DNA of 64,000 nt from Rhizobium oryzihabitans (GTDB lineage Bacteria > Pseudomonadota > Alphaproteobacteria > Rhizobiales > Rhizobiaceae): positions 992,001 through 1,056,000 of the forward strand of contig NZ_CP048635.1 in assembly GCF_010669145.1 (NCBI RefSeq). Direction: 5' to 3'. Each line of letters starts with the position of its first letter. Within the stretch, counting starts at the first letter, position 1. The notes beneath the pieces are model-generated. The model did no database searches. It saw only the letters and a list, made by a program, of their open reading frames with translations, and had not been told where the DNA came from. The translations under genes were made by a program, and so were the position numbers. This document shows, piece by piece, positions 1 to 64,000 of the stretch.

Positions 1-390
1 GCCGAAGGCGTGCAGCTGAACGAGATCGAGCGCCTGCTTCACGCGCCCTTGCCGATCAGCCTTGGAAACGCCCCGCATCTCGAGGCCGAAAGCGACGTTT
101 TCGGCAACGGTCATATGGGGAAACAGGGCATAGTTTTGAAACAGCATGCCGACATTGCGGCGATGAACCGGGGTGCGCGTGGTCGGCTTGCCACCAACCA
201 CGATTTCACCAGAAGTGGGATCGACAAGCCCCGCAATCATGCGAAGGCACGTCGTTTTCCCGCATCCGCTCGGACCGAGAAGCGCCAGGATTTCCCCTGC
301 CTTGACGGTAAGCGAAACATCATCGACGGCAACGACCTGACCGCTGTAATGCTTGGTCAGTCTTTCCAGGCGGACTTCTACGGATTTCAT
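1..390 (-). CDS. ABC transporter ATP-binding protein, PotA-like (3' part outside window)
   Basis: This is the N-terminal 130 residues of an ABC ATPase read leftward from the ATG at 388-390; the gene runs off the left edge. The Walker A motif GPSGCGKT lies at about residues 39-46, and the Q-loop glutamine sits in FQNYALFPHMT at about residue 85, a sequence typical of the spermidine/putrescine and iron class (PotA/FbpC) of importers. It starts 10 bases after the end of the binding-protein gene and is the last visible gene of a permease-permease-binding protein-ATPase operon. It should energise uptake by the two upstream permeases at the inner membrane. The substrate cannot be read from the ATPase. 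Confidence 0.93.
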   Translation of the reverse strand, partial: MKSVEVRLERLTKHYSGQVVAVDDVSLTVKAGEILALLGPSGCGKTTCLRMIAGLVDPTSGEIVVGGKPTTRTPVHRRNVGMLFQNYALFPHMTVAENVAFGLEMRGVSKADRQGRVKQALDLVQLHAFG

Positions 391-400
391 CTGCGTTCCC

Positions 401-1477
401 TCAGCCGTTAAAGGTCTGGTTGTATTTTTCGAGCCATTGGGCGCGGCGCGGAATGATGTATTTCCAGTCCGGCGTGAAGAGGTTGAGCGATTCCATCTTC
501 GCTTCCGGATAGGCAAGGAACTTCGCCGTCTCTTCGCTGAACTCGATGCCCTTGACCGAAGGGGCGCTGAGCGTGGCTTCAGACAGCATCTTCTGCACGC
601 CCGGATCGAGGATGCGGTTGATATAGGCAAGCGCAAGATCCCGATGCGGCCCGCCCTTGACGAGCGCGATGGAGTTGATGCCGGTGAATGCGCCTTCCTT
701 CGGGAAGGTCATGTCCAGCGGCACGCCCTTTTTGGTGTGCGGATAGACGGCCTTGGAATATTCGATGCCGCCGAAATCCGCCTGGCCCTGCGCAACCATC
801 ATCGTCTGCGCTTCCGCGTCATAGATGGAAAGGACGTTCGGCTTCAGATCGGCAAGTTTCGCCCAGCCGGCATCCGTATCGTATTGCGCTTCTTTCAGCG
901 GCTTGCCGGTCGCAAGTGCGGCCGCCACCATCAGCATCAGAACGCTCTGGGTGTTCTTCGGCGTATTCAAAAGCATGCGGCGGGCATATTTCTTGTCGAA
1001 CATCTGTTCGTAGCTCTCGAACGGCTTGCCCGTCGTCGGATTGTAGAACAGGCCGGCGATCGAAATTGCAAAACCAACACCGAAATTGTCTTCGAAAAGA
1101 TAACGGGAATAGACGTTCTTGAGGTTGGGGATTTCATCTGCCGGCAATTGCTCGATCAGGCCCTCCTCCTTGGCCTGGGGAACGCCGACATCGTCCATCG
1201 ACATCACGCTATATTGCGGATTTTCGCGGGTGGCGCGCAGCGTCGCGATGTTGGCAAGCGTTGCGCCTTCGGTGGTCAATACCCGGCACTTGTATTCCTT
1301 TTCGAAAGCCGGGATCACTTCCTTCTTGATCAGCCCGCCCTGCGCCGAATTATAGACGCCGACATACATGGTGCGGTCCTGAGCGGAAGCCGCGGTATAA
1401 AAATAGGGTGTGGCGAGCGTAGCAGCGCTGACTGTCAGAAAACTGCGCCGTTTCATGATAATGGTCTTGTCTGTCAT
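401..1477 (-). CDS. extracellular solute-binding protein of a PotD-like ABC importer
   Basis: A 358-residue periplasmic binding protein. The N-terminus carries a twin-arginine-like signal (KRRSFLTVS at about residues 9-17, then a hydrophobic stretch ending TAASAQ), so export may be by Tat or Sec. The fold and length fit the family-1 (PotD/AfuA-like) binding proteins of polyamine, iron or small organic solute importers. A second in-frame ATG at residue 8 (1456) would give a more usual signal peptide. A GAGGGG purine-rich site precedes the first ATG. The gene lies between the two permease genes and the ATPase gene in a leftward operon. The neighbouring aminotransferase and SDR hint at an amino-containing substrate, which is inference only. 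Confidence 0.88.
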   Translation of the reverse strand: MTDKTIIMKRRSFLTVSAATLATPYFYTAASAQDRTMYVGVYNSAQGGLIKKEVIPAFEKEYKCRVLTTEGATLANIATLRATRENPQYSVMSMDDVGVPQAKEEGLIEQLPADEIPNLKNVYSRYLFEDNFGVGFAISIAGLFYNPTTGKPFESYEQMFDKKYARRMLLNTPKNTQSVLMLMVAAALATGKPLKEAQYDTDAGWAKLADLKPNVLSIYDAEAQTMMVAQGQADFGGIEYSKAVYPHTKKGVPLDMTFPKEGAFTGINSIALVKGGPHRDLALAYINRILDPGVQKMLSEATLSAPSVKGIEFSEETAKFLAYPEAKMESLNLFTPDWKYIIPRRAQWLEKYNQTFNG

Positions 1478-1502
1478 TTCCGGTACCCCTCTTGTTGTTG
1501 AT

Positions 1503-2306
1503 TTACATAGCCATTGCCCGGCGCAGACCCACCAGCCTGTCGAGGACGAGCACGACGGTAACCGCCAGAGCGATGATGATGGTGGACATGGTCGCGACCG
1601 AAGGATCGAAGACCGTGCCGATCTGGCGATAGAGAACGATGGGCACGGGCAGGTTCGCGGAATCGGCCAGCCACATCGAAACGGGATAATTGTCGAAAGA
1701 AACCATGAAGCAGAAGATCGAGCCGGAGGCGACGCCGGGCGCGATCTGCGGAAAGATCACCCGCGTAAAGGTTTTCCAGCGGGTGGCGCCAAGCGTGCGC
1801 GCCGCCTCCTCAAGGCTCGTATTGACGAGCTGGAGGCTGGTCAGAACCGTGCGGATCACATAGGGCGACGTCACCACGGTGTGGGCGATCAGAAGCTTAA
1901 GCTTGGTATCCATCCAGCCGAAGCCGGAGAAGAGCTGCAGCAGCGCAAGGCCGGTCACCAGCACGGGGAAGATCAGCGGCGAAAGCAGCAGCCCCTTCAT
2001 CAGCGAACGGCCGATGAACTTTCCGCGGGAGAGCGCGAAGGCAGCCGGAACGCCGAGCGCTAGCGAAAGAATGGTCGTCGCCACCGCCAGTGCCGCGCTG
2101 AACGTCAGGCCAGCGGTAAACTCCTCGTTCTGCATCACCATTGCATACCAGCGGAACGTGAAGCCCTGCGGCGGAAAGGTGACGAAGTAACTGTCGGAGA
2201 ACGAGATGGCGACGACGAGGATGATCGGAGCCAGGATGAAGACCATCATGGCGGCGGTAATCGCGTAAAGTACGATGGCGGGAGTGCCTGTCAGCTTGTT
2301 GTTCAT
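1503..2306 (-). CDS. ABC transporter permease (PotC-like)
   Basis: A 267-residue inner-membrane permease with about six hydrophobic segments. It has the cytoplasmic EAA-type loop seen in binding-protein-dependent importers (LEEAARTLGATRWKTFTRV at about residues 165-183). It pairs with the upstream permease; its ATG overlaps that gene's stop codon by 4 bases, which indicates translational coupling. Together the two form the transmembrane channel of the importer whose binding protein and ATPase follow. Family membership is clear; the solute is unknown. Confidence 0.92.
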   Translation of the reverse strand: MNNKLTGTPAIVLYAITAAMMVFILAPIILVVAISFSDSYFVTFPPQGFTFRWYAMVMQNEEFTAGLTFSAALAVATTILSLALGVPAAFALSRGKFIGRSLMKGLLLSPLIFPVLVTGLALLQLFSGFGWMDTKLKLLIAHTVVTSPYVIRTVLTSLQLVNTSLEEAARTLGATRWKTFTRVIFPQIAPGVASGSIFCFMVSFDNYPVSMWLADSANLPVPIVLYRQIGTVFDPSVATMSTIIIALAVTVVLVLDRLVGLRRAMAM

Positions 2307-3235
2307 GACGCGCTTGCCTTGATACGACGCCCGCCGAGCAGTCTCATCGAAACGGCGTTGATCAGAATAACGATGAAGACGAGGATGGTTGCGATGGTCG
2401 CGCCGAACGGCCAGTCATAGACCGCGAGAACCTGCTGTTCGACCATGTTTCCAAGCATTTGCGAGCCAGGGCCGCCGATCAAAGCGGGAATGACGTAGGA
2501 TGCGGAGGCGAGCGAGAACACCAGCGTGAAGCCTGCCAGCAGGCCGGGAAGGCTAAGGGGAAATGTGATCCGAAGGAACACCTTCCAAGCGGGCGCCCCC
2601 AGCGTGCGGGCGGCCTGCTGCAGATTGGGATCGATCTTTCCAAGAGCGGAAGACAGCGGCAACACCATCATCGGAAAGAAGATATGCAGGGAACCGATGA
2701 TGACGGCGGCATCCGAAAACAGCAGCGTCAGCGGACTGCCTATGATCCCGAGATTCATCAGAACGTAATTCAGGAGGCCTGTTGGGCCGTTGCCGAGGAT
2801 AAGCTGCCAGCCATAGGCGCGGACCACGACGCTGACGGCGAGCGGTGCGATGACGATCAGGGTGATGATGCGGGTCGTGGTAATATTGCCGCGCACCAGC
2901 ACCGTTGCGACCGGATAGGCCAGTATCGCCGCGATGACCGAGGTGATGAGACTGATGCGGATCGTCGCCCAGAGCACCTTCTGGTAAAGATCGACCTCGA
3001 AGAAGCGAATATAGTGCGCAAGCGTGAAGGGTGTGCCGATCAACCCTTGCGAATTCTGCGTCATGACGCTGAACGTCATCAGGCGAATGGCCGGAAGAAA
3101 GAAAAAGAACAGCAGAAAGATCAAAAGCGGCAATATGAGTATGCCGGGTGAAAACAGCCGGCGCTCGATGGCTTTCCAGCCGGAAACTCCACGGCGTGGC
3201 AGGGCATGTGGTTCCATGATCGCAATATCCGACAT
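2303..3235 (-). CDS. ABC transporter permease (PotB-like), first gene of operon
   Basis: A 310-residue permease with a cytoplasmic N-terminal extension followed by a long hydrophobic segment (LPLLIFLLFFFFLP at about residues 36-49) and about six membrane spans. The EAA loop reads QQAARTLGAPAWKVFLRI. A GGGAG site precedes the ATG at the usual distance. It is the promoter-proximal gene of the leftward importer operon, so the promoter should lie in the 432-base region up to the divergent aminotransferase gene. Confidence 0.92.
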   Translation of the reverse strand: MSDIAIMEPHALPRRGVSGWKAIERRLFSPGILILPLLIFLLFFFFLPAIRLMTFSVMTQNSQGLIGTPFTLAHYIRFFEVDLYQKVLWATIRISLITSVIAAILAYPVATVLVRGNITTTRIITLIVIAPLAVSVVVRAYGWQLILGNGPTGLLNYVLMNLGIIGSPLTLLFSDAAVIIGSLHIFFPMMVLPLSSALGKIDPNLQQAARTLGAPAWKVFLRITFPLSLPGLLAGFTLVFSLASASYVIPALIGGPGSQMLGNMVEQQVLAVYDWPFGATIATILVFIVILINAVSMRLLGGRRIKASAS

Positions 3236-3667
3236 CTATACTCCCGTCGCGTTGAATACGGCACGAGGCATCGCGTTGAGCCGAACGACGTCGTCGTCCC
3301 GGCCCTATGACTAGAATTTGCTGGGTGTGCTCCCTGTCGAGGTATCCGGTCTTTTTGCCGGCCCCTGTCGCATGTTTGTGCATTTTCGCGCCGGTTACCT
3401 CTCTGGGTAATATTGCCCGACACGTCGTTCCCTTGTTGTTGCCTGAAGCTTAGGGGCTAAGCCGACGGGCTGCATAATAGTTTATTGCTCTGAGGTCATC
3501 GCATACGAGTATGGACCGGGCAGCCGTTTGAAACGGATGCATCAAAATCCCGTATGACCTCACATCGAAGTCGTATTGGGGAAACGGCTGGAATTTCCCG
3601 TAACCTCTTTGTCAGCACCGGCACCGCGAAGATGCCTGCCCTTCACCGTTACAATCGGAAATGATCC
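3236..3667. promoter_or_regulatory. divergent intergenic region with inverted repeats
   Basis: This 432-base region separates the leftward ABC operon from the rightward aminotransferase gene. No credible gene is visible. It holds the inverted repeat TGAGGTCAT (3491-3499) / ATGACCTCA (3554-3562), and within it the short palindromes CATACGAGTATG (3502-3513) and CGTTTGAAACG (3525-3535). These are reasonable candidates for a regulator site controlling both directions, perhaps the nearby LysR protein, but no family consensus can be assigned. Confidence 0.4.
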
Positions 3668-4869
3668 ATGCCCACCATCGCTCAACGCCTTAACAACGTC
3701 ACCGTTTCGGCCTCGCTCGCCATGACCCAGAAAGCCCGCGATCTTGCGGCCCAGGGTATCAAGGTCATCAGCCTGTCTTCCGGCGAGCCGGATTTCCCCA
3801 CACCGGCCCACGCTGTCGAGGCTGCGCATGCGGCAGCCCTTGCCGGCGATACGAAATACCCCCCGCAGACGGAACGCTAGCGCTTCGGGCCGCGATCCAG
3901 CGGAAGTTCAAGCGTGATAACAATCTGGACTATGATCCGAGCCAGATCCTGGTGGCAGGCGGCGGCAAGCAGATCATCTTCAACGCCATCATGGCCACCT
4001 GCGACCCGGGCGATGAAGTCGTGATCCCCGCGCCGTCATGGATCAGCTACGCCGATATCGTCAAGTTTGCGGGCGCCGTGCCGGTGCCGGTGGTCTGCCC
4101 GCAGAATAACGGCTTTCGCCTGCGGGCCGAAGATCTTGAAGCCGCCATTACCCCGAAAACCAAATGGCTGCTTTTCAACTTCCCCAACAACCCGACCGGT
4201 GCCGCCTGCTCCCGCGCGGAAATGAAGGCCATTGCCGAAGTCATGCTGCGGCATCCGCATGTCTGGATCATGACCGACGACATGTATGAGCATCTGATCT
4301 ATGACGACTTCGAATTCTGCACCATCGCAGAAGTCGAACCGCGGCTCTACGACCAGGTTCTGACCGTCAACGGCGCATCCAAGGCCTATGCGATGACCGG
4401 CTGGCGCCTCGGTTTCTGTGGCGGCCCGAAGGATCTCATCAAGGCCATCAGCAACGTCAACACCCAGAACAGCGGGGGTGTGGCGACAATCGTGCAGGCG
4501 GCGGCCGTTGCGGTTCTCGATGGCCCCCAGGATCTCCTGAAAGAGCGCGCCGACATCTACAAGACGCGCCGTGACTTCGTGCTCGAAAGATTTGCGGAAA
4601 TTGACGGCATTCGCTGCCACAAGCCGGAAGGCGCCTTCTACATCTTCCCGAATATCGGGGAGCTGATCGGCAAGACGACGAAGGCTGGCACGAAGATCGA
4701 GAATGATACCGATTTCGTCATGGCGCTGCTTGCCGAACATCACGTTGCGACAGTGCAGGGCGCGGCCTATGGCATGAGCCCCTTCTTCCGGCTTTCCTAT
4801 GCCACCAGCATGGAGAATCTGGCCGAGGGATGCACCCGCATCGCTGAATTCTGCAATGGGATGAAATAG
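3668..4869 (+). pseudogene. aspartate-type PLP aminotransferase, frameshifted (probable sequencing error)
   Basis: A class I/II fold-type I aminotransferase that would be 400 residues long if one base were restored. The first frame (3668-3880) gives residues 1-70 and ends TKYPPQTER-stop. The next frame continues at once with the expected family sequence (LALRAAIQRKF, then VAGGGKQIIFNAI). The family motif KYTPQ-GT needs ACG GGA ACG, so one G is missing at 3871-3872. The rest is intact, including the PLP lysine in SKAYAMTGWR and the substrate arginine region. The family transfers amino groups between aspartate (or a related amino acid) and 2-oxoglutarate in the cytoplasm. The SDR gene follows after 10 bases and is probably cotranscribed. 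Confidence 0.85.
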
Positions 4870-4879
4870 GGAGAACAGC

Positions 4880-5572
4880 ATGTTGGGAGGAAGTGGCCGT
4901 GTCATCATGGTTTCCGGTGCATCGCGGGGCCTTGGCCTTGCGATCGCCAAAAGGCTTCACGAAGCCGGTTTCACCGTCGCGGCGGGAGCGCGAAATCCGG
5001 ACGCCGTTGACGTGAAGGGCCGGCTTTCGGCCGACCGATACGATGCGGAAGAGGCAGGGTCGGCGGAGGCCTGGGTCGAGGCCGTCGCGGAAAGATACGG
5101 CCGGATCGACGGTCTGGTGAATTGCGCGGGCATAAATCCCAAAGTCCGGGTCATGGATGCGGGCGAGGACAGCCTCGACCAGATGTGGCGCATCAACGTC
5201 AAGGGGCCGCTGAGGGTCACCCGCGCCGCCATTCCCCATCTCGTAAAAACCGGACAGGGCAGGGTCATCAATGTCGCCTCGCTGGCTGGACGCCGCGTAG
5301 GTTCCAATGTCGGTTATGCGATGACGAAATTTGCCGTCGTCGCCCTCACCCACGGCATCCGGCAGGAACTGTGGGACAGCGGCGTGCGGGCGACAGCACT
5401 TTGCCCCGGTTATATCGCAACGGATATGACAGCCGGCGAAACGGAGGTCACCCGCGAGGACATGACCCAGCCGGAAGATCTCGCCGAAATGGTGGAAACC
5501 CTCCTCCGCCTGCCGAACAACCTTTCGGTGGCCGAACTGCTGGTGAACTGCCGCAGGGAATCGATGCTTTAG
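4880..5572 (+). CDS. short-chain dehydrogenase/reductase (SDR) family oxidoreductase
   Basis: A 230-residue classical SDR. The nucleotide-binding motif GASRGLG is at about residues 13-19, the structural NCAG motif (variant of NNAG) at about 77-80, and the catalytic YxxxK appears as YAMTK after the conserved serine in NVASLAG. Such enzymes oxidise or reduce alcohol/carbonyl pairs with NAD(P) in the cytoplasm. It follows the aminotransferase gene by 10 bases on the same strand, so the pair may process one compound, an amino acid converted to a keto acid and then a hydroxy compound being one possibility. The substrate is not readable from sequence. Confidence 0.88.
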   Translation: MLGGSGRVIMVSGASRGLGLAIAKRLHEAGFTVAAGARNPDAVDVKGRLSADRYDAEEAGSAEAWVEAVAERYGRIDGLVNCAGINPKVRVMDAGEDSLDQMWRINVKGPLRVTRAAIPHLVKTGQGRVINVASLAGRRVGSNVGYAMTKFAVVALTHGIRQELWDSGVRATALCPGYIATDMTAGETEVTREDMTQPEDLAEMVETLLRLPNNLSVAELLVNCRRESML

Positions 5573-5617
5573 AGCGTTTTCCACGCGCGGGACCGAAAAA
5601 CTGGTCCGGCGCGTGGT
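5571..5617. repeat. palindromic element / bidirectional terminator between convergent genes
   Basis: The arms are 5581-5594 and 5603-5616, with one mismatch in 14 pairs and an 8-base loop, directly after the SDR stop and ahead of the convergent LysR stop. The flank AGAGCGTTTTCC resembles the start of short interspersed palindromes common in Agrobacterium. It probably folds in RNA and ends or stabilises transcripts from both sides. Confidence 0.55.
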
Positions 5618-5639
5618 TTAAGAATTGCCTTGGGGCCTT

Positions 5640-6545
5640 TTATTTCAGGGTCTCCGCCAGCTGCAGCAATATCTCCTTCACCGCGAGCGCAGGCTCCGAG
5701 AGCGGCGTGTTGTCCGATACGCAGAAGGACAGGGTTTCCTCGATCATCGGGCTTGCAATCTGCCTGACGACGATCTGCTGGTTGGATTCCGCCACGATGC
5801 GGTTAGCGATAGCCTTGGGCGTAATCGTCGCGCCAAGCCCGGCATCCACACCGCGCGCAATGGTCCTGACCGATTCCAGCTCCGCCATCACGATCAGATC
5901 CTTGCGGCTGCGGGTGAAGGCAAGGTTGATGGCGCGGCGCACGAAATTATAGGTCGGCGGCAGAAGGAAGGGCAAAAATGCCAGTTCTGCAACCGTGATC
6001 GGTGCATCGCCCGGTTCCACCCCGAAGCTGTTATGGACGACGAGCACGAATTCCTCGCGAAACAGGGGCGTGAACTTGACGCCTCGGATCGGCCCGACAC
6101 CGTGGATCAACCCCATTTCCAGACGGCCATTCATGATCATCTGACTATAGGGCTGGCTGACGCTTTCCGTGATGTGCAGCAGAATGCCGGGATGAAGCCG
6201 CTTGGTTTCCTCCATAAGGCCCAGTGCCAGTGTGGCGGCACTGCTGAACGGCGCAAGCCCCACCGAAACCTTGCCGGACAGGACCGCGCCCGCTTCCAGC
6301 GCCTCCGCCTGCGCCTGTTCCATCTGCCGCAGAATAACCTGCGCATGCCTGTAGACGACCTTGCCGGCATCGGTCATGACGACGCCCTGCTGGCTTCGGG
6401 TCAACAGTTTCTGGCGGAAATGCTCCTCAATGCTTGCCAGCTGCTGGCTGAGCGCCGGTTGGGCAATATGCAGCACATCGGCCGCTCTTGTTATGCTACC
6501 CATGTCGACAATCGTGATAAACGATTTCAGGCGCCTGATATCCAT
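5640..6545 (-). CDS. LysR-family transcriptional regulator
   Basis: A 301-residue LysR protein. The winged-helix domain occupies residues 1-62 (LKSFITIVDMGSITRAADVL, then the recognition helix around AQPALSQQLASIE). A co-inducer-binding domain follows from about residue 90. The N-terminal helix-turn-helix resembles the Nac/CbI-like branch. It is transcribed toward the SDR gene and likely controls the neighbouring aminotransferase/SDR pair or importer, which is inferred from position only. No T-N11-A operator was identified with confidence. Confidence 0.9.
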   Translation of the reverse strand: MDIRRLKSFITIVDMGSITRAADVLHIAQPALSQQLASIEEHFRQKLLTRSQQGVVMTDAGKVVYRHAQVILRQMEQAQAEALEAGAVLSGKVSVGLAPFSSAATLALGLMEETKRLHPGILLHITESVSQPYSQMIMNGRLEMGLIHGVGPIRGVKFTPLFREEFVLVVHNSFGVEPGDAPITVAELAFLPFLLPPTYNFVRRAINLAFTRSRKDLIVMAELESVRTIARGVDAGLGATITPKAIANRIVAESNQQIVVRQIASPMIEETLSFCVSDNTPLSEPALAVKEILLQLAETLK

Positions 6546-6680
6546 CTGCTGCTGATTATCCCATTACTGCTTGCAGGAATAAGATGCTCAATTTGCCGAC
6601 AAAGTCCATCTTCCATTTCCCGCCCAGACCTCTCCAAGTGGCGCGCCGGGGTGCGCCAGGGCGGCCCTAGGTGAAAACGA

Positions 6681-8183
6681 CTATCCCTCCTGTAGACGCA
6701 GGGCGTTCCAGAAACCGCGCAACTGGTCGGTGAGTTGGGCGTAAAGCCCATAGCGCCGCCGGTAGTGCATGATCTGGCCCGCATTCGGCTCATAGGAATT
6801 CGCTACCCGCGTCATGGCCGCGACTGCTTCTTCGTAGTCCGGATAGAGACCGATCGCCACCGCCGCACCGATTGCCGCGCCGAGCGCGCCGGTCTCACGC
6901 GCCTCCGCGACACGCAGGGGAATTTCCAGAACATCCGCCATGATCTGCGGCCAGTGCTGGCTGCGGGAACCGCCGCCGGACATCACGGCGCCCTCGACAG
7001 GCAGGCCCGCTTCACGCAGCACGCCGATATGGCGACGGTGTTCGAAACACACACCCTCGAACAACGCCCTCAACATATGGCCTTCGCCATGCCAGCCCGC
7101 GAGGCCGTAAAAACCACCACGGAATTCCGCACCCAGCCGCGAGCCGAAGATGAAGGGGTGAAAGAACGGATCATCAGCGCGTTGCGTGACGGAACCGACC
7201 AATTCGTTGCAGCGCTCGAAGGCATGGTCGCCATGGTCGGCGCGAACACGATGCACGTACCATTCGAGATTGGCGGCGGAGGTGGCGCTGGATTCAATAT
7301 TGACGTAACGGTTGCGGCCAAAGGTCGTGACCATGAAGACATCGGGACTGATGACCGGTTTATCCGCGAAAACCTGATTGATGCTCCAGGTGCCGGCGAT
7401 GATGGAAGCCTCCCCGGCATTGATGACGCCCGACCCCATGGCGCTGGAGACGACATCGAAGAAACCGCCAATAACGGGGGTGCCTATGGAAAGCCCCGTT
7501 AGACCCGATGCCTCAGCTGTCACATGGCCGACAATATCCGCCGATTCCACGAGGCGTGGAAAAAAGGCAACGGCATCATCAAGCCCATAGAGCGACAGGA
7601 GTTCCCGGTCGAGCTTTGCTTCGGGGAAGGCAAGCAGTCCCGCACCGCTGAGATCGGAAATATCATTCGCAAGGCAACCCGTCAGGCGAAAATTGACGAA
7701 ATCCTTGCAGAACAGCACCGTTCCGGTCTGGGCATACATATCGGGCGCATGCCGTTTTACCCAGGCCAGCAGGCTCGGCGTTTGTGCTGGCCATGGTCGT
7801 TGCAGGCAGCGCGCCTGCAACTGCGCTCCGCTTTTCCGATCAAGCTCGGCCGCCACATCGGCGGCACGGCTGTCAAGCGACTGGATGCCGATCAGGGGCT
7901 GCTGATCCTTGTCCAGCAGGTAGAGACCGTTACCGTGACCGGCGCAGCCAATCGCAAGAATGCTTGCGGGATCGACAGACGATTTTGCCAGAATCTGGCG
8001 GATCGCTTCGCATCCGTTGCGCCATAATTCTTCAAGATCACGCTCGACGTAACCGGGCTGCGGAAATGTCGAATGGCCGTCGATGGCGTGTTGCGCGACC
8101 TGTCGGCCGGCTGTGTCGAACAACACGGCCTTGATCACCGTGTTGCCGACATCCAGACCCAATATGTGATTTTTGTCAGCCAC
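6681..8183 (-). CDS. FGGY-family carbohydrate kinase (L-xylulose kinase-like)
   Basis: A cytoplasmic sugar or polyol kinase of about 500 residues. I place the start at the GTG 8181-8183, because it gives the normal FGGY N-terminus (ADKNHILGLDVGNTVIKAVL) and a short 8-base overlap with the aldolase stop; a longer frame begins at 8219. The ATP-binding phosphate loop DVGNTVIK is present, as are the catalytic aspartate region GGFFDVVSSAMG and the C-terminal GGGSRSQHWPQIMADV motif. It is the last gene of the eight-gene operon. It most resembles pentulose/polyol kinases (LyxK, EryA, LsrK group). The exact substrate is not determinable, but a GlpD-like dehydrogenase upstream suggests a polyol-phosphate product. 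Confidence 0.85.
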   Translation of the reverse strand: MADKNHILGLDVGNTVIKAVLFDTAGRQVAQHAIDGHSTFPQPGYVERDLEELWRNGCEAIRQILAKSSVDPASILAIGCAGHGNGLYLLDKDQQPLIGIQSLDSRAADVAAELDRKSGAQLQARCLQRPWPAQTPSLLAWVKRHAPDMYAQTGTVLFCKDFVNFRLTGCLANDISDLSGAGLLAFPEAKLDRELLSLYGLDDAVAFFPRLVESADIVGHVTAEASGLTGLSIGTPVIGGFFDVVSSAMGSGVINAGEASIIAGTWSINQVFADKPVISPDVFMVTTFGRNRYVNIESSATSAANLEWYVHRVRADHGDHAFERCNELVGSVTQRADDPFFHPFIFGSRLGAEFRGGFYGLAGWHGEGHMLRALFEGVCFEHRRHIGVLREAGLPVEGAVMSGGGSRSQHWPQIMADVLEIPLRVAEARETGALGAAIGAAVAIGLYPDYEEAVAAMTRVANSYEPNAGQIMHYRRRYGLYAQLTDQLRGFWNALRLQEG

Positions 8184-9024
8184 GATTATAGATGTCCCAT
8201 GCTTCCTCGCCACTCGCACCCTGATGGATGATCGCCATCAAGGCCGCAACGACGGCCTTCGGGTTGTCATGCTGATAGATGTTGCGCCCATACACCATCC
8301 CGTTCGCACCTTCGGCCACCAGAGCCGCCGATTTCGCCAGCACATTGCGCAAGTCCTCACGCCCCCCGCCCCGCACCAGTACCGGGCAACGCGCGGCCTC
8401 GATCACCTTGTGAAAATCCTGCGGATTGCTGGTGGGATCGGCCTTGATGATATCGGCTCCCATTTCCGAGGCAAGACGCACCAGCGTGACGATCTTTTCC
8501 GCGTCGCCATCCACCTGATAACCGCCGCGCACATCATTCGGCAGCATCACCAGCGGCTCAATCATCAGCGGCATGCCGAAACGATGGCAATCGGCGCGCA
8601 CCCGGCTGATGTTCTCGACACATTGGCGAAACAGTTCCGGCTCGTCCGGCAGCATGAACAGGTTCACGACGACGCAGGCGGCATCCATTTCCAGCGCACC
8701 GATGATCGGATCGTGGTAGTTCTGGAGTTGTGACCACATGGTTCTGTGGCGCGTGGAATTATAGGGGTTGCCCATGTCGATGCGCATGACAAGCGCCGGC
8801 TTGTCGCGCTCCGGCCTTTGCTGCAGCAGGTCCGCCTGCCCGTAGGCCATCTGGATGGCGTCGGGAGCCGCTTCCACCAGCCTGTCGACGGTTTGCGCCA
8901 TATCCTCCAGCCCGACGAGGAAACTCGGTTCGTTGCAAACCCCATGATCGATGGCAACGTCCAGGCATCCGCCATTGCGGAACAGCCGGTTCATGCGCGC
9001 CTTTTTCGAAATCCGCATCATCAT
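8176..9024 (-). CDS. class I (DhnA/LsrF-type) aldolase
   Basis: A (beta/alpha)8 Schiff-base aldolase of 282 residues. The ATG at 9022-9024 is chosen because it overlaps the upstream TGA as ATGA and is preceded by AAGGAG; two further ATGs follow it. The probable Schiff-base lysine is in ADIIKADPTSNP. The C-terminal phosphate-binding strands CPVLVRGGG and GMVYGRNIYQ match the LsrF/FbaB family. These enzymes cleave phosphorylated ketoses or thiolyse phosphorylated diketones. In this operon the likely role is cleavage of a ketose phosphate made by the preceding kinase and dehydrogenase. Confidence 0.85.
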   Translation of the reverse strand: MMMRISKKARMNRLFRNGGCLDVAIDHGVCNEPSFLVGLEDMAQTVDRLVEAAPDAIQMAYGQADLLQQRPERDKPALVMRIDMGNPYNSTRHRTMWSQLQNYHDPIIGALEMDAACVVVNLFMLPDEPELFRQCVENISRVRADCHRFGMPLMIEPLVMLPNDVRGGYQVDGDAEKIVTLVRLASEMGADIIKADPTSNPQDFHKVIEAARCPVLVRGGGREDLRNVLAKSAALVAEGANGMVYGRNIYQHDNPKAVVAALMAIIHQGASGEEAWDIYNRG

Positions 9025-10745
9025 GCATTCTCCTTGCATCTGTGTTTAAGCATTGCTGTCGTGACCCCGTAAAAGGTCTCCAGTTCGTCAATCAGCCGCT
9101 GCCGTTCCTCTTCCGTACGCCGTTGCGACCAGCCCAGCTCGCGCGCTGCAACGTTCAGGATCGCATCGATCAGATCGGCATCGATGACGCCGGTAATGGC
9201 GAGTGTCGTGCGCCGCAGGACGAGATCGGTCAGGTGCAGGACATGTTCGGAACGGATCAGCCAGACCACCTCTGCGGCCGTGATCGGCAGATTTTCACAA
9301 AGCGGGATGTCATCCGGGCGGCCCCGGCAAAAGCCCATCAATTCTAGCGCGCGTGAACCATAGGCCGAGGCCAGATGCTCGGCCCGCTCCCGGTCGATCG
9401 AGAATTCCTCCGACAGCAGCGCCGGCAGGCGTCCGGCACCGGTGGGGAAATTTCTGCCGCCGCCGATTGGACGGTTCATGGTGCCGGCCAGCCGCTTGCG
9501 CCCGAGAAAAGCCAGAACCTCATCGGTCACCTGTTCGCCAAAGGCTCTGAACGTCGTCCACTTGCCACCGATCATGCAGAGCTGCGGCGGATCGCCCTCA
9601 ACGCGGTGGATGAAATGGCTGCGGGATATTCTTCCGGTAAACGCTGCATCACTGCGCGGCAGCGGGCGTATGCCGCTGAAACTGAAGACGATGTCGGAAT
9701 GGTCGATGGTAATTTGCGGAAAGACCTGACGGATCGCGTCGAGAATATAGTCGCGTTCCTCCGGTTCGCATCGCACCCGTGCGGGGCGATCCACCTTGAT
9801 ATCCGTCGAACCTGCGAGAACCCGGCCAAGATAGGGAAAAAGGATACAGACGCGGTTGTCGGCATTTTCGAAAAAAATCATATGGCTGTTCAGGGCCTTG
9901 AGAAGCGCCTCATTGGCGAGGATCAGATGCGATCCCTTGGTGCCGGAGACGGTCGGTTTTGTTTTTTCCGCAGTCGGGGCGGCAGTCAGCGTGCCAATCG
10001 TCTCGTCGATCCAGGCGCCCGTCGCATTGACGATGATCCGTGGCCGGATGGACATGGTTTCATCCGTACCCTCGATCCGAAGACGATACTCCTCACCAGA
10101 ACGGACCATTTCGGCATAGTTGAGCGCAATGCTTTGCGGCGCATCGGTGCGGGTGTCGATCAGAAGTTCAAGCGCAAGCCGTTCGGGCTGGCTGATCCAG
10201 GCATCATAATAGGTTGCCGAATATCTGATGTCAGGCGTCAGGCCCGGCCAGCGCTCGAGTGTCTTGCCCGCGCTGCGAAACTCATGACGGGGAAGGATGC
10301 GGTTTTTGCGGGTAACGAAGTCATAGAGCATGAGGCCCGCCTTGATGGCGAGCGCCCCCCGGCTGGCTGGCTTCCCGCCGGACCCGACAAAGGTTGCGGC
10401 CGCATTGAACAGCCCGCTGAAAGTCGAGAAAATGGGTATCGTCGTCGGCAGCGGATGAACCATATGTGGGGCCAGCGTCAGAAGCGCATCACGTTCCCGC
10501 AGCGATTCCGCAACGAGGCCGAATTCGCCATTTTCCAGGTAACGAAGGCCACCATGGATCATACGCGAAGGGGCGGCGCTGCAACCGGAGGAAAAATCAT
10601 TGCGCTCGACCAGAAGCACCCGCAGCCCCTGCAGGGAAAGATCGCGATAGGCGGCAATTCCGTTGATGCCGCCGCCGATGACGACGGCATCGAAATCACC
10701 GTCAAGCCGGATGCGGCGCAGAGCGTCCTCGCGAAAACTGGGCAT
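9021..10745 (-). CDS. FAD-dependent glycerol-3-phosphate dehydrogenase-like (GlpD/EryB family)
   Basis: A 574-residue flavoprotein. The FAD dinucleotide motif GGGING is at about residues 24-29 (AVVIGGGINGIAAYRDL), followed by the family sequences RMIHGGLRYLE and GTKGSHL. Length and motifs match membrane-associated GlpD, which passes electrons to quinone. A second, canonical GlpD lies in the glycerol operon at 31023-32534, so this copy has probably diverged to another polyol phosphate, as EryB has for erythritol 4-phosphate. It is translationally coupled to the aldolase gene. The 122 bases between the reductase stop and this ATG hold a small hairpin (10754-10772). Confidence 0.88.
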   Translation of the reverse strand: MPSFREDALRRIRLDGDFDAVVIGGGINGIAAYRDLSLQGLRVLLVERNDFSSGCSAAPSRMIHGGLRYLENGEFGLVAESLRERDALLTLAPHMVHPLPTTIPIFSTFSGLFNAAATFVGSGGKPASRGALAIKAGLMLYDFVTRKNRILPRHEFRSAGKTLERWPGLTPDIRYSATYYDAWISQPERLALELLIDTRTDAPQSIALNYAEMVRSGEEYRLRIEGTDETMSIRPRIIVNATGAWIDETIGTLTAAPTAEKTKPTVSGTKGSHLILANEALLKALNSHMIFFENADNRVCILFPYLGRVLAGSTDIKVDRPARVRCEPEERDYILDAIRQVFPQITIDHSDIVFSFSGIRPLPRSDAAFTGRISRSHFIHRVEGDPPQLCMIGGKWTTFRAFGEQVTDEVLAFLGRKRLAGTMNRPIGGGRNFPTGAGRLPALLSEEFSIDRERAEHLASAYGSRALELMGFCRGRPDDIPLCENLPITAAEVVWLIRSEHVLHLTDLVLRRTTLAITGVIDADLIDAILNVAARELGWSQRRTEEERQRLIDELETFYGVTTAMLKHRCKENA

Positions 10746-10867
10746 AGAAATACCGTTCGCTGGCTGATGACCAGCGTCCCAATGTTGTTGACCGTTTAAA
10801 GCGACGAGAGAAAAGGGTGGCGAAAATTATGCTGTATTCGCCGGAAACCCCGCCTCAGCTACATGTT

Positions 10868-11866
10868 TCAGGCATCGAGCCCCACGAGATGCTCCGCGAC
10901 CCCGGCGCTGATGAGAGCCAGTTCACCATCCGTCAGTGGCAGGCGTGCCGCAGCGGCGTTTTCAACCGCCTGAGCCGGATCGCGCGCACCACACAATGAG
11001 AACGTTATGCCAGGCTGGGCGATCGTCCAGGCAATCACCACCTGCGCAATCGACGCTCCATGCGCCTCGGCCACGGGTTCCAGCGCGTGCATCAGCCGCG
11101 CGATCTTCTCGCGATTTGCCTGGCTGAAGCGCGGGTTGCCGTTGCGCTGATCGTCTTGCGCAAAAACCCGCTCAGGCCCGACCTTGCCGGACAGAAGCCC
11201 CAGCGCCAGCGACGAATAGCTGAGGACCGAGACCGCATTCTTTCGGCAAAGCGGCAGCAGCGTCGTCTCGATGTCTCGCCGCACCATGGAATATTCTTCC
11301 TGAATGGCATCCAGCGCGCCGGTGGCGATATAGGCCGCAAGATCCTCGGGCGAGACGTTGCTGGCGCCAATCGAGCGGATCTTGCCTTCGTCCTTCAGGC
11401 GCACAAGCGTTTCCACCGTCTCGGCAATCGGCGTTGTCGCATCCTGCCAGTGGGTGACGTAATGGTCGATATAGTCAGTTCCGAGCCGCTTCAGGCTCTC
11501 TTCGACCTCGTACCGGATCGAAGCGGCACCGAGATAACGGTGAACGGGCTTGCCGTCCTGATGGAAGAAATAGGCGCCCTCGTTCACATGCCAGACGAGG
11601 CCGCATTTGGTGACCAGCACCACCTTGTCGCGCCTGCCGGCAATCGCCTTGCCGACAATGGTTTCCGCAAGCCCCATGCCATAGGCCGGTGCGGTATCGA
11701 TCAGGGAAATGCCGGCGTCGATGGAGGCCTGGATGGCGGCGATGGACTGCCGCTCGTCGGTGCCGCCCCACATCCAGCCGCCGATGGCCCATGTGCCCAG
11801 TCCCACGGCTGATGCGCTGATACCGCTGCCGCCAATCGTCCGGGTCAATATTGAATTGTCCGTCAC
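10868..11866 (-). CDS. aldo/keto reductase
   Basis: A 332-residue NAD(P)H-dependent reductase. The start is the GTG at 11864-11866, which forms a GTGA overlap with the stop of the SorC gene. The longer in-frame extension to 12010 lies wholly inside that gene and is rejected. The AKR tetrad is visible: Asp and Tyr in LIDTAPAYG, Lys in VVLVTKCGL, His in YVTHWQD. The (beta/alpha)8 enzyme would interconvert a sugar aldehyde and an alcohol. Its place in the operon suggests it reduces an aldose to the polyol used by the kinase, or disposes of an aldehyde made by the aldolase. Confidence 0.88.
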   Translation of the reverse strand: MTDNSILTRTIGGSGISASAVGLGTWAIGGWMWGGTDERQSIAAIQASIDAGISLIDTAPAYGMGLAETIVGKAIAGRRDKVVLVTKCGLVWHVNEGAYFFHQDGKPVHRYLGAASIRYEVEESLKRLGTDYIDHYVTHWQDATTPIAETVETLVRLKDEGKIRSIGASNVSPEDLAAYIATGALDAIQEEYSMVRRDIETTLLPLCRKNAVSVLSYSSLALGLLSGKVGPERVFAQDDQRNGNPRFSQANREKIARLMHALEPVAEAHGASIAQVVIAWTIAQPGITFSLCGARDPAQAVENAAAARLPLTDGELALISAGVAEHLVGLDA

Positions 11867-12837
11867 GAGGTTTCCCCTTCTTCCTGATCCAGTAAATAGC
11901 CGGCGATCGCCTCGTCCACGACGAGCGAGGTCAGATAACGGCCGGCAAGCGTGGCCGCCACCGGTCCGGCCTTGATGGCCCCGGCCGCCACGCCGATGAT
12001 GTTCGGGCACCGGGCAAGCTGCCCAGGGTCCAGCGCCACCACGCGCGAGTTGAGATCGATGCGCGCCAGCTGCCCGTCCGCCATGGTGAGATGGGCAAGG
12101 AATTCCCCGGCAATGCCGGCATCCACCAGCGCCTGCCCGCCACGGGCCACATCCGGCAGAAGATCGTAATAACCGGAGCCGGGCGCCTCCACCGAACCGA
12201 TGCCAACCAGCGCCACCTGCGCCTGCCGCGCCAAGTCGAACACTTCGCGGATCGATGCGACATTCATCAGGAGATCGCGCTGTTCCTCATCCTCGGCAAA
12301 CAGCGGCGCATGAATGAGCGAGGCGCTGCCGCCAAGCTTTTCCGCCAGTTGCGTGGCCAGATGATTGACATCCGTATAGTGCTTGCCCTGTACACCGCCG
12401 GTCAGCGGCACCACCCGCACATCGAAGCGGCGCTCCGCCTCCAGATTGTCGACAACCGCACTTACCGCCTTGCCGCCGGTAATCGCAATCACGTCGCCGT
12501 CGCGGATGGTTTCCAGCAAATGGTTGGCGGCAACCCGCCCGACCATCTGCAGCGCAGTCTCGGGATTGTCGGAAACCGTTGGCGTCACCACCGACTGCCT
12601 GAGGCCGAAACGGCGGGTGATCTCGTTTTCGAGATCCACCAGTCTCTGATAGGGACTGGCGATGGTGATTTTCACCATGCCCGCCTTGCGGCCCGCCGCA
12701 ATCATCCGGTTCACCTTGGTATGGGAAAGATTGAGCCGCTCGGCGATCTCCGACTGCTTCACACCCTCGATGAAATGCAGCACCAGGACGGAGTACATCT
12801 GCCGCTGTTGATCGAAGTCGTCCTTGGTGTCCAGCAT
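11863..12837 (-). CDS. SorC/DeoR-type sugar-binding transcriptional regulator
   Basis: A 324-residue regulator. The N-terminal helix-turn-helix (IEGVKQSEIAERLNLSHTKV at about residues 19-38) is followed by a SorC effector-binding domain, the type found in LsrR, EryD and SorC. The ATG at 12835-12837 is chosen because GGAGAGA precedes it; the ATG 24 bases upstream lacks such a site. It is embedded in the operon between permease and reductase, so it is probably autoregulated. It is the best candidate to bind the GCAATAAATT repeats upstream of the binding-protein gene. SorC proteins usually respond to a phosphorylated sugar made by the pathway. Confidence 0.88.
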   Translation of the reverse strand: MLDTKDDFDQQRQMYSVLVLHFIEGVKQSEIAERLNLSHTKVNRMIAAGRKAGMVKITIASPYQRLVDLENEITRRFGLRQSVVTPTVSDNPETALQMVGRVAANHLLETIRDGDVIAITGGKAVSAVVDNLEAERRFDVRVVPLTGGVQGKHYTDVNHLATQLAEKLGGSASLIHAPLFAEDEEQRDLLMNVASIREVFDLARQAQVALVGIGSVEAPGSGYYDLLPDVARGGQALVDAGIAGEFLAHLTMADGQLARIDLNSRVVALDPGQLARCPNIIGVAAGAIKAGPVAATLAGRYLTSLVVDEAIAGYLLDQEEGETS

Positions 12838-12878
12838 GATCGTCTCTCTCCAGTTACCCATGGCCGCCCAATGGGCGC

Positions 12879-13880
12879 TCAGCGGCGACGCCTGACCAGA
12901 TAGTGGTCGAACAGAACCGCCGTCAGCAATATGCTTCCCCTGATGATGTCCTGCCAGTAGACAGACACGTTGAGCAAGGCAAGCGAGCTGGAGACGACCG
13001 ACAGAAGGATCGCCCCGAGGATTGCACCAAGAATGGTGCCCGAGCCACCCGAAAGGCTGGCGCCGCCGATGACCGCCGCCGCAATCACGTTAAGCTCCAT
13101 GCCGACGCCGAAGCTCGGCTGGGCTGATCCGAAGCGGGCCATGTAGATGACGCCTGCGACACCGCACAGCATCGAACAAAGCGTGGTGGTGGCAAACATC
13201 ACCCGGCCGACGCGGATGCCGGAATAGGCCGCGGCCTTCGGATTGCTGCCGGTATAGAACACCTTGCGGAATGCGGTCGTGCGCCGCAGCAGCAGATCGG
13301 AGAAAACGACAACCACCGCGAAGATGATCAGCACCAGCGGAACGCCGCCTAGTGCGCCCTGGCCGATGAACTTGAATTCCGGCGGCAGCGTGTAGAGACC
13401 GAGCGGCCGGCCGCCCGTTGCCAGCAGGCAAACGCCGCGCGCAATCACCATGACGCCAAGCGACACGATGAAATGATGCAGGCCGATGACCGTCGTCAGA
13501 AATCCCATGGCCATGCCGACCAATGTCGTCAGGCAGATCGCCAGCCCGGCCGCTACCCAGGGATCGACACCGTTGAGGAAAAGCCAGCCAGCCGCCACCA
13601 TGGCAAGGGCCGTGACGGAGCCGACGGAAAGATCGATGCCGCCCGAGATCAGCAGGATCGTCATGCCCACCACGACAATGCTTTCGATGGCGAAAACCAT
13701 CGCCATGGCCCGCAGATTGTCCACTGTCAGGAAATACGGGGATATGAAGGACATCACCGCAAAAAGCGCGAGGATGATGACGATCAGCCCGGTTTCCCGC
13801 GCTTTGAGGGCCGGTTCCCACCAGCCGGTACGGCGAACCGCCACTTCTGCAATGCCCGAAGGTGTTTCCGATGTTGCCAT
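12879..13880 (-). CDS. ribose-type sugar ABC transporter permease (RbsC family)
   Basis: A 333-residue inner-membrane protein with about ten hydrophobic spans and the family signature of CUT2 permeases ([20 protein letters not shown] at about residues 78-97; [19 protein letters not shown] near the end). It is the only permease in the operon, as expected for CUT2 importers, where it acts as a homodimer. It starts 12 bases after the ATPase stop. Confidence 0.93.
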
Positions 13881-13892
13881 TTTCCCGCTCCC

Positions 13893-15413
13893 TCAGGCCC
13901 CTGCCGGGCTCTCTGCAATATTGATCGATGCAAGCTGCATGATCTTTTCTTCCGTCATGTCCTCACCAGCAACCTCGCCGGTGATGCGCCCCTCGCGCAC
14001 GACCAGCACACGATCACTGACGCCGATAAGTTCCGGCAGCTCCGAGGATATAACGACCACGCCGACACCTTCGCGCGCCAACTCCCGGATCTGGCGGTGG
14101 ATTTCGGCTTTCGCACCCACATCCACCCCGCGTGTCGGTTCATCGAGAAAGACGACCTGCGGTTCCACCGACAGCATCTTCGCCAGCGCCACCTTCTGCT
14201 GGTTGCCGCCGCTCAGGGTAGAGACGGCGTCACCGACACTGTTCGCGCGCAATTTCAACCTGCGTCCGAGCTCGTCGGCGCGCTTCATTTCCTTGCGCCG
14301 TTCGATGAAGCCCATGCCGTTCGATATCCGGCCGACATCGAGCGCGGAAACATTCGCAGCAATGGACATGTTGAGGAACAGCCCGTCGCCCTTGCGATCC
14401 TCCGACAGATAGACCAGCCCCTCGCGAATGCTGTCGCGATAATCTTTCAGCCGCAGCGGCCGGCCGCGCAGCGCGACCTCGCCTCTGGGTTTCCCCTCCA
14501 GCCGGCAGACCGCCCGCGCGATCTCGCTTCGGCCGGCGCCGATCAGGCCGGCAAGTCCAAGGATTTCGCCGCGGCGCAGATCGAAATCGACATCGAAAAC
14601 GCGCTTTCCTTCGTTCAGCCCCCGAACCGAAAGAATGACCTCGTCCGATTTTTCGTTTTCCGATAGTTTCGGCGGGTAGAGCTTGTCGAGAACGCGCCCC
14701 ACCATGCTGTTGACGACTTCCTCCGGGGAAATCTCCGCAATATTCGCCGTCTTGATGTGGCAACCGTCGCGCATGACCGTGATGCGGTCGCAATGCTCAA
14801 AAATCTCCGCCATCCGGTGCGAGATATAGATGATCGCAATCCCGCGCTCCGCCAGCCGGTGCATGATCCTGAAAAGCGTATTTGCCTCGGTCTCGGTCAG
14901 GGCCGCCGTCGGCTCGTCCAGGATCAGGATACGGCAATCGAGCGTCAGCGCCTTGGCGATCTCGACGATCTGCTGCTGGGAAATCGACAGATCTCCGGCA
15001 CGGCTGGCGGGATCGATATCGCCAATTTCCTTGAGGATGGTTGCCGCCCGCTTGCCGAGGTCGCGATAATTCATGAACCAGGAGCGGCTTTGGCCCGTCT
15101 CCGACATGAACATGTTCTCGGCGACCGAAATCTCCGGGCAGAGCGCGATCTCCTGATGGACGAAGCCGATACCGAGCCGGTTCGCCGCATTGGGCGAAGA
15201 TATCCGCACCGCTTTGCCGTCCAGCAGGATTTCACCGCCATCGGGCTGCAGAATGCCATCGATAATATGCATCAGCGTCGACTTGCCGGCGCCGTTTTCA
15301 CCCGCCAGCGCGTGGATTTCGCCACGCCGCAACTCAAGTGCGGCACTGCGCAACGCCCGCACGGGGCCGAACGCCTTGTGAATATTCGTCATGCTGAGGA
15401 TGACCTCGCCCAT
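13893..15413 (-). CDS. sugar ABC transporter ATP-binding protein (RbsA family, two NBDs)
   Basis: A 506-residue double ATPase. The ATG 15411-15413 is chosen because GGGAGGGG lies just upstream; an earlier in-frame ATG at 15458 would lie in the hairpin region. NBD1 has Walker A GENGAGKST (about residues 38-46). NBD2 has the degenerate Walker A GLIGAGRSE and a normal signature LSGGNQQKVALAK, the usual RbsA asymmetry. It energises the CUT2 permease next to it, for a monosaccharide or polyol substrate. Confidence 0.93.
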   Translation of the reverse strand: MGEVILSMTNIHKAFGPVRALRSAALELRRGEIHALAGENGAGKSTLMHIIDGILQPDGGEILLDGKAVRISSPNAANRLGIGFVHQEIALCPEISVAENMFMSETGQSRSWFMNYRDLGKRAATILKEIGDIDPASRAGDLSISQQQIVEIAKALTLDCRILILDEPTAALTETEANTLFRIMHRLAERGIAIIYISHRMAEIFEHCDRITVMRDGCHIKTANIAEISPEEVVNSMVGRVLDKLYPPKLSENEKSDEVILSVRGLNEGKRVFDVDFDLRRGEILGLAGLIGAGRSEIARAVCRLEGKPRGEVALRGRPLRLKDYRDSIREGLVYLSEDRKGDGLFLNMSIAANVSALDVGRISNGMGFIERRKEMKRADELGRRLKLRANSVGDAVSTLSGGNQQKVALAKMLSVEPQVVFLDEPTRGVDVGAKAEIHRQIRELAREGVGVVVISSELPELIGVSDRVLVVREGRITGEVAGEDMTEEKIMQLASINIAESPAGA

Positions 15414-15443
15414 AACGCCCCTCCCGAACATGGCTTCCCTTTT

Positions 15444-15469
15444 ACCGGCGAGGCGCAAACCTCGCCGGT
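15444..15469 (-). terminator. intercistronic hairpin after the binding-protein gene
   Basis: A perfect 10-bp stem (ACCGGCGAGG at 15444-15453, CCTCGCCGGT at 15460-15469) with a 6-base loop, between the binding-protein stop and the ATPase start. There is no U-run, so it looks like an RNA-stabilising or partial attenuation element that favours the binding-protein message. Confidence 0.6.
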
Positions 15470-15483
15470 TTCAGGGCGGCGCC

Positions 15484-16497
15484 TTAGCGCCCCTTCATAT
15501 AGTCGTTGAGATCAAAGGAAGCGGCGTTCGCCTTGGTGATCACGGCGAAACCATTGTCCATCGAAGGAACCTGCATCGGGTTGAAACCGGACACCTTGTA
15601 GTCGTTGAAAGGGTCGATCAGGTCCGAATGGGCACCCAGGAAGGTGTTCATGAAACCCATGAAACCCTGAACGCCCTGATTGGGATTGACGGACATGTAG
15701 ATATTGCCCTGCTTGATATGCTCCAGCGTCGCCGGGGTGATATCCGCATGCAGGATCAGGACCTTCTTCTTTGCCTCGAGAACCGCAGCCGTCGCGCCTT
15801 CGGCAGAGCCGGCCTCGGGTATCCACAGGGCGCCCAGATTGGGGTTGGCCTGCAACATGGCGCCGACTGCCTGATAGGCGAGGTTCGAATCCTGATTGGT
15901 CGCCTGACGGCCGACCAGCTTCATCTCCGGATAGGTGCGTCCCATATAGTCGATGAGTGCGGTGACGCGCAGATCGTGATTGCTCTGTCCCGGATTTTCA
16001 AGGACAGCATATTCACCTTTTGCGCCGAGCTTCTTGACGATCTCGTCGGCCGCGAATTTCGCCTCGGCGACATTGTCCGAAGTAATATAGGCGGTGCGTT
16101 TCGACTTCGGCGAATCCGCCGCAAAAGTCGTCACCGAAACACCGGAGCCGATCGCCTTGTTGATGGGCTCGATGAACGGATCGGCCTGCATCGGATGCAG
16201 CAATATGCCCTTCGGCTTCTTCACCAGCTCCTGCTCGAAGGACGCGATCTGCTTGGTGATGTCATATTCCGGCGTGCCGGTGAAAACCGCTTCACAGCCG
16301 AGCGCCTTGGCGGCCTGCTTGAAACCCTCGAAGACCGGCACCCAATAGGGGTGGCTGGAAACCATGACATTCATCACATAGGTCTCGCCCGGTTCGCAGG
16401 CGAATTTGCCCGCGGCAGTGGCCGGAGAACCGGCAATAGCGGAAATGGCCACGGCAAAAACACCCGCGGCAACGGTCGATTTCAGAAAAGCCAACAT
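15484..16497 (-). CDS. ribose-type periplasmic sugar-binding protein
   Basis: A 337-residue type I periplasmic binding protein (RbsB/LsrB class). The signal peptide is about residues 1-29 (hydrophobic core AAGVFAVAISAIAG, cleavage near ATAA-GK). The mature protein begins with a cysteine-containing segment and has typical alternating lobes (VMNVMVSSHPYWVPVFEGF; ILLHPMQADPF). It delivers the substrate to the CUT2 permease and is the first gene of the eight-gene catabolic operon. The promoter and repeated operator-like motifs lie directly upstream. Confidence 0.92.
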   Translation of the reverse strand: MLAFLKSTVAAGVFAVAISAIAGSPATAAGKFACEPGETYVMNVMVSSHPYWVPVFEGFKQAAKALGCEAVFTGTPEYDITKQIASFEQELVKKPKGILLHPMQADPFIEPINKAIGSGVSVTTFAADSPKSKRTAYITSDNVAEAKFAADEIVKKLGAKGEYAVLENPGQSNHDLRVTALIDYMGRTYPEMKLVGRQATNQDSNLAYQAVGAMLQANPNLGALWIPEAGSAEGATAAVLEAKKKVLILHADITPATLEHIKQGNIYMSVNPNQGVQGFMGFMNTFLGAHSDLIDPFNDYKVSGFNPMQVPSMDNGFAVITKANAASFDLNDYMKGR

Positions 16498-16525
16498 ATT
16501 CCCCTCCCAAGGACAATGACTTAGT

Positions 16526-16636
16526 CCGCAATAAATTTTATTCGATGTAATTTATTGCATGTGACTTGAGATATCTGGAAACCGAACGCACGTCAATGCG
16601 CTTGAATTTTATTTTTGGTAGTGAAATTTATTGCGG
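16526..16636. promoter_or_regulatory. operator-like repeat set at the sugar/polyol operon promoter
   Basis: Three copies of one motif lie just upstream of the binding-protein gene. CCGCAATAAATTT is at 16526-16538, its partial inverse AATTTATTGC at 16549-16558, and the full inverse AAATTTATTGCGG at 16624-16636. The first two form an inverted repeat with an 11-base gap, and the third lies about 80 bases away. This spacing suits a tetrameric SorC-family repressor binding two sites with looping. Assignment to the SorC protein of this operon is inference. Confidence 0.6.
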
Positions 16637-16771
16637 TCCGCATGAGAAATTCTAGGACGCGTCAGTTTGACAAGCTGTCGCTCGCAGATTTCCGCACGTC
16701 GAATGAGCCTACCTGAAGGTTCGAAAGGGAAAGAAAGTAACCTTGGCCAAAAGCCGGCCGGAAACGAGAAA

Positions 16772-16797
16772 AGGGTCTCTGATTGCTCAGAAACCCT
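16772..16797 (-). terminator. tRNA-Val terminator
   Basis: An 11-bp stem with one G-U pair (arms 16772-16782 and 16787-16797, loop TTGC) lies 16 bases past the tRNA 3' end and is followed on the minus strand by TTTTC. It is the likely factor-independent terminator of the tRNA transcript. The region 16637-16771 shows nothing else recognisable. Confidence 0.6.
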
Positions 16798-16812
16798 TTT
16801 CAAAAATTCGGA

Positions 16813-16887
<75 letters not shown>

Positions 16888-16968
16888 TCCGTGGCGGCGG
16901 ATAGACCACAAAACCGGTTCATGCGTCAACTGCTTTTTTTCGGTTTTATGAAGGTTTTTTGAGACCCC

Positions 16969-17334
16969 TTACGCCACAAGGAGTTTGTTCACCTCATCCA
17001 CCAGATCGCGCAGATGGAAAGGCTTGGAAAGCACCTTGGCGTCCTTCGGTGCCTTCGAATCGGCGTTCAGCGCGACGGCCGCAAAGCCGGTGATGAACAT
17101 CACTTTCAGGTCGGGATCGAGTTCGGTCGCACGACGGGCCAGTTCGATACCGTCCATTTCGGGCATGACGATATCGGTTAGCAACAGCGAGAAAGGCTCT
17201 TCGCGAAGCCGGTCATAGGCGCTGGCGCCGTTGTCGAAGGAAGAAACCTTGTAACCGGCTTTTTCCAGCGCCTTGACGAGAAAGCGGCGCATGTCGTTGT
17301 CGTCTTCAGCGAGAAGAATTTTCTGATTCATCAT
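16969..17334 (-). CDS. cpdR: CpdR-like single-domain response regulator
   Basis: A 121-residue receiver domain with no output domain. The acidic pocket DDND (about residues 11-14), the phospho-acceptor Asp in LLLTDIVMPEMDG (about residue 54) and the conserved lysine in LSKPF are all present. The sequence matches CpdR of alphaproteobacteria, which acts through the CckA-ChpT phosphorelay and, when unphosphorylated, directs ClpXP to degrade cell-cycle proteins at the pole. It lies between tRNA-Val and a divergent amidohydrolase gene. No gene partner is nearby, as is usual for cpdR. Confidence 0.88.
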   Translation of the reverse strand: MMNQKILLAEDDNDMRRFLVKALEKAGYKVSSFDNGASAYDRLREEPFSLLLTDIVMPEMDGIELARRATELDPDLKVMFITGFAAVALNADSKAPKDAKVLSKPFHLRDLVDEVNKLLVA

Positions 17335-17420
17335 AAGTGACCGTAACTGCTCAATGTTTGAGATACCCTAGCCCGATTATAGGATTTTCACGGTAAATAT
17401 CATGTGAAGACGAGAATCGG

Positions 17421-17432
17421 TATAGCGCTATA
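17421..17432. promoter_or_regulatory. 12-bp perfect palindrome in the cpdR divergent promoter region
   Basis: TATAGCGCTATA lies about midway in the 178-base gap between cpdR and the amidohydrolase gene. It could be a dimeric regulator site. No family is assigned. Confidence 0.3.
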
Positions 17433-17512
17433 TGGGCGATAGTATGGACTTGCCGCACTGTAACTGGCAACATGATCATCCTGATTGTTTGCGACATGGT
17501 AAATGGGTCTGA

Positions 17513-18397
17513 ATGGACTGGGTAACGGGTGAGTACGAGCTGTTTGAAGTAACGGAACCTGCCGTTCAAACCCTGCCATTTGTCTATAATTCACCCCATA
17601 GCGGTCGCTGTTACCCGATCTCCTTTCTGGAATCGGCGCGGCTCGATTCGCACGAGATCCGGCGCTCGGAAGACCACTTCGTCGACGAGCTGTTCGCCGC
17701 AGCGCCCGAAATCGGCGCGCCGCTGTTGAAGGCGAATTTTCCCCGCGCCTATCTCGACGTCAATCGCGAACCCTACGAGCTTGATCCGCGCATGTTCGAA
17801 GGCACCCTGCCGCCCTATGCCAATATAGGCTCCATGCGGGTGGCCGGAGGCCTCGGAACGGTGCCGCGCATCGTCGCCGAGAACATGGACATCTATGCCC
17901 ACCGTTTGCCGGTCGATGAAGCGCTGTCGCGCATCGAGACGATCTACAAACCCTACCACGCCTGCCTGCGCAGGCTTCTCTCCCGCACCCACGCCAATTT
18001 CGGCATGGCGGTCCTGATCGATTGCCATTCGATGCCGGGCAATATCCGGGTCGCCGGCTCGAACCTGCGGCCGGACGTGATTATCGGCGACCGTTACGGC
18101 ACCAGCGCTTCCCAGGAAGTTTCCCGCGCTGCCCTGCATTTTCTCGAGGAACTGGGTTTCATCGCGGTCTGCAACAAGCCCTATGCCGGCGGTTTCATCA
18201 CCGAACATTACGGGCGGCCGATCCGCTCTCTCCACGCGCTGCAGATCGAGGTCAACCGCGCGCTTTACGTCGATGAAAAGACGCTTTCGAAAAAAGCCGA
18301 TTTCCCGGCCATCCAGGCATCGCTTGAAATCTTCATGCGCCAGCTCGGCGCCTTCGTTTCGGATTACGCGATCGAGACCTCGCTCGCCGCCGAATAA
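17513..18397 (+). CDS. N-formylglutamate amidohydrolase family protein (HutG-like)
   Basis: A 294-residue zinc-hydrolase-type protein of the FGase family. Recognisable family segments are VYNSPHSGRCYP (about residues 24-35), the DVNREPYELD region (about 85-94) and VLIDCHSMPG (about 168-177), whose His and acidic residues probably bind metal. Members hydrolyse N-formylglutamate to formate and glutamate in histidine degradation, but many are of unknown specificity. No hut genes adjoin it here. The ATG has only a weak ribosome-binding site (GGGTCTGA), and no better start is in frame. Confidence 0.82.
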   Translation: MDWVTGEYELFEVTEPAVQTLPFVYNSPHSGRCYPISFLESARLDSHEIRRSEDHFVDELFAAAPEIGAPLLKANFPRAYLDVNREPYELDPRMFEGTLPPYANIGSMRVAGGLGTVPRIVAENMDIYAHRLPVDEALSRIETIYKPYHACLRRLLSRTHANFGMAVLIDCHSMPGNIRVAGSNLRPDVIIGDRYGTSASQEVSRAALHFLEELGFIAVCNKPYAGGFITEHYGRPIRSLHALQIEVNRALYVDEKTLSKKADFPAIQASLEIFMRQLGAFVSDYAIETSLAAE

Positions 18398-18455
18398 CGC
18401 CGAATTCCCCGATATTTCAGATCTCTGTTCAAGACATCCTGGCCGCGTGCCGGCC

Positions 18456-18530
18456 AAAAAAAACCGCGCCTTGGCGCGGTCAAGTCTAGGGAGGAAACAC
18501 CCAAGGAGGGTATTTACAGTCAAAGACTGT
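18456..18530 (-). ncRNA. small RNA with anti-Shine-Dalgarno motifs (alpha-r14-like)
   Basis: On the minus strand a compact 75-base transcript can be drawn. Hairpin 1 is ACAGTC-TTT-GACTGT (18530-18516). Hairpin 2 is ACCC-TCCTT-GGGT (18511-18499), with an anti-SD loop. A single-stranded GTTTCCTCCC segment (18498-18489) follows. A terminator with an 8-bp stem (18480-18473 / 18470-18463) ends in eight U residues (to 18456). A promoter-like TTGACA lies 17 bases from TAGCGT, placing the start at 18530. The architecture matches the alpha-r14/cuckoo-type rhizobial sRNAs that block ribosome binding on target mRNAs. The family name is from memory and unverified. Confidence 0.72.
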
Positions 18531-18536
18531 GACCTG

Positions 18537-18565
18537 ACGCTAAGCACTAGATGCACAATTGTCAA
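18537..18565 (-). promoter_or_regulatory. promoter of the anti-SD sRNA
   Basis: A perfect -35 hexamer TTGACA (minus strand, 18565-18560), a 17-base spacer and a weak -10 TAGCGT (18542-18537) set transcription to begin about 7 bases later, exactly at the first hairpin of the sRNA. The surrounding 18531-18610 is AT-rich and has no gene. Confidence 0.55.
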
Positions 18566-18715
18566 TCATTTTATTTTATGCATATTTTTTAGGCTTATGC
18601 CGAAAATATGGAAACCGTCGTTCCGGCATCCGTACGAGTGGACGGCGGATGTGATTCCGGTCTATGCATCTTGCCACACAGTTCAGGCTCAATCGTTCAG
18701 GTAATGAGGTTTCGC

Positions 18716-19491
18716 ATGCTGCCCGACCGGGATTTCTTCTTCAAACTTGCCGATGCAGCCAGCGCTGAAACGCTTCCCCGCTTCCGTATGGGCATTGCCG
18801 TCACCAACAAGCAGGATGGTGGTTATGATCCCGTGACGGAAGGTGATCAGGCGGCCGAAAGCGCCATTCGCGCCCTTATCGAGGCGCGTTTCCCGCAGCA
18901 TGGCATTCTGGGCGAAGAACACGGCAATGTCGGCCTCGACCGCGAGCATATCTGGGTTATCGATCCGATTGACGGCACCCGCGCCTTCATTTCCGGCGTG
19001 CCCGTCTGGGGTACCCTGATCGGGTTCCAGTCGGCCGGCCGCGCCACAATGGGCATCATGGAGCAGCCCTTCACCCGGGAGCGTTATTTTGCCGATGGCG
19101 AAGCGGCCTGGTATTTCGGGCCTGACGGCGAACGCAAGATCCGCACGCGTGACTGTGCTTCGCTCTCGGATGCGGTGCTGTTCACCACGACCCCCATATC
19201 TTCACCGCAGAAGAAAAGCCTTTTTATGAAAAGGTGGAGGAACAGGTCCGCCTCTTCCGTTACGGGGTGGATTGTTACGCCTATTGCCTGCTCGCCGCCG
19301 GTCATGTCGATCTGGTGATCGAATCCGGCCTGAAGCCCTATGATGTCGGTGCGCTCATTCCCGTGGTTGAGCAGGCTGGCGGCATCATGACCACCTGGGA
19401 TGGCGGGCGTCCGGAAAATGGCGGGCGCATTCTGGCCGCTGGCTCGAAAGCCGTGCACGAACAGGCACTCGCCATTCTCTCGAAGCTATAG
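18716..19491 (+). pseudogene. hisN: histidinol-phosphatase, inositol-monophosphatase family, frameshifted (probable sequencing error)
   Basis: With one base restored this would be a 258-residue enzyme. The metal-binding motifs are clear: ILGEEHG (about residues 62-68), WVIDPIDGTRAF (about 79-90) and, in the second frame, GLKPYDVGALIPVVEQAGG near the C-terminus. The frame shifts at the run of five C at 19191-19195. A sixth C would give TTTPHIFTAEEKPFYEKVEEQ and a seamless family sequence. The ATG at 18716 is preceded by GAGG. HisN-type enzymes dephosphorylate histidinol phosphate in histidine synthesis. The gene stands apart from any his operon, as in other rhizobia, and ends 5 bases from a convergent hydrolase gene. 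Confidence 0.82.
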
Positions 19492-19496
19492 GCACA

Positions 19497-20438
19497 TCAT
19501 TCTGGCGCGAAAAAAGCGTCGATGGCGGCCAGCGCCTGTTTGCGGAAAACGTCGCGCTCATGCAGCAATTCGTGGCGCGCACCGGTTATGGGAAGAAGCT
19601 GCGCTGCGCGGAAATTGCGCGATAGCTCTTCCTGCGCCTTATAAGGCGTGATCGTATCCAGCATCGGCGCGAGAATAAGAGTTGGAATGGCTATGTTCGT
19701 CAGATGCTCCTGAGGGGTCACCCGCCCCATGGCCTTCAGCGCCTCATAGACCCATCGCGCCGTCGGCGCGCCGATGAACAGTTCCGGAAATTGACGGTGC
19801 AGTGCAAGGTTTCTCGCAAAACGTCTGGCGTCAGAGGTCAGCGGGTTGCCGTCGAAATCCCGTTCACGCTGATCCCTGCCCAGCTGAATCTTTCCAAGAC
19901 CCAAAAGGCTTAAGGACGTTGCGACCAGGCGGATAACGGGCGAAGGAATGGATTGCTGGCTGTCCAGCTCGATAAAGGGTGAACAGAGAACCAGCCGGTC
20001 AATGCGGTTCGAAAGCCCGGGCGCAGAGGCAAGCGCTGCGAGCGCACCGGTGGAATGCGCGATCATGAAAAACGGCAACCGCGTATCCGGCAGCACCACC
20101 TGCTCGAGGAAAAGGCTTATGTCCCGCTGATAGTCGGAAAACCGCCGCACATGCCCCGCACCCGGCTTCTTCAACAGCCTTTCGGAGCCGCCCTGCCCGC
20201 GTGTGTCGAAGGTCGCGACCCAGAAACCCATGGCCGTCAGATCGCCGACCGTTTCGAAATATTTCTCGATACATTCGTTCCGGCCATGCAGCAGAACGAC
20301 GGTTCCGCGCGCAATGTGCCGGCTGGCGCGGAAGATCGCATATCGAAGCTGTTTGCCGCCATGGCCGGTAAAATAACCGACGGTATGGTTGCCGGGAACC
20401 GGGTTGTCTTCGCTCTCGCGCAATGTGGCTTCGATCAT
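19497..20438 (-). CDS. alpha/beta-hydrolase, lysophospholipase-like (PldB family)
   Basis: A 313-residue serine hydrolase, if started at the ATG 20436-20438 (preceded by GGAAAAGA); a longer frame reaches 20495. The oxyanion strand VVLLHGRNECIEKY is followed by the nucleophile serine in MIAHSTGALAAL, the acid Asp in LAPMLDTITP and His in GARHELLHE near the C-terminus, the complete triad of a monoglyceride lipase/lysophospholipase L2-like enzyme. No signal peptide is seen, so it is probably cytoplasmic or membrane-peripheral. The substrate is likely an acylglycerol or lysophospholipid. Confidence 0.85.
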   Translation of the reverse strand: MIEATLRESEDNPVPGNHTVGYFTGHGGKQLRYAIFRASRHIARGTVVLLHGRNECIEKYFETVGDLTAMGFWVATFDTRGQGGSERLLKKPGAGHVRRFSDYQRDISLFLEQVVLPDTRLPFFMIAHSTGALAALASAPGLSNRIDRLVLCSPFIELDSQQSIPSPVIRLVATSLSLLGLGKIQLGRDQRERDFDGNPLTSDARRFARNLALHRQFPELFIGAPTARWVYEALKAMGRVTPQEHLTNIAIPTLILAPMLDTITPYKAQEELSRNFRAAQLLPITGARHELLHERDVFRKQALAAIDAFFAPE

Positions 20439-20696
20439 CGGTCTTTTCCGGCTGTCATGCCTTTTCGGGATAGGTCCACCGCGAGCGAAGGTCAAAGAAA
20501 AAATTGCCGGAACCGTCGGTTAAAGCAGTCGCGGTTCCGGCCAGTAAGACAGAAGAAGAAGGGACGTTATTGCTTCTGTCCACGGAGAATGTCTCCGATG
20601 ACCGAAGTTTTATGGCTCCCAAACTGAACGATGCCGGAACCCGACGTTCAGCCATGGTTCATCTTGCCATTCGCCTTTTCGCCCTTGATGCACCCC
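20439..20696. other. intergenic region with no supported gene
   Basis: This stretch precedes the heat-shock promoter. Two overlapping open frames of about 65 codons on opposite strands have no recognisable domain or good start and are not called. A 7-bp inverted repeat CTGAACG/CGTTCAG (20624-20630 / 20645-20651) is the only structure noticed. Confidence 0.5.
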
Positions 20697-20725
20697 CTTG
20701 ACGCGGCGGCAAGCCATTCCCATCT
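20697..20725 (+). promoter_or_regulatory. RpoH (sigma-32)-type heat-shock promoter
   Basis: CCCTTGAC at -35 (core CTTGAC at 20697-20702), exactly 17 bases, then CCATCT (20720-20725). This fits the alphaproteobacterial RpoH pattern CTTGAA-N17-CCATNT well. It lies about 105 bases upstream of the small heat-shock gene, leaving a structured leader. Confidence 0.65.
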
Positions 20726-20731
20726 CATTCA

Positions 20732-20827
20732 TGCGGTCGCCAGAACGGGACCGCGCCATATGTCCGGCCGTTGCCAGAACGGGACGCCGGGCTCAACCGC
20801 AAACAGTCGCTTCATAAGGAGGACACC
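20732..20827 (+). promoter_or_regulatory. ROSE-like RNA thermometer leader of the small heat-shock gene
   Basis: The leader ends TCGCTTCATAAGGAGGACACC before the ATG, apart from spacing nothing intervenes. TCGCT can pair with AGGA with one bulged G, the hallmark of ROSE elements that hide the ribosome-binding site at low temperature. A 13-base direct repeat GCCAGAACGGGAC occurs at 20739-20751 and 20773-20785 and may form upstream stems. Assignment rests on the hallmark and gene context. Confidence 0.5.
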
Positions 20828-21309
20828 ATGCGTCACGTCGATTTTTCCCCCTCTATCGCTCCACCGTCGGTTTCGACCGTCTCTTCTCGATGCTCGACGG
20901 CCTCGGCCAGCCCGAACAGGCCCAGTCCTATCCGCCGTATAATATCGAGCGGACAGGTGAAAACGCCTATCGCATCACCATGGCCGTTGCCGGCTTCGAT
21001 GAAACCGAACTCAGCATCGAATCCCGTGCCAATACGCTGACGGTGAAGGCCGAGAAGGCCGCAGATGAGAAGTCGTCCGAGGGCGAGTTCCTGTATCGCG
21101 GCATTGCCACACGCGCTTTCGAGCGCCGCTTCCAGCTGGCCGATCACGTCGAAGTCCAGACCGCTTCCCTGAAGAATGGCCTGCTTCACATTGATCTCGT
21201 CCGCAACATCCCGGAAGCCATGAAACCGCGCCGTATCGCGATCTCGTCCGACAGCGCCGATGCGCCAAAGACGATCGAAGCACAGATCACGCCGGCCCAG
21301 GTCAACTAA
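20828..21309 (+). pseudogene. hspL: small heat-shock protein Hsp20 (HspL-like), frameshifted (probable sequencing error)
   Basis: An alpha-crystallin-type chaperone of 160 residues when corrected. The ATG at 20828 has a strong AAGGAGG site. The frame breaks in five C at 20847-20851; a sixth C gives MRHVDFSPLYRSTVGFDRLF joined to SMLDGLGQPEQ. The crystallin domain follows (NIERTGENAYRITMAVAGF, then GEFLYRGIATRAFERRFQL and the GLLHIDLVRNIPE strand with the conserved hydrophobic motif). Such proteins hold unfolding proteins in the cytoplasm during heat stress. HspL is known from the Agrobacterium linear chromosome; I use the symbol because protein, RpoH-type promoter and repABC linkage agree. 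Confidence 0.8.
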
Positions 21310-21330
21310 GCCGATCCGGATATCAAACGA

Positions 21331-21355
21331 ACGGCCCCGTCATGGGGCCGTTTTT
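21331..21355 (+). terminator. hspL terminator
   Basis: An 8-bp GC-rich stem ACGGCCCC/GGGGCCGT (21331-21338 / 21344-21351) with a 5-base loop and a T5 tract follows the heat-shock gene stop by 21 bases. Confidence 0.85.
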
Positions 21356-21375
21356 ATTTGGTGAAGATTTGCCCT

Positions 21376-22395
21376 TCAGCGAGTGGAGACGACCACGCCT
21401 TCTGTAGCCGCCGCCTCCGATATGGCCGCTTTTTCATGGGCCTTGCGAGCGTAACGCTGGGCCAGCACCGCGCAGACCATCAGCTGGATCTGGTGGAAAA
21501 GCATGATCGGCAGGACGATTGCGCCGATGCTCTGGCCCGCAAAGATGGCGCCCGCCATGGGCACGCCGCTGGCAAGGCTCTTCTTTGATCCGCAGAAGGT
21601 GATGGTGATTTCATCCGCCTTGTCGAAACCGAGCGCCCGGCTGCCGAACATCGTCACGCACAGAACAAGCGCCAGAAGCACGATATTGATGGCGATGACC
21701 ACGCCGATGTCGCGCAGTGAAAACGTCTGCCAGATGCCTTCGATCACGGCATCGGAGAAGGCGAGATAAACGACCATCAGGATGGAGCCGCGATCAACCG
21801 GAGACAGCAATTTCTTGCGCGCCCTGATCCAGTCGCCGATCCACGGCTGCAGCACCTGGCCGGCAATGAAGGGAAGAAGCAGCTGCAGGAAGATCTGCAG
21901 GAAAGCATCCAGCGAGAATCCGCCGCCATGACCGCCGACAGCAAACAGCAGACCGACCAGCAGCGGCGTCAGGAACATGCCGAAAATATTCGATGCAGAG
22001 GCCGAACAGATTGCGGCAGGCACGTTTCCGCCTGCCATGGATGTGAAGGCGATCGACGATTGCACCGTTGACGGCAGGACGCAGAGAAACAGGACGCCCA
22101 TATAGAGCGGCGCCGGCAGAATACTCTCGGGAATGAAGCCGATCGCCACACCCAGCAGCGGGAAAAGGCCGAAGGTGACGAGAAGGATTGCCAGATGCAG
22201 GCGCCAGTGCAGGATACCGGCAATCACCACATCCCGCGAAAGCCGGGCGCCGTGCAGAAAGAACAGCAATGCGATCGCCAGCTTCGTCGCAAGTCCGAAA
22301 TAGTCCGCAGGCTCTCCGCTGATGGGTAGAAACGAGGCCAAAATCACGGTGGCAACCAGCATCATGGTGAAGCGGTCGGGCAGGAAGCGGGTCAT
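21376..22395 (-). CDS. bile acid:sodium symporter (BASS/YfeH-like) family transporter
   Basis: An inner-membrane protein of about 339 residues with roughly ten hydrophobic segments. Family features include the early ALLFFLHGARLSRD segment, the GVLFLCVLPSTVQSSIAF crossover-type region and the later ITFCGSKKSLASGVPMA motif with polar residues in a membrane helix, as in SBF-like (DUF4137/YfeH) transporters. The ATG at 22393-22395 follows GGAAAG at good spacing; a start 18 bases upstream is possible. It is divergent from a LysR gene (83-base gap), which probably regulates it. The substrate is an organic anion by family; nothing more specific can be said. Confidence 0.85.
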   Translation of the reverse strand: MTRFLPDRFTMMLVATVILASFLPISGEPADYFGLATKLAIALLFFLHGARLSRDVVIAGILHWRLHLAILLVTFGLFPLLGVAIGFIPESILPAPLYMGVLFLCVLPSTVQSSIAFTSMAGGNVPAAICSASASNIFGMFLTPLLVGLLFAVGGHGGGFSLDAFLQIFLQLLLPFIAGQVLQPWIGDWIRARKKLLSPVDRGSILMVVYLAFSDAVIEGIWQTFSLRDIGVVIAINIVLLALVLCVTMFGSRALGFDKADEITITFCGSKKSLASGVPMAGAIFAGQSIGAIVLPIMLFHQIQLMVCAVLAQRYARKAHEKAAISEAAATEGVVVSTR

Positions 22396-22496
22396 GGGAA
22401 GTCTTTCCGGCATATCGGTTTTGCTTGAAACGCGCGCTACTATCGCTCATCATGAATTCGGATGCAAAGATTAACAGTTATCGCGATTTGAGATAA

Positions 22497-23357
22497 ATGC
22501 TGAACCTTCAACATCTTGCCAGCTTCGTCATGCTTCAGCAAACCGGCAGTTTCACGCTGGCTGCAGAGCGGCTGGGTATCGGCCAGTCCACCGTCAGCCA
22601 GCATATTCAACGGCTGGAGGCGGCACTTGGCCGCCGGCTGATTGCGCGCAGCACCCATCAGGTAAAGCTGACGGGCGAAGGCGAGGCGCTCCTCGGTTAC
22701 GCCCGCAATATGCTGGAGATCGACAGCAAGGTCTCATCGCTGTTCAGCGAAAACCGCCTGCGCGGGCGCTTAAGGCTCGGCGTATCGGAGGATTTCGTCG
22801 CCAGCCGGCTGACGGCCATTCTGGAAGAATTCATCCGCCTTTATCCCCTCGTGGATCTGGAACTGACAGTGTCGCTGAGCGGCGTGCTTTACCAGATGCA
22901 GGATAATGGCGAATTGGATGTCGTGCTCGCCAAGCGTCGCCTTGGCGACAAGCTCGGTCACTTCCTTTACCGCGAACCGCTGGTCTGGCTGGCGCGTGAC
23001 CCGGAGCGGATGCTGAGCCAGCCAGACGCCCTGCCGCTGATCGCCTTTCCGCCCCCGAGCATTACGAGAAAGGCGGCGCAGGAGGCGTTGGACCGGGCCG
23101 GTCTTGCGTGGCGCATCGTCTGCACCTGCGGCAGTCTCAGTGGATTGACCGCTGCCGCAAGGGCGGGCATGGGCATTCTGGTGCAACCGCGCAGCATGGC
23201 GCCCGCCGGTCTCAAGGAGATTGCGGCGGACGTGCTGCCGGCGCTCGAAGACGTGGAATTCGTGCTACAGCCCAGCAAGGGCACGGACACGAAACTGGTG
23301 CGCGCCCTTTCCGATCTGGTTTCCAGCAAGAGCATCGCACCGGGCAGTTTCGTTTAA
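22497..23357 (+). CDS. LysR-family transcriptional regulator
   Basis: A 286-residue LysR protein. The N-terminal winged helix is clear (LASFVMLQQTGSFTLAAERL, then GIGQSTVSQHIQRLEAALG with the recognition helix), followed by a substrate-binding domain from about residue 88 (GRLRLGVSEDF). It is divergently transcribed from the BASS-type transporter, the standard arrangement for a LysR regulator and its target. It ends 6 bases from the convergent glpK gene. Confidence 0.9.
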   Translation: MLNLQHLASFVMLQQTGSFTLAAERLGIGQSTVSQHIQRLEAALGRRLIARSTHQVKLTGEGEALLGYARNMLEIDSKVSSLFSENRLRGRLRLGVSEDFVASRLTAILEEFIRLYPLVDLELTVSLSGVLYQMQDNGELDVVLAKRRLGDKLGHFLYREPLVWLARDPERMLSQPDALPLIAFPPPSITRKAAQEALDRAGLAWRIVCTCGSLSGLTAAARAGMGILVQPRSMAPAGLKEIAADVLPALEDVEFVLQPSKGTDTKLVRALSDLVSSKSIAPGSFV

Positions 23358-23363
23358 ATTCTG

Positions 23364-24863
23364 TCAGTCTTCCCGCCGCGACAGGCAGCGGCCGACGCTA
23401 TCCCGCCAGCCGACGATGGCGTTTTTCCGCTCCGTCTCATCCATATCGGGATTGAAACGGCGGTCGCGTTTCCAATGGGCGGCGAAGGCTTCACGATCTG
23501 GCCAGATGCCGGCGCGCGAAGCTGCGAGCCATGCCGCACCCAGAATGGTCGTTTCCAGAAACACCGGCCGGTCCACCGGCGCGGCGAGAACGTCGGCCAG
23601 CCGCTGCATGGTCCAGTCGGAGGCGACCATACCGCCATCGACCCTCAGCACCGTCTTGCCATTGTCGCCCGCCCAGTCCTTGCGCATGGCGTCCAGCAGA
23701 TCAAAAGTCTGATAGGCAACGCTTTCCAGCGCCGCGCGGGCAAATTCCGCAGGTCCGGTGCCGCGCGTCAGGCCGAAAATTGCGCCCCGCGCCTCCGCAT
23801 CCCAATAGGGAGCGCCGAGGCCGGTGAAAGCCGGCACCAGATAGACCCGCTGCTTGGGATCGGCTTTTTCGGCGAGCGCGCTGACTTCGGAGGCAACCGA
23901 AATGAAGCCCAGCTCGTCACGCAGCCATTGCACCGCCGCACCCGCAATGAAGATCGAGCCTTCAAGCGCATAGGTCGTCACACCGTCGAGACGGTAGGCA
24001 ATCGTCGTCAGCAGCCGGTTCGTGGAAGTCACCCGGTCGGTGCCGGTGTTAAGAAGCGCAAAGCAGCCGGTGCCGTAGGTCGATTTCATCATGCCCGGTT
24101 CGAAGCAGGCATTACCGATCACGGCCGCCTGCTGGTCGCCCGCCACACCGAGTATCGGGATTTCCGCGCCCAGAAGCGACTTGTCGGTTACACCGAAATC
24201 GGCGGCGCAATCCAGCACCTCCGGCAGCATGGCGCGGGGAATGTCAAGGATCGACAGCAACTCGTCATCCCAGGCATTGTCTTCGATATTGTAGATCAGG
24301 GTCCGCGAAGCATTGGTCGCGTCAGTCACATGGCGGCGACCGCCGGTGAGGCGATAGATCAGGAAACTGTCTACTGTGCCGAAGCAGATTTCACCCTTCA
24401 CGGCTTTCTCGCGAAGGCCGCTGACGCTGTCGAGAAGCCATTTCAGCTTCGTGCCGGAAAAGTAGGGGTCGAGCAGCAGACCGGTCTTTTTCGAAAAGAG
24501 CGGCTCCAGCCCCCTTCGTTTCAGATCCTCGCAAATCGGAGCGGCACGGCGATCCTGCCAGACGACCGCCCGGTGTACCGCCTCGCCCGTGTTGCGATCC
24601 CAAAGCACGGTCGTTTCGCGCTGGTTGGTGATGCCGATCGCCTCGATATCGGAAGCGGCGATACCGGCATCGGCAAGCGCTAGCCGGATCGTTTCGAGCA
24701 CGCTTCTCCAGATATCCTCGGCATCGTGTTCGACCCAGCCGGAGGCCGGGAAATGCTGCGGAAATTCTCGCTGTCCGACACCGATGACCCGCATGTCGCG
24801 ATCAAAGACCATCGACCTTGTCGATGTCGTCCCCTGATCGATCGCCAGAATATAACCGCCCAT
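23364..24863 (-). CDS. glpK: glycerol kinase
   Basis: A 499-residue FGGY kinase that phosphorylates glycerol to sn-glycerol 3-phosphate in the cytoplasm. The ATG at 24861-24863 follows AAGGGAG and gives the canonical GlpK start ([20 protein letters not shown]). Other GlpK signatures are [13 protein letters not shown], the glycerol-contacting [10 protein letters not shown] region and the [15 protein letters not shown]-site motif. It is the last gene of the nine-gene glp operon, so imported glycerol is trapped by phosphorylation and then oxidised by GlpD. Confidence 0.95.
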
Positions 24864-24890
24864 TATGTCACTCCCTTTCAAACGCAATGA

Positions 24891-24911
24891 CGGGGCGGCA
24901 GAGCCGCCCCG
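24891..24911 (-). terminator. intercistronic hairpin between glpV and glpK
   Basis: A perfect 9-bp stem CGGGGCGGC/GCCGCCCCG with loop AGA, just after the glpV stop and before glpK. No U-run follows, so it probably protects the upstream glpV message or reduces read-through to glpK. Confidence 0.6.
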
Positions 24912-24932
24912 GTTTAAGATTTCACGCAGACA

Positions 24933-26654
<1,722 letters not shown>

Positions 26655-26728
26655 GTCAGTCCTCCCAAGGGTTTGCGATTGCATGAAGTCTGCGGGTGCG
26701 GTTTCCTCCGCCGCACCGTTTTCCTGCT

Positions 26729-27022
26729 CTAGACAAAACGGAAAACGCCGACGGCGTAGACCAAGGATAGAGCGAGAGCCCACCACAGGTTCGGGCCGAC
26801 CAGCCCGAGCCATGCGAGATGAATGAAGGCGCTGCCGAGCAACGAAATGAACAGCCGATCGCCGCGCGTGGTCTCGAAACGCAGCAGGCCGAAGCGGGGG
26901 TTGCCGCCGGGTGAGAAATATTCCCAGAACCACATGCCGACGAGCAGCACGGCAATGGCGCCGAAAAACGCCGCCGTCTGCCAGGTCCAGGCCATCCAGG
27001 TAAAATCGGGCATCTTCGTCAT
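26729..27022 (-). CDS. glpU: GlpU-like small membrane protein (DUF2160)
   Basis: A 97-residue protein with about three hydrophobic segments (WQTAAFFGAIAVLLVGMWFW; FISLLGSAFIHLAWLGLVG; LWWALALSLVYAVGVFRFV). The ATG 27020-27022 follows GGGAGGG at the end of glpQ. DUF2160 proteins are found in rhizobial glycerol transport operons, where the gene is called glpU. Its role is not established, though it is likely an accessory membrane component of the importer. Confidence 0.82.
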   Translation of the reverse strand: MTKMPDFTWMAWTWQTAAFFGAIAVLLVGMWFWEYFSPGGNPRFGLLRFETTRGDRLFISLLGSAFIHLAWLGLVGPNLWWALALSLVYAVGVFRFV

Positions 27023-27024
27023 GG

Positions 27025-27948
<924 letters not shown>

Positions 27949-27951
27949 GTC

Positions 27952-28818
<867 letters not shown>

Positions 28819-28820
28819 GG

Positions 28821-29891
28821 TCAGGCTCCCATCTTCACGCGCCAGGAATCGGCAAAGACACCGATGGCGGCCGGATCGAAGCGAACACCCGCCTCCGCCG
28901 GAATTTCGTCCTCTTCCGGCACGACGATCGCAAGCTTCTGGCCCGCAAACCGGGCGCGAACGATCTTTTGCCGGCCGATGTCCTCCACCTTGTCGACGGT
29001 GATGGGCATGCCGCCCCGCTCCAGCCGCACAAATTCCGGGCGGATACCGATCTCGATCCGCTGCTTCCCGTCAAGCTTCGGCACACCGGCAAGCGGCACG
29101 CCAAGGCCACCGACCATTGCCGTTGCGCCATCGATGCTGGCGGGCAGCACGTTCATGCCCGGAGAGCCGATGAAATAACCAACGAAAGTGTGTCCCGGCC
29201 GCTCGAAGAGTTCCGCAGGCGTGCCGATCTGAACGATCTGCCCGTCATACATGACCACCACCTTGTCGGCGAAGGTCAGCGCTTCGGTCTGATCGTGGGT
29301 GACATAGACCATGGTGAAACCGGACTGGCGGTGCAGGCGTTTCAGCTGTGAGCGCAGCACCCATTTCATGTGCGGATCGATCACCGTCAGCGGCTCATCG
29401 AAAAGAATGGCGTTGACGTCGGATCGCACCAGTCCCCGCGCCAGCGAAATCTTCTGCTTCTGGTCCGCCGTCAGTCCCCGCGCGCGGCGTTTGGCCATGC
29501 CGGAAAGATCGGTCATCTCCAGGATTTCCTGCACGCGGCGGTCGACCTCGGCTTCCGGCACCTGCCGGTTGCGCAGCGGAAAGGCCAGATTGTCGTAAAC
29601 CGTCATCGTGTCGTAAACGACCGGGAACTGGAAAACCTGGGCAATGTTGCGGTCTTCGGTCGCAAGATCGGTGACGTCAGTTCCGTCAAAGGCGATGCGG
29701 CCCTCTGAGGGGCGCAGCAGCCCGGAAATGATGTTGAGCAAGGTGGTCTTGCCGCAGCCGGAGGGACCGAGCAGCGCATAGGCGCCGCCATCCTCCCATT
29801 CGTGATGCACTTCCTTCAGGGCGTAGTCGCCTGCCGCCTGCGCCTTGGCATTGTAAGCATGGCGAATATGATCGAGCGTGATGCGTGCCAT
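28821..29891 (-). CDS. glpT: glycerol ABC transporter ATP-binding protein GlpT (degenerate signature motif)
   Basis: A 356-residue MalK-like ATPase. Walker A GPSGCGKT is at residues 42-49, Walker B AILFDEP at about 161-167 and the switch histidine H199 in VYVTHDQTEAL are intact. The ABC signature, however, is LTADQ (140-144) instead of LSGGQ. GlpS next to it has the complementary defect, so GlpS and GlpT should form a heterodimer with one working ATP site. The C-terminal regulatory (OB-fold) domain is present from about residue 235. The name follows the rhizobial glpSTPQUV usage and should not be confused with the E. coli glycerol-phosphate antiporter. Confidence 0.92.
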   Translation of the reverse strand: MARITLDHIRHAYNAKAQAAGDYALKEVHHEWEDGGAYALLGPSGCGKTTLLNIISGLLRPSEGRIAFDGTDVTDLATEDRNIAQVFQFPVVYDTMTVYDNLAFPLRNRQVPEAEVDRRVQEILEMTDLSGMAKRRARGLTADQKQKISLARGLVRSDVNAILFDEPLTVIDPHMKWVLRSQLKRLHRQSGFTMVYVTHDQTEALTFADKVVVMYDGQIVQIGTPAELFERPGHTFVGYFIGSPGMNVLPASIDGATAMVGGLGVPLAGVPKLDGKQRIEIGIRPEFVRLERGGMPITVDKVEDIGRQKIVRARFAGQKLAIVVPEEDEIPAEAGVRFDPAAIGVFADSWRVKMGA

Positions 29892-29903
29892 GATCGATCT
29901 CCC

Positions 29904-30974
29904 TCAAGCCGCTTCGCCGATGGCGTGGCCGTTTTCATCGAAAGCCATCAGGTGCCGCGTATCGAGAAAAAGCTCGATCTCCGTATCCGGCTCGATGTCG
30001 TGAATGCCCTGCGCCAGCATGACCCAGCGCTGGCCTGAAAATTCGACGTGGACGAAACTTTCCGACCCGGCAATCTCCGAAATCAGTGTCCGCGCCCGGA
30101 GGGACTGCGCTGCCTGCCCTTTGCGATGCGGGAAGAGATGATGCGGCTGGAAGGCGATGGTCAACGGCCCGTCCGGCAAGGTGGCAAGATGCTGCGGAAC
30201 CATGACGACGGCCCGGTCCACCCGGGTGAAGGCATCACCGGTCTTGATGACCTCGATGGTGTTGAGCGGCGGATCGGCGAAGATTTTGGCAGTCACGATA
30301 TCAACCGGCTGCCGGTAAACCTCGATCGTGCGGTTGAATTGCGTCACCCGCCCTTCGTTGAGCGTCGCCGTATTGCCACCAAGCAGCAGCGCCTCGGAGG
30401 GTTCGGTGGTGGCATAAACGAAGATCGCGCCGGATTCCGCAAAGATGCGCGGCAATTCCTCACGCAATTCCTCGCGCAGCTTGTAGTCAAGATTGGCCAG
30501 CGGCTCGTCGAGCAGCACCAGATTGGCATTCTTGACGATGGCGCGGGCAAGCGCCGTGCGCTGTTGCTGGCCACCCGAAAGATTGAGCGGTGTGCGATCA
30601 AGATAAGGCGTCAGCTTTAAAAGCTCGGCGGCTTTTCTGACCTCCCTGTCGATTGTCGCCTGATCCTTGCCGGCGACACGCATCGGCGAGGCGATGTTTT
30701 CGTAAACGCTGAGCGCCGGATAATTGATGAACTGCTGATAGACCATGGCGACGTTACGTTTCTGCACCGGCCAGCCCGTCACATCCTCGCCGTTGAAAAA
30801 GATCGCACCGCCGCTTGGCTTGTCCAGCCCGGCCATCAGCCGCATGAGCGTCGTCTTGCCCGAAAGTGTCGGTCCAAGCAGGACGTTCAGGCTTCCGCGC
30901 TGCAACGTCAGATCGGTCGGGTGAATGTGATATTCACCGCCGGCCATCTTCGAGACGTTTCGCAATTCAAGCAT
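29904..30974 (-). CDS. glpS: glycerol ABC transporter ATP-binding protein GlpS (switch histidine missing)
   Basis: A 356-residue MalK-like ATPase. Walker A GPTLSGKT (residues 34-41), signature LSGGQ (132-136) and Walker B LVLLDEP (about 152-158) are intact. The H-loop reads VYATTEPSEAL, so the histidine that normally follows VT is threonine T190 (codon 30405-30407). Together with the signature defect of GlpT this removes one of the two composite ATP sites and leaves the other complete. It starts 48 bases after glpD. Confidence 0.92.
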   Translation of the reverse strand: MLELRNVSKMAGGEYHIHPTDLTLQRGSLNVLLGPTLSGKTTLMRLMAGLDKPSGGAIFFNGEDVTGWPVQKRNVAMVYQQFINYPALSVYENIASPMRVAGKDQATIDREVRKAAELLKLTPYLDRTPLNLSGGQQQRTALARAIVKNANLVLLDEPLANLDYKLREELREELPRIFAESGAIFVYATTEPSEALLLGGNTATLNEGRVTQFNRTIEVYRQPVDIVTAKIFADPPLNTIEVIKTGDAFTRVDRAVVMVPQHLATLPDGPLTIAFQPHHLFPHRKGQAAQSLRARTLISEIAGSESFVHVEFSGQRWVMLAQGIHDIEPDTEIELFLDTRHLMAFDENGHAIGEAA

Positions 30975-31022
30975 GGTGATCCAAAGCCTCCTCCGCTTTT
31001 CGTCCGGATCGTCAGATTGCCT

Positions 31023-32534
31023 TCAAGCGTTCACCTGCAATGTCTTCGATATAATCCTCCAGCCCGCGCACGTCTTCGGGGTTAAAAAGAGCCCCTGCTT
31101 GGTGCGACGCCACAGAATGTCCTCCGCCGTCAGCGCCCACTCCCGCGCCATCAGCCAGCGCACCTCGGTCTCATAAAGCGTACCGCCGAAATGCCGGCCC
31201 AGTGCCGCCTTCTCGCTTGCATTGCCGATCATCGCTGCCGCGTCCGTCCCGTAGCAGCGGACAAGCCGCTGGGCGTGACGCTCATCAAGGAAAGGATAAC
31301 GCGACCGCAGTGCCGTAACCTCTTTGGCATAGGCCTCGGCACCGAAGTTCCCGCCTGGCAAATGCGAACCTGCCGTCCATGGCGAGCCCTTTTCACCCAG
31401 CGCCTCGCCGATTTTTTCAAGAGCATGTTCGGCAAGCCGCCGATAGGTGGTGAGCTTGCCGCCGAAGATATTGAGGAGCGGCGCTTCGCCTTCAGCCCCT
31501 TCGGTTTTCAGCACATAATCGCGGGTCGCTTCCTGCGCTTTCGATGCGCCGTCATCAAACAGCGGCCGCACGCCGGAATAGGTCCAGACGATATCGGCCG
31601 GCGTGACCGGCTCAGCGAAATATTCGCTCGCCGCGCTGCAAAGATAGCTGATCTCCTCATCGCTGATCTTAACAGCACGGGGGTCGGCGGTATAGTCGCG
31701 ATCCGTCGTACCGATCAGCGTAAAGTCCTGTTCATAAGGGATGGCGAAGATGATGCGGCCGTCCGGATTCTGGAAAAAATAGGCGCGCGGATCGGAAAAC
31801 TTCCTGCGCACGATGATATGGCTGCCCTGCACGAGGCGAACATTGTGGACATTGTTCTTGCCGAACGTCGACGCCAGAACCTTGTCCACCCAAGGGCCGG
31901 CGGCATTCACCAGCATGCGCGCCCGATAGGTCGCGGTTTCTCCGGCCGCACTTTTTGTTTCGACCCGCCAGAAGGCGCCTTCGCGCCGCGCCGAAACGAC
32001 CTGCGTGCGGTTGAGGATCAGGGCGCCGCGATCGGCCGCGTCCCGGGCGTTCAGCACCACCAGCCGGGCATCGTCCACCCAGCCGTCGGAATATTCGAAA
32101 GCCTTGGCAAAAACCGGTTTTAGCGGTTTTCCGGCTGGATCACGGCGCAGATCGAGTGAGCGGGTGGCAGGCAGAAGCTTGCGGCCGCCGAGATTGTCGT
32201 AAAGAAAAAGCCCGAGACGCACGAGCCAAGCCGGGCGCACGCCGCCCTTCTGGAACGGCAGCACGAAACGCATCGGCCAGATGATGTGCGGCGCCATGGC
32301 CCAGAGCACTTCCCGTTCCATCAGCGCTTCGCGAACCAGACGAAACTCGTAATGTTCGAGATAACGCAAACCGCCATGGATGAGCTTGGTGGCGGCGGAC
32401 GAGGTGCCGGAGGCAAAATCGTTCATTTCCGCAAGTGCGACGGAATAGCCCCTGCCGACGGCGTCACGCGCAATGCCGCAGCCATTGATGCCGCCGCCGA
32501 TCACGAAAATATCGTGGATTGCCTCGTCAAACAT
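31023..32534 (-). CDS. glpD: aerobic glycerol-3-phosphate dehydrogenase
   Basis: A 503-residue FAD enzyme of the inner-membrane face that oxidises sn-glycerol 3-phosphate to dihydroxyacetone phosphate and feeds electrons to quinone. The FAD motif VIGGGINGCGIARDAVGRG is at about residues 10-28, and the family segments TSSAATKLIHGGLRYLE and VNAAGPWVD are clear. It is the first gene after the regulator glpR, with two repeated AAACGAA motifs in the 107-base gap. Its paralogue at 9021-10745 belongs to another operon. Confidence 0.95.
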   Translation of the reverse strand: MFDEAIHDIFVIGGGINGCGIARDAVGRGYSVALAEMNDFASGTSSAATKLIHGGLRYLEHYEFRLVREALMEREVLWAMAPHIIWPMRFVLPFQKGGVRPAWLVRLGLFLYDNLGGRKLLPATRSLDLRRDPAGKPLKPVFAKAFEYSDGWVDDARLVVLNARDAADRGALILNRTQVVSARREGAFWRVETKSAAGETATYRARMLVNAAGPWVDKVLASTFGKNNVHNVRLVQGSHIIVRRKFSDPRAYFFQNPDGRIIFAIPYEQDFTLIGTTDRDYTADPRAVKISDEEISYLCSAASEYFAEPVTPADIVWTYSGVRPLFDDGASKAQEATRDYVLKTEGAEGEAPLLNIFGGKLTTYRRLAEHALEKIGEALGEKGSPWTAGSHLPGGNFGAEAYAKEVTALRSRYPFLDERHAQRLVRCYGTDAAAMIGNASEKAALGRHFGGTLYETEVRWLMAREWALTAEDILWRRTKQGLFLTPKTCAGWRIISKTLQVNA

Positions 32535-32605
32535 GGACCCTCCCGCGCTTTCATCGACGCTCTCCCCATCGATATATTGAAAGCATGGCCATCTAATTCG
32601 AAGAT

Positions 32606-32626
32606 AAAACGAATGTCAAACGAAAT
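32606..32626. promoter_or_regulatory. putative GlpR operator in the glpD promoter region
   Basis: Two direct repeats AAAACGAA (32606-32613) and CAAACGAAAT (32617-32626) lie one helical turn apart between glpR and glpD. The same AACGAAA core forms an inverted repeat in front of glpR, which supports it as the DeoR-family recognition word. Confidence 0.5.
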
Positions 32627-32641
32627 TCCGGTGGTGGCAGA

Positions 32642-33415
32642 TCAGGGCTCACGCGCCTCTGTTTCGATCAGCCGAACATCGTGATCGGCACAGATGGATC
32701 GGATCGAATCGACCGGACAATGATCGGTGATGAAGGTGTGCACCTGCGACAGATGGCCGATGCGCACCGGTGCCGTGCGCTCGAATTTCAGCGAATCCGA
32801 CACCAGAATGACGTGGCGGGCGTTGGAGATGATCGCCTGCGCGACCTTGACCTCGCGAAAGTCGAAATCCAGCAGGGCGCCGTCCTCATCAATGGCCGAC
32901 ACGCCGATAACGGCGAAATCGACCTTGAACTGGCGGATGAAATCCACCGCCGCCTCGCCGACGATACCACCATCGGAACCCCGCACGACGCCGCCGGCGA
33001 TCACCACTTCAATGCCCGGGAAAACCCGCAACCTGTTGGCAACATTAATGTTATTGGTAATGACCATCAGCTCGTGATGGTCCGCCAGCGCTTCACCCAC
33101 CGCCTCTGTCGTGGTGCCGATATTGATGAAAAGGGAAGAGTTGTTGGGGATGAGGGCAGCGGCAGCGGCCCCGATCGCCTGCTTTTCAGAAGAGGCGATA
33201 GCGCGGCGCGCCTCGTATTTGACGTTTTCGTTGCCGCTTGGGAAAAGTGCGCCGCCATGGATGCGCGTCAGCACGCGCGTGTCGCACAGATCGTTGAGGT
33301 CCTTGCGGATTGTCTGGGGGGTCACCGAAAACCGCGCGGCCAATTCATCGACCAGCACCCGCCCGTTCGCTTTTGCCAGTGCAACGATTTCATCCTGACG
33401 CGGTGTAAGCAGCAT
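32642..33415 (-). CDS. glpR: DeoR-family repressor of glycerol genes
   Basis: A 257-residue DeoR protein. The helix-turn-helix (RVLVDELAARFSVTPQTIRK at about residues 19-38) is followed by the LTRIHGGA motif and the sugar-phosphate-sensing domain with INIGTTTEAV (about residues 95-104), a phosphate-binding loop. GlpR proteins repress glp genes until glycerol 3-phosphate binds. It lies directly upstream of glpD on the same strand, and operator-like repeats flank it on both sides. Confidence 0.92.
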   Translation of the reverse strand: MLLTPRQDEIVALAKANGRVLVDELAARFSVTPQTIRKDLNDLCDTRVLTRIHGGALFPSGNENVKYEARRAIASSEKQAIGAAAAALIPNNSSLFINIGTTTEAVGEALADHHELMVITNNINVANRLRVFPGIEVVIAGGVVRGSDGGIVGEAAVDFIRQFKVDFAVIGVSAIDEDGALLDFDFREVKVAQAIISNARHVILVSDSLKFERTAPVRIGHLSQVHTFITDHCPVDSIRSICADHDVRLIETEAREP

Positions 33416-33438
33416 TTCACCCTCCCTCCTCTTTCAAT

Positions 33439-33469
33439 TTTTTCGTTTCATTGAAGAGCGAACGAAAAA
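33439..33469. promoter_or_regulatory. inverted-repeat operator upstream of glpR
   Basis: A perfect 9-bp inverted repeat TTTTTCGTT (33439-33447) / AACGAAAAA (33461-33469) with a 13-base gap, 24 bases upstream of the glpR start. Sharing the AACGAAA word with the glpD upstream repeats suggests autorepression by GlpR. Confidence 0.6.
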
Positions 33470-33542
33470 CCAATGTCAAGGGACGGTTTTATAGGGGGCG
33501 ATAGCGACCGACTTGTGGACATACGCAAACGGCGCACCCGCA

Positions 33543-35036
33543 TTACCCGGCAAGCTTGTTAGCCGGCTTTTGAATTGGCGCAGATACCGGCTCCTGCGTG
33601 CCGGCACCGGAAAACATTGAGGACACGGCACCAAACGCATCGCCGATGCCGATCAGCACCGGTTCGTTCACGCCCAGCCTCGTAATTGCCGCAGCCAGTT
33701 GCGCAAGCGAACCACACCAGCGCTGTTCGTTTGAACGGCTAACAGAAATCATGACGGCAACGGGCGTTGAGGCAGGCATGCCGTGCGCAAGCAAGGAAGA
33801 CTGGATCTCGGCCGCGGTTCGCCCGCCCATATAAAAGACAGTGGTTATCGAGGGATCTGAAAGCGATTTCCAGTCGATATTGTCCGGCAGCTTTCCCTGT
33901 CGGGAATGTCCGGTGACGAATCGGACCGACTGCGCGTGGTCACGATGCGTCAGTGAGACACCGAGGCGCGAAGCCATGGCGCTTGCAGCCGTGATGCCTG
34001 GCACGACTTCGACCGGGATATTTTCGGCTTCCAGCGCGGCGATCTCCTCGCCGGCGCGCCCGAAAATCATCGGATCGCCGGATTTCAGCCGCACTACCCG
34101 TTTTCCAGCCTTGGCGAGACGGATCATCATCTCGTTGATATCCTCCTGCCTGCAGCTTTCCCGGCCGCCGCGCTTGCCGACAAGCATGCGCTTGGCCTCA
34201 CGCCGCGCCAGCTCCAGCACCTCAGCCGAGACGAGATCATCGAACAGGATGACATCAGCCGCCTGCAGGGCGCGCACCGCTTTCAGTGTCAACAGTTCTG
34301 CATCGCCCGGTCCAGCACCAACAAGCGTCACAAGGCCGCGACCCGATCCCCCTCGCCCGGCCTGTGTTCCGATATCCGTGAGCAGCCGTTCTTCACTTCC
34401 CTCATCCAGCCTTTCGGTAAACGCCCGATCAACGAATTTTTCCCAGAAAGACCGCCGCGCCGAACCGGGAACGAGCCGCAGGTTGACGCGCTCGCGGATC
34501 GTCTGGGCAAGTGCACTCCAATCCTTCAGCGAAAGCGGCAACAGGGTTTCGATGCGCCGGCGGATGGCCTGCGCCAGAATGGGTGCGGCACCATCCGTGG
34601 AAATCGACACCACCACCGGCGAGCGATTGACGATGGAGCCGAACTGGAACTGGCAGAATTCCGGCTTGTCGATGACGTTGACCGGAACGCCGGCCGCACG
34701 CGCGGCATCGTAAAATCTTCCGGCTTCCGCATCGGTTTCGCAATCCGCCAGCGCCAGTTCCGCACCTTTGAAAATATCCGCACCCCACAAACGGTCATGC
34801 CATGTCAGCATCGTGCTTTTTGCGAAGAGCGCCGCAAAGCTTTCCGCAAGCTCGCTTTCCTCGCAATAGAGATGAAGTTCCGCCCCGCAGGCCAGCAGCA
34901 GTTCCGCCTTCCACACGGCACCGTCCGATCCACCCGCTAACACCACGCGCTTGCCCTCGAGCCCCCAGAAGACTGGCAACTTGGCGAGCTTCTCCATGCG
35001 GGCCGGTTCATTCCGCTGCGGTTTTAAGGCATCCAT
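33543..35036 (-). CDS. cysG: siroheme synthase (multifunctional CysG)
   Basis: A 497-residue protein with an N-terminal precorrin-2 dehydrogenase/ferrochelatase domain (Rossmann motif VVLAGGSDGAVWKAELLLA at about residues 34-52) and a C-terminal uroporphyrinogen-III methyltransferase domain (VTLVGAGPGDAELLTLKA; VRLKSGDPMIFGRAGEE; VVPGITAASAMASRLG). It makes the siroheme needed by NirB. I take the ATG at 35034-35036, preceded by GGGGGA; it overlaps the end of nasA by 29 bases. An ATG at 34997 is an alternative. It closes the nrt-nir-nas operon, which fits its role as cofactor supplier. Confidence 0.92.
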   Translation of the reverse strand: MDALKPQRNEPARMEKLAKLPVFWGLEGKRVVLAGGSDGAVWKAELLLACGAELHLYCEESELAESFAALFAKSTMLTWHDRLWGADIFKGAELALADCETDAEAGRFYDAARAAGVPVNVIDKPEFCQFQFGSIVNRSPVVVSISTDGAAPILAQAIRRRIETLLPLSLKDWSALAQTIRERVNLRLVPGSARRSFWEKFVDRAFTERLDEGSEERLLTDIGTQAGRGGSGRGLVTLVGAGPGDAELLTLKAVRALQAADVILFDDLVSAEVLELARREAKRMLVGKRGGRESCRQEDINEMMIRLAKAGKRVVRLKSGDPMIFGRAGEEIAALEAENIPVEVVPGITAASAMASRLGVSLTHRDHAQSVRFVTGHSRQGKLPDNIDWKSLSDPSITTVFYMGGRTAAEIQSSLLAHGMPASTPVAVMISVSRSNEQRWCGSLAQLAAAITRLGVNEPVLIGIGDAFGAVSSMFSGAGTQEPVSAPIQKPANKLAG

Positions 35037-37655
35037 CGATGATCCCCCTGATTTCAGCGCGGCAGGAGCCACAATTGGTCCCGGCATTCAGCGCCTTGCC
35101 GATGGCTTCGACGCTGTGGCAGCCATCGCGGATGGCGGCCGTGATCTGGTTCACCCCGACATTGAAGCAGGAGCAGACAGTCGCGCCCGGATCGGCCCGA
35201 CCGGCTCCCGGACGACCGGCGACCAGCGCAAAACGCATGTGCAAATCCTCATGGCGTTCGTTCAGTTGTGAAATCGCCCAGTTGCGGGCAACGGCCACCG
35301 GCTCTCTGGCGACGAACAGCGCCACCAGCAGCGTTTCGCCGTCGAAGAAGGCAAGGCGCAAATCGCCGGTCTGCCGGTCGCTGTAACCCAGCGGCTCGAT
35401 CCGGACATCTATGCCGAAGACCTGCCGCGCCCAGCGCGTCCAGTCCTGCGGTTCTTCTTCGAAAGCAAGCTCCATGCGATAGCCGCCATCCGCCTTGGCG
35501 ATGGCCCAGTACGCACAATCCGGCGCAACGGGCCGCGTGCGGGAGATGGCGAAACCATAGGCCTTGGCCTCGAACCGTGTCGCCTTCACGCCCATGTTTT
35601 TCGAGGCGGGCTGGCCGGAATGCGGGTCCGTTACCGGAGCCACAACCATATCGATCCGCGCCCGCGAGGCGAACTGATCGTTCCAGTGCATCGGCGCAAA
35701 GACCGAGCCGCGCGCCTGCCTTTCGCTGACCAGCGCACGCAGCAGAACCTTGCCATGCGGGCTTTCCAGCTCCACCAGATCGGCGCTTTCAATTCCCAAT
35801 GCCTTCGCATCGTGGGGGTGAAGTTCGGCGAAGGGTTCGGCGATATGGGCGGTAAGCCGGGCGCTTTTGCCCGTGCGGGTCATGGTGTGCCATTGATCGC
35901 GAATGCGGCCGGTATTCAGCGTCAGCGGATAGTCCGGCGATGTTCTGCCGGTCTGCGGCAAAGCGGTGGCGATGAACCGCGCCTTGCCATCGGCATGATA
36001 AAAACGGCCATCCGCGAAAAAGCGGGTAACGGCAATCTCGCCGGGCCGGGCTTTCGGCCATTGAAAGGGCGGCATCGTTTCGTAGGAGAGCCGGTCGATC
36101 CCGCTGATATCGAAATCGCGGCTTCCGGCATTCTCGAAGCCGGAGAGAGTCGCATGTTCGACAAAAATCTCGGATGGTTGCCGGTAAGTGAAAGCGGCGT
36201 CGAAACCCATGCGCCTCCCCACTTCCGCCAATTGCCACCAGTCGGCCTTTGCTTCGCCGGGTGCATCGAGAAAGCCGCGCTGGCGGGAAATGCGCCGTTC
36301 GGAGTTGGTAACCGTACCGTCTTTCTCCCCCAGCCGAGCGATGGCAACAGCACATGGGCATGACGGGCCGTGTCTGTACCGGCCATGACATCGGATACCA
36401 CGACAAAGGCACAGGCCTTGATGGCCGCCTCGACTGCACCGGCATCCGGCATGGAAACGACCGGGTTGGTAGCCATGATCCACAGCGCCTTGATGCGGCC
36501 TTCGGCCACGGCCCTGAACATATCAACCGCTTTCAGGCCGGGCTTTTGCGCAATGGCGGGTGAAGCCCAGAAACGCTGCACACGATCACGGTCTTCGGCG
36601 CTTTCAATGGCCATATGGGCGGCCAGCATGTTGGCCAGTCCACCGACTTCGCGTCCACCCATGGCATTCGGCTGGCCGGTCAGCGAAAACGGCCCCATGC
36701 CCGGCCTGCCGATGCGGCCGGTGGCAAGGTGGCAATTGATGATGGCGTTGACCTTGTCCGTGCCGCTCTGCGACTGGTTGACGCCCTGACTGTAACAGGT
36801 GACGGTCTTTTCAGTGCGTTCGAACAATTCGTAGAATGAAATCAGTTCGGCGACTGTCAGGCCGGTCGCCTCGGCGATCTCCGGCAGGCTGTGCCCGGTT
36901 GCTGCCCTCATCGCAGCATCAAAACCGACCGTATGGTTTCCCACATAACCGCGATCGATTGCGGGACTATCGGAAAGATGCGCCAGCAGGCCGGTAAACA
37001 GCGCCACATCCCCATCCGGGCGAATGGCGAGGTGCATGTCGGCAATATCGGCGCTCATCGTCCGGCGCGGATCGATAACGACGACTTTCATTTCCGGCCG
37101 CGCGACCTTTGCCGCCGCAAGCCTTTGGTAAAGCACCGGATGGCACCAGGCGAGATTGGAACCGGTGAGGATCACCAGATCGGCAAGCTCCATGTCCTCA
37201 TAGGTGCCCGGCACCGTATCGGCCCCGAAGGCACGGCGATGGCCGGCGACGGAAGACGACATGCAGAGCCTTGAATTGGTATCGATATTGGCCGAACCGA
37301 TGAAACCCTTCATCAGCTTGTTGGCGAGATAATAATCCTCCGTCAGCAATTGGCCGGAGACGTAAAAGGCAACGGAGTCCGGTCCGTGTTCGGCGATGGC
37401 TTGAGAAAACCGGGAAGCGACGAGGTCAAGCGCTCCGTCCCATGCCGCCCGCCTGCCGCTGATTTCAGGGTGGAGCAAGCGACCGTCGAGGTCGATGGTC
37501 TCAGCCAGAGCCGAACCTTTGGAACATAGTCTTCCGAAATTGGCGGGGTGGTCCTGATCTCCCCTGACGGAAACGACGCCATTATCATTGACGGTGGCGA
37601 TAACGCCGCAGCCGACGCCGCAATAAGGACAGGTGGTTTTTGTTTCAGTGGGCAT
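35008..37655 (-). pseudogene. nasA: assimilatory nitrate reductase catalytic subunit, frameshifted (probable sequencing error)
   Basis: A cytoplasmic molybdopterin enzyme of about 882 residues once corrected, reducing nitrate to nitrite. The N-terminal 4Fe-4S motif CPYCGVGC and the molybdopterin domains lie in the first frame. A frameshift at the run 36327-36331 (five G on the coding strand where six are expected) breaks LGWGEKDGTVTNSERRISRQ. The second frame carries the rest, including the molybdopterin dinucleotide domain (LNTGRIRDQWHTMTRTGKS) and a C-terminal BFD-like 2Fe-2S domain (CSCFNVG, NCGSCRAE). It is separated from nirD by a 214-base gap holding a long palindromic repeat. Apart from the shift all motifs are intact. 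Confidence 0.87.
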
Positions 37656-37681
37656 GGGTTTGCCCTCTCAGTGCGTGGCTG

Positions 37682-37851
37682 TTACCCCCCTCTGTCCTGC
37701 CGGACATCTCCCCCTCAAGGGGGGAGATCGCCAAGCGGATGGCTCCCCGTTCCCTCTCCACCGGCGACGACGCCAGTTGTGAATGGAAGTTTGTGCCGCG
37801 ATTGATCTCCCCCCTTGAGGGGGAGATGTCCGGCAGGACAGAGGGGGGTAA
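37682..37851. repeat. rhizobial palindromic intergenic element (RIME/RPE-like)
   Basis: Arms 37682-37729 and 37804-37851 are a perfect 48-base inverted repeat around a 74-base centre, in the gap between nirD and nasA. The arm motif CTGTCCTGCCGGACATCTCC, and the nested CTCAAGGGGGGAG type stem, are characteristic of abundant rhizobial intergenic mosaic repeats. It sits inside an operon, so the transcript would carry a very strong hairpin. Confidence 0.85.
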
Positions 37852-37869
37852 CGCCGCTGCCATCGCAAT

Positions 37870-38204
37870 TCACTCCGCCGCAATCATCAAGGTTTCAAGC
37901 GCAATTGAGAGTCGTCCATCCAGATTGCGGACGGGTATGGTCTTCACCTCACCTTCATCCGCCCCAGCGCCTTGCCCGTTTCCAGCGAAATGACCCAATT
38001 ATGCAAGGGACATGTCACCGACACCCCATGCACGATGCCCTGAGACAGCGGCCCGCCCTTGTGCGGGCAATGATCCTCAATCGCGAAGATCTGATTTTCC
38101 GCCGTGCGGAATACGGCGATCTTGCCCATCGGCGTTTTCACGCAACGTGCGCCGCGCAGCGGAATGTCGGAGATGTCGCCAATATCGATCCAGTTGCTGT
38201 TCAT
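37870..38204 (-). pseudogene. nirD: nitrite reductase small subunit, frameshifted (probable sequencing error)
   Basis: With one base restored this is a 111-residue Rieske-fold subunit of NADH nitrite reductase. The ATG at 38202-38204 follows GGAG and overlaps nothing; nirB ends 5 bases upstream. The motif CPHKGG and the later CPLHNW give the Rieske-like ligand positions. The frame breaks at CCCC 37962-37965: a further G on the coding strand gives GKALGADEGEVKTIPVRNLD, then a normal end at 37870. As given, translation would stop after GKALGRMKVR (37944), losing the last strand region. Confidence 0.85.
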
Positions 38205-38209
38205 CGTTC

Positions 38210-40657
38210 TCACTCCGCCGCCTCACTGAAACCGATTGCCGCCATGGGTTTGAATTCATGCTTATCGTGGCCGGACACGCGTTCGGACCAGGGATCGACC
38301 TGCGCGAATTTCTGGCTGAAGACGAAGCGGTCGAAATAGGCCCGACGCTTGCCCGCATCGTCCATGATCTGGCGGCGGATTTCGTCGTAACCGATGCGCT
38401 TGGCCCATTTGTAGATGCGCTCGAGATAGCGCGCCTGTTCGCGATACATCTGCGTCAGCGCCACGATATGCTCCAGCGCCTCATCCTCGGTTTTGACAAG
38501 ACCGAGCACCTCCGTGCCCTTGATATCGAGACCGGCGGCACCGGCGAAGTGGATTTCGAAACCGGAATCGACGCAAATGACGCCGATATCCTTGCAGGTG
38601 GCCTCCGCGCAGTTGCGCGGACAGCCAGAGACGGCGAGCTTCAACTTGGCGGGCGTCCACGAGCCCCACATGAATTTTTCGATGCGGATGCCAAGGCCGG
38701 TGGAATCCTGCGTGCCAAAGCGGCACCATTGTTCGCCCACACAGGTCTTTACGGTGCGCAGCCCCTTGGCATAGGCCTGACCGGAAATGAAACCGGCCTT
38801 GCCGAGATCGGCCCAGACCGCCGGCAAATCCTCCTTCTCGATGCCGAGGAGGTCGATACGCTGGCCGCCGGTCACCTTCACCATCGGGATTTCGAACTTG
38901 TCGACCACATCTGCAATCGCCCGCAGTTCGGAGGAGGATGTGACGCCGCCCCACATGCGCGGAACGACGGAATAGGTGCCGTCCTTCTGAATATTGGCGT
39001 GGACACGCTCATTGATATAACGCGACTGATAATCGTCGGCATATTCATCCGGAAAATCGCAGACGAGATAATAATTGAGCGCCGGCCGGCACTTGGCGCA
39101 GCCGCAGGAGGTTTTCCATTCCAGTTCCTGCATCACGGCGGGAATGGTCTTCAGCCCCTTGGCCTTGATGAGACGGCGCACATCGTCATGGCCGAGATCG
39201 GTGCATTTGCACATGGGCTGCACGGCAGCGGGGTTGTAGCTGTCGCCAAGCGTCAGCGTCATCAGCTGCTCGACAAGGCCGGTGCAATTGCCGCAGGAGG
39301 CGGACGCCTTGGTGTGGGCGCGCACATCGTCGAGAGAAGCCAGCCCCTTGGAGGTGATGGCCGAGGTGATCTTGCCCTTGCAGACGCCGTTGCAGCCGCA
39401 GATTTCCGCATCATCCGGCAAGGCTGCAACGGCCGCCATAGGGTCCAGCGGAGACCCTCCCTGATAGGCCTGGCCGAAGATCAGGGTTTCGCGCATGGCG
39501 GAAATATCGGTCGATTTCTTCATAAGGTCGAAGAACCACGACCCATCCGCCGTCTCGCCATAAAGAACCGCGCCGATGATGCGGTTTTCCTTGAGGATCA
39601 GGCGCTTGTAGACGCCGGCGGTGGCATCACGCAGCACGATCTCCTCCCGGTCGTCGCCTTCGGCGAAATCACCGGCGGAAAACAGGTTGATGCCGGTGAC
39701 CTTCAGCTTGGTATTGGTGACGGAGCCGTGATATTCGGCCGAACCGCCGCACAGCCGGTCCGCCAGCACGCGGGCCGATTCATAAAGCGGCGCAACGAGG
39801 CCATAGCACATGCCGCGATGTTCGGCGCATTCGCCGAGCGCATAGATCGAGGCGTCCGACGTCATCATGCCGTCATCCACCACGATGCCGCGATTGACGG
39901 CGATGCCGGCCTCCTTGGCGAGACCGGAGGCGGGGCGAATGCCGACAGCCATCACCACCATGTCGCCTTTTATGACGCGGCCGTCTTCCAGCTCGATTCC
40001 TTCGACCTTCTCCTCACCCAGAATGCACTTGGTGTTGGCCTTGGTGATGATGTCGATGCCGCGCTCGTTCAGCGCCTTTTCTAAGAGATAAGCCGCTGCC
40101 GGATCGAGCTGGCGCTCCATGATCGTTGGCATCAGGTGGATGACGGTGACATCCATGCCCTGACGCTTCAGGCCGTAAGCCGCTTCCAGTCCGAGAAGAC
40201 CCGCGCCGATGACGATGGCGCGGCCTTTGCCCTCGGCGATTTCCAACATCTTCGTCACATCGTCGAGATCGCGATAGGCAAGCACACCAGGCAACTGATG
40301 GCCGGGAACGGGGATGATGAAGGGCAAGGAGCCGGTGGCGATCACCAGCCTGTCGTAGGAAACCGTGATGCCGTTTTCGCTGGTCACGGTCTTCCTGTCG
40401 CGGTCGATACCGGTGACCTTCGCGCCCTTGTGCAAGGTCACATTGTTAGCCGCATACCATTCGTCATTGTGGATGACGATGTCTTCATAGCTCTTTTCGC
40501 CTGAGAGCACCGGCGAGAGCATGATGCGGTCGTAATTGACGCGCGGCTCGGCGTTGAAAATGGTGACGTCGTAAAGTCCGGGAGCGGTTTCGAACAGGTT
40601 TTCCAACATGCGCCCCGGCGCCATGCCATTGCCGATGATGACGAGTTTTTGCGTCAT
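38210..40657 (-). CDS. nirB: NADH-dependent nitrite reductase large subunit
   Basis: An 815-residue cytoplasmic enzyme reducing nitrite to ammonium with NADH. The start at 40655-40657 follows GGAGTAACGCCC and gives the usual TQKLVIIGNGMAPGRMLEN opening. Domains in order: FAD/NAD-binding reductase (about 1-400), two BFD-like 2Fe-2S regions (CGCNGVCKG; CGCAKCRPAL), then the sulfite-reductase-type siroheme/4Fe-4S half with SGCPRNCAEATCKD. Siroheme would come from CysG of the same operon. Confidence 0.94.
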   Translation of the reverse strand: MTQKLVIIGNGMAPGRMLENLFETAPGLYDVTIFNAEPRVNYDRIMLSPVLSGEKSYEDIVIHNDEWYAANNVTLHKGAKVTGIDRDRKTVTSENGITVSYDRLVIATGSLPFIIPVPGHQLPGVLAYRDLDDVTKMLEIAEGKGRAIVIGAGLLGLEAAYGLKRQGMDVTVIHLMPTIMERQLDPAAAYLLEKALNERGIDIITKANTKCILGEEKVEGIELEDGRVIKGDMVVMAVGIRPASGLAKEAGIAVNRGIVVDDGMMTSDASIYALGECAEHRGMCYGLVAPLYESARVLADRLCGGSAEYHGSVTNTKLKVTGINLFSAGDFAEGDDREEIVLRDATAGVYKRLILKENRIIGAVLYGETADGSWFFDLMKKSTDISAMRETLIFGQAYQGGSPLDPMAAVAALPDDAEICGCNGVCKGKITSAITSKGLASLDDVRAHTKASASCGNCTGLVEQLMTLTLGDSYNPAAVQPMCKCTDLGHDDVRRLIKAKGLKTIPAVMQELEWKTSCGCAKCRPALNYYLVCDFPDEYADDYQSRYINERVHANIQKDGTYSVVPRMWGGVTSSSELRAIADVVDKFEIPMVKVTGGQRIDLLGIEKEDLPAVWADLGKAGFISGQAYAKGLRTVKTCVGEQWCRFGTQDSTGLGIRIEKFMWGSWTPAKLKLAVSGCPRNCAEATCKDIGVICVDSGFEIHFAGAAGLDIKGTEVLGLVKTEDEALEHIVALTQMYREQARYLERIYKWAKRIGYDEIRRQIMDDAGKRRAYFDRFVFSQKFAQVDPWSERVSGHDKHEFKPMAAIGFSEAAE

Positions 40658-40662
40658 GGGCG

Positions 40663-41460
40663 TTACTCCGCAGCTTCGACGAAGCGGTGACGTTCGTAAA
40701 GGAACTTCAGCACGGCTTCGCGGCATTTGAGGTAGGTCTTGTCGGATGCGAGCTCGATGCGGTTGCGCGGGCGCGGCAGCGGCACCTCCAGCACTTCGCC
40801 GGTATGGGCGGCGGGACCGTTGGTCATCATCACGATACGGTCGGAGAGCAGCACCGCCTCGTCCACATCATGGGTGATCATGACCATGGTGTTGCCGAGC
40901 CGGGCGTGGATTTCCATCACCGCATCCTGAAGGTGGGCGCGGGTCAGCGCGTCCAGCGCGCCGAAAGGCTCGTCCAGCAGCAGGATTTTCGGCTCCATGG
41001 CGAGCGCGCGGGCAATGCCGACGCGCTGTTTCATGCCGCCGGAAATTTCAGACGGTTTCTTGTCTTTTGCATGGGCCATCTGCACGAGATCGAGATTGCG
41101 CATGACCCAGTCGTGCCGCTCGGCCCGTGTCTTGGTGTTGCGGAACACTTTTTCCACGGCGAGATTGACGTTTTCATAGACCGAAAGCCAGGGCAGCAGG
41201 CTGTGGTTCTGGAACACGACGGCGCGTTCCGGGCCGGGTTCGTTGACCTCCCGGTTTTCGAGAAGCACCGCACCGGCAGACACTTTCGTCAGCCCGGCGA
41301 TGAGGTTGAGCATGGTGGATTTGCCGCAACCGGAATGGCCGATGACGGAGACGAATTCGCCTTTTTCGATGGTGAGGTTGATGCCTTTCAGCACCTCGGC
41401 GCGCGAGCCGCCCTTGTCGAAATATTTGTCGATGTGATCGAGCTTCAAATAAGCGTTCAT
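40663..41460 (-). CDS. nrtC: nitrate/nitrite ABC transporter ATP-binding protein
   Basis: A 265-residue single-domain ATPase. The ATG at 41458-41460 gives a start MNAYLKLDHIDKYF with Walker A GHSGCGKST at residues 41-49, signature ISGGMKQRVGIARAL and Walker B ILLLDEPFGALDALTR. A longer open frame to 41634 overlaps the permease gene and is rejected. It belongs to the NrtD/SsuB/TauB family and, in this setting, powers nitrate uptake. It ends 5 bases from the nirB start. Confidence 0.92.
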   Translation of the reverse strand: MNAYLKLDHIDKYFDKGGSRAEVLKGINLTIEKGEFVSVIGHSGCGKSTMLNLIAGLTKVSAGAVLLENREVNEPGPERAVVFQNHSLLPWLSVYENVNLAVEKVFRNTKTRAERHDWVMRNLDLVQMAHAKDKKPSEISGGMKQRVGIARALAMEPKILLLDEPFGALDALTRAHLQDAVMEIHARLGNTMVMITHDVDEAVLLSDRIVMMTNGPAAHTGEVLEVPLPRPRNRIELASDKTYLKCREAVLKFLYERHRFVEAAE

Positions 41461-41473
41461 AATTTTGGCCCTC

Positions 41474-42367
41474 TCAATTAGCCGCTGCGCCGCGGGTGAT
41501 GACCTTGCCGAGCGCCGCCACCAGCTTGTCGAGCATGAAGCCGACAACGCCGATGTAAGCGAGCGCCACGATGATGTCGGGCAGGCGCGAGGAGTTCCAC
41601 GCATCCCAGATGAAGAAACCGATGCCGACGCCACCGGTCAGCATTTCAGCCGCCACGATGGCAAGCCAGGAAAGGCCGATGCCGATGCGCAGGCCGGTGA
41701 AGATGTAAGGAGCGGCCGATGGCAGCATGATCTTGAAGAAGAATTCGATCTGGTTGAGCCGCAGCACCTGCGCGACATTTCGGTAATCCTGCGGAATATT
41801 GCGCACGCCGACTGCGGTATTGATGATGACCGGCCAGATGGAGGTGATGAAGATCACGAAAATGGCCGACAGGTTGCTGTCCTGAAAGGCAGCGAGCGAA
41901 AGCGGCAGCCAGGCAAGCGGCGGCACGGTGCGCAGCACCTGGAAGATCGGATCGAGACCGCGCATGGCCCAGACCGACTGGCCGATCACCGCACCGAGGA
42001 TGATGCCGGCAATGGCGGCGAGGCCGAAACCGTAAGCTACACGCTCCAGCGAGACCAACACACGCAGGCCGAGGCCGATATCCTGCGAACCGTTATGGAA
42101 GAACGGCGATACGATGAGATCGTAGCTCTCCTCGAAGACCTGGCTCGGGGGCGGCAGCGATGAGCCGGGGGCGGAACAGAGAAGCTGCCAGATACCGAGC
42201 AGCACGGCGAGGACGATGAACGGCGGTATGATGTTACGGGCCGCCGCCGCGCCCCATTTGCGCAGATCGATCCGCGAGACGGATTTCGGCGCCAGTGCCA
42301 CGACGTTTGCCTTCTGTGCCACCGGTTGCTGCGGCTCTTCTTTGAATTTTCGGGCCAATGCGGACAT
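41474..42367 (-). CDS. nrtB: nitrate ABC transporter permease
   Basis: A 297-residue permease with about six spans after a hydrophilic N-terminus of about 35 residues. It has the EAA-like loop typical of the nitrate/taurine/sulfonate permease class (NIPQDYRNVAQVLRLNQIEF). It is encoded between the binding protein and ATPase genes and forms the nitrate channel as a homodimer. Confidence 0.92.
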   Translation of the reverse strand: MSALARKFKEEPQQPVAQKANVVALAPKSVSRIDLRKWGAAAARNIIPPFIVLAVLLGIWQLLCSAPGSSLPPPSQVFEESYDLIVSPFFHNGSQDIGLGLRVLVSLERVAYGFGLAAIAGIILGAVIGQSVWAMRGLDPIFQVLRTVPPLAWLPLSLAAFQDSNLSAIFVIFITSIWPVIINTAVGVRNIPQDYRNVAQVLRLNQIEFFFKIMLPSAAPYIFTGLRIGIGLSWLAIVAAEMLTGGVGIGFFIWDAWNSSRLPDIIVALAYIGVVGFMLDKLVAALGKVITRGAAAN

Positions 42368-42403
42368 GGACGTTTCCTCTTGATTTCGGTTGCGGTCTGG
42401 GGC

Positions 42404-42465
42404 TCGCCCCTCATCCGGTCTTCAGTCGCGCCGGTTGGGCAGCGCATCTGGCGGATGAGGGGCGA
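42404..42465 (-). repeat. inverted repeat after the nitrate-binding-protein gene
   Basis: A perfect 14-bp stem TCGCCCCTCATCCG (42404-42417) / CGGATGAGGGGCGA (42452-42465) in the 115-base gap between nrtA and nrtB. It should fold in the operon mRNA directly 3' of the nrtA coding region. Confidence 0.65.
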
Positions 42466-42482
42466 TACCCCGGGTCTCCTCC

Positions 42483-43781
42483 TCAGGAGGCCGCCTTGAT
42501 GGACAGGCTTTCGAGATAGGCGGATGGATTTTCAGGATCGAAGACCTTGCCGTCGAAGAAGGTTTCCTTGCCACGCGAGGTGGAGGCGGGAAGATCGGCA
42601 ACGCCGAGATCCTTGGCCGCCGCGCGCCAGATATCCTCACGGTTCACCTTTTCCACCAGCGCCTTCACATCCGTATCGGATGCGAATTTGCCCCAGCGGA
42701 TGTTTTCCGCGATGAACCAGCTGTCATGGCTGCGGAAAGGATAGGAGGCGTGGTCCTGCCAGAACTTCATCTGCAGGCCGGTATTTTCGAGAACGCGGCC
42801 GTTGCCGTAATTGATATTGCCCTTCAGGCGGCCAAGCACATCCTTCGGCGGCACGTTGAACCATTGGCGCTTGCCAAGGATGGAGGACATTTCTTCCTTG
42901 TTCGCCATCTCATCGCACCATTGCTGCGCCTCCATCACGGCCATCAGCAGCGCCTTGGTGGCGTTCGGGTTCTTTTCCACCCAGTCCGCACGCATGCCGA
43001 GCGCCTTTTCCGGATGCCCCTTCCAGAGCTCTCCGGTGGTACAGGCTGTGAAGCCTATGCCCTGATTGACCAGCTGCTCGTTCCAGGGTTCGCCTACACA
43101 GAAGACGTCCATATTGCCGACTTTCATGTTGGCAACCATCTGCGGCGGCGGAACGACGATGGTGGAGACGTCCTTGTCCGGATCGATGCCGCCGGCAGCC
43201 AGCCAGTAGCGGATCCAGAGATCATGCGTGCCGCCGGGGAAGGTCATCGCGGCCTTGATTTCCTTGCCCTCGGCCTTCTTTTTCTCGAAAGCCGCCTTCA
43301 ATTTGGAAGCATCGAGCTGAACGCCGGTTTCGGCATATTCCCTGGCGACGGAAATGCCCTGGCTGTCGAGGTTGAGGCGGGCGAGGATGGCCATCGGCAC
43401 CGGCACATTGTTCTGGGTCACCTTGCCGGTATGCATGAGATAGGGCATCGGCGTCAGAATATGCGCGCCATCGATGCCGTTCGAGGCGCCGCCGAGCACG
43501 AGATTGTCGCGCGTCGCACCCCAGGAGGCCTGCTTCAGAACCTCGACATCCGGCATACCGTGTTTGGCGAACAGGCCCTTTTCCGCCGCAATGATGAGCG
43601 GGGCGGCATCGGTCAGCGCGATAAAGCCGATTTTTGCGCCTTTCACCTCGGGCTCAGCAGTGGCTGCGAAAGCACCGGACGGAAAGGCCACACGCACGGC
43701 GGTGACAAGCGCTGCGGTGGCTGTCGTCTTCAGTATCGTGCGGCGGCTGACATCGCCCGAGAATATCTTTTTCATTCGCAT
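42483..43781 (-). CDS. nrtA: nitrate-binding protein of ABC transporter (NrtA/NasF)
   Basis: A 432-residue periplasmic binding protein. The N-terminal twin-arginine signal is clear (SRRTILKTTATAALVTAV starting at about residue 12). The mature part has the NrtA/CmpA segments IGFIALTDAAPLIIAAEKGL and GTHDLWIRYWLAAGGIDPD. It is the first gene of the nrt-nir-nas-cysG operon. A sigma-54 promoter about 200 bases upstream and a structured leader point to nitrogen control plus NasT antitermination. ATG 43779-43781 or 43773-43775 are both possible. Confidence 0.92.
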   Translation of the reverse strand: MRMKKIFSGDVSRRTILKTTATAALVTAVRVAFPSGAFAATAEPEVKGAKIGFIALTDAAPLIIAAEKGLFAKHGMPDVEVLKQASWGATRDNLVLGGASNGIDGAHILTPMPYLMHTGKVTQNNVPVPMAILARLNLDSQGISVAREYAETGVQLDASKLKAAFEKKKAEGKEIKAAMTFPGGTHDLWIRYWLAAGGIDPDKDVSTIVVPPPQMVANMKVGNMDVFCVGEPWNEQLVNQGIGFTACTTGELWKGHPEKALGMRADWVEKNPNATKALLMAVMEAQQWCDEMANKEEMSSILGKRQWFNVPPKDVLGRLKGNINYGNGRVLENTGLQMKFWQDHASYPFRSHDSWFIAENIRWGKFASDTDVKALVEKVNREDIWRAAAKDLGVADLPASTSRGKETFFDGKVFDPENPSAYLESLSIKAAS

Positions 43782-43971
43782 GTTCCCCTTATTGGGCCAC
43801 CTCTGCGGGTGACGTTTTCGCTTGCGAAAAAACCTGAAAATAAAAAAACGCCGCTCGGTGTTTGCGCCTGCGGAACGGGAGGTGTTCCGGGCAGCAAAAC
43901 CTTGCGACGTCTATGTCTTTGAAAGCGCCTATGCCGCGCCCTGCTCGCACCGATCGCCGTTGACCGGAGCA
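43782..43971 (-). promoter_or_regulatory. structured leader of the nitrate operon, candidate NasT antitermination target
   Basis: Between the sigma-54 start and nrtA lies about 190 bases of leader. On the minus strand it can form a 14-pair hairpin (43898-43861, arms TTTGC-GCC-CGGAAC type with small bulges), followed 12 bases later by a T7 run (43848-43842). A smaller hairpin TTTTCGC/GCGAAAA is at 43830-43815. With NasT encoded next door this suggests attenuation by termination. The exact ANTAR hexaloop pair was not resolved by eye. Confidence 0.5.
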
Positions 43972-43980
43972 AATAGGAAG

Positions 43981-43997
43981 AAGCAAAAGGCATGCCA
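43981..43997 (-). promoter_or_regulatory. sigma-54 (RpoN) promoter of the nitrate operon
   Basis: Minus strand TGGCATGCCTTTTGCTT fits TGGCAYG-N4-TTGCW, with GG and GC exactly ten bases apart. Transcription would begin near 43971. NtrC-type enhancer sites were looked for in 44010-44154 but none was convincing. Confidence 0.8.
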
Positions 43998-44154
43998 GTT
44001 TATGGATTCAAGAATATACTGTTGAAAAACAATGATAATTCTTGGAATTCAGGCAGTTGATCAAATTTTAATCAGCATCATTTTTGTCTGCTGTTTGTGC
44101 AAACAAGAAAGGTTCGCGCTTGAAATTTGCGCAGCTTTCAAGGCCTGACGCCAA
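43998..44154. other. intergenic region between nasS and the nitrate promoter
   Basis: AT-rich DNA without a supported gene. It would hold the enhancer sites for the sigma-54 promoter if they exist here. Short open frames on the plus strand overlapping nasS are antisense shadows. Confidence 0.5.
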
Positions 44155-45447
44155 TCACGTCTCCCCGGCAGGCGGTGAAAACGGCGCGGATGTTCGCACG
44201 GAAAAGCCGTTTACATATCCCGCAATGTCGGCAGGATCGAAAACGAGGCCGTCCACGAAACGGTCCCCCTCTTCCTGCCCTTCAATGCGGATATCGGCAT
44301 CGCCGGGCGCATTGGTGTCTCCCAGTGCTACCCGATAAATATCCGGCCGATAGGCGGACAGCGCGGCTTCCACGCCCGCTTGCGAGAACTCCGCCTGCCC
44401 CCAGCGGATCATCTGGCTGTAAATCCACAATGCCTGGCTCCGGCGCGGATAGTTGGCATGGCCGCCGTGGAAGATGAAATATTTGTCGATCACCCGGCGG
44501 TTGCCCTGGCTGTCGATTGAGAATTCGCCGGCGAGCACATGGCGGATGATGCTTTGCGGCGCGCCGATATAGCGGGGATCGGCGAGCGCCCGGCTCAGTT
44601 CGTCGTGATTTTCCGAAAGGTCACACCAGCGCGCTGCCGCATCAAGCGCCGTCAGCAGCCGGCTGACCGTTTCCTGCTGGCTTTCGGCCCATTGGGGCCG
44701 CATGCCGATGACCTTTTCTGGCGCAGAAGGCCACAGATCCTGCTTGGCCGCAACGATCCTGCCGACACCGCGCTCGGCGGCGACGATGTTCCACGGCGCG
44801 CCGACGCAGAAACCGTCGATGGCTCCTGCGGCGAGCGCATCCGACGTTAATGGCGGCGGCACGACCACCAGCTTGACGTCATGATCGGGGTGAATGCCGC
44901 CAGCAGCGAGCCAATAGCGAAATTCGTAATTGTGCGACGAAAACGGATAGGTCATGCCAAGTGTCGGGGGTGCTTCGCCCCGCGCCCGCATATCATCGAG
45001 CACCTGCTTCAACGCCTTGGCATTTTCGAGCGCTCCCGCCGTTTCAGATAGACCCGTCAACGCCTTCATTCGCGCAAAAAGCCGGGTCGAAAGCGTGATG
45101 GCATTGCCGCCGCGCCCGAGTGAAAAGGGCGTGATCGTCGGCGAAGGGTTGGAGCCGAGCCCCAGCATGGAAGCAACGGGCATTGGCGAGAGCATATGAG
45201 CGATATCGAATTGCCGGAAGGCCAGCCTGTCACGCACATTCGCCCAGGACACATCCTTGACGAGATCGAGCGTCAGGCCTTCGCGGGCGGCGAAACCGAA
45301 TTCGGCCGCCGCGATCAGCACGGACGCATCGACAAGGGGAATAAAACCGGCGCGCAGGACCTTCTGCCGGTCGCTGCCCACGATTGCGGGTGCACCAGCT
45401 TGTGTCATTCCACTTTTTGATCCGGCCGTTTTTTCCGGTGCCGCCAT
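44155..45447 (-). CDS. nasS: NasS, cytoplasmic nitrate/nitrite sensor (NrtA-like without signal peptide)
   Basis: A 430-residue member of the NrtA/CmpA binding-protein family. It lacks any signal sequence: the N-terminus is hydrophilic (MAAPEKTAGSKSGM) and runs straight to LRAGFIPLVDASVLIAAAEF. The ATG at 45445-45447 has GAGGAG upstream. A cytoplasmic NrtA homologue next to an ANTAR regulator is the NasS-NasT arrangement: NasS holds NasT until nitrate or nitrite binds. It lies 37 bases downstream of nasT. Confidence 0.88.
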   Translation of the reverse strand: MAAPEKTAGSKSGMTQAGAPAIVGSDRQKVLRAGFIPLVDASVLIAAAEFGFAAREGLTLDLVKDVSWANVRDRLAFRQFDIAHMLSPMPVASMLGLGSNPSPTITPFSLGRGGNAITLSTRLFARMKALTGLSETAGALENAKALKQVLDDMRARGEAPPTLGMTYPFSSHNYEFRYWLAAGGIHPDHDVKLVVVPPPLTSDALAAGAIDGFCVGAPWNIVAAERGVGRIVAAKQDLWPSAPEKVIGMRPQWAESQQETVSRLLTALDAAARWCDLSENHDELSRALADPRYIGAPQSIIRHVLAGEFSIDSQGNRRVIDKYFIFHGGHANYPRRSQALWIYSQMIRWGQAEFSQAGVEAALSAYRPDIYRVALGDTNAPGDADIRIEGQEEGDRFVDGLVFDPADIAGYVNGFSVRTSAPFSPPAGET

Positions 45448-45484
45448 ATCATGCACTCCTCGACTGTCCAACCGGCGGGGTTCG

Positions 45485-46072
45485 TCACATCAACAGACCC
45501 GCTGCGGTGACCACGCTTTGCGCGATCTCGGATATTTTCTTTTTCTCGTTCATTGCCGTTTGCCGCAAAAGCGCAAAGGCCTGCTCTTCGGAAAGGCCGC
45601 GCATCTTCATCAGGATGCCCTTGGCGCGCTCGATGACCTTGCGTTCCTCCAGCGCCGATTTGGCGTCGGCAAGCTCCCGCTGCAGGCGGCTGAAAGCATT
45701 GAAGCGGCTGACCGCCATATCGAGAATGGGTTTGACCCGCTCTTTCTTCAGCCCGTCGACGACATAGGCGGAAACCCCCGCCTCGACAGCTGCCTCGATG
45801 GAGGCCGTGTCGGAGCGATCAACGAACATGGCGATCGGCCGGCCGACCGTACGAGTGAGCTGGAACAGATGCTCCATCATGTCGCGGTTGGGATTTTCAA
45901 GATCGATGAAGATGACGTCGGGCTGCAGCGTCTCGATGGTGCGCGCCACGCCCTGCACCTCATGGATGACCGTGACGCGTTGATATCCGGCCTCGCGCAG
46001 CCCCTCCTCGATGATCGAGGCGCGGATCGCGTTTTCGTCAATAACGAGAATGGTCAGGTCGCGAAGCGTCAT
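45485..46072 (-). CDS. nasT: NasT, ANTAR-domain response regulator/antiterminator
   Basis: A 195-residue protein starting at the ATG 46070-46072 (LRDLTILVIDENAIRASIIE). An N-terminal pseudo-receiver domain is followed by a coiled-coil segment (about residues 120-150, FSRLQRELADAKSALEER) and a C-terminal ANTAR domain (KVIERAKGILMKMRGLSEEQ, then AFALLRQTAM). ANTAR proteins bind paired hexaloop hairpins in leader RNA and prevent termination. The likely target is the nrtA leader at 43782-43971. Cotranscription with nasS is likely. Confidence 0.9.
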   Translation of the reverse strand: MTLRDLTILVIDENAIRASIIEEGLREAGYQRVTVIHEVQGVARTIETLQPDVIFIDLENPNRDMMEHLFQLTRTVGRPIAMFVDRSDTASIEAAVEAGVSAYVVDGLKKERVKPILDMAVSRFNAFSRLQRELADAKSALEERKVIERAKGILMKMRGLSEEQAFALLRQTAMNEKKKISEIAQSVVTAAGLLM

Positions 46073-46173
46073 GGCAGCATTGATGACGCAGCGCAGCAAA
46101 CTTGGCAATCGGCAGCGGATGCAAAAATGAGGCGGAGCGACAATGGAGGCTGTTGCCCTCCCCGCCAGAGATG

Positions 46174-46839
46174 TCAGGAAGCGTGTTCTACCGCGCGTTC
46201 AAGCGCCTTCAAGACCGTGCGCTCGGAAAGATTGAGATAGATTTCCATCTCGTCGCTCGCCTCAACCGCCTTGCCCTCTTCCATCAGAGACAGGATCTTG
46301 CTGTTCATATCGACGAAGGGAGAATGGAGCTGTTCGGGATCTTTCAGCAGGCCGAAACAAAGCCGGAGTTCGGCGGCGATGCGCTCGTAAAAATCGCTGA
46401 GACGGGCGCTGTCGAGAAGATCGACCACGGCGGCGTGGAACTTCATGTTGGCGCTGCCCACACCCAGCCAGTCCGCCTCTTCACGCTTGACCTTTGCATC
46501 CTCGACCGCCGCGCGCATTACCCGGATCGCCGAATGCTTGTGCCATGCCTGGCGCAGGGCACCGCATTCCACCATACGTCGCACGCGGTAAATATCGATT
46601 ACGGAGGACATGGTGGGAACGGCGACAAAAACGCCGCGATTGGCCTCATGACGCAACAGGCCATCCTTCGTCAGAAGACGGAAGGCTTCGCGCAGGGAAT
46701 TGCGGGAGACATCGAAACGTTCGCTGAAGGCTGCTTCCGAAAGGCGTTGCCCCGGCATCAGCTCACCGGAGATCAGCAAGGTGCGTATACCCTTCGCCAA
46801 TCGATCCGCAAGCGGAAGACCTTCTATCGTTTCCGTCAT
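46174..46839 (-). CDS. GntR-family (FCD/FadR type) transcriptional regulator
   Basis: A 221-residue regulator. The ATG at 46837-46839 follows AAGGAAAGA. The winged helix (LSEAAFSERFDVSRNSLREA at about residues 33-52) is followed by an all-helical FCD effector domain with metal-ligand-like residues (IYRVRRMVECGALRQ; FHAAVVDLLDSARL). It is divergent from the NRAMP-pxpA-DUF1445-pxpBC-carboxylase operon, whose promoter overlaps a TTGTTGAACAA palindrome. It is therefore the likely local repressor of that operon, responding to an organic acid. Confidence 0.9.
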   Translation of the reverse strand: MTETIEGLPLADRLAKGIRTLLISGELMPGQRLSEAAFSERFDVSRNSLREAFRLLTKDGLLRHEANRGVFVAVPTMSSVIDIYRVRRMVECGALRQAWHKHSAIRVMRAAVEDAKVKREEADWLGVGSANMKFHAAVVDLLDSARLSDFYERIAAELRLCFGLLKDPEQLHSPFVDMNSKILSLMEEGKAVEASDEMEIYLNLSERTVLKALERAVEHAS

Positions 46840-47009
46840 GGCGCTTCTTTCCTTAAGGCAATGCAGCATCGGGAATTCCGTGACAGGCAAGTTCGGACAC
46901 GGCATGATTGCCCATAGCACAAAGCTTTAGCAAAGCACGAAAAAAACATGATTAAATCCTGCCCACGACGTCCAACAAATAGACAAAATGAAAGAACGAT
47001 AACTTTATA

Positions 47010-47051
47010 TTGTTGAACAAAGTTGACAATTTCGCAGAACACGACAAGATC
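47010..47051 (+). promoter_or_regulatory. promoter and GntR-type operator of the carboxylase operon
   Basis: TTGTTGAACAA (47010-47020) is a perfect 11-base palindrome of the TTGT-N3-ACAA kind bound by FCD-type GntR proteins. It abuts a -35 TTGACA (47023-47028), a 17-base spacer and AAGATC (47046-47051). Binding there would block RNA polymerase. Confidence 0.55.
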
Positions 47052-47103
47052 GGGGCATAAAGCATCCGCGAGGGGCGGATTGCGACAGGAGCGGAGAAAA
47101 TCC

Positions 47104-48345
47104 ATGGAGCAAAAAAAGCTCACCCCGACTGCCGATATGAAAATGTCAAAACGCGCATCCCTGGTGGGAGCGATCTTCCTGATGGCGACATCCGCCATCG
47201 GTCCCGGCTTCATCACCCAGACGGCGACATTCACCACCCAGCTTGGCGCAGCCTTCGCCTTCGGCATTCTTGCCTCCATCGTCATCGACTTCGTCGTCCA
47301 GCTTAACATCTGGCGTATCGTGACGCTGACGCGCATGCGTGCATCCGATATTGCGAATGCCGCCATTCCCGGCGCCGGCTATCTGCTCGCCATTCTCGTC
47401 ATCATCGGCGGGCTGTTCTTCAATATCGGTAATATCGGCGGCACCGGCCTTGGCCTGAACGCCATTTTCGGGCTCGATCCGAAAATCGGCGGCGCCATCA
47501 GCGCGATATTTTCCATCGCCATCTTCGTTTCCAAGCGGGCAGGTCTCGCCGTTGACCGCTTCATCATCTTCGCCGGCATCCTGATGATCGTGCTGACGCT
47601 TTATGTGGCATTCGTTTCCGCGCCGCCGGTGGGCGACGCCTTCCGCCAGACTTTCCTGCCGGATACGATCAATTTCGCAACCATCACCACCATCGTCGGC
47701 GGCACCGTTGGCGGCTACATCACCTATTCCGGCGCACACCGCCTGCTGGACCGGGGAATGGTCGGCATTGAAAATCTTCCGGCCGTCAACCGCGCCGCTC
47801 TGACCGGCATCGCCGTCACGGGCATCATGCGTTACGTGCTGTTTCTCGCGATTCTCGGCGTTGTCGCCAGCGGCGTCATCATCGATACGTCGGGCCAGGC
47901 CGCAAACCCCGCCGCGCAGGCCTTCCGTTCGGCTGCCGGCGATCTCGGCTTCCGCCTCTTCGGCATCATCTTCTGGGCAGCGGCCATCACCAGCGTCATC
48001 GGCGCAGCCTATACTTCCGTTTCATTCCTGCCCGTCTTCAAGCAGGATATGAGCGAGCGTGCCCGCAATATGGCGACGGTCATTTTCATCGCAGTCTCGC
48101 TCGTCTGCTACCTGCTGATCACCACGCCGCCCGCCGCCATGCTGGTCTTCGTCGGCGGCCTCAACGGCCTCATCCTGCCGATCGGCCTCAGCATCTTCCT
48201 GTTTGCGGCGTGGAAACGCGAAGACCTGATGGGTGGCTACCGCTATCCGCGCGTCCTGCTGTTGCTCGGCGTTCTGACTTGCGCATTGACCTGGTACATG
48301 GGCTACAAGTCCGCTGGCACCATCTTCGGCCTGCTCGGCCTGTAA
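47104..48345 (+). CDS. NRAMP-family transporter lacking the metal-binding motifs (YcsG-like)
   Basis: A 413-residue membrane protein with about eleven hydrophobic segments. It begins at the ATG 47104 behind GGAGCGGAG. The fold signature GPGF in TM1 (residues 33-36) is present. The DPGN metal-ligand motif of true NRAMP proteins is replaced by TTQL (about 44-47), and the TM6 MPH motif by GGY within TVGGYITYSG (201-210). It heads an operon with pxpA, DUF1445, pxpBC and a biotin carboxylase, like ycsG next to ycsF in Bacillus subtilis. I infer that it imports the organic substrate of this pathway rather than a divalent metal. Confidence 0.87.
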   Translation: MEQKKLTPTADMKMSKRASLVGAIFLMATSAIGPGFITQTATFTTQLGAAFAFGILASIVIDFVVQLNIWRIVTLTRMRASDIANAAIPGAGYLLAILVIIGGLFFNIGNIGGTGLGLNAIFGLDPKIGGAISAIFSIAIFVSKRAGLAVDRFIIFAGILMIVLTLYVAFVSAPPVGDAFRQTFLPDTINFATITTIVGGTVGGYITYSGAHRLLDRGMVGIENLPAVNRAALTGIAVTGIMRYVLFLAILGVVASGVIIDTSGQAANPAAQAFRSAAGDLGFRLFGIIFWAAAITSVIGAAYTSVSFLPVFKQDMSERARNMATVIFIAVSLVCYLLITTPPAAMLVFVGGLNGLILPIGLSIFLFAAWKREDLMGGYRYPRVLLLLGVLTCALTWYMGYKSAGTIFGLLGL

Positions 48346-48362
48346 TAAACTAGTGTTTTTAC

Positions 48363-48410
48363 GCATTTTCCGGACGCAAAACCGCTACGCACTTTTGCTG
48401 GAAATGCTCT
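48363..48410. repeat. short interspersed palindromic repeat
   Basis: GCATTTTCCGGACGCAAAACCG (first part) and the imperfect reverse ending GGAAATGC (48400-48407) make a hairpin between the NRAMP gene and pxpA. The sequence with its flank ATGCTCTAA is a motif I recognise as recurrent in Agrobacterium intergenic DNA. It is inside the operon and should be transcribed. Confidence 0.6.
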
Positions 48411-48424
48411 AAAGGGAGGCAAAC

Positions 48425-49192
48425 ATGGCCGCTATCGATCTCAACAGCGATCTTGGCGAAAGTTACGGTGCGTGGAGCATGGGAGATGATGAGGCGATGC
48501 TCGCCATCGTTTCCAGCGCCAACATCGCCTGCGGATTTCATGCCGGCGACCCGGCCGGCATCTACCGCACCGTCAAGGCCGCCGCCGAAAAAGGCGTGGT
48601 CGTCGGCGCCCATGTCTCCTATCCGGACCGCGTCGGCTTCGGCCGCCGCGATCTGGACGTGACTTCCGAAGAGCTGATCGCCGATGTCATCTACCAGATC
48701 GGCGCGCTGAAAGGCGTTGCCGCCGCTGCGGGAACCACGGTGCGCTACGTCAAGCCGCACGGCGCGCTTTACAACCGCATCGCCAACGACGCAAAACAGG
48801 GGCAGGCGGTCATCGACGGCATCAAGGCCGTTGATCCCTCGCTGGTACTGATGGGTCTTGCCAATGCGCCCATCCTGGATCTTGCCCGCAAGGCAGGCCT
48901 TGCCGTCGTTGCCGAAGCCTTCGCGGATCGCGCCTATACGCCGCAAGGCCAGCTCGTCTCACGCAGGGAAGCCGGCGCCGTTCTTCACGACGCCGCCAAA
49001 ATCGCTGACAGGATGGTGCGGCTTGCCCGCGAAGGAACGCTGGAAGCGATCGACGGCAGCATCGTAAAAATCGAGGCGCAATCCATCTGCGTGCATGGCG
49101 ACAGCCCCGGTGCAGTCGCCATTGCCCAGGAAATCCGACGCCGTTTCGAAGCCGAAGGTATCGATATCCGCTCTTTTGCCTCCATTCTCTAA
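48425..49192 (+). CDS. pxpA: 5-oxoprolinase subunit A (LamB/YcsF family)
   Basis: A 255-residue protein of the LamB/YcsF family. Diagnostic motifs are [12 protein letters not shown] (residues 4-15), [12 protein letters not shown] (about 36-47), [13 protein letters not shown] and VKPHGALYN. PxpA with PxpB and PxpC hydrolyses 5-oxoproline to glutamate using ATP. A GGGAGG site precedes the ATG. The gene lies with pxpBC and an additional biotin carboxylase, which is not needed by the known PxpABC enzyme, so the reaction here may differ. Confidence 0.9.
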
Positions 49193-49204
49193 AAGGAGCG
49201 GCCA

Positions 49205-50014
49205 GTGACCATACCGACATCCTTTCTCAATCACACCGACGCGGAAGCCGCGCGAAAGGCCCGCGTCACCTATCGCGGCGGCCTCGTTGAGCCCACCTCC
49301 GGCGTCGCGCCTGGCTTCACGCAGGCCAACATGATCGTGCTGCCGCGCGACTGGGCCTTCGATTTCCTGCTTTATGCGCAGCGCAATCCAAAACCCTGCC
49401 CGGTGCTTGATGTTTCCGATCCCGGTTCGCCCACCACGCTTCTGGCTCCCGGTGCCGATCTTAGAACCGACCTGCCGCTCTACCGTATCTGGCGAGACGG
49501 CATGCTTGCCGAGGAAACGCCGGATGCAACCGCGGCCTGGGCGGAGCGCGACGATCTCGTCGCCTTTCTGATAGGCTGCAGCTTCACCTTCGAAACGCCA
49601 ATGGTGGAAGCTGGGATCGAAATCCGCCACATGACCGACAAGAGTAATGTTCCGATGTATCTGACCAACCGGCCGTGCCGTCCGGCGGGTCGGTTGAAAG
49701 GCAATATGGTCGTTTCCATGCGGCCGATCCCGGCTTCGCGGGTCGCCGATGCCGCGACCATTTCGGGGCGTTTTCCGGCCGTTCACGGGTCGCCCGTGCA
49801 CGTCGGCGCGCCGGAAGAGATCGGCATCACCGATCTTGCGAAACCCGACTTCGGTGACGCGGTACGGATCGAGCCCGGCGAGGTTCCGGTGTTCTGGGCC
49901 TGCGGCGTCACTCCACAGGCCGCCGTCATGGCGTCCGGTGTGCCTTTTGCGATCACCCATGCGCCCGGACACATGTTCATCACCGACATTCCCGATTCAG
50001 CCTATCACGCGTGA
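49205..50014 (+). CDS. DUF1445 (YcsI) family putative hydro-lyase
   Basis: A 269-residue member of the D-glutamate cyclase-like DUF1445 family. Conserved segments are [19 protein letters not shown] (about residues 25-43), [24 protein letters not shown] and [12 protein letters not shown]. Members are annotated as hydro-lyases and one class cyclises D-glutamate to 5-oxoproline, which would make or consume the substrate of PxpABC. Its occurrence between pxpA and pxpBC matches ycsF-ycsG-ycsI-kipI-kipA of Bacillus. The stop codon lies 4 bases before the next start. Confidence 0.88.
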
Positions 50015-50018
50015 GGAT

Positions 50019-51617
50019 ATGATGCGTTTTCTCCCCGTCAGCCTCACAACCATTCTCGTTGAACTTGCCGATCTTGACGAAACGCTGGCGCTTTTCGCCT
50101 CGCTTCAGAACGATCCGGTCGAGGGCATCGAAGAGACGGTTCCGGCTGCCCGCACCCTGATGATCCGATTCCGTCCCGAGAAGATCGGCGCGCAAGCACT
50201 GGTCGCAAGGCTTTCCAGCCGCGATCTCTCGGCAAAAATCGCGCCTTCGGACAATCTCGTGGAAATCCCCGTCCACTATAATGGCGAAGATCTCACCGAC
50301 GTTGCCGAACTGACCGGCATGAGCGTCGATGAGGTCATCCGTCGCCACACCGAAAGTGAATTCACCGTGGCCTTTTGCGGTTTCGCGCCCGGCTTCGGTT
50401 ATCTGGTCGGCGGCGATCCGGCCCTTCACGTGCCGCGCCGGCAAAGCCCGCGCACCCGCATTCCGGCGGGTTCGGTGGCGCTCGCCGGCGCATTCAGCGG
50501 CGTCTATCCGCAAAACAGCCCGGGCGGCTGGCAGATCATCGGCACCACGCCGGTGAAGATGTGGGATATCGACCGCGATCCCGGCGCGCTTTTCCAGCCG
50601 GGTTATCGGGTGCGCTTCTTCGATATGGACAAGTCCGGCAGGACAGTCGATATTTCTGCCTCGGCACCGCGAACCTCCCAGCCGGATGCAGCAAGGGAAG
50701 GCCCGCATTTCGAGGTGCTCGCAGCACCCATGCCAGCAATATTTCAGGATCTCGGCCGCTTCGGCCAGACCGGACAGGGCGTATCGGCCTCCGGCGCGCT
50801 GGATCGCGGTGCTTTTAACGCCGCAAACCGCATTGTCGGCAATCCGGTCAACATGCCGTGTCTCGAACTCACGCTTGGCGGTTTTTCCTTCAAGAGCACA
50901 AGCCGCGCGGTCATTGGCATTGCCGGTGCACCCTGCCCCGTCACCATCAAGACGGCGGATGGCAGTTTCACAGTGCAGACCCATGTTCCCGTCTCACTCG
51001 AGCCCGGCGATGTCGTCACTTTCGGTCAGCCGCAAAAGGGCATGCGCTGTTATCTTTCCGTCCGCGGCGGGTTCGATGTCGAACCCGTGCTCGGCAGCTT
51101 CGCGACGGACACGCTCGCCATCGTCGGGCCAGAAAGCGTGGCCGCGGGCACGATACTGCCGCTGAAAGGTGAAAAGGCGGGGCTCTCCAGTGTATCGATC
51201 AACGAGGTTCCGGCCTTCGAACCGCCGGCAACCGGTGAAGTCGTGACACTGGACGTCGTTCTCGGCCCCCGCACTGACTGGTTTACGCAGAAGGGTATCG
51301 AGACCCTGACCAGCCAGCTCTGGCAGGTCACCCCGCAATCGAACCGCGTCGGCATCCGCCTTGCCGGCGACGTGCCGGTGGAACGTAAGGACAGCGCCGA
51401 ATTGCCGAGCGAGGGCACCGCAACAGGGGCGATTCAGATTCCCCATAGCGGCCAGCCCGTCCTCTTCCTTGCCGACCATCCACTGACCGGCGGTTATCCC
51501 GTCATCGGCGCGGTTGCCGAATATCATCTCGATCTTGCCGGGCAAATCCCCGTCAATGCCAAAATCAAATTCCGCCCGATCGGCCCCTTCGCCGAAATCG
51601 CGGCCAAAAACAAATAA
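50019..51617 (+). CDS. pxpBC: fused 5-oxoprolinase subunits B and C (KipI-KipA carboxyltransferase family)
   Basis: A 532-residue fusion of two families. Residues about 1-215 are KipI/PxpB (AHS1: [34 protein letters not shown]). Residues about 225-530 are KipA/PxpC (AHS2: [42 protein letters not shown] region). The same two domains form the carboxyltransferase of urea carboxylase. Two ATGs stand in tandem (50019, 50022) after AGGA. A gene for biotin carboxylase plus biotin carrier follows after 17 bases, so a complete biotin-dependent carboxylase could be assembled. Confidence 0.9.
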
Positions 51618-51634
51618 TTCCGAGGAGAAGAGCG

Positions 51635-53365
51635 ATGAAAAAAGTGCTGATTGCCAATCGTGGCGAGATCGCGGTGCGGATCATCCGCGCATGCCGCGAT
51701 TACGGCCTGCAATCGGTTGCCGTTTATGCCGACCCCGATCAGGATGCTCTTTTCGTACGGCTGGCGGATGAGGCCTTTGCGCTGGAGGGCGTGCGCCCCG
51801 CCGAGACCTATCTCGATATCGCCAAGCTGATCGCGATTGCCAAACGCGCCGGTGCGGATGCCGTGCATCCCGGTTACGGTTTTTTGTCCGAACGCGCCGA
51901 ATTTGCGCGAGCCGTTATCGATGCCGGCCTTAGCTGGATCGGCCCAGACCCCCATGTCATCGAAGCATTGGGCGACAAGGTCGAAGCGCGGCGTATCGCC
52001 ACCGGTGTTGGCGCGCCGCTGGTCGCCGGCAGTGACGGCCCGGTCTCTACCGCTGCCGAAGTCACCGCCTTTGCCGAAAAACACGGCCTGCCCGTCGCCA
52101 TCAAGGCGGCGCATGGTGGCGGTGGACGTGGCCTGAAGGTTGCGTGGAGGATGGAAGAGATCGCCGATCTCTACGAATCCGCCGTTCGCGAGGCGACAGC
52201 CGCTTTCGGCCGTGGCGAGTGTTTTCTCGAACGGTTCCTCGACCGGCCCCGCCACATCGAAGCGCAGGTTCTGGCGGACAAGCATGGCAATGTGCTCGTG
52301 CTAGGCACCCGCGACTGCTCGCTGCAGCGCCGTAACCAGAAGCTGATCGAGGAGGCTCCGGCCCCGTTCCTGTCTGCCGAACAGCGGCAGAAAATTCACG
52401 ATGCCGCAAAGGCTATCTGTGCTGCGGCAGGTTATTCCGGTGCCGGCACCGTCGAATTCCTGCTCGGTGTCGATGGCACGATTTCCTTCCTGGAGGTTAA
52501 TACGCGCCTGCAGGTGGAACATCCCGTCACCGAAGAAACCACCGGCATCGATCTCGTTGTCGAGCAGTTCCGCATCGCCGAAGGCCACAAGCTGCGGGTT
52601 CTTGAAACGCCGGAACCGCGCGGCCACTCGATGGAATTCCGCATCAATGCCGAAGATCCCGGCCGGGGTTTCCTGCCCACACCCGGCTCGATCTCGGTCT
52701 TCGACGCGCCCTCCGGTCCCGGTATTCGCATGGATAGCGGCGTCGTCAGCGGCTCCAGCGTGCCCGGCGTGTTCGACTCGCTGATGGCGAAGCTCATCGT
52801 CACGGGTGCGGACCGCGATCAGGTTCTGCGCCGCGCCCGCCGTGCGCTTAAGGAATTCCGTATCGAAGGCATCGCCACGGTCCTGCCGTTCCATCGCGCC
52901 GCAATCGAGACGGAGGACTTCATCGGCACGGACGGATTCAAGGTTCACACCCGCTGGATCGAGACCGATTTCGGCGCCATGCCGGATGCGATGGAGCGCC
53001 CGGCACCGGTCGAGGACCCTTCCATCACAAGGACCTTTCTGGAAATCGACGGCAAGCGCGTCTCGGTCGGTCTGCCGAGCCTGCTGCTATCCGGTCTTGG
53101 CGCCGCCAGCGGCGGCAACGCTTCTGCGCCCGGCGCTGCGGTCAAAGAGAAGGAAGGCGAAATCACCGCCCCGGTTTCCGGCACCCTGCAATCCTTCAAG
53201 ATAAAGGATGGTGAAACCGTTTCCGAAGGCGATCTGCTGGCGGTCATGGAAGCCATGAAGATGGAGACGCAAATCGTCGCCACCACGGCCGGCAAGGTGC
53301 GCCTGATCGTCAAGGAAGGCGATTATCTGCAGGCTGGCGCAGCACTTCTGGAAATCACCGGCTAA
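51635..53365 (+). CDS. biotin carboxylase with C-terminal biotin carrier domain
   Basis: A 576-residue protein. The biotin carboxylase part (about residues 1-450) starts with [20 protein letters not shown], has the ATP-grasp glycine loop [12 protein letters not shown] (about 158-169) and ends in the carboxylase C domain. A biotinyl domain follows (about 505-576) with the lysine K542 in EAMKMET. The arrangement is that of the alpha subunit of acyl-CoA or urea-type carboxylases. No acyl-CoA carboxyltransferase gene is near; the only partner in the operon is PxpBC, related to the urea-carboxylase carboxyltransferase. The 17-base gap and GAGGAGA site show cotranscription. Confidence 0.92.
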
Positions 53366-53499
53366 CGCGAAGACAGCCGAACCGCCAACCAACTCAGGGA
53401 AGGCGGCACCCACAATCGATGCTCGGTCGGCACCGGCGGCGGAACCCTTTCGCCGCCGGTCCGTTTATGGCGCGACCTGCTAACCATCGTGAGGGAAAT

Positions 53500-54987
53500 A
53501 TGGCCGGACGCACCTTGCTTCAGTTCTTCCATTGGTATTATCCGGACGGAGGGAAATTATGGAGCGAGGTGGGCGAAAAAGCCGAAAGCCTTGCGAAAAT
53601 GGGAATCACCGATGTCTGGCTGCCGCCCGCTTACAAGGGCGCCGCCGGCGGTTATTCGGTGGGTTACGACACCTACGATCTCTTTGATCTCGGCGAGTTC
53701 GACCAGAAGGGAACCGTCGCCACCAAATATGGCGATCGCGCCGCCCTCGAGCAGGCAGGACGGACGCTGAAGGAAAACGGCATCCGCGTCATTCACGATG
53801 TCGTTCTCAATCACAAGATGGGTGCCGACGAAAAGGAAAAGGTGCGGGTCCGCCGCGTCAATCCCGAGGACCGCACCGAGATAGACGACGAGGATTTCCA
53901 GGCACTTGCCTATACCAAGTTCACCTTTCCCGGACGAAACGGCAAATATTCCAAATTCATCTGGGATCTGAAGTGCTTCAGCGGTGTCGACCACATCGAG
54001 GAACCGACGGAGGACGGCATTTTCCGCCTCGTCAACGAATATGGCGATGGCGAATGGAACGAGGAAGTCGATCAGGAAAACGGCAATTTCGATTACCTGA
54101 TGGGTGCGGACGTCGAATTCAGAAACAGGGCGGTCTATGAGGAACTCAAATATTGGGGCCGTTGGCTTGCCGAGCAGGTTCAGGTCGACGGGTTCCGTCT
54201 CGACGCCGCCAAACACATCCCGGCCTGGTTCTTCCGCGACTGGGTCGGCCATATGCGCGACACGGTCGATCCCGATCTTTTCGTCGTGGCGGAATATTGG
54301 CACCCCGACATAGAGGCGCTGAAAAGCTATCTTGATCTGGTCGACAAGCAGCTGATGCTTTTCGATGTCGCCCTTCACCACCGTTTCCACGACGCCTCCA
54401 AACAGGGCGGCGATTTCGACATGCGGACCATCTTCGAAGGGTCGCTGCTTTCGGCTGTTCCCGATCACGCCGTCACGCTGGTCGACAATCACGACACACA
54501 GCCGCTGCAATCGCTGGAAGCGCCGGTGGAGCCGTGGTTCAAGCCCCTGGCCTATGCGATCATTCTGCTGCGCGAAGAGGGTGTTCCCTGCGTCTTCTAT
54601 CCCGATCTGTTCGGCACGAGCTACACCGACACCGGCAATGACGGCAACGAACATCAGATCGACATGCCGGCGATCGAATGCCTGCCGAGGCTCGTCGAGG
54701 CACGCAGCCGCTTCGGCAACGGCGCCCAGACGGATATTCTCGACGATCCGAGCTGCATCGCCTTTATCCGCCACGGCACCGCCGATGAGCCGGGTTGCGT
54801 GGTGGTGATGTCGAATGGCGAGCCGGCGGAGAAGCAGATTGATCTGGGCCCCGAACATGCGGGAGCGGCATGGCGCGACTTTCTCGGCCACCGTGACGAG
54901 CGGATTACCCTTGATGAGAGCGGCAAGGGCGTGTTCCCCACCAATGGCGGCAGCGTCAGCGTCTGGGTTCCTGCAGGTCCCGAGTGA
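53500..54987 (+). CDS. amyA: cytoplasmic alpha-amylase (GH13)
   Basis: A 495-residue GH13 enzyme without signal peptide, like the cytoplasmic AmyA of enterics. The start ATG 53500 follows GAGGGAA. The four conserved regions are [15 protein letters not shown] (nucleophile D235), VVAEYW (acid E265) and LVDNHDT (transition-state D332). It hydrolyses alpha-1,4-glucans such as internal maltodextrin or glycogen fragments. It stands alone 134 bases after the carboxylase gene and is convergent with soxR. Confidence 0.93.
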
Positions 54988-55016
54988 AACACAACCGCTT
55001 CAACCAACGACACCGT

Positions 55017-55472
55017 TCATTCGGCGGATACGAGACGGCGCGGGCCAGCGCCGTCATCGGCCAGAACATCGTTCGGATTTCGTAAGGGACAGTCATCCAG
55101 TGAAAGGCAACCGCAACCGATGCAGCCGGTAAGCTGGTCGCGCAGCATAATCAGGCTGTTGATGCGAAGCTGTAGCATTTCCCGCCAGGACTGCGAAAAC
55201 CTGCGCCAGTCAGCGGCCGTCGCCACCCGATCCTGCGGCAAATCCGCCATCGCATCCCTGATGATCCCAAGCTGGATACCGGCCCGCTGGGCGATGCGGA
55301 TAATCGCGATGCGCCGCAGCACGGCGCGATGATAACGGCGCTGGTTGCCGCTGGTACGCCAGCCTTCTATCAATCCTTTCGCCTCATAAAAATGGACGGT
55401 GGAAACGGCGACGCCGCTGCGACGCGCAACCTCGCCAACCGTCAGGCTGTGTTTAAGTATGGTATTTTCCAT
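55017..55472 (-). CDS. soxR: redox-sensitive MerR-family activator SoxR
   Basis: A 151-residue MerR protein. The winged helix ([20 protein letters not shown] at about residues 12-31) is followed by a dimerisation helix and the 2Fe-2S cluster motif [12 protein letters not shown], with cysteines at 117, 120, 122 and 128, exactly the SoxR pattern. The ATG at 55470-55472 is preceded by GGAG; the longer frame upstream has no reason to be used. Oxidation of the cluster by redox-cycling compounds turns on its target promoters. A perfect SoxR box with a 19-base promoter spacer lies directly upstream, so the gene is probably autoregulated. Confidence 0.94.
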
Positions 55473-55537
55473 GCCGGCTCCGGTTTTCTGAACGATCTCC
55501 GCTCTTGAAAAACGCGGAAATACATTAAAGAGCAGCC

Positions 55538-55568
55538 GGTATAATTCCTCAACCATAGTTGAGGTCAA
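55538..55568 (-). promoter_or_regulatory. soxR promoter with SoxR box
   Basis: Minus strand TTGACC (55568-55563), a 19-base spacer and TATACC (55543-55538). Within the spacer, CCTCAAC-CATA-GTTGAGG (55547-55564) matches the 18-base SoxR consensus. The stretched 19-base spacing is characteristic of MerR-family promoters that are activated by DNA untwisting. Confidence 0.85.
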
Positions 55569-55582
55569 TAGGCCGGATGGCT

Positions 55583-55611
55583 AAAAAAAGAGGCGCCCGA
55601 TGGGCGCCTCT
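55583..55611 (-). terminator. terminator of the TonB-dependent receptor gene
   Basis: A 10-bp perfect stem AGAGGCGCCC/GGGCGCCTCT (55589-55598 / 55602-55611) with loop GAT and an A7 run on the plus strand, read leftward as a GC hairpin plus U-tract. It lies 37 bases after the receptor stop and isolates it from soxR. Confidence 0.9.
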
Positions 55612-55648
55612 GAAATCTTGGATATGGCCGGTATCAGAATTTTGCTTA

Positions 55649-57757
55649 TCAGAATTTTGCTGTCATGCTGATCCAGAAACGGCGGCCTTCCATGACCGTG
55701 TTGAAATCATCGGTGCCGACATCCTTGTCGAAGACATTGTAAACGGCAGCATTGAGATCGACATTTTCGGCGACAGCATATTTCGCGCCAATATCAAGCG
55801 TGGTGTAGGCCTCATATTTGCGCCCGGCCTTGCCGTTGATCGTCACCGGCGTACCATTCGTGCCGATGCGCGGGCCGGCATTGATTTCCGATCCGTGATA
55901 ATTCACCGAGGCCCAGGCTTCCAGCCCGTCTATCGGCGTTACCCAGTCACCCCGCAGATTGGCCATGTGCTCGGGCGTGCGCGCCAGCGGGAAACCTTCG
56001 TAGTCGCCAGTCTTCTGTTCGGAATGCGTGTAGGTATAGTTGCCGCGCAGCGTCAGCTCCGGCGTCGCATACCAGGTTGCCGTCAGTTCCACACCCTGAA
56101 TGACCGCATCATCGATATTGTAGTTATACCAGAGGCGATAATTGCGATCCTCGCTCCAGCGGGCCGGCGTTCCATCCGGATTGAGCACCAGCGCGTTGGA
56201 GATCTTGTCCTTGAAATCCGTGTAGAAATAGGTGGCGCCAAGAGCGACATCGCCATTATCCCAGAGCGCGGCCACTTCGTAGCTCGTGCTCTTTTCCGCT
56301 TCCAGACCGGGATCGCCGATGATCACGCCGCAGGTGCCGCTCGGTCCATAGGTGCAACCGCCACCGCCCGTCGTATAGGCATAACCCGGCGCGATCTGGC
56401 GGATTTCAGGCGCGCGGAAACCGGTGGAAATACCACCCTTGATCGTCAGCTCTTCCGTCGCGCTCCACACACCGTAAAGGCGCGGGCTGAAATGGTTGCC
56501 GTATTTTTCATGGTTATCGAGACGAAGACCGCCCGTCAGCGCGAAATTATCGACGATGCGCCATTCATCCTCGACAAAGAGCGCCCATTGCGTCGCCGAG
56601 AAGGTTTCATCAACACTGGTGCGCCGCCCCGGGTTCTGGTCCGTCAGCCGCGCCTCGAAATATTGACCGCCCGTGACCAGCGTGTGGTTGCCGAACAATT
56701 CGAAGGGCGTGGTGAACTTGCCATCAAGGACGGTGTTGCGAACCTCCGGTGAGCGCGGATTTTCCGTGACGCGTCCCGTGCGGGTATTTCTGGTGAAATT
56801 GGTGCGCTCGGCCCATTCCTGCTGGAAGGAGAATTCGGATGTGGTCGGTCCCCAGCGGCCGGTATGCGACAACGACCAATGGTCGCGCGTATTGGTATTG
56901 TAGGTGCCGTTGGCGTCGGTCGCCGCCAGCGTCTCGCCGGGCTCGGCGCTGCGACGCAGCCGCGTCTTGCCGCCTTCGAGATAAATGTCGTGGTCTTCGT
57001 TCGGCGTAAAGGTCAGACGGCCGTTGAAATCATATTCCTTGGCGCCGGTGGTGCCGCTCAGAATACGGTCTTCGCCGCGGTTGAAGCCCCTGCCCCAGAT
57101 CTGAAGGCCCAGCTGGTCCGTCAGGATCGGCCCGTTGGCATACCAGGACACCTGGCCGCTATTGCCGAATTTGGAATGCTGCTGAACCGTTCCCTCGGTG
57201 GTGACGGAACCGGACCAGACATCGCCGACCTTGCGGGTGATGATGTTGATGACGCCGCCCATGGCGTCGGAACCGTAAAGAGACGACATCGGGCCGCGCA
57301 CGACCTCGATACGCTCGATGGCCGAAACCGGCGGCACGAAGCTCTGTTCGAAGCCGGAATTACCATTCGTGCGGGCATCGCGGGTGCTCTGCCGTTTGCC
57401 GTCAACAAGCACCAGCGTGTAGGCGCCGGGCAATCCGCGAATGAAAATGTCCTTCTCATTGGCAATGCCGGTGACGGATACACCCTGAACTTCGCGCAAG
57501 GCGTCGGTCAGATCGCGATAGGATCCCTTTTCCAGATCCTCCCGCGTCACAACCGTGATGCTGGCGGGAGCGTCTTTCACATTCTGCTCGAAGCCTGATG
57601 CGGTGACCACGATCTGCTGCAGGACGGTGGTTCCCTCGGACGCCTGCTGTGCGAAAGCGGGCAATGCGGCGCTGAGCGCCGTTCCTGCCAGTGCCGCCGA
57701 AAGGCCAGCCTTTATTATCGTCGCGGCCATATCCCGGCCGCGGTACTTCAATTCCAT
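55649..57757 (-). CDS. TonB-dependent outer-membrane receptor (siderophore/FepA-like)
   Basis: An outer-membrane receptor of about 702 residues. A long signal peptide ends near ALPAFAQQ. The TonB-box-like QQIVVTAS follows, then the plug domain (ITVVTREDLEKGSYRDLTDA; IFIRGLPGAYTLVLVDGKRQ; IERIEVVRGPMSSLYGSDAMG). A 22-strand barrel ends with the terminal aromatic residue F. The closest functional class is catecholate siderophore or colicin I-type receptors (FepA/CirA). Several in-frame starts exist; the ATG at 57755-57757 follows GGGGGC. No siderophore genes adjoin it, so the ligand is unknown. Confidence 0.9.
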   Translation of the reverse strand: MELKYRGRDMAATIIKAGLSAALAGTALSAALPAFAQQASEGTTVLQQIVVTASGFEQNVKDAPASITVVTREDLEKGSYRDLTDALREVQGVSVTGIANEKDIFIRGLPGAYTLVLVDGKRQSTRDARTNGNSGFEQSFVPPVSAIERIEVVRGPMSSLYGSDAMGGVINIITRKVGDVWSGSVTTEGTVQQHSKFGNSGQVSWYANGPILTDQLGLQIWGRGFNRGEDRILSGTTGAKEYDFNGRLTFTPNEDHDIYLEGGKTRLRRSAEPGETLAATDANGTYNTNTRDHWSLSHTGRWGPTTSEFSFQQEWAERTNFTRNTRTGRVTENPRSPEVRNTVLDGKFTTPFELFGNHTLVTGGQYFEARLTDQNPGRRTSVDETFSATQWALFVEDEWRIVDNFALTGGLRLDNHEKYGNHFSPRLYGVWSATEELTIKGGISTGFRAPEIRQIAPGYAYTTGGGGCTYGPSGTCGVIIGDPGLEAEKSTSYEVAALWDNGDVALGATYFYTDFKDKISNALVLNPDGTPARWSEDRNYRLWYNYNIDDAVIQGVELTATWYATPELTLRGNYTYTHSEQKTGDYEGFPLARTPEHMANLRGDWVTPIDGLEAWASVNYHGSEINAGPRIGTNGTPVTINGKAGRKYEAYTTLDIGAKYAVAENVDLNAAVYNVFDKDVGTDDFNTVMEGRRFWISMTAKF

Positions 57758-57904
57758 GTTACGCCCCCGCATTTAACTTGAGAATTTAACCCCACTTATT
57801 TAGGAGGGAGTGCAGGCGCAACGCGTTTGTTTTCGAACAGTTCTAAATTCCAGAAATTGCAAAAAGGGCTCCGCCATTCGGCAGCGGGGTAAAAAAACAG
57901 CAAG

Positions 57905-59374
57905 ATGACAACCGGCAAGAGAAAAGAAGAACCAGCTTCCCCGGCAAAGCCCGACAGGCTTGGACAGCTGAAACTCCTTGTCGCGTTCGATGCGTTGTTG
58001 CGTGAAGGAAGTGTCAGCCGCGCAGCGGCAGGCATGGGACTACCGACATCATCGATGAGCCGGATATTACAGCAGCTGCGCGAGAAATACGGCGACCAGC
58101 TGTTCTTACGCACCGGCCAGGGTCTGCGGCCCACCCCCTTTGCCGAGACCATGCGGCTGCGCATTCGGTCGCTGGCGGCGGAGGCGGAAAACCTGATCGA
58201 TTATTCACAGGAAAAAGCGGCAGCCCCCGCCGCCGCCAATGTTAGCGGCTGGGAACGGCCGGTGCTGATGAAGGCGCCGCCTCTTTCGCTGCGCCCCAGC
58301 GTTCTCCTCGAAGGTCAGCCGACACCGGAAAATATAGCGGACCGCCTTGCCCGCATCGGCCACAATGCCGATCCGCAGCACAGGCTCGCCAAATATATCG
58401 CGACCTCGGCGATGGGCATCGGCAACAGCCGCCCGCTCAGCCAGCAAGAGGCGATGGACGCGCTCTCGATCATTCTCGAAGGCGATGCAGATCCCATACA
58501 GATCGGAGCGCTGCTTGCGACCATGCATTATCGCGGCGTGACCGCGGCAGAGCTTGCCGGTTTTATCGAAGCCATGTGGGGCCATATAAAAATAGACCAG
58601 CAAGCGCCCGCATCGGTCGATCTCGACTGGCCCGCCTATATGTCACCCAAACATCGCGATGCGCCCTGGTTCCTGCATTCCGCACGTCTTGTTTCCATGG
58701 CGGGATATAGCGTGCTGTTGCATGGGCATGTGGGCCAGGGAGAAAATGGCGGTAAGCTCGAACTCGCCGCTGAAGCCTGCGGGATACCGCTCTGCCACTC
58801 GATTTCTGAGGCGGCCAAGGCCACGGCTTCGCAAGGGATAGCCTATCTGCCGATCGGTGGACTGTCGTTACAGTTTCAGAGCCTGCTTGGCCTGCACGGC
58901 ATTCTGGAAATGCGCCTGCCGCTCAATACGGTCGTGCATCTTCTCAATCCGCTTCGCGCCAGAAGCACCATTATCGGCGTCGCCCGCCCCTCCTATCAGG
59001 AGCTTCATCGCGATACGGCGCGGCTGCTTTCGGTCGAGAGCCTGGCCATTCTCGGCAATACGCGGGATTTCGCGCAGTTTACACCCTTTCGCAGCACCCG
59101 CATCTTCGGTCTTTCCAAGGGCGAGGATGTGGAGTTCGTCATTCCCGCCCGCGAAACTCCACCGGCCGAAATGCCGACCATGTTCACCACCTTCGAATAT
59201 TGGCGCGCCGTCTGGACGGGGGCGGCGAGAGACGGGAGAGCGGAAACCATCATCGTCTCCACCGCTGCCATCGCCCTGATGCTGGTCAATGATATGATGC
59301 TACCTTTCGAAGAGGCCTATGCCCGCAGCCTGCGGCTATGGAACGACAGGGCACGCAATTTCGCCACTGCCTAG
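57905..59374 (+). CDS. LysR-type HTH fused to a TrpD2/YbiB-like phosphoribosyltransferase-fold domain
   Basis: A 489-residue protein with two parts. Residues about 20-82 are a LysR-like winged helix (LLVAFDALLREGSVSRAAAG, then SSMSRILQQLREKYGDQLFLR). After a linker rich in Ala and Pro (about 103-125), residues about 135-485 resemble anthranilate phosphoribosyltransferase-like YbiB/TrpD2 (helical ISRP-like PLSQQEAMDALSIILEGDAD; the GHVGQGENGGKLELAAEACG loop where TrpD has its GTGGD motif). YbiB binds nucleic acids and lacks TrpD activity. No glycine-rich GTGGD motif is seen. The gene is divergent from the TonB receptor. Its role is unknown; a regulator is the natural guess. Confidence 0.85.
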   Translation: MTTGKRKEEPASPAKPDRLGQLKLLVAFDALLREGSVSRAAAGMGLPTSSMSRILQQLREKYGDQLFLRTGQGLRPTPFAETMRLRIRSLAAEAENLIDYSQEKAAAPAAANVSGWERPVLMKAPPLSLRPSVLLEGQPTPENIADRLARIGHNADPQHRLAKYIATSAMGIGNSRPLSQQEAMDALSIILEGDADPIQIGALLATMHYRGVTAAELAGFIEAMWGHIKIDQQAPASVDLDWPAYMSPKHRDAPWFLHSARLVSMAGYSVLLHGHVGQGENGGKLELAAEACGIPLCHSISEAAKATASQGIAYLPIGGLSLQFQSLLGLHGILEMRLPLNTVVHLLNPLRARSTIIGVARPSYQELHRDTARLLSVESLAILGNTRDFAQFTPFRSTRIFGLSKGEDVEFVIPARETPPAEMPTMFTTFEYWRAVWTGAARDGRAETIIVSTAAIALMLVNDMMLPFEEAYARSLRLWNDRARNFATA

Positions 59375-60570
59375 GCGTTGGCGACTGATTTTTTCAGCGC
59401 CAGATATTCCCAGAGAGCAACGAGCAGCAAAATCCCGGTGCTTGCCAGCTGCAGCACAAAAAGCGGCACACCCGGCACCGGCAAAAGCAGGCAAAGTGCT
59501 GCTACGCCCGCAAAATGCGAGATGGGTCGCTGATAGGTGGCGGCAATCTTGACGCCGATATTACCGGCCAGAAACAGGATCGGACCGCCAAGAATGGCGA
59601 TGGACTCCCTCATCGTCGTCCCTTCATGGGCATGGGACAGGCTGAAATCCTCTCCCACTGCCGTCAGGATAATGCCGGCCACGATGGGCAGATGCCCGTA
59701 GTTGAAAAGATTCTGGGCAATCTTCGCTTTCTCGTCCGCATGTTCAGCCTTTCTGGAAGCCTCTTCCTGTCCGTGATGGAAATAGATCCACCACATTGTC
59801 ACCGTGCTGACGAAGGCCGAACAAAAGACGATAAATGTCAGGCCGGAGTTCATATATTCCGTGGCCGTGCGGCCCGTGGTGAGGATCGTTTCCCCGAGAC
59901 AGATGATGACGAAAAGCGCACAGCGCTCCGCAAGGTGCTCGCCGGAGAGATGCAGCTTGTCCGCATCGCTTGCTTTTAATCCCGGCACGACATAACGGCA
60001 GGCGGGTCCGGCATATTCGATCGCCAGCGCGATACCCCACAGCAGGATGCGATCCGTCAGATCGGCGAGCCCGCCAGCGAGCCAGAACAGGCTGGATATG
60101 ACGAGCCAGATCGTCACCCGCACAAAAACCAGAAAAGACTGCCGGTCTTCTCCCTTGAAAGCATAAAGCGCAAACAGGCTTCGGCCCACCTGCATGGCGC
60201 TATAGATCAGGGCGAACACGAAACCCTGTTCCGCAAAGGCCTCCGGCAGCGCGATGGCCAAAAGCACCCCGCCGAACATCAGAACGAAGAGCAGAAGCCG
60301 GACCGGCTCCTTTTCCGTATTCAGCAGGTTGGTGATCCATGTGGTGTGTATCCACAGCCACCAAAGCGACAATATCAGAATGCCCGCCTCAAGTGCGGCC
60401 GTCGGTCCGAAGTCCTTGGCAAGCGCGTGGGAAAGCTGGATGAGCGCGAAAACAAAGACCAGATCGAAGAACAGTTCAGGAAAGGTCGCCTTTTCGGCCT
60501 CCTGCCCTTCCTTTTTGATCCAGCTTCGCGCCTCCGGTTTCGGCCCGGACGTTTCGCTCTCGGTTCCCAT
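59371..60570 (-). CDS. low temperature requirement protein A (LtrA) family membrane protein
   Basis: A protein of about 399 residues with around ten to eleven hydrophobic segments. Family features are the early ELFFDLVFVFALIQLSHAL segment and the WWIYFHHGQEEAS loop. LtrA proteins occur widely in bacteria and their function is not established. The stop codon overlaps the end of the convergent HTH-TrpD2 gene by 4 bases. I prefer the ATG at 60568-60570 (AGGGGCAGA upstream); an earlier one at 60588 is possible. Confidence 0.82.
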   Translation of the reverse strand: MGTESETSGPKPEARSWIKKEGQEAEKATFPELFFDLVFVFALIQLSHALAKDFGPTAALEAGILILSLWWLWIHTTWITNLLNTEKEPVRLLLFVLMFGGVLLAIALPEAFAEQGFVFALIYSAMQVGRSLFALYAFKGEDRQSFLVFVRVTIWLVISSLFWLAGGLADLTDRILLWGIALAIEYAGPACRYVVPGLKASDADKLHLSGEHLAERCALFVIICLGETILTTGRTATEYMNSGLTFIVFCSAFVSTVTMWWIYFHHGQEEASRKAEHADEKAKIAQNLFNYGHLPIVAGIILTAVGEDFSLSHAHEGTTMRESIAILGGPILFLAGNIGVKIAATYQRPISHFAGVAALCLLLPVPGVPLFVLQLASTGILLLVALWEYLALKKSVANA

Positions 60571-60609
60571 TCTGCCCCTGTTCGTCAAATAGGCGTTATT
60601 GCGATTGCT

Positions 60610-60894
60610 TCATCGCTGCGACAGACGGTCTTCTTCAGCCGAAGTATCAATGGTTGAGGCTCGGCCCGGAAACTGCAGCGCCCGTGCATTGTCGGGATAA
60701 AAACGCGGGCCCACCAGACGCACTTTCTTGCCGGAGACATCGGTAATGTAGTCGGATGCGGTCTCTAAAGGCGAGACTGCGGCGCTCCGGGTCTCTACGG
60801 CTTCTAGGGTGCTTACCTCCAGAGGCTGAGCGAATATCGGGTAGCTCGGCGCGGAGATGAGAATTGCCGCGAGAAGGAGGGGCTTGGGAAACAT
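60610..60894 (-). CDS. small hypothetical secreted protein
   Basis: A 94-residue protein with an N-terminal signal peptide (FPKPLLLAAILISAPSYPIF, cleavage near IFA-Q), then a hydrophilic part ending DRLSQR. No known domain was recognised. An earlier in-frame ATG lies at 60912. It is a leftward gene 40 bases from ltrA. The signal peptide and codon use support it, but function is unknown. Confidence 0.55.
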   Translation of the reverse strand: MFPKPLLLAAILISAPSYPIFAQPLEVSTLEAVETRSAAVSPLETASDYITDVSGKKVRLVGPRFYPDNARALQFPGRASTIDTSAEEDRLSQR

Positions 60895-60960
60895 CGGAAT
60901 ATCCTGACACAATTGACTGCGCCATAAACAGCCCCCGTCCGGTTTGGTTCCCGCCGTCTT

Positions 60961-61215
60961 TCAGCTATCCTCGTCCAGATAGGTGCGATATTGCACATAG
61001 TCCGCGCTTGTCTGTCCATCGACGATTTCCGGCGGCCGACCCTTACCTCCGGTCAAGTAACCGGCGTCTTCAAGTCCCGCCTTCAAAAGCTTTTCAACGG
61101 CCATGTGCCGGGGCAAGGCAATGTCCGCCATGTAAAGAGCGACGGCCAGCTCCATATCGTCCGAGAAAACCATAACGCCAGTGATCCGTTGAAGTGATGA
61201 AATAGAACGTGGCAT
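60961..61215 (-). CDS. small hypothetical protein
   Basis: An 84-residue frame; a shorter start at 61173 (MVFSDDMELAVALYMADIAL) is also possible. The sequence is mixed charged and hydrophobic, with no signal peptide and no domain I recognise. No strong ribosome-binding site is visible before either start. It is kept because the frame is dense, uses ordinary codons and overlaps no other gene. Confidence 0.4.
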   Translation of the reverse strand: MPRSISSLQRITGVMVFSDDMELAVALYMADIALPRHMAVEKLLKAGLEDAGYLTGGKGRPPEIVDGQTSADYVQYRTYLDEDS

Positions 61216-61642
61216 CTCAGCGAAGGTTCAATTTCATGAGTTCGAAGCCTGATGTTTTCTCTGTATTCCGGATTGCCGCCCGCCAGTCGGACTGGCTGTT
61301 TCTCGTCCCCGCCCTGTCGCCAACACCGTTTGGGTGCTCTTCAACGACGGTCCTGCGATGGTGACTTATACATGAAAACCGCTTTTCCCGTCTCTATCAG
61401 GGTCAGTTCGCTTAAAAAAACATCCGGACTCAAGCGATTGAAACCAATAGCGGAAAAACGCAAACGAAAGCTAATCGGCACTTAGTTTTCATTACCTTGC
61501 ATTAACCATAGATTGCCATTTGGCAGGTCTATTCGTTTAGACATCACCAGCCTCACACCGAATCTTTCGAATCTTGCAGGAACGACCTCAATGTAACTTC
61601 AGACGGGGTTTTCCGCAAGCTGAGGCGGGGTTCCGCGGCTAC
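61216..61642. other. region downstream of repC without a supported gene
   Basis: This 427-base stretch contains a 77-codon open frame on the plus strand (61252-61485) with no recognisable product and poor start, which I do not call. Two GAATC methylation sites (61560-61564, 61569-61573) lie close together. No convincing parS palindrome or terminator was found. Confidence 0.45.
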
Positions 61643-62920
61643 TCACCCCGTCAGCCCCCTCTCCATCTCGTCCTGCCGCCCGCGCAGCTGCGCCAGAAGC
61701 ATGGCCTGAAGATCGAAACCACCCTCATGGGCCTTGCGTGTCAGATTGCGCAGATATCCGCCGAGTGAGCTTATCTGATCCGCCTTTTGAAGCAGGCATG
61801 CAAGGATGGCCGCAGTTCCCTGCCGCCCGAAGATAGCCATGGCATCCTGATAAGCCGACTGGCTGACATTGAACATGGTTTTGATCACGGATGTTGCCAC
61901 TTCGAGATCACGCCAGCCGGTGACGGTTCCTCCAGGGGCATAGAGGGAAATATCCGGGCAAGCCTTCAAAACCAAAACAATATCAGGAACAAAAAATTGC
62001 TTATGAACAACAGGCTTGGGCGGATGTGCTGAGGGTTTTGCGCTGATGGTTGCGGCATAGGCTGGCTGGATGCCAACCGTGCTTGTGGGTGGAACGCTAG
62101 CCGGTTCACGAAAATCCTGCGGTTTAGATATGGATTCGGATTCTGAATTCTTTATGAGGCGCTCATTTTGGCAGTCATTGCCGCCCATTTTTTCAGATTT
62201 TTCAATATTTTCCAGATAGTTGGTCACTTCAGCGCGCAGAGAGACCAGAAAACCGGCGATCTCCTTGAGTTCGGCAGGCTTTGAATTGCGTCCAAGGGAA
62301 CGGGCGATCGCATTATAGCGCGTCTGAAACCGTTCGAAGGTCTCGACCTTACCGCTTGCGGCGATCATTTCGCAAAGCTTCTGGATATCGCGACGGCAAA
62401 GGCTGATGTTTTCGCGAAGGCGCTGAAGATCGAGCCGCTCACGAACGATACGGTCGGCCAGCTCCTCGATTTCTGATTTGCGGGAAAGAAGCGGTGCCAG
62501 TGAAAAACCATAGGCCTCGCTGATCTCTCCGCCCCTGTGTTTGCGGGCATAGCGTTTTCCATTCGGGCTATCCTTGCGGATGATGAGGCCGGCTTCGACA
62601 AGGGCCGAGAGATGCCGGCGCAAAGTCTGTTCCGCCATGCCATGGGCACGCAGCGATAATTGCGTATTGGAAGGGAAAACCACCAGTCCGGCTTCGCTGG
62701 ACAGTTCGTTTTTCGGATAAAAACTCAAAAGCGCGTTCAAGACTGCGAGAGAACGATCGGTCACACCGAGCAATGGTCTTGCTTCACAGACCGAACGATA
62801 GAGTTTCCATTTATCGACCGTCTCAGTCTTTTTGTTCTTTTGCGCGGCAAACTGGGTTGCGAGAACGCCAAACGACATCGCTCGCCGCCCAAATGGCGTC
62901 GTTACACATGTGCTGTCCAT
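61643..62920 (-). CDS. repC: replication initiator RepC
   Basis: A 425-residue initiator of a repABC replicon. The ATG at 62918-62920 is preceded by AAAGGTGA. A GTG 9 bases upstream is an alternative. An N-terminal winged-helix DNA-binding part (about residues 25-150) includes KWKLYRSVCEARPLLGVTDR and LVVFPSNTQLSLRAHGMAEQ. A charged linker and a C-terminal domain follow (GWRDLEVATSVIKTMFNVSQ; QISSLGGYLRNLTRKAHEGG). RepC binds an origin lying inside its own gene and its amount limits replication. The transcript is opposed by the ctRNA just upstream. Confidence 0.95.
   Translation of the reverse strand: MDSTCVTTPFGRRAMSFGVLATQFAAQKNKKTETVDKWKLYRSVCEARPLLGVTDRSLAVLNALLSFYPKNELSSEAGLVVFPSNTQLSLRAHGMAEQTLRRHLSALVEAGLIIRKDSPNGKRYARKHRGGEISEAYGFSLAPLLSRKSEIEELADRIVRERLDLQRLRENISLCRRDIQKLCEMIAASGKVETFERFQTRYNAIARSLGRNSKPAELKEIAGFLVSLRAEVTNYLENIEKSEKMGGNDCQNERLIKNSESESISKPQDFREPASVPPTSTVGIQPAYAATISAKPSAHPPKPVVHKQFFVPDIVLVLKACPDISLYAPGGTVTGWRDLEVATSVIKTMFNVSQSAYQDAMAIFGRQGTAAILACLLQKADQISSLGGYLRNLTRKAHEGGFDLQAMLLAQLRGRQDEMERGLTG
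62111..62217. other. AT-rich segment inside repC, candidate origin of replication
   Basis: In repABC replicons the origin lies within repC in an AT-rich stretch. This segment is the most AT-rich part of the gene (for example the ATTTTTTCAGATTTTTCAAT region near 62190-62209). It also carries two GATTC methylation sites 6 bases apart (62133-62137 and 62139-62143). The placement is inference. Confidence 0.4.
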
Positions 62921-62982
62921 GTCTTTCACCTTTCACAAGGCAAAAGAAAATCGCTCACCGAAAAATTCGATGCCAAAGACTC

Positions 62983-63011
62983 TTGACTATGATTCGCGGA
63001 AATGAGATTCT
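62983..63011 (+). promoter_or_regulatory. promoter of the repABC antisense RNA with GANTC sites
   Basis: TTGACT (62983-62988), 17 bases, then GATTCT (63006-63011) on the plus strand, opposite to repC. Three GANTC sites (62978-62982, 62991-62995, 63006-63010) overlap the promoter; the last lies on the -10 element. Confidence 0.6.
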
Positions 63012-63017
63012 TTGGTT

Positions 63018-63066
63018 GCTTAGATCAAAGAAAGGCTTCCGTGCGGCAACGTTCGGGGGCTTTTTT
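63018..63066 (+). ncRNA. repABC countertranscribed RNA (RepE/IncA type)
   Basis: A transcript of about 50 bases between repB and repC, on the strand opposite to both. It ends in a terminator hairpin GCTTCCG/CGGGGGC (63035-63041 / 63054-63060, with G-U pairs) followed by T6 (63061-63066). Location, orientation, size and terminator match the antisense RNA of repABC replicons, which lowers RepC synthesis and sets incompatibility. Confidence 0.82.
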
Positions 63067-63106
63067 CTTTTGTGATGCGTCTCCTGTTAGTCGTTAAGAT
63101 TAGAAA

Positions 63107-64000
63107 TCACTGCTTGGACCGGTATTCGGCAAACAGCGCCTGAAGATGTTCCAGAACGAAATCGGCAAACTCCGGCGCTTCGTTCTTGTCGATGGATATG
63201 TCCAGCTTGCGGTCGCTCTCGACAACCTTTGCCAGTCGTCCGCCTGTTTCCGATGACCAGACACCGGTCTTTTTCGCCTGTGCCTTGGGTTTCAGAAAAT
63301 CGAGAAGCGACTTGAAACGTTCTTCCGAAAGAAGTGAGGCAACGGACGGCTCCCTTACATAGGCGCGCGCCGCTTCCTTGACCTGCGATGACGAGAGCTG
63401 ATCGGCCAGATCCATCCAGTTGCGGCGGCCGACGCTTGGCGCCGGGCCAATGAGATCAACCAGATCCTCCGGAATGCGGCCGACAACAGAGAGCATGTTG
63501 GAAAGGTCGCCCTTATGCAGCGACATTGCGGCCATGATCGTGTCCCTTGGAAACCGCATCTGCAGTTTCTGGGCAAAGCGGGCCTTTTCGATATAGGTGA
63601 GGTCGCGGCGCTCGTTGTTTTCCTGCCCCTGGGCAACAACCAGCTGTTCATCGCTGAGATCGCGCACGACTGCTTTGACGGGAATACCGAGGCTCGTCAC
63701 GGCACGCAGGCGGCGATGACCGAAGGCGACCTGATAACGACCCGGGAAATCGGGATGCGGGCGCACCAGAATGGGGACCTGCTGGCCCTGCTCGCGAATG
63801 GCTTCCACAAGACCGGCATCCGCCTCTTCCGAGGCCGGCATGCGATCGGGAATGAAAGAGGGATCGATATCCGCCGGATTGAGAGAAACGATCGTCAGGC
63901 CCTCTGCGAGCTGCTTTTCGATCGCTTCAGCACGCTTGGCGCGTTCCGATACTTCGTTCAGCGACTGGCCGATCATGCCGACAGGCGAATTGACGACATC
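63107..64000 (-). CDS. repB: partitioning protein RepB (5' end outside window)
   Basis: At least 297 residues of a ParB-family protein; the frame remains open to the right edge, so the start lies beyond 64000. The ParB/Spo0J core is clear: LVEAIREQGQQVPILVRPHP, then RYQVAFGHRRLRAV (box with GHRR), followed by the HTH region with ERRDLTYIEKARFAQKL. The C-terminus (EFADFVLEHLQALFAEYR) is the dimer domain. RepB binds parS sites and acts with RepA in segregation of this replicon. Confidence 0.93.
   Translation of the reverse strand, partial: DVVNSPVGMIGQSLNEVSERAKRAEAIEKQLAEGLTIVSLNPADIDPSFIPDRMPASEEADAGLVEAIREQGQQVPILVRPHPDFPGRYQVAFGHRRLRAVTSLGIPVKAVVRDLSDEQLVVAQGQENNERRDLTYIEKARFAQKLQMRFPRDTIMAAMSLHKGDLSNMLSVVGRIPEDLVDLIGPAPSVGRRNWMDLADQLSSSQVKEAARAYVREPSVASLLSEERFKSLLDFLKPKAQAKKTGVWSSETGGRLAKVVESDRKLDISIDKNEAPEFADFVLEHLQALFAEYRSKQ

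Follow-up and report, generated by a model that had tools for sequence, protein, structure and literature searches.

The operon described here probably encodes a biotin-dependent 5-oxoprolinase, a reading based on its domains, its conserved residues and its relatives in other genomes. That its carboxyltransferase-like PxpBC and its biotin protein BC-BCCP form one unit is shown by their conserved gene order, by natural fusions, by phylogenies that match and by a solved complex between related proteins. This genomic arrangement suggests a second route for activating the lactam ring, in which the ring would be carboxylated, as in urea carboxylase, rather than activated by ATP alone.

The operon lies in a window of 64,000 nucleotides, the whole stretch of Rhizobium oryzihabitans DNA that was analysed. 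Profile searches confirmed, between 46174 and 53365, all six genes that the initial annotation had joined into one compact unit: a GntR regulator, an NRAMP permease, PxpA, a D-Glu_cyclase/DUF1445 protein, the PxpB-PxpC fusion and BC-BCCP (Table 1). Gaps of 79, 12, 4 and 17 bp separate the five forward-strand genes. The NRAMP frame is open from 47023, and its likely start codon, the ATG at 47104, was picked by eye from the preceding sequence. PxpA scores 380 bits against NF003814 (cut-off 226) and the D-Glu_cyclase protein 412 bits against NF003969 (cut-off 324). About 1 kb upstream of where the window begins, the same genome carries another pxp cluster of a different kind, which has an AccB/AccC pair to itself.

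Table 1. Genes and residues of the operon (window coordinates)
Feature	Position	Strand	Evidence or comparison
GntR/FCD transcriptional regulator	46174..46920	-	divergent; PF00392 + PF07729
NRAMP-family permease	47104..48345	+	PF01566, E 4e-21 (scored on frame from 47023)
PxpA, lactamase-like subunit (LamB/YcsF)	48425..49192	+	PF03746 LamB_YcsF, E 6e-102
D-Glu_cyclase (= DUF1445) protein	49205..50014	+	PF07286, E 1e-67
PxpB-PxpC fusion, carboxyltransferase-like subunit	50019..51617	+	CT_C_D E 2e-66, CT_A_B E 2e-81, single chain
BC-BCCP, biotin carboxylase + C-terminal biotin carrier domain, AccA3-like	51635..53365	+	PF00289, PF02786, PF02785, PF00364
Arg140 of PxpBC	50436..50438	+	aligns with urea carboxylase catalytic Lys, KlUA K1605
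Phe159 of PxpBC	50493..50495	+	Gln in PxpBC without BC; Tyr in urea carboxylase
Leu366 of PxpBC	51114..51116	+	Lys/Arg in PxpBC without BC; Leu in urea carboxylase
Arg418 of PxpBC	51270..51272	+	Glu/Gln in PxpBC without BC; mostly His in urea carboxylase
Ser464 of PxpBC	51408..51410	+	Ser in PxpBC without BC; Asp in urea carboxylase
Pro488 of PxpBC	51480..51482	+	Gln in PxpBC without BC; Pro in urea carboxylase
Val495 of PxpBC	51501..51503	+	Lys/Arg in PxpBC without BC; Cys in urea carboxylase
Predicted biotinylated Lys542 of BC-BCCP (AMKM motif)	53258..53260	+	canonical motif

PxpBC and BC-BCCP form one unit

The BC domain agrees with E. coli AccC at 14 of 15 compared active-site positions; the exception is His236, replaced by Asn. 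With a near-intact active site and a PF00364 carrier domain bearing AMKM, BC-BCCP is a predicted biotin-dependent carboxylase component, and its carboxyltransferase partner is indicated by the neighbouring CT_C_D/CT_A_B gene, to which it is naturally fused in some relatives. Its closest PDB relatives are mycobacterial AccA3 proteins (712-722 bits). The BCs of what we call window-type loci, those of the BC-linked PxpBC subclade to which this operon belongs (tree support 0.998), cluster with AccA3 in the BC tree (65 sequences, support 0.97).

A similarity search with the BC retrieved 40 proteobacterial loci; in all of them PxpB and PxpC directly precede the BC, and 34 also carry a GntR/FCD homologue upstream. 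Approached from the other side, through PxpC, BC is present in 14 of 14 window-type loci (13 from Pseudomonadota, plus L289). The PxpA-PxpBC-BC core recurs in Rhizobiales, Burkholderiales, Pseudomonas, Xenorhabdus/Photorhabdus, Cedecea and Paracoccus, and because it recurs across so many taxa the arrangement is not due to chance; NRAMP and DUF1445 genes accompany it in only part of the loci. Nine protein clusters (P0001-P0009) are natural single-chain fusions of 1115-1191 aa that match the joined PxpBC+BC query at 50-53% identity over 97-100% of its length, in the order PxpB-PxpC-BC-BCCP (checked with Pfam in four of the nine). A tenth, fusion-like match of 1029 aa (P0010) was dropped: its CT_A_B end is missing and it resembles a frameshift.

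It is very improbable that the operon encodes an ordinary ATP-dependent, biotin-free PxpABC, with BC-BCCP a mere neighbour serving an acyl-CoA carboxyltransferase elsewhere. BC-BCCP does resemble AccA3, the alpha subunit of acyl-CoA carboxylases, and biotin-free PxpABC is reported to be active (Niehaus 2017). Against this, the co-occurrence in 40 of 40 and 14 of 14 loci and the nine fusions rule out a chance neighbour, and residues conserved in PxpBC without BC are absent here. The host genome also appears to leave no acyl-CoA carboxyltransferase spare. A profile search returned six BC and four carboxyltransferase (PF01039) matches. Judged by size and position, four of the BCs are PccA-, MccA-, AccC- and pyruvate carboxylase-like, the other two being BC-BCCP and the BC of the second pxp cluster; by the same measure all four PF01039 matches go to other alpha subunits or to AccC, though sharing with BC-BCCP is possible.

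In the PxpBC tree, the operon's PxpBC and M. smegmatis MSMEG_0435-0436 share a 39-taxon clade (support 1.0), with E. coli PxpBC outside. One tree places the window-type clade before the PxpBC without BC (support about 0.91) and the other within them (mixed support); biotin use in this clade may be either ancestral or regained. Counting against the proposed coupling, no BC was found in the stretch covered for 15 actinobacterial members of the wider 39-taxon clade. PxpB/PxpC preceded an AccA3-like BC in none of eight actinobacterial loci over the stretch examined. Physical contact between proteins of the two types is already known from PDB entry 9yx5 (released 2025-11-26), whose title describes MSMEG_0435-0436 bound to the long-chain acyl-CoA carboxylase complex of M. 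smegmatis; its chain names include MSMEG_0435-0436 and AccA3, and none of its chains matched PxpA. As in the operon, a PxpBC of the 39-taxon clade is found together with an AccA3-type BC-BCCP; unlike in the operon, that BC-BCCP belongs to an acyl-CoA carboxylase complex, and the entry therefore shows contact, not catalysis. Among the matches listed, the open-access literature yielded no paper on 9yx5. MSMEG_0435 goes unmentioned in PMC4347857 and, in the accessible part of PMC11001197, is named only in an expression table.

The link that the initial annotation had drawn between PxpBC and the biotin protein is thus borne out by operon conservation, fusions, phylogeny and the relatives' solved complex, and the widespread pairing of PxpBC with BC is real. 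Its restriction of the arrangement to "this lineage" did not survive: several kinds of BC-linked pxp arrangement exist elsewhere, among them types II and III, and their BCs fall on different branches of the BC tree from those of the window type.

Marker residues and activation of the ring

The AlphaFold2 model of PxpBC (pLDDT 91) matches the folds of TTHA0988, MSMEG_0435/0436, E. coli YbgJK and the carboxyltransferase of urea carboxylase; cupin and oxidase rows in the fold searches were treated as background. We compared conserved columns with those of loci without BC, meaning that no BC was found within 5 kb, some of which may use a BC encoded elsewhere. PxpBC without BC has 154 conserved columns; ten of them are lost in the window-type clade, and eight of the ten are lost in urea carboxylase too (Fisher p 6e-4, in a test that ignores sequence relatedness). 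These shared departures support the tie to urea carboxylase drawn in the initial annotation. Five marker positions (159, 366, 418, 488 and 495) hold in 32 held-out window-type loci, with one gap at 495. Column B127 (V130), a candidate from the initial scan, was discarded after failing in the held-out loci, where 11 of 32 have Ser.

We read the loss of the five markers as carboxybiotin having replaced ATP as the activator, the markers having a presumed role in the ATP site. BC adjacency and the residue switch are not always coupled, because five of six type II loci (including the host's second cluster), L186 and L265/L268/L270 have a BC nearby yet keep four or five markers. Nor does window-type PxpBC have the active site of urea carboxylase, whose general-base Lys and partner Asp are absent. 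The position of KlUA K1605 is Lys in 26 of 26 aligned urea carboxylases and Arg140 in the operon's PxpBC, so the chemistry cannot be read directly from urea carboxylase. At these two positions on the substrate side, Arg140 and Ser464 represent the state of PxpBC without BC, which differs from that of urea carboxylase and type III.

BC-BCCP might instead bind PxpBC without carboxylating the lactam, either giving carboxyphosphate or regulating through bicarbonate or biotin supply, with the ring activated by phosphorylation. We consider this improbable. The missing urea carboxylase base fits such a scheme, and there is a precedent in caprolactamase, a sequence-unrelated ATP-dependent lactamase whose bicarbonate dependence without known carboxylation is discussed in PMC8453981. 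The nearly intact BC active site and the biotin motif speak against it, as does the absence of the basic K/R366 and K/R495, which presumably serve in phosphorylation. A recent 5-oxoprolinase paper, PMC13274462, treats phosphorylation of 5-oxoproline by PxpBC as an assumption.

In the carboxylating scheme that we prefer, 5-oxoproline would be imported through the NRAMP permease, and the D-Glu_cyclase-family protein, as its family name implies, may feed in 5-oxo-D-proline derived from D-glutamate. The BC domain, judging by its intact motifs, would use ATP and bicarbonate to form carboxybiotin on its own carrier domain; PxpBC, acting as carboxyltransferase, would pass the carboxyl group to the lactam, probably to the ring nitrogen; and PxpA would hydrolyse the activated ring to glutamate and CO2. 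We lean slightly towards two classes of PxpABC, one ATP-activating and the other carboxylating (here, and in Actinobacteria through a shared AccA3), in which residues 159/366/418/488/495 would switch the co-substrate and Arg140/Ser464 would set the substrate. Among the matches listed in the open-access literature, we found no report of a biotin-linked 5-oxoprolinase.

Substrate and accessory genes

5-Oxoproline itself is most likely the substrate, on the basis of pyroglutamyl peptidase (Pcp) in sister operons. Pcp, whose product is 5-oxoproline, is encoded in nine of 55 window-type loci and directly before pxpA in L018 and L019. It also occurs in nine of the 80 loci that lack a BC, a frequency at least about half that of the window type. 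Of the 55 window-type loci, 42 (8 of the 14 found by survey) encode one or more of Pcp, DUF969, DUF979, NRAMP and DUF1445, compared with 22 of the 80 that lack a BC and none of 26 type II/III loci. The NRAMP permease probably takes up 5-oxoproline: C. glutamicum PxpT, of the same family, is reported to be required for 5-oxoproline uptake (PMC13274462).

The complex could, though this is unlikely, be a biotin-dependent carboxylase-hydrolase that acts on a different lactam or amide, such as a hydantoin, 2-pyrrolidone or an N-acyl amide. All five accessory genes are missing from 13 of 55 window-type loci, transporters differ between loci (MFS genes in L025 and L013), the second pxp cluster could handle 5-oxoproline in this host, and no pyroglutamyl peptidase was found in the host genome. 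The Pcp genes of sister operons, the family of the permease and the agreement of Arg140 and Ser464 with PxpBC without BC all weigh on the side of 5-oxoproline. The initial annotation had left the substrate as an unspecified lactam or amide; a lactam, 5-oxoproline, is now favoured, and a new lactam or amide has become less likely.

Comparison with known systems

If the proposal is true, it would provide a mechanistic link between 5-oxoprolinase and urea carboxylase and extend the substrate range of biotin carboxylases to a lactam. It would also hint at what PxpBC does when bound to the acyl-CoA carboxylase complex of mycobacteria. A naturally biotin-coupled 5-oxoprolinase, with its fusions and markers, would also offer a direct handle on ring activation.

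As in prokaryotic PxpABC (E. coli ybgJKL; B. subtilis ycsF/kipI/kipA), homologues of PxpA, PxpB and PxpC are encoded together, some clusters also adjoin NRAMP and DUF1445 genes, and the Arg140/Ser464 state is common to both. The operon differs in placing PxpB and PxpC on one chain, in adding an adjacent BC-BCCP (fused in relatives), and in lacking Gln159, Lys/Arg366, Glu/Gln418, Gln488 and Lys/Arg495. PxpBC falls below the NCBIfam equivalog cut-offs (PxpB against TIGR00370, 137.7 of 145.55 bits; PxpC against NF045499, 171 of 500 bits) and above that of the domain model TIGR00724 (242.7 versus 230.2 bits).

Urea carboxylase, part of fungal urea amidolyase and also found as a separate enzyme in bacteria, shares with the operon the BC, CT_A_B/CT_C_D and biotin domains and the absence of the same five marker residues. 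It is a single chain in the order BC-CT_AB-CT_CD, with its carrier domain last, whereas the operon has a PxpB-PxpC chain followed by BC-BCCP, includes PxpA, and has Arg and Ser in place of the catalytic Lys and Asp. Against the urea carboxylase model TIGR02712, PxpBC scores 153 and BC 508 bits, below the cut-off of 1303.85. In Aspergillus nidulans, the lam locus serves lactam use. The AccA3-type alpha subunit of actinobacterial acyl-CoA carboxylases has the same domain layout as BC-BCCP, and the operon's BC domain is 64-70% identical to that in the eight actinobacterial loci (AccA3-like); what sets BC-BCCP apart from AccA3 is that it is encoded directly after the PxpBC gene.

Content of the operon and co-occurrence of its carboxylase genes

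The initial annotation placed six genes in this operon: a divergent GntR regulator, an NRAMP permease, PxpA, a DUF1445 protein (D-Glu_cyclase), a fused PxpB-PxpC (PxpBC) and a biotin carboxylase with its own biotin carrier domain (BC-BCCP). Domain and family profile matches in the window bore out both their positions and their identities. Gaps of 79, 12, 4 and 17 bp separate the five plus-strand genes. By alignment, the BC equals E. coli AccC at 14 of the 15 compared positions that we take to form the active site, and an AMKM biotin motif places the biotinylated lysine at Lys542. An alpha-amylase gene starts 53 bp after the BC-BCCP gene, and the stretch adjoining the GntR gene looks like a cluster for nitrogen-source uptake and regulation.

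Features of the window, the second host cluster and other BC-linked pxp loci (L numbers, genomic loci compared)
Feature	Coordinates	Content
Second host pxp cluster	L085:10291-15135, on the host contig, ~1 kb before the window begins	AccB, AccC, second Biotin_lipoyl protein, PxpB, PxpC, PxpA
Flank adjoining GntR gene	41474-46108	permease (by eye), two NMT1_2 proteins, ANTAR response regulator
PxpBC	50019-51617	PxpB-PxpC, one chain
Flank downstream of operon	53419-57772	alpha-amylase, MerR regulator, TonB-dependent receptor-like protein (last by eye)
Type III-like/haloarchaeal BC-linked clusters		L142, L143, L145, L146, L147, L151, L152, L160, L162, L164, L266, L269, L271, L276; L057, L062, L063

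Scanning a set that holds one genome for each species with the window BC protein supplied the best 80 loci of more. Among these 80, PxpB and PxpC lie directly upstream of BC at all 40 proteobacterial loci (L001-L036, L038, L045, L047 and L053; BC domain 69-91% identical), with PxpA at 38 (missing from L030, a short contig, and from L038) and a GntR homologue at 34. Eight actinobacterial loci among the 80 (L037, L039-L044 and L046; BC domain 64-70% identical) have none of PxpB, PxpC, PxpA or GntR in the stretch read, and the other 32 have BC domains about 45-53% identical; three of these 32, from haloarchaea (L057, L062 and L063), also have pxp genes beside BC.

The carboxyltransferase domain PF02626 (CT_A_B) is present in 135 of 299 Pseudomonadota genomes. 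We read 106 neighbourhoods of open frames shorter than 1000 aa among the matches listed, leaving out urea carboxylase-sized frames and the two host copies. They include 13 window-type loci, defined as the BC-linked subclade of the PxpB+PxpC tree (23 sequences, support 0.998), and BC-BCCP is present at all 13. In the phylum to which an actinobacterial centre genome belongs, where 27 of 119 genomes have PF02626, L289 is the sole window-type set with BC among 30 neighbourhoods read, 3 of them from genomes of another search. BC therefore accompanies 14 of 14 survey-found window-type clusters among the matches listed. PxpB and PxpC form a single chain in 53 window-type loci (window included) and in L289, and separate chains in the window-type locus L179.

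Carboxylase partners and relatives

The host genome has six BC matches and four acyl-CoA carboxyltransferase matches. By size and position, PccA/PccB-like genes are adjacent, as are MccA/MccB-like genes, 339- and 306-aa carboxyltransferase matches fit AccA and AccD, paired with AccC, and a 1190-aa frame fits pyruvate carboxylase. Left over are the window BC and that of the second pxp cluster (L085), and the only carboxyltransferase-type neighbours of these two are the PxpBC proteins. The second Biotin_lipoyl protein of L085 has, by eye, a motif without the biotinylation Lys.

PDB 9yx5, judged from its title and chain names, is an M. smegmatis long chain acyl-CoA carboxylase complex with MSMEG_0435-MSMEG_0436 bound; its chain names include allophanate hydrolase subunits 1 and 2 as well as AccA3, the actinobacterial BC-BCCP subunit. 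In the PxpB+PxpC tree (181 sequences), the 9yx5 pair and the window share a 39-member clade (support 1.0) with E. coli PxpBC outside it. In the BC tree, window-type BCs, the AccA3 of 9yx5 and AccA3-like BCs from actinobacteria fall into one group (support 0.97; 65 sequences, 3 of them one host gene from different loci), and the window-type group stands apart from host AccC, PccA, MccA and pyruvate carboxylase. Fifteen further actinobacterial members of the PxpBC clade lack BC in the stretch read and may borrow AccA3. In three actinobacterial pxp clusters (L265, L268 and L270) BC forms a separate branch.

Active-site residues and what they may mean

Lys1605 of KlUA, named as the general base of urea carboxylase in passages of PMC5770610, aligns with Arg140 of the window PxpBC. 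Arg occupies this position in window-type loci (23/23), actinobacterial relatives including 9yx5 (16/16), type II loci (6/6), PxpBC without BC within 5 kb (79/79), E. coli, L186, L264 and L265/L268/L270; Lys occupies it in urea carboxylases (26/26), L194, three of four BC-less chains in urea carboxylase order, and type III-like loci (20/20: 12 Pseudomonadota, 5 actinobacterial and 3 haloarchaeal). Ser versus Asp at position 464 splits in a similar way, less strictly. Type III-like and haloarchaeal BC-linked clusters retain the urea carboxylase Lys and Asp, and may be amide carboxylases that use biotin on a different substrate; within the stretch read, type III members L144 and L149 lack BC. 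In the actinobacterial proteins L267, L274, L278 and L284 the two carboxyltransferase halves are arranged as in urea carboxylase, with no BC found on the chain or in the stretch read.

We scanned all columns against 80 PxpBC without BC (E. coli included), counting a column as conserved if at most two residues cover 85%, and as lost if these fall under 10% in the compared group. Of 154 conserved columns, 10 are lost in the window type plus actinobacterial relatives, 43 in urea carboxylase and 8 in both (one-sided Fisher p 6e-4, too favourable because the sequences are related). For comparison, type II loses 6, and 2 of these coincide with losses in urea carboxylase (p 0.54). Urea carboxylase, type III-like and window-type sequences share the loss of six columns. 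F159, L366, R418 and P488 recur in 32 of 32 held-out window-type loci and V495 in 31, with one gap; the V130 column failed there and was dropped as a marker. Gln stands at position 159 in B. subtilis KipI and TTHA0988. These alignments suggest that Arg140 and Ser464 would be substrate-side and the five marker positions co-substrate-side.

At four or all five of these marker positions the residues of PxpBC without BC are nevertheless retained, with BC nearby, in 5 of 6 type II loci, in L186 and in L265/L268/L270; L085, one of the type II loci, retains four of the five despite its adjoining BC. BC adjacency alone is therefore no proof that carboxybiotin is used, and the five columns may have another meaning.

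Substrate clues and natural fusions

Niehaus et al. (2017) reportedly described PxpABC as a biotin-free 5-oxoprolinase. Among the open-access matches listed, no description of a biotin-dependent 5-oxoprolinase was found; passages of Lombard and Moreira 2011 (PMC3199775) present gene pairs resembling the carboxyltransferase halves of urea carboxylase, without functional data.

A pyroglutamyl peptidase gene (Pcp, PF01470) lies directly 5' of pxpA in BC-linked operons L018 and L019. By tblastn, 9 of the 55 window-type loci carry it, and 8 of these nine also have DUF969 and DUF979; NRAMP occurs in 23 of the 55 and DUF1445 in 28. One or more of these five accessory genes accompany 42 of the 55 window-type loci, and 8 of the 14 that the surveys found. 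The figure is 22 of 80 for loci without BC (9 of 80 for Pcp; L154, whose contig ends in a BC fragment, is kept here), 1 of 15 for actinobacterial relatives, 4 of 5 for the other BC-linked loci, and none for 6 type II and 20 type III-like loci, within stretches whose lengths differ between sets. According to passages of PMC13274462, 5-oxoproline uptake in C. glutamicum requires the NRAMP protein PxpT. Neither Hydantoinase_B nor pyroglutamyl peptidase was found in the host genome.

A search whose query was the concatenated sequence of PxpBC and BC-BCCP, and in which the 7999 candidates that share most words with it were scored, gave 376 matches. The best 120 contain nine single-chain fusion clusters (P0001-P0009) of 1115-1191 aa, at 50-53% identity over 97-100% of the query; P0009 is encoded on a 1.5 Mb contig and labelled as Corynebacterium pacaense. 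Met residues precede the BC part in the linker of all five fusions inspected (P0001, P0002, P0004, P0007 and P0009), so internal starts are possible. In four of the nine (P0001, P0002, P0005 and P0009), Pfam gives the order CT_C_D, CT_A_B, BC, Biotin_lipoyl. Urea carboxylase runs BC, CT_A_B, CT_C_D, whereas in these four fusions the carboxyltransferase halves come first.
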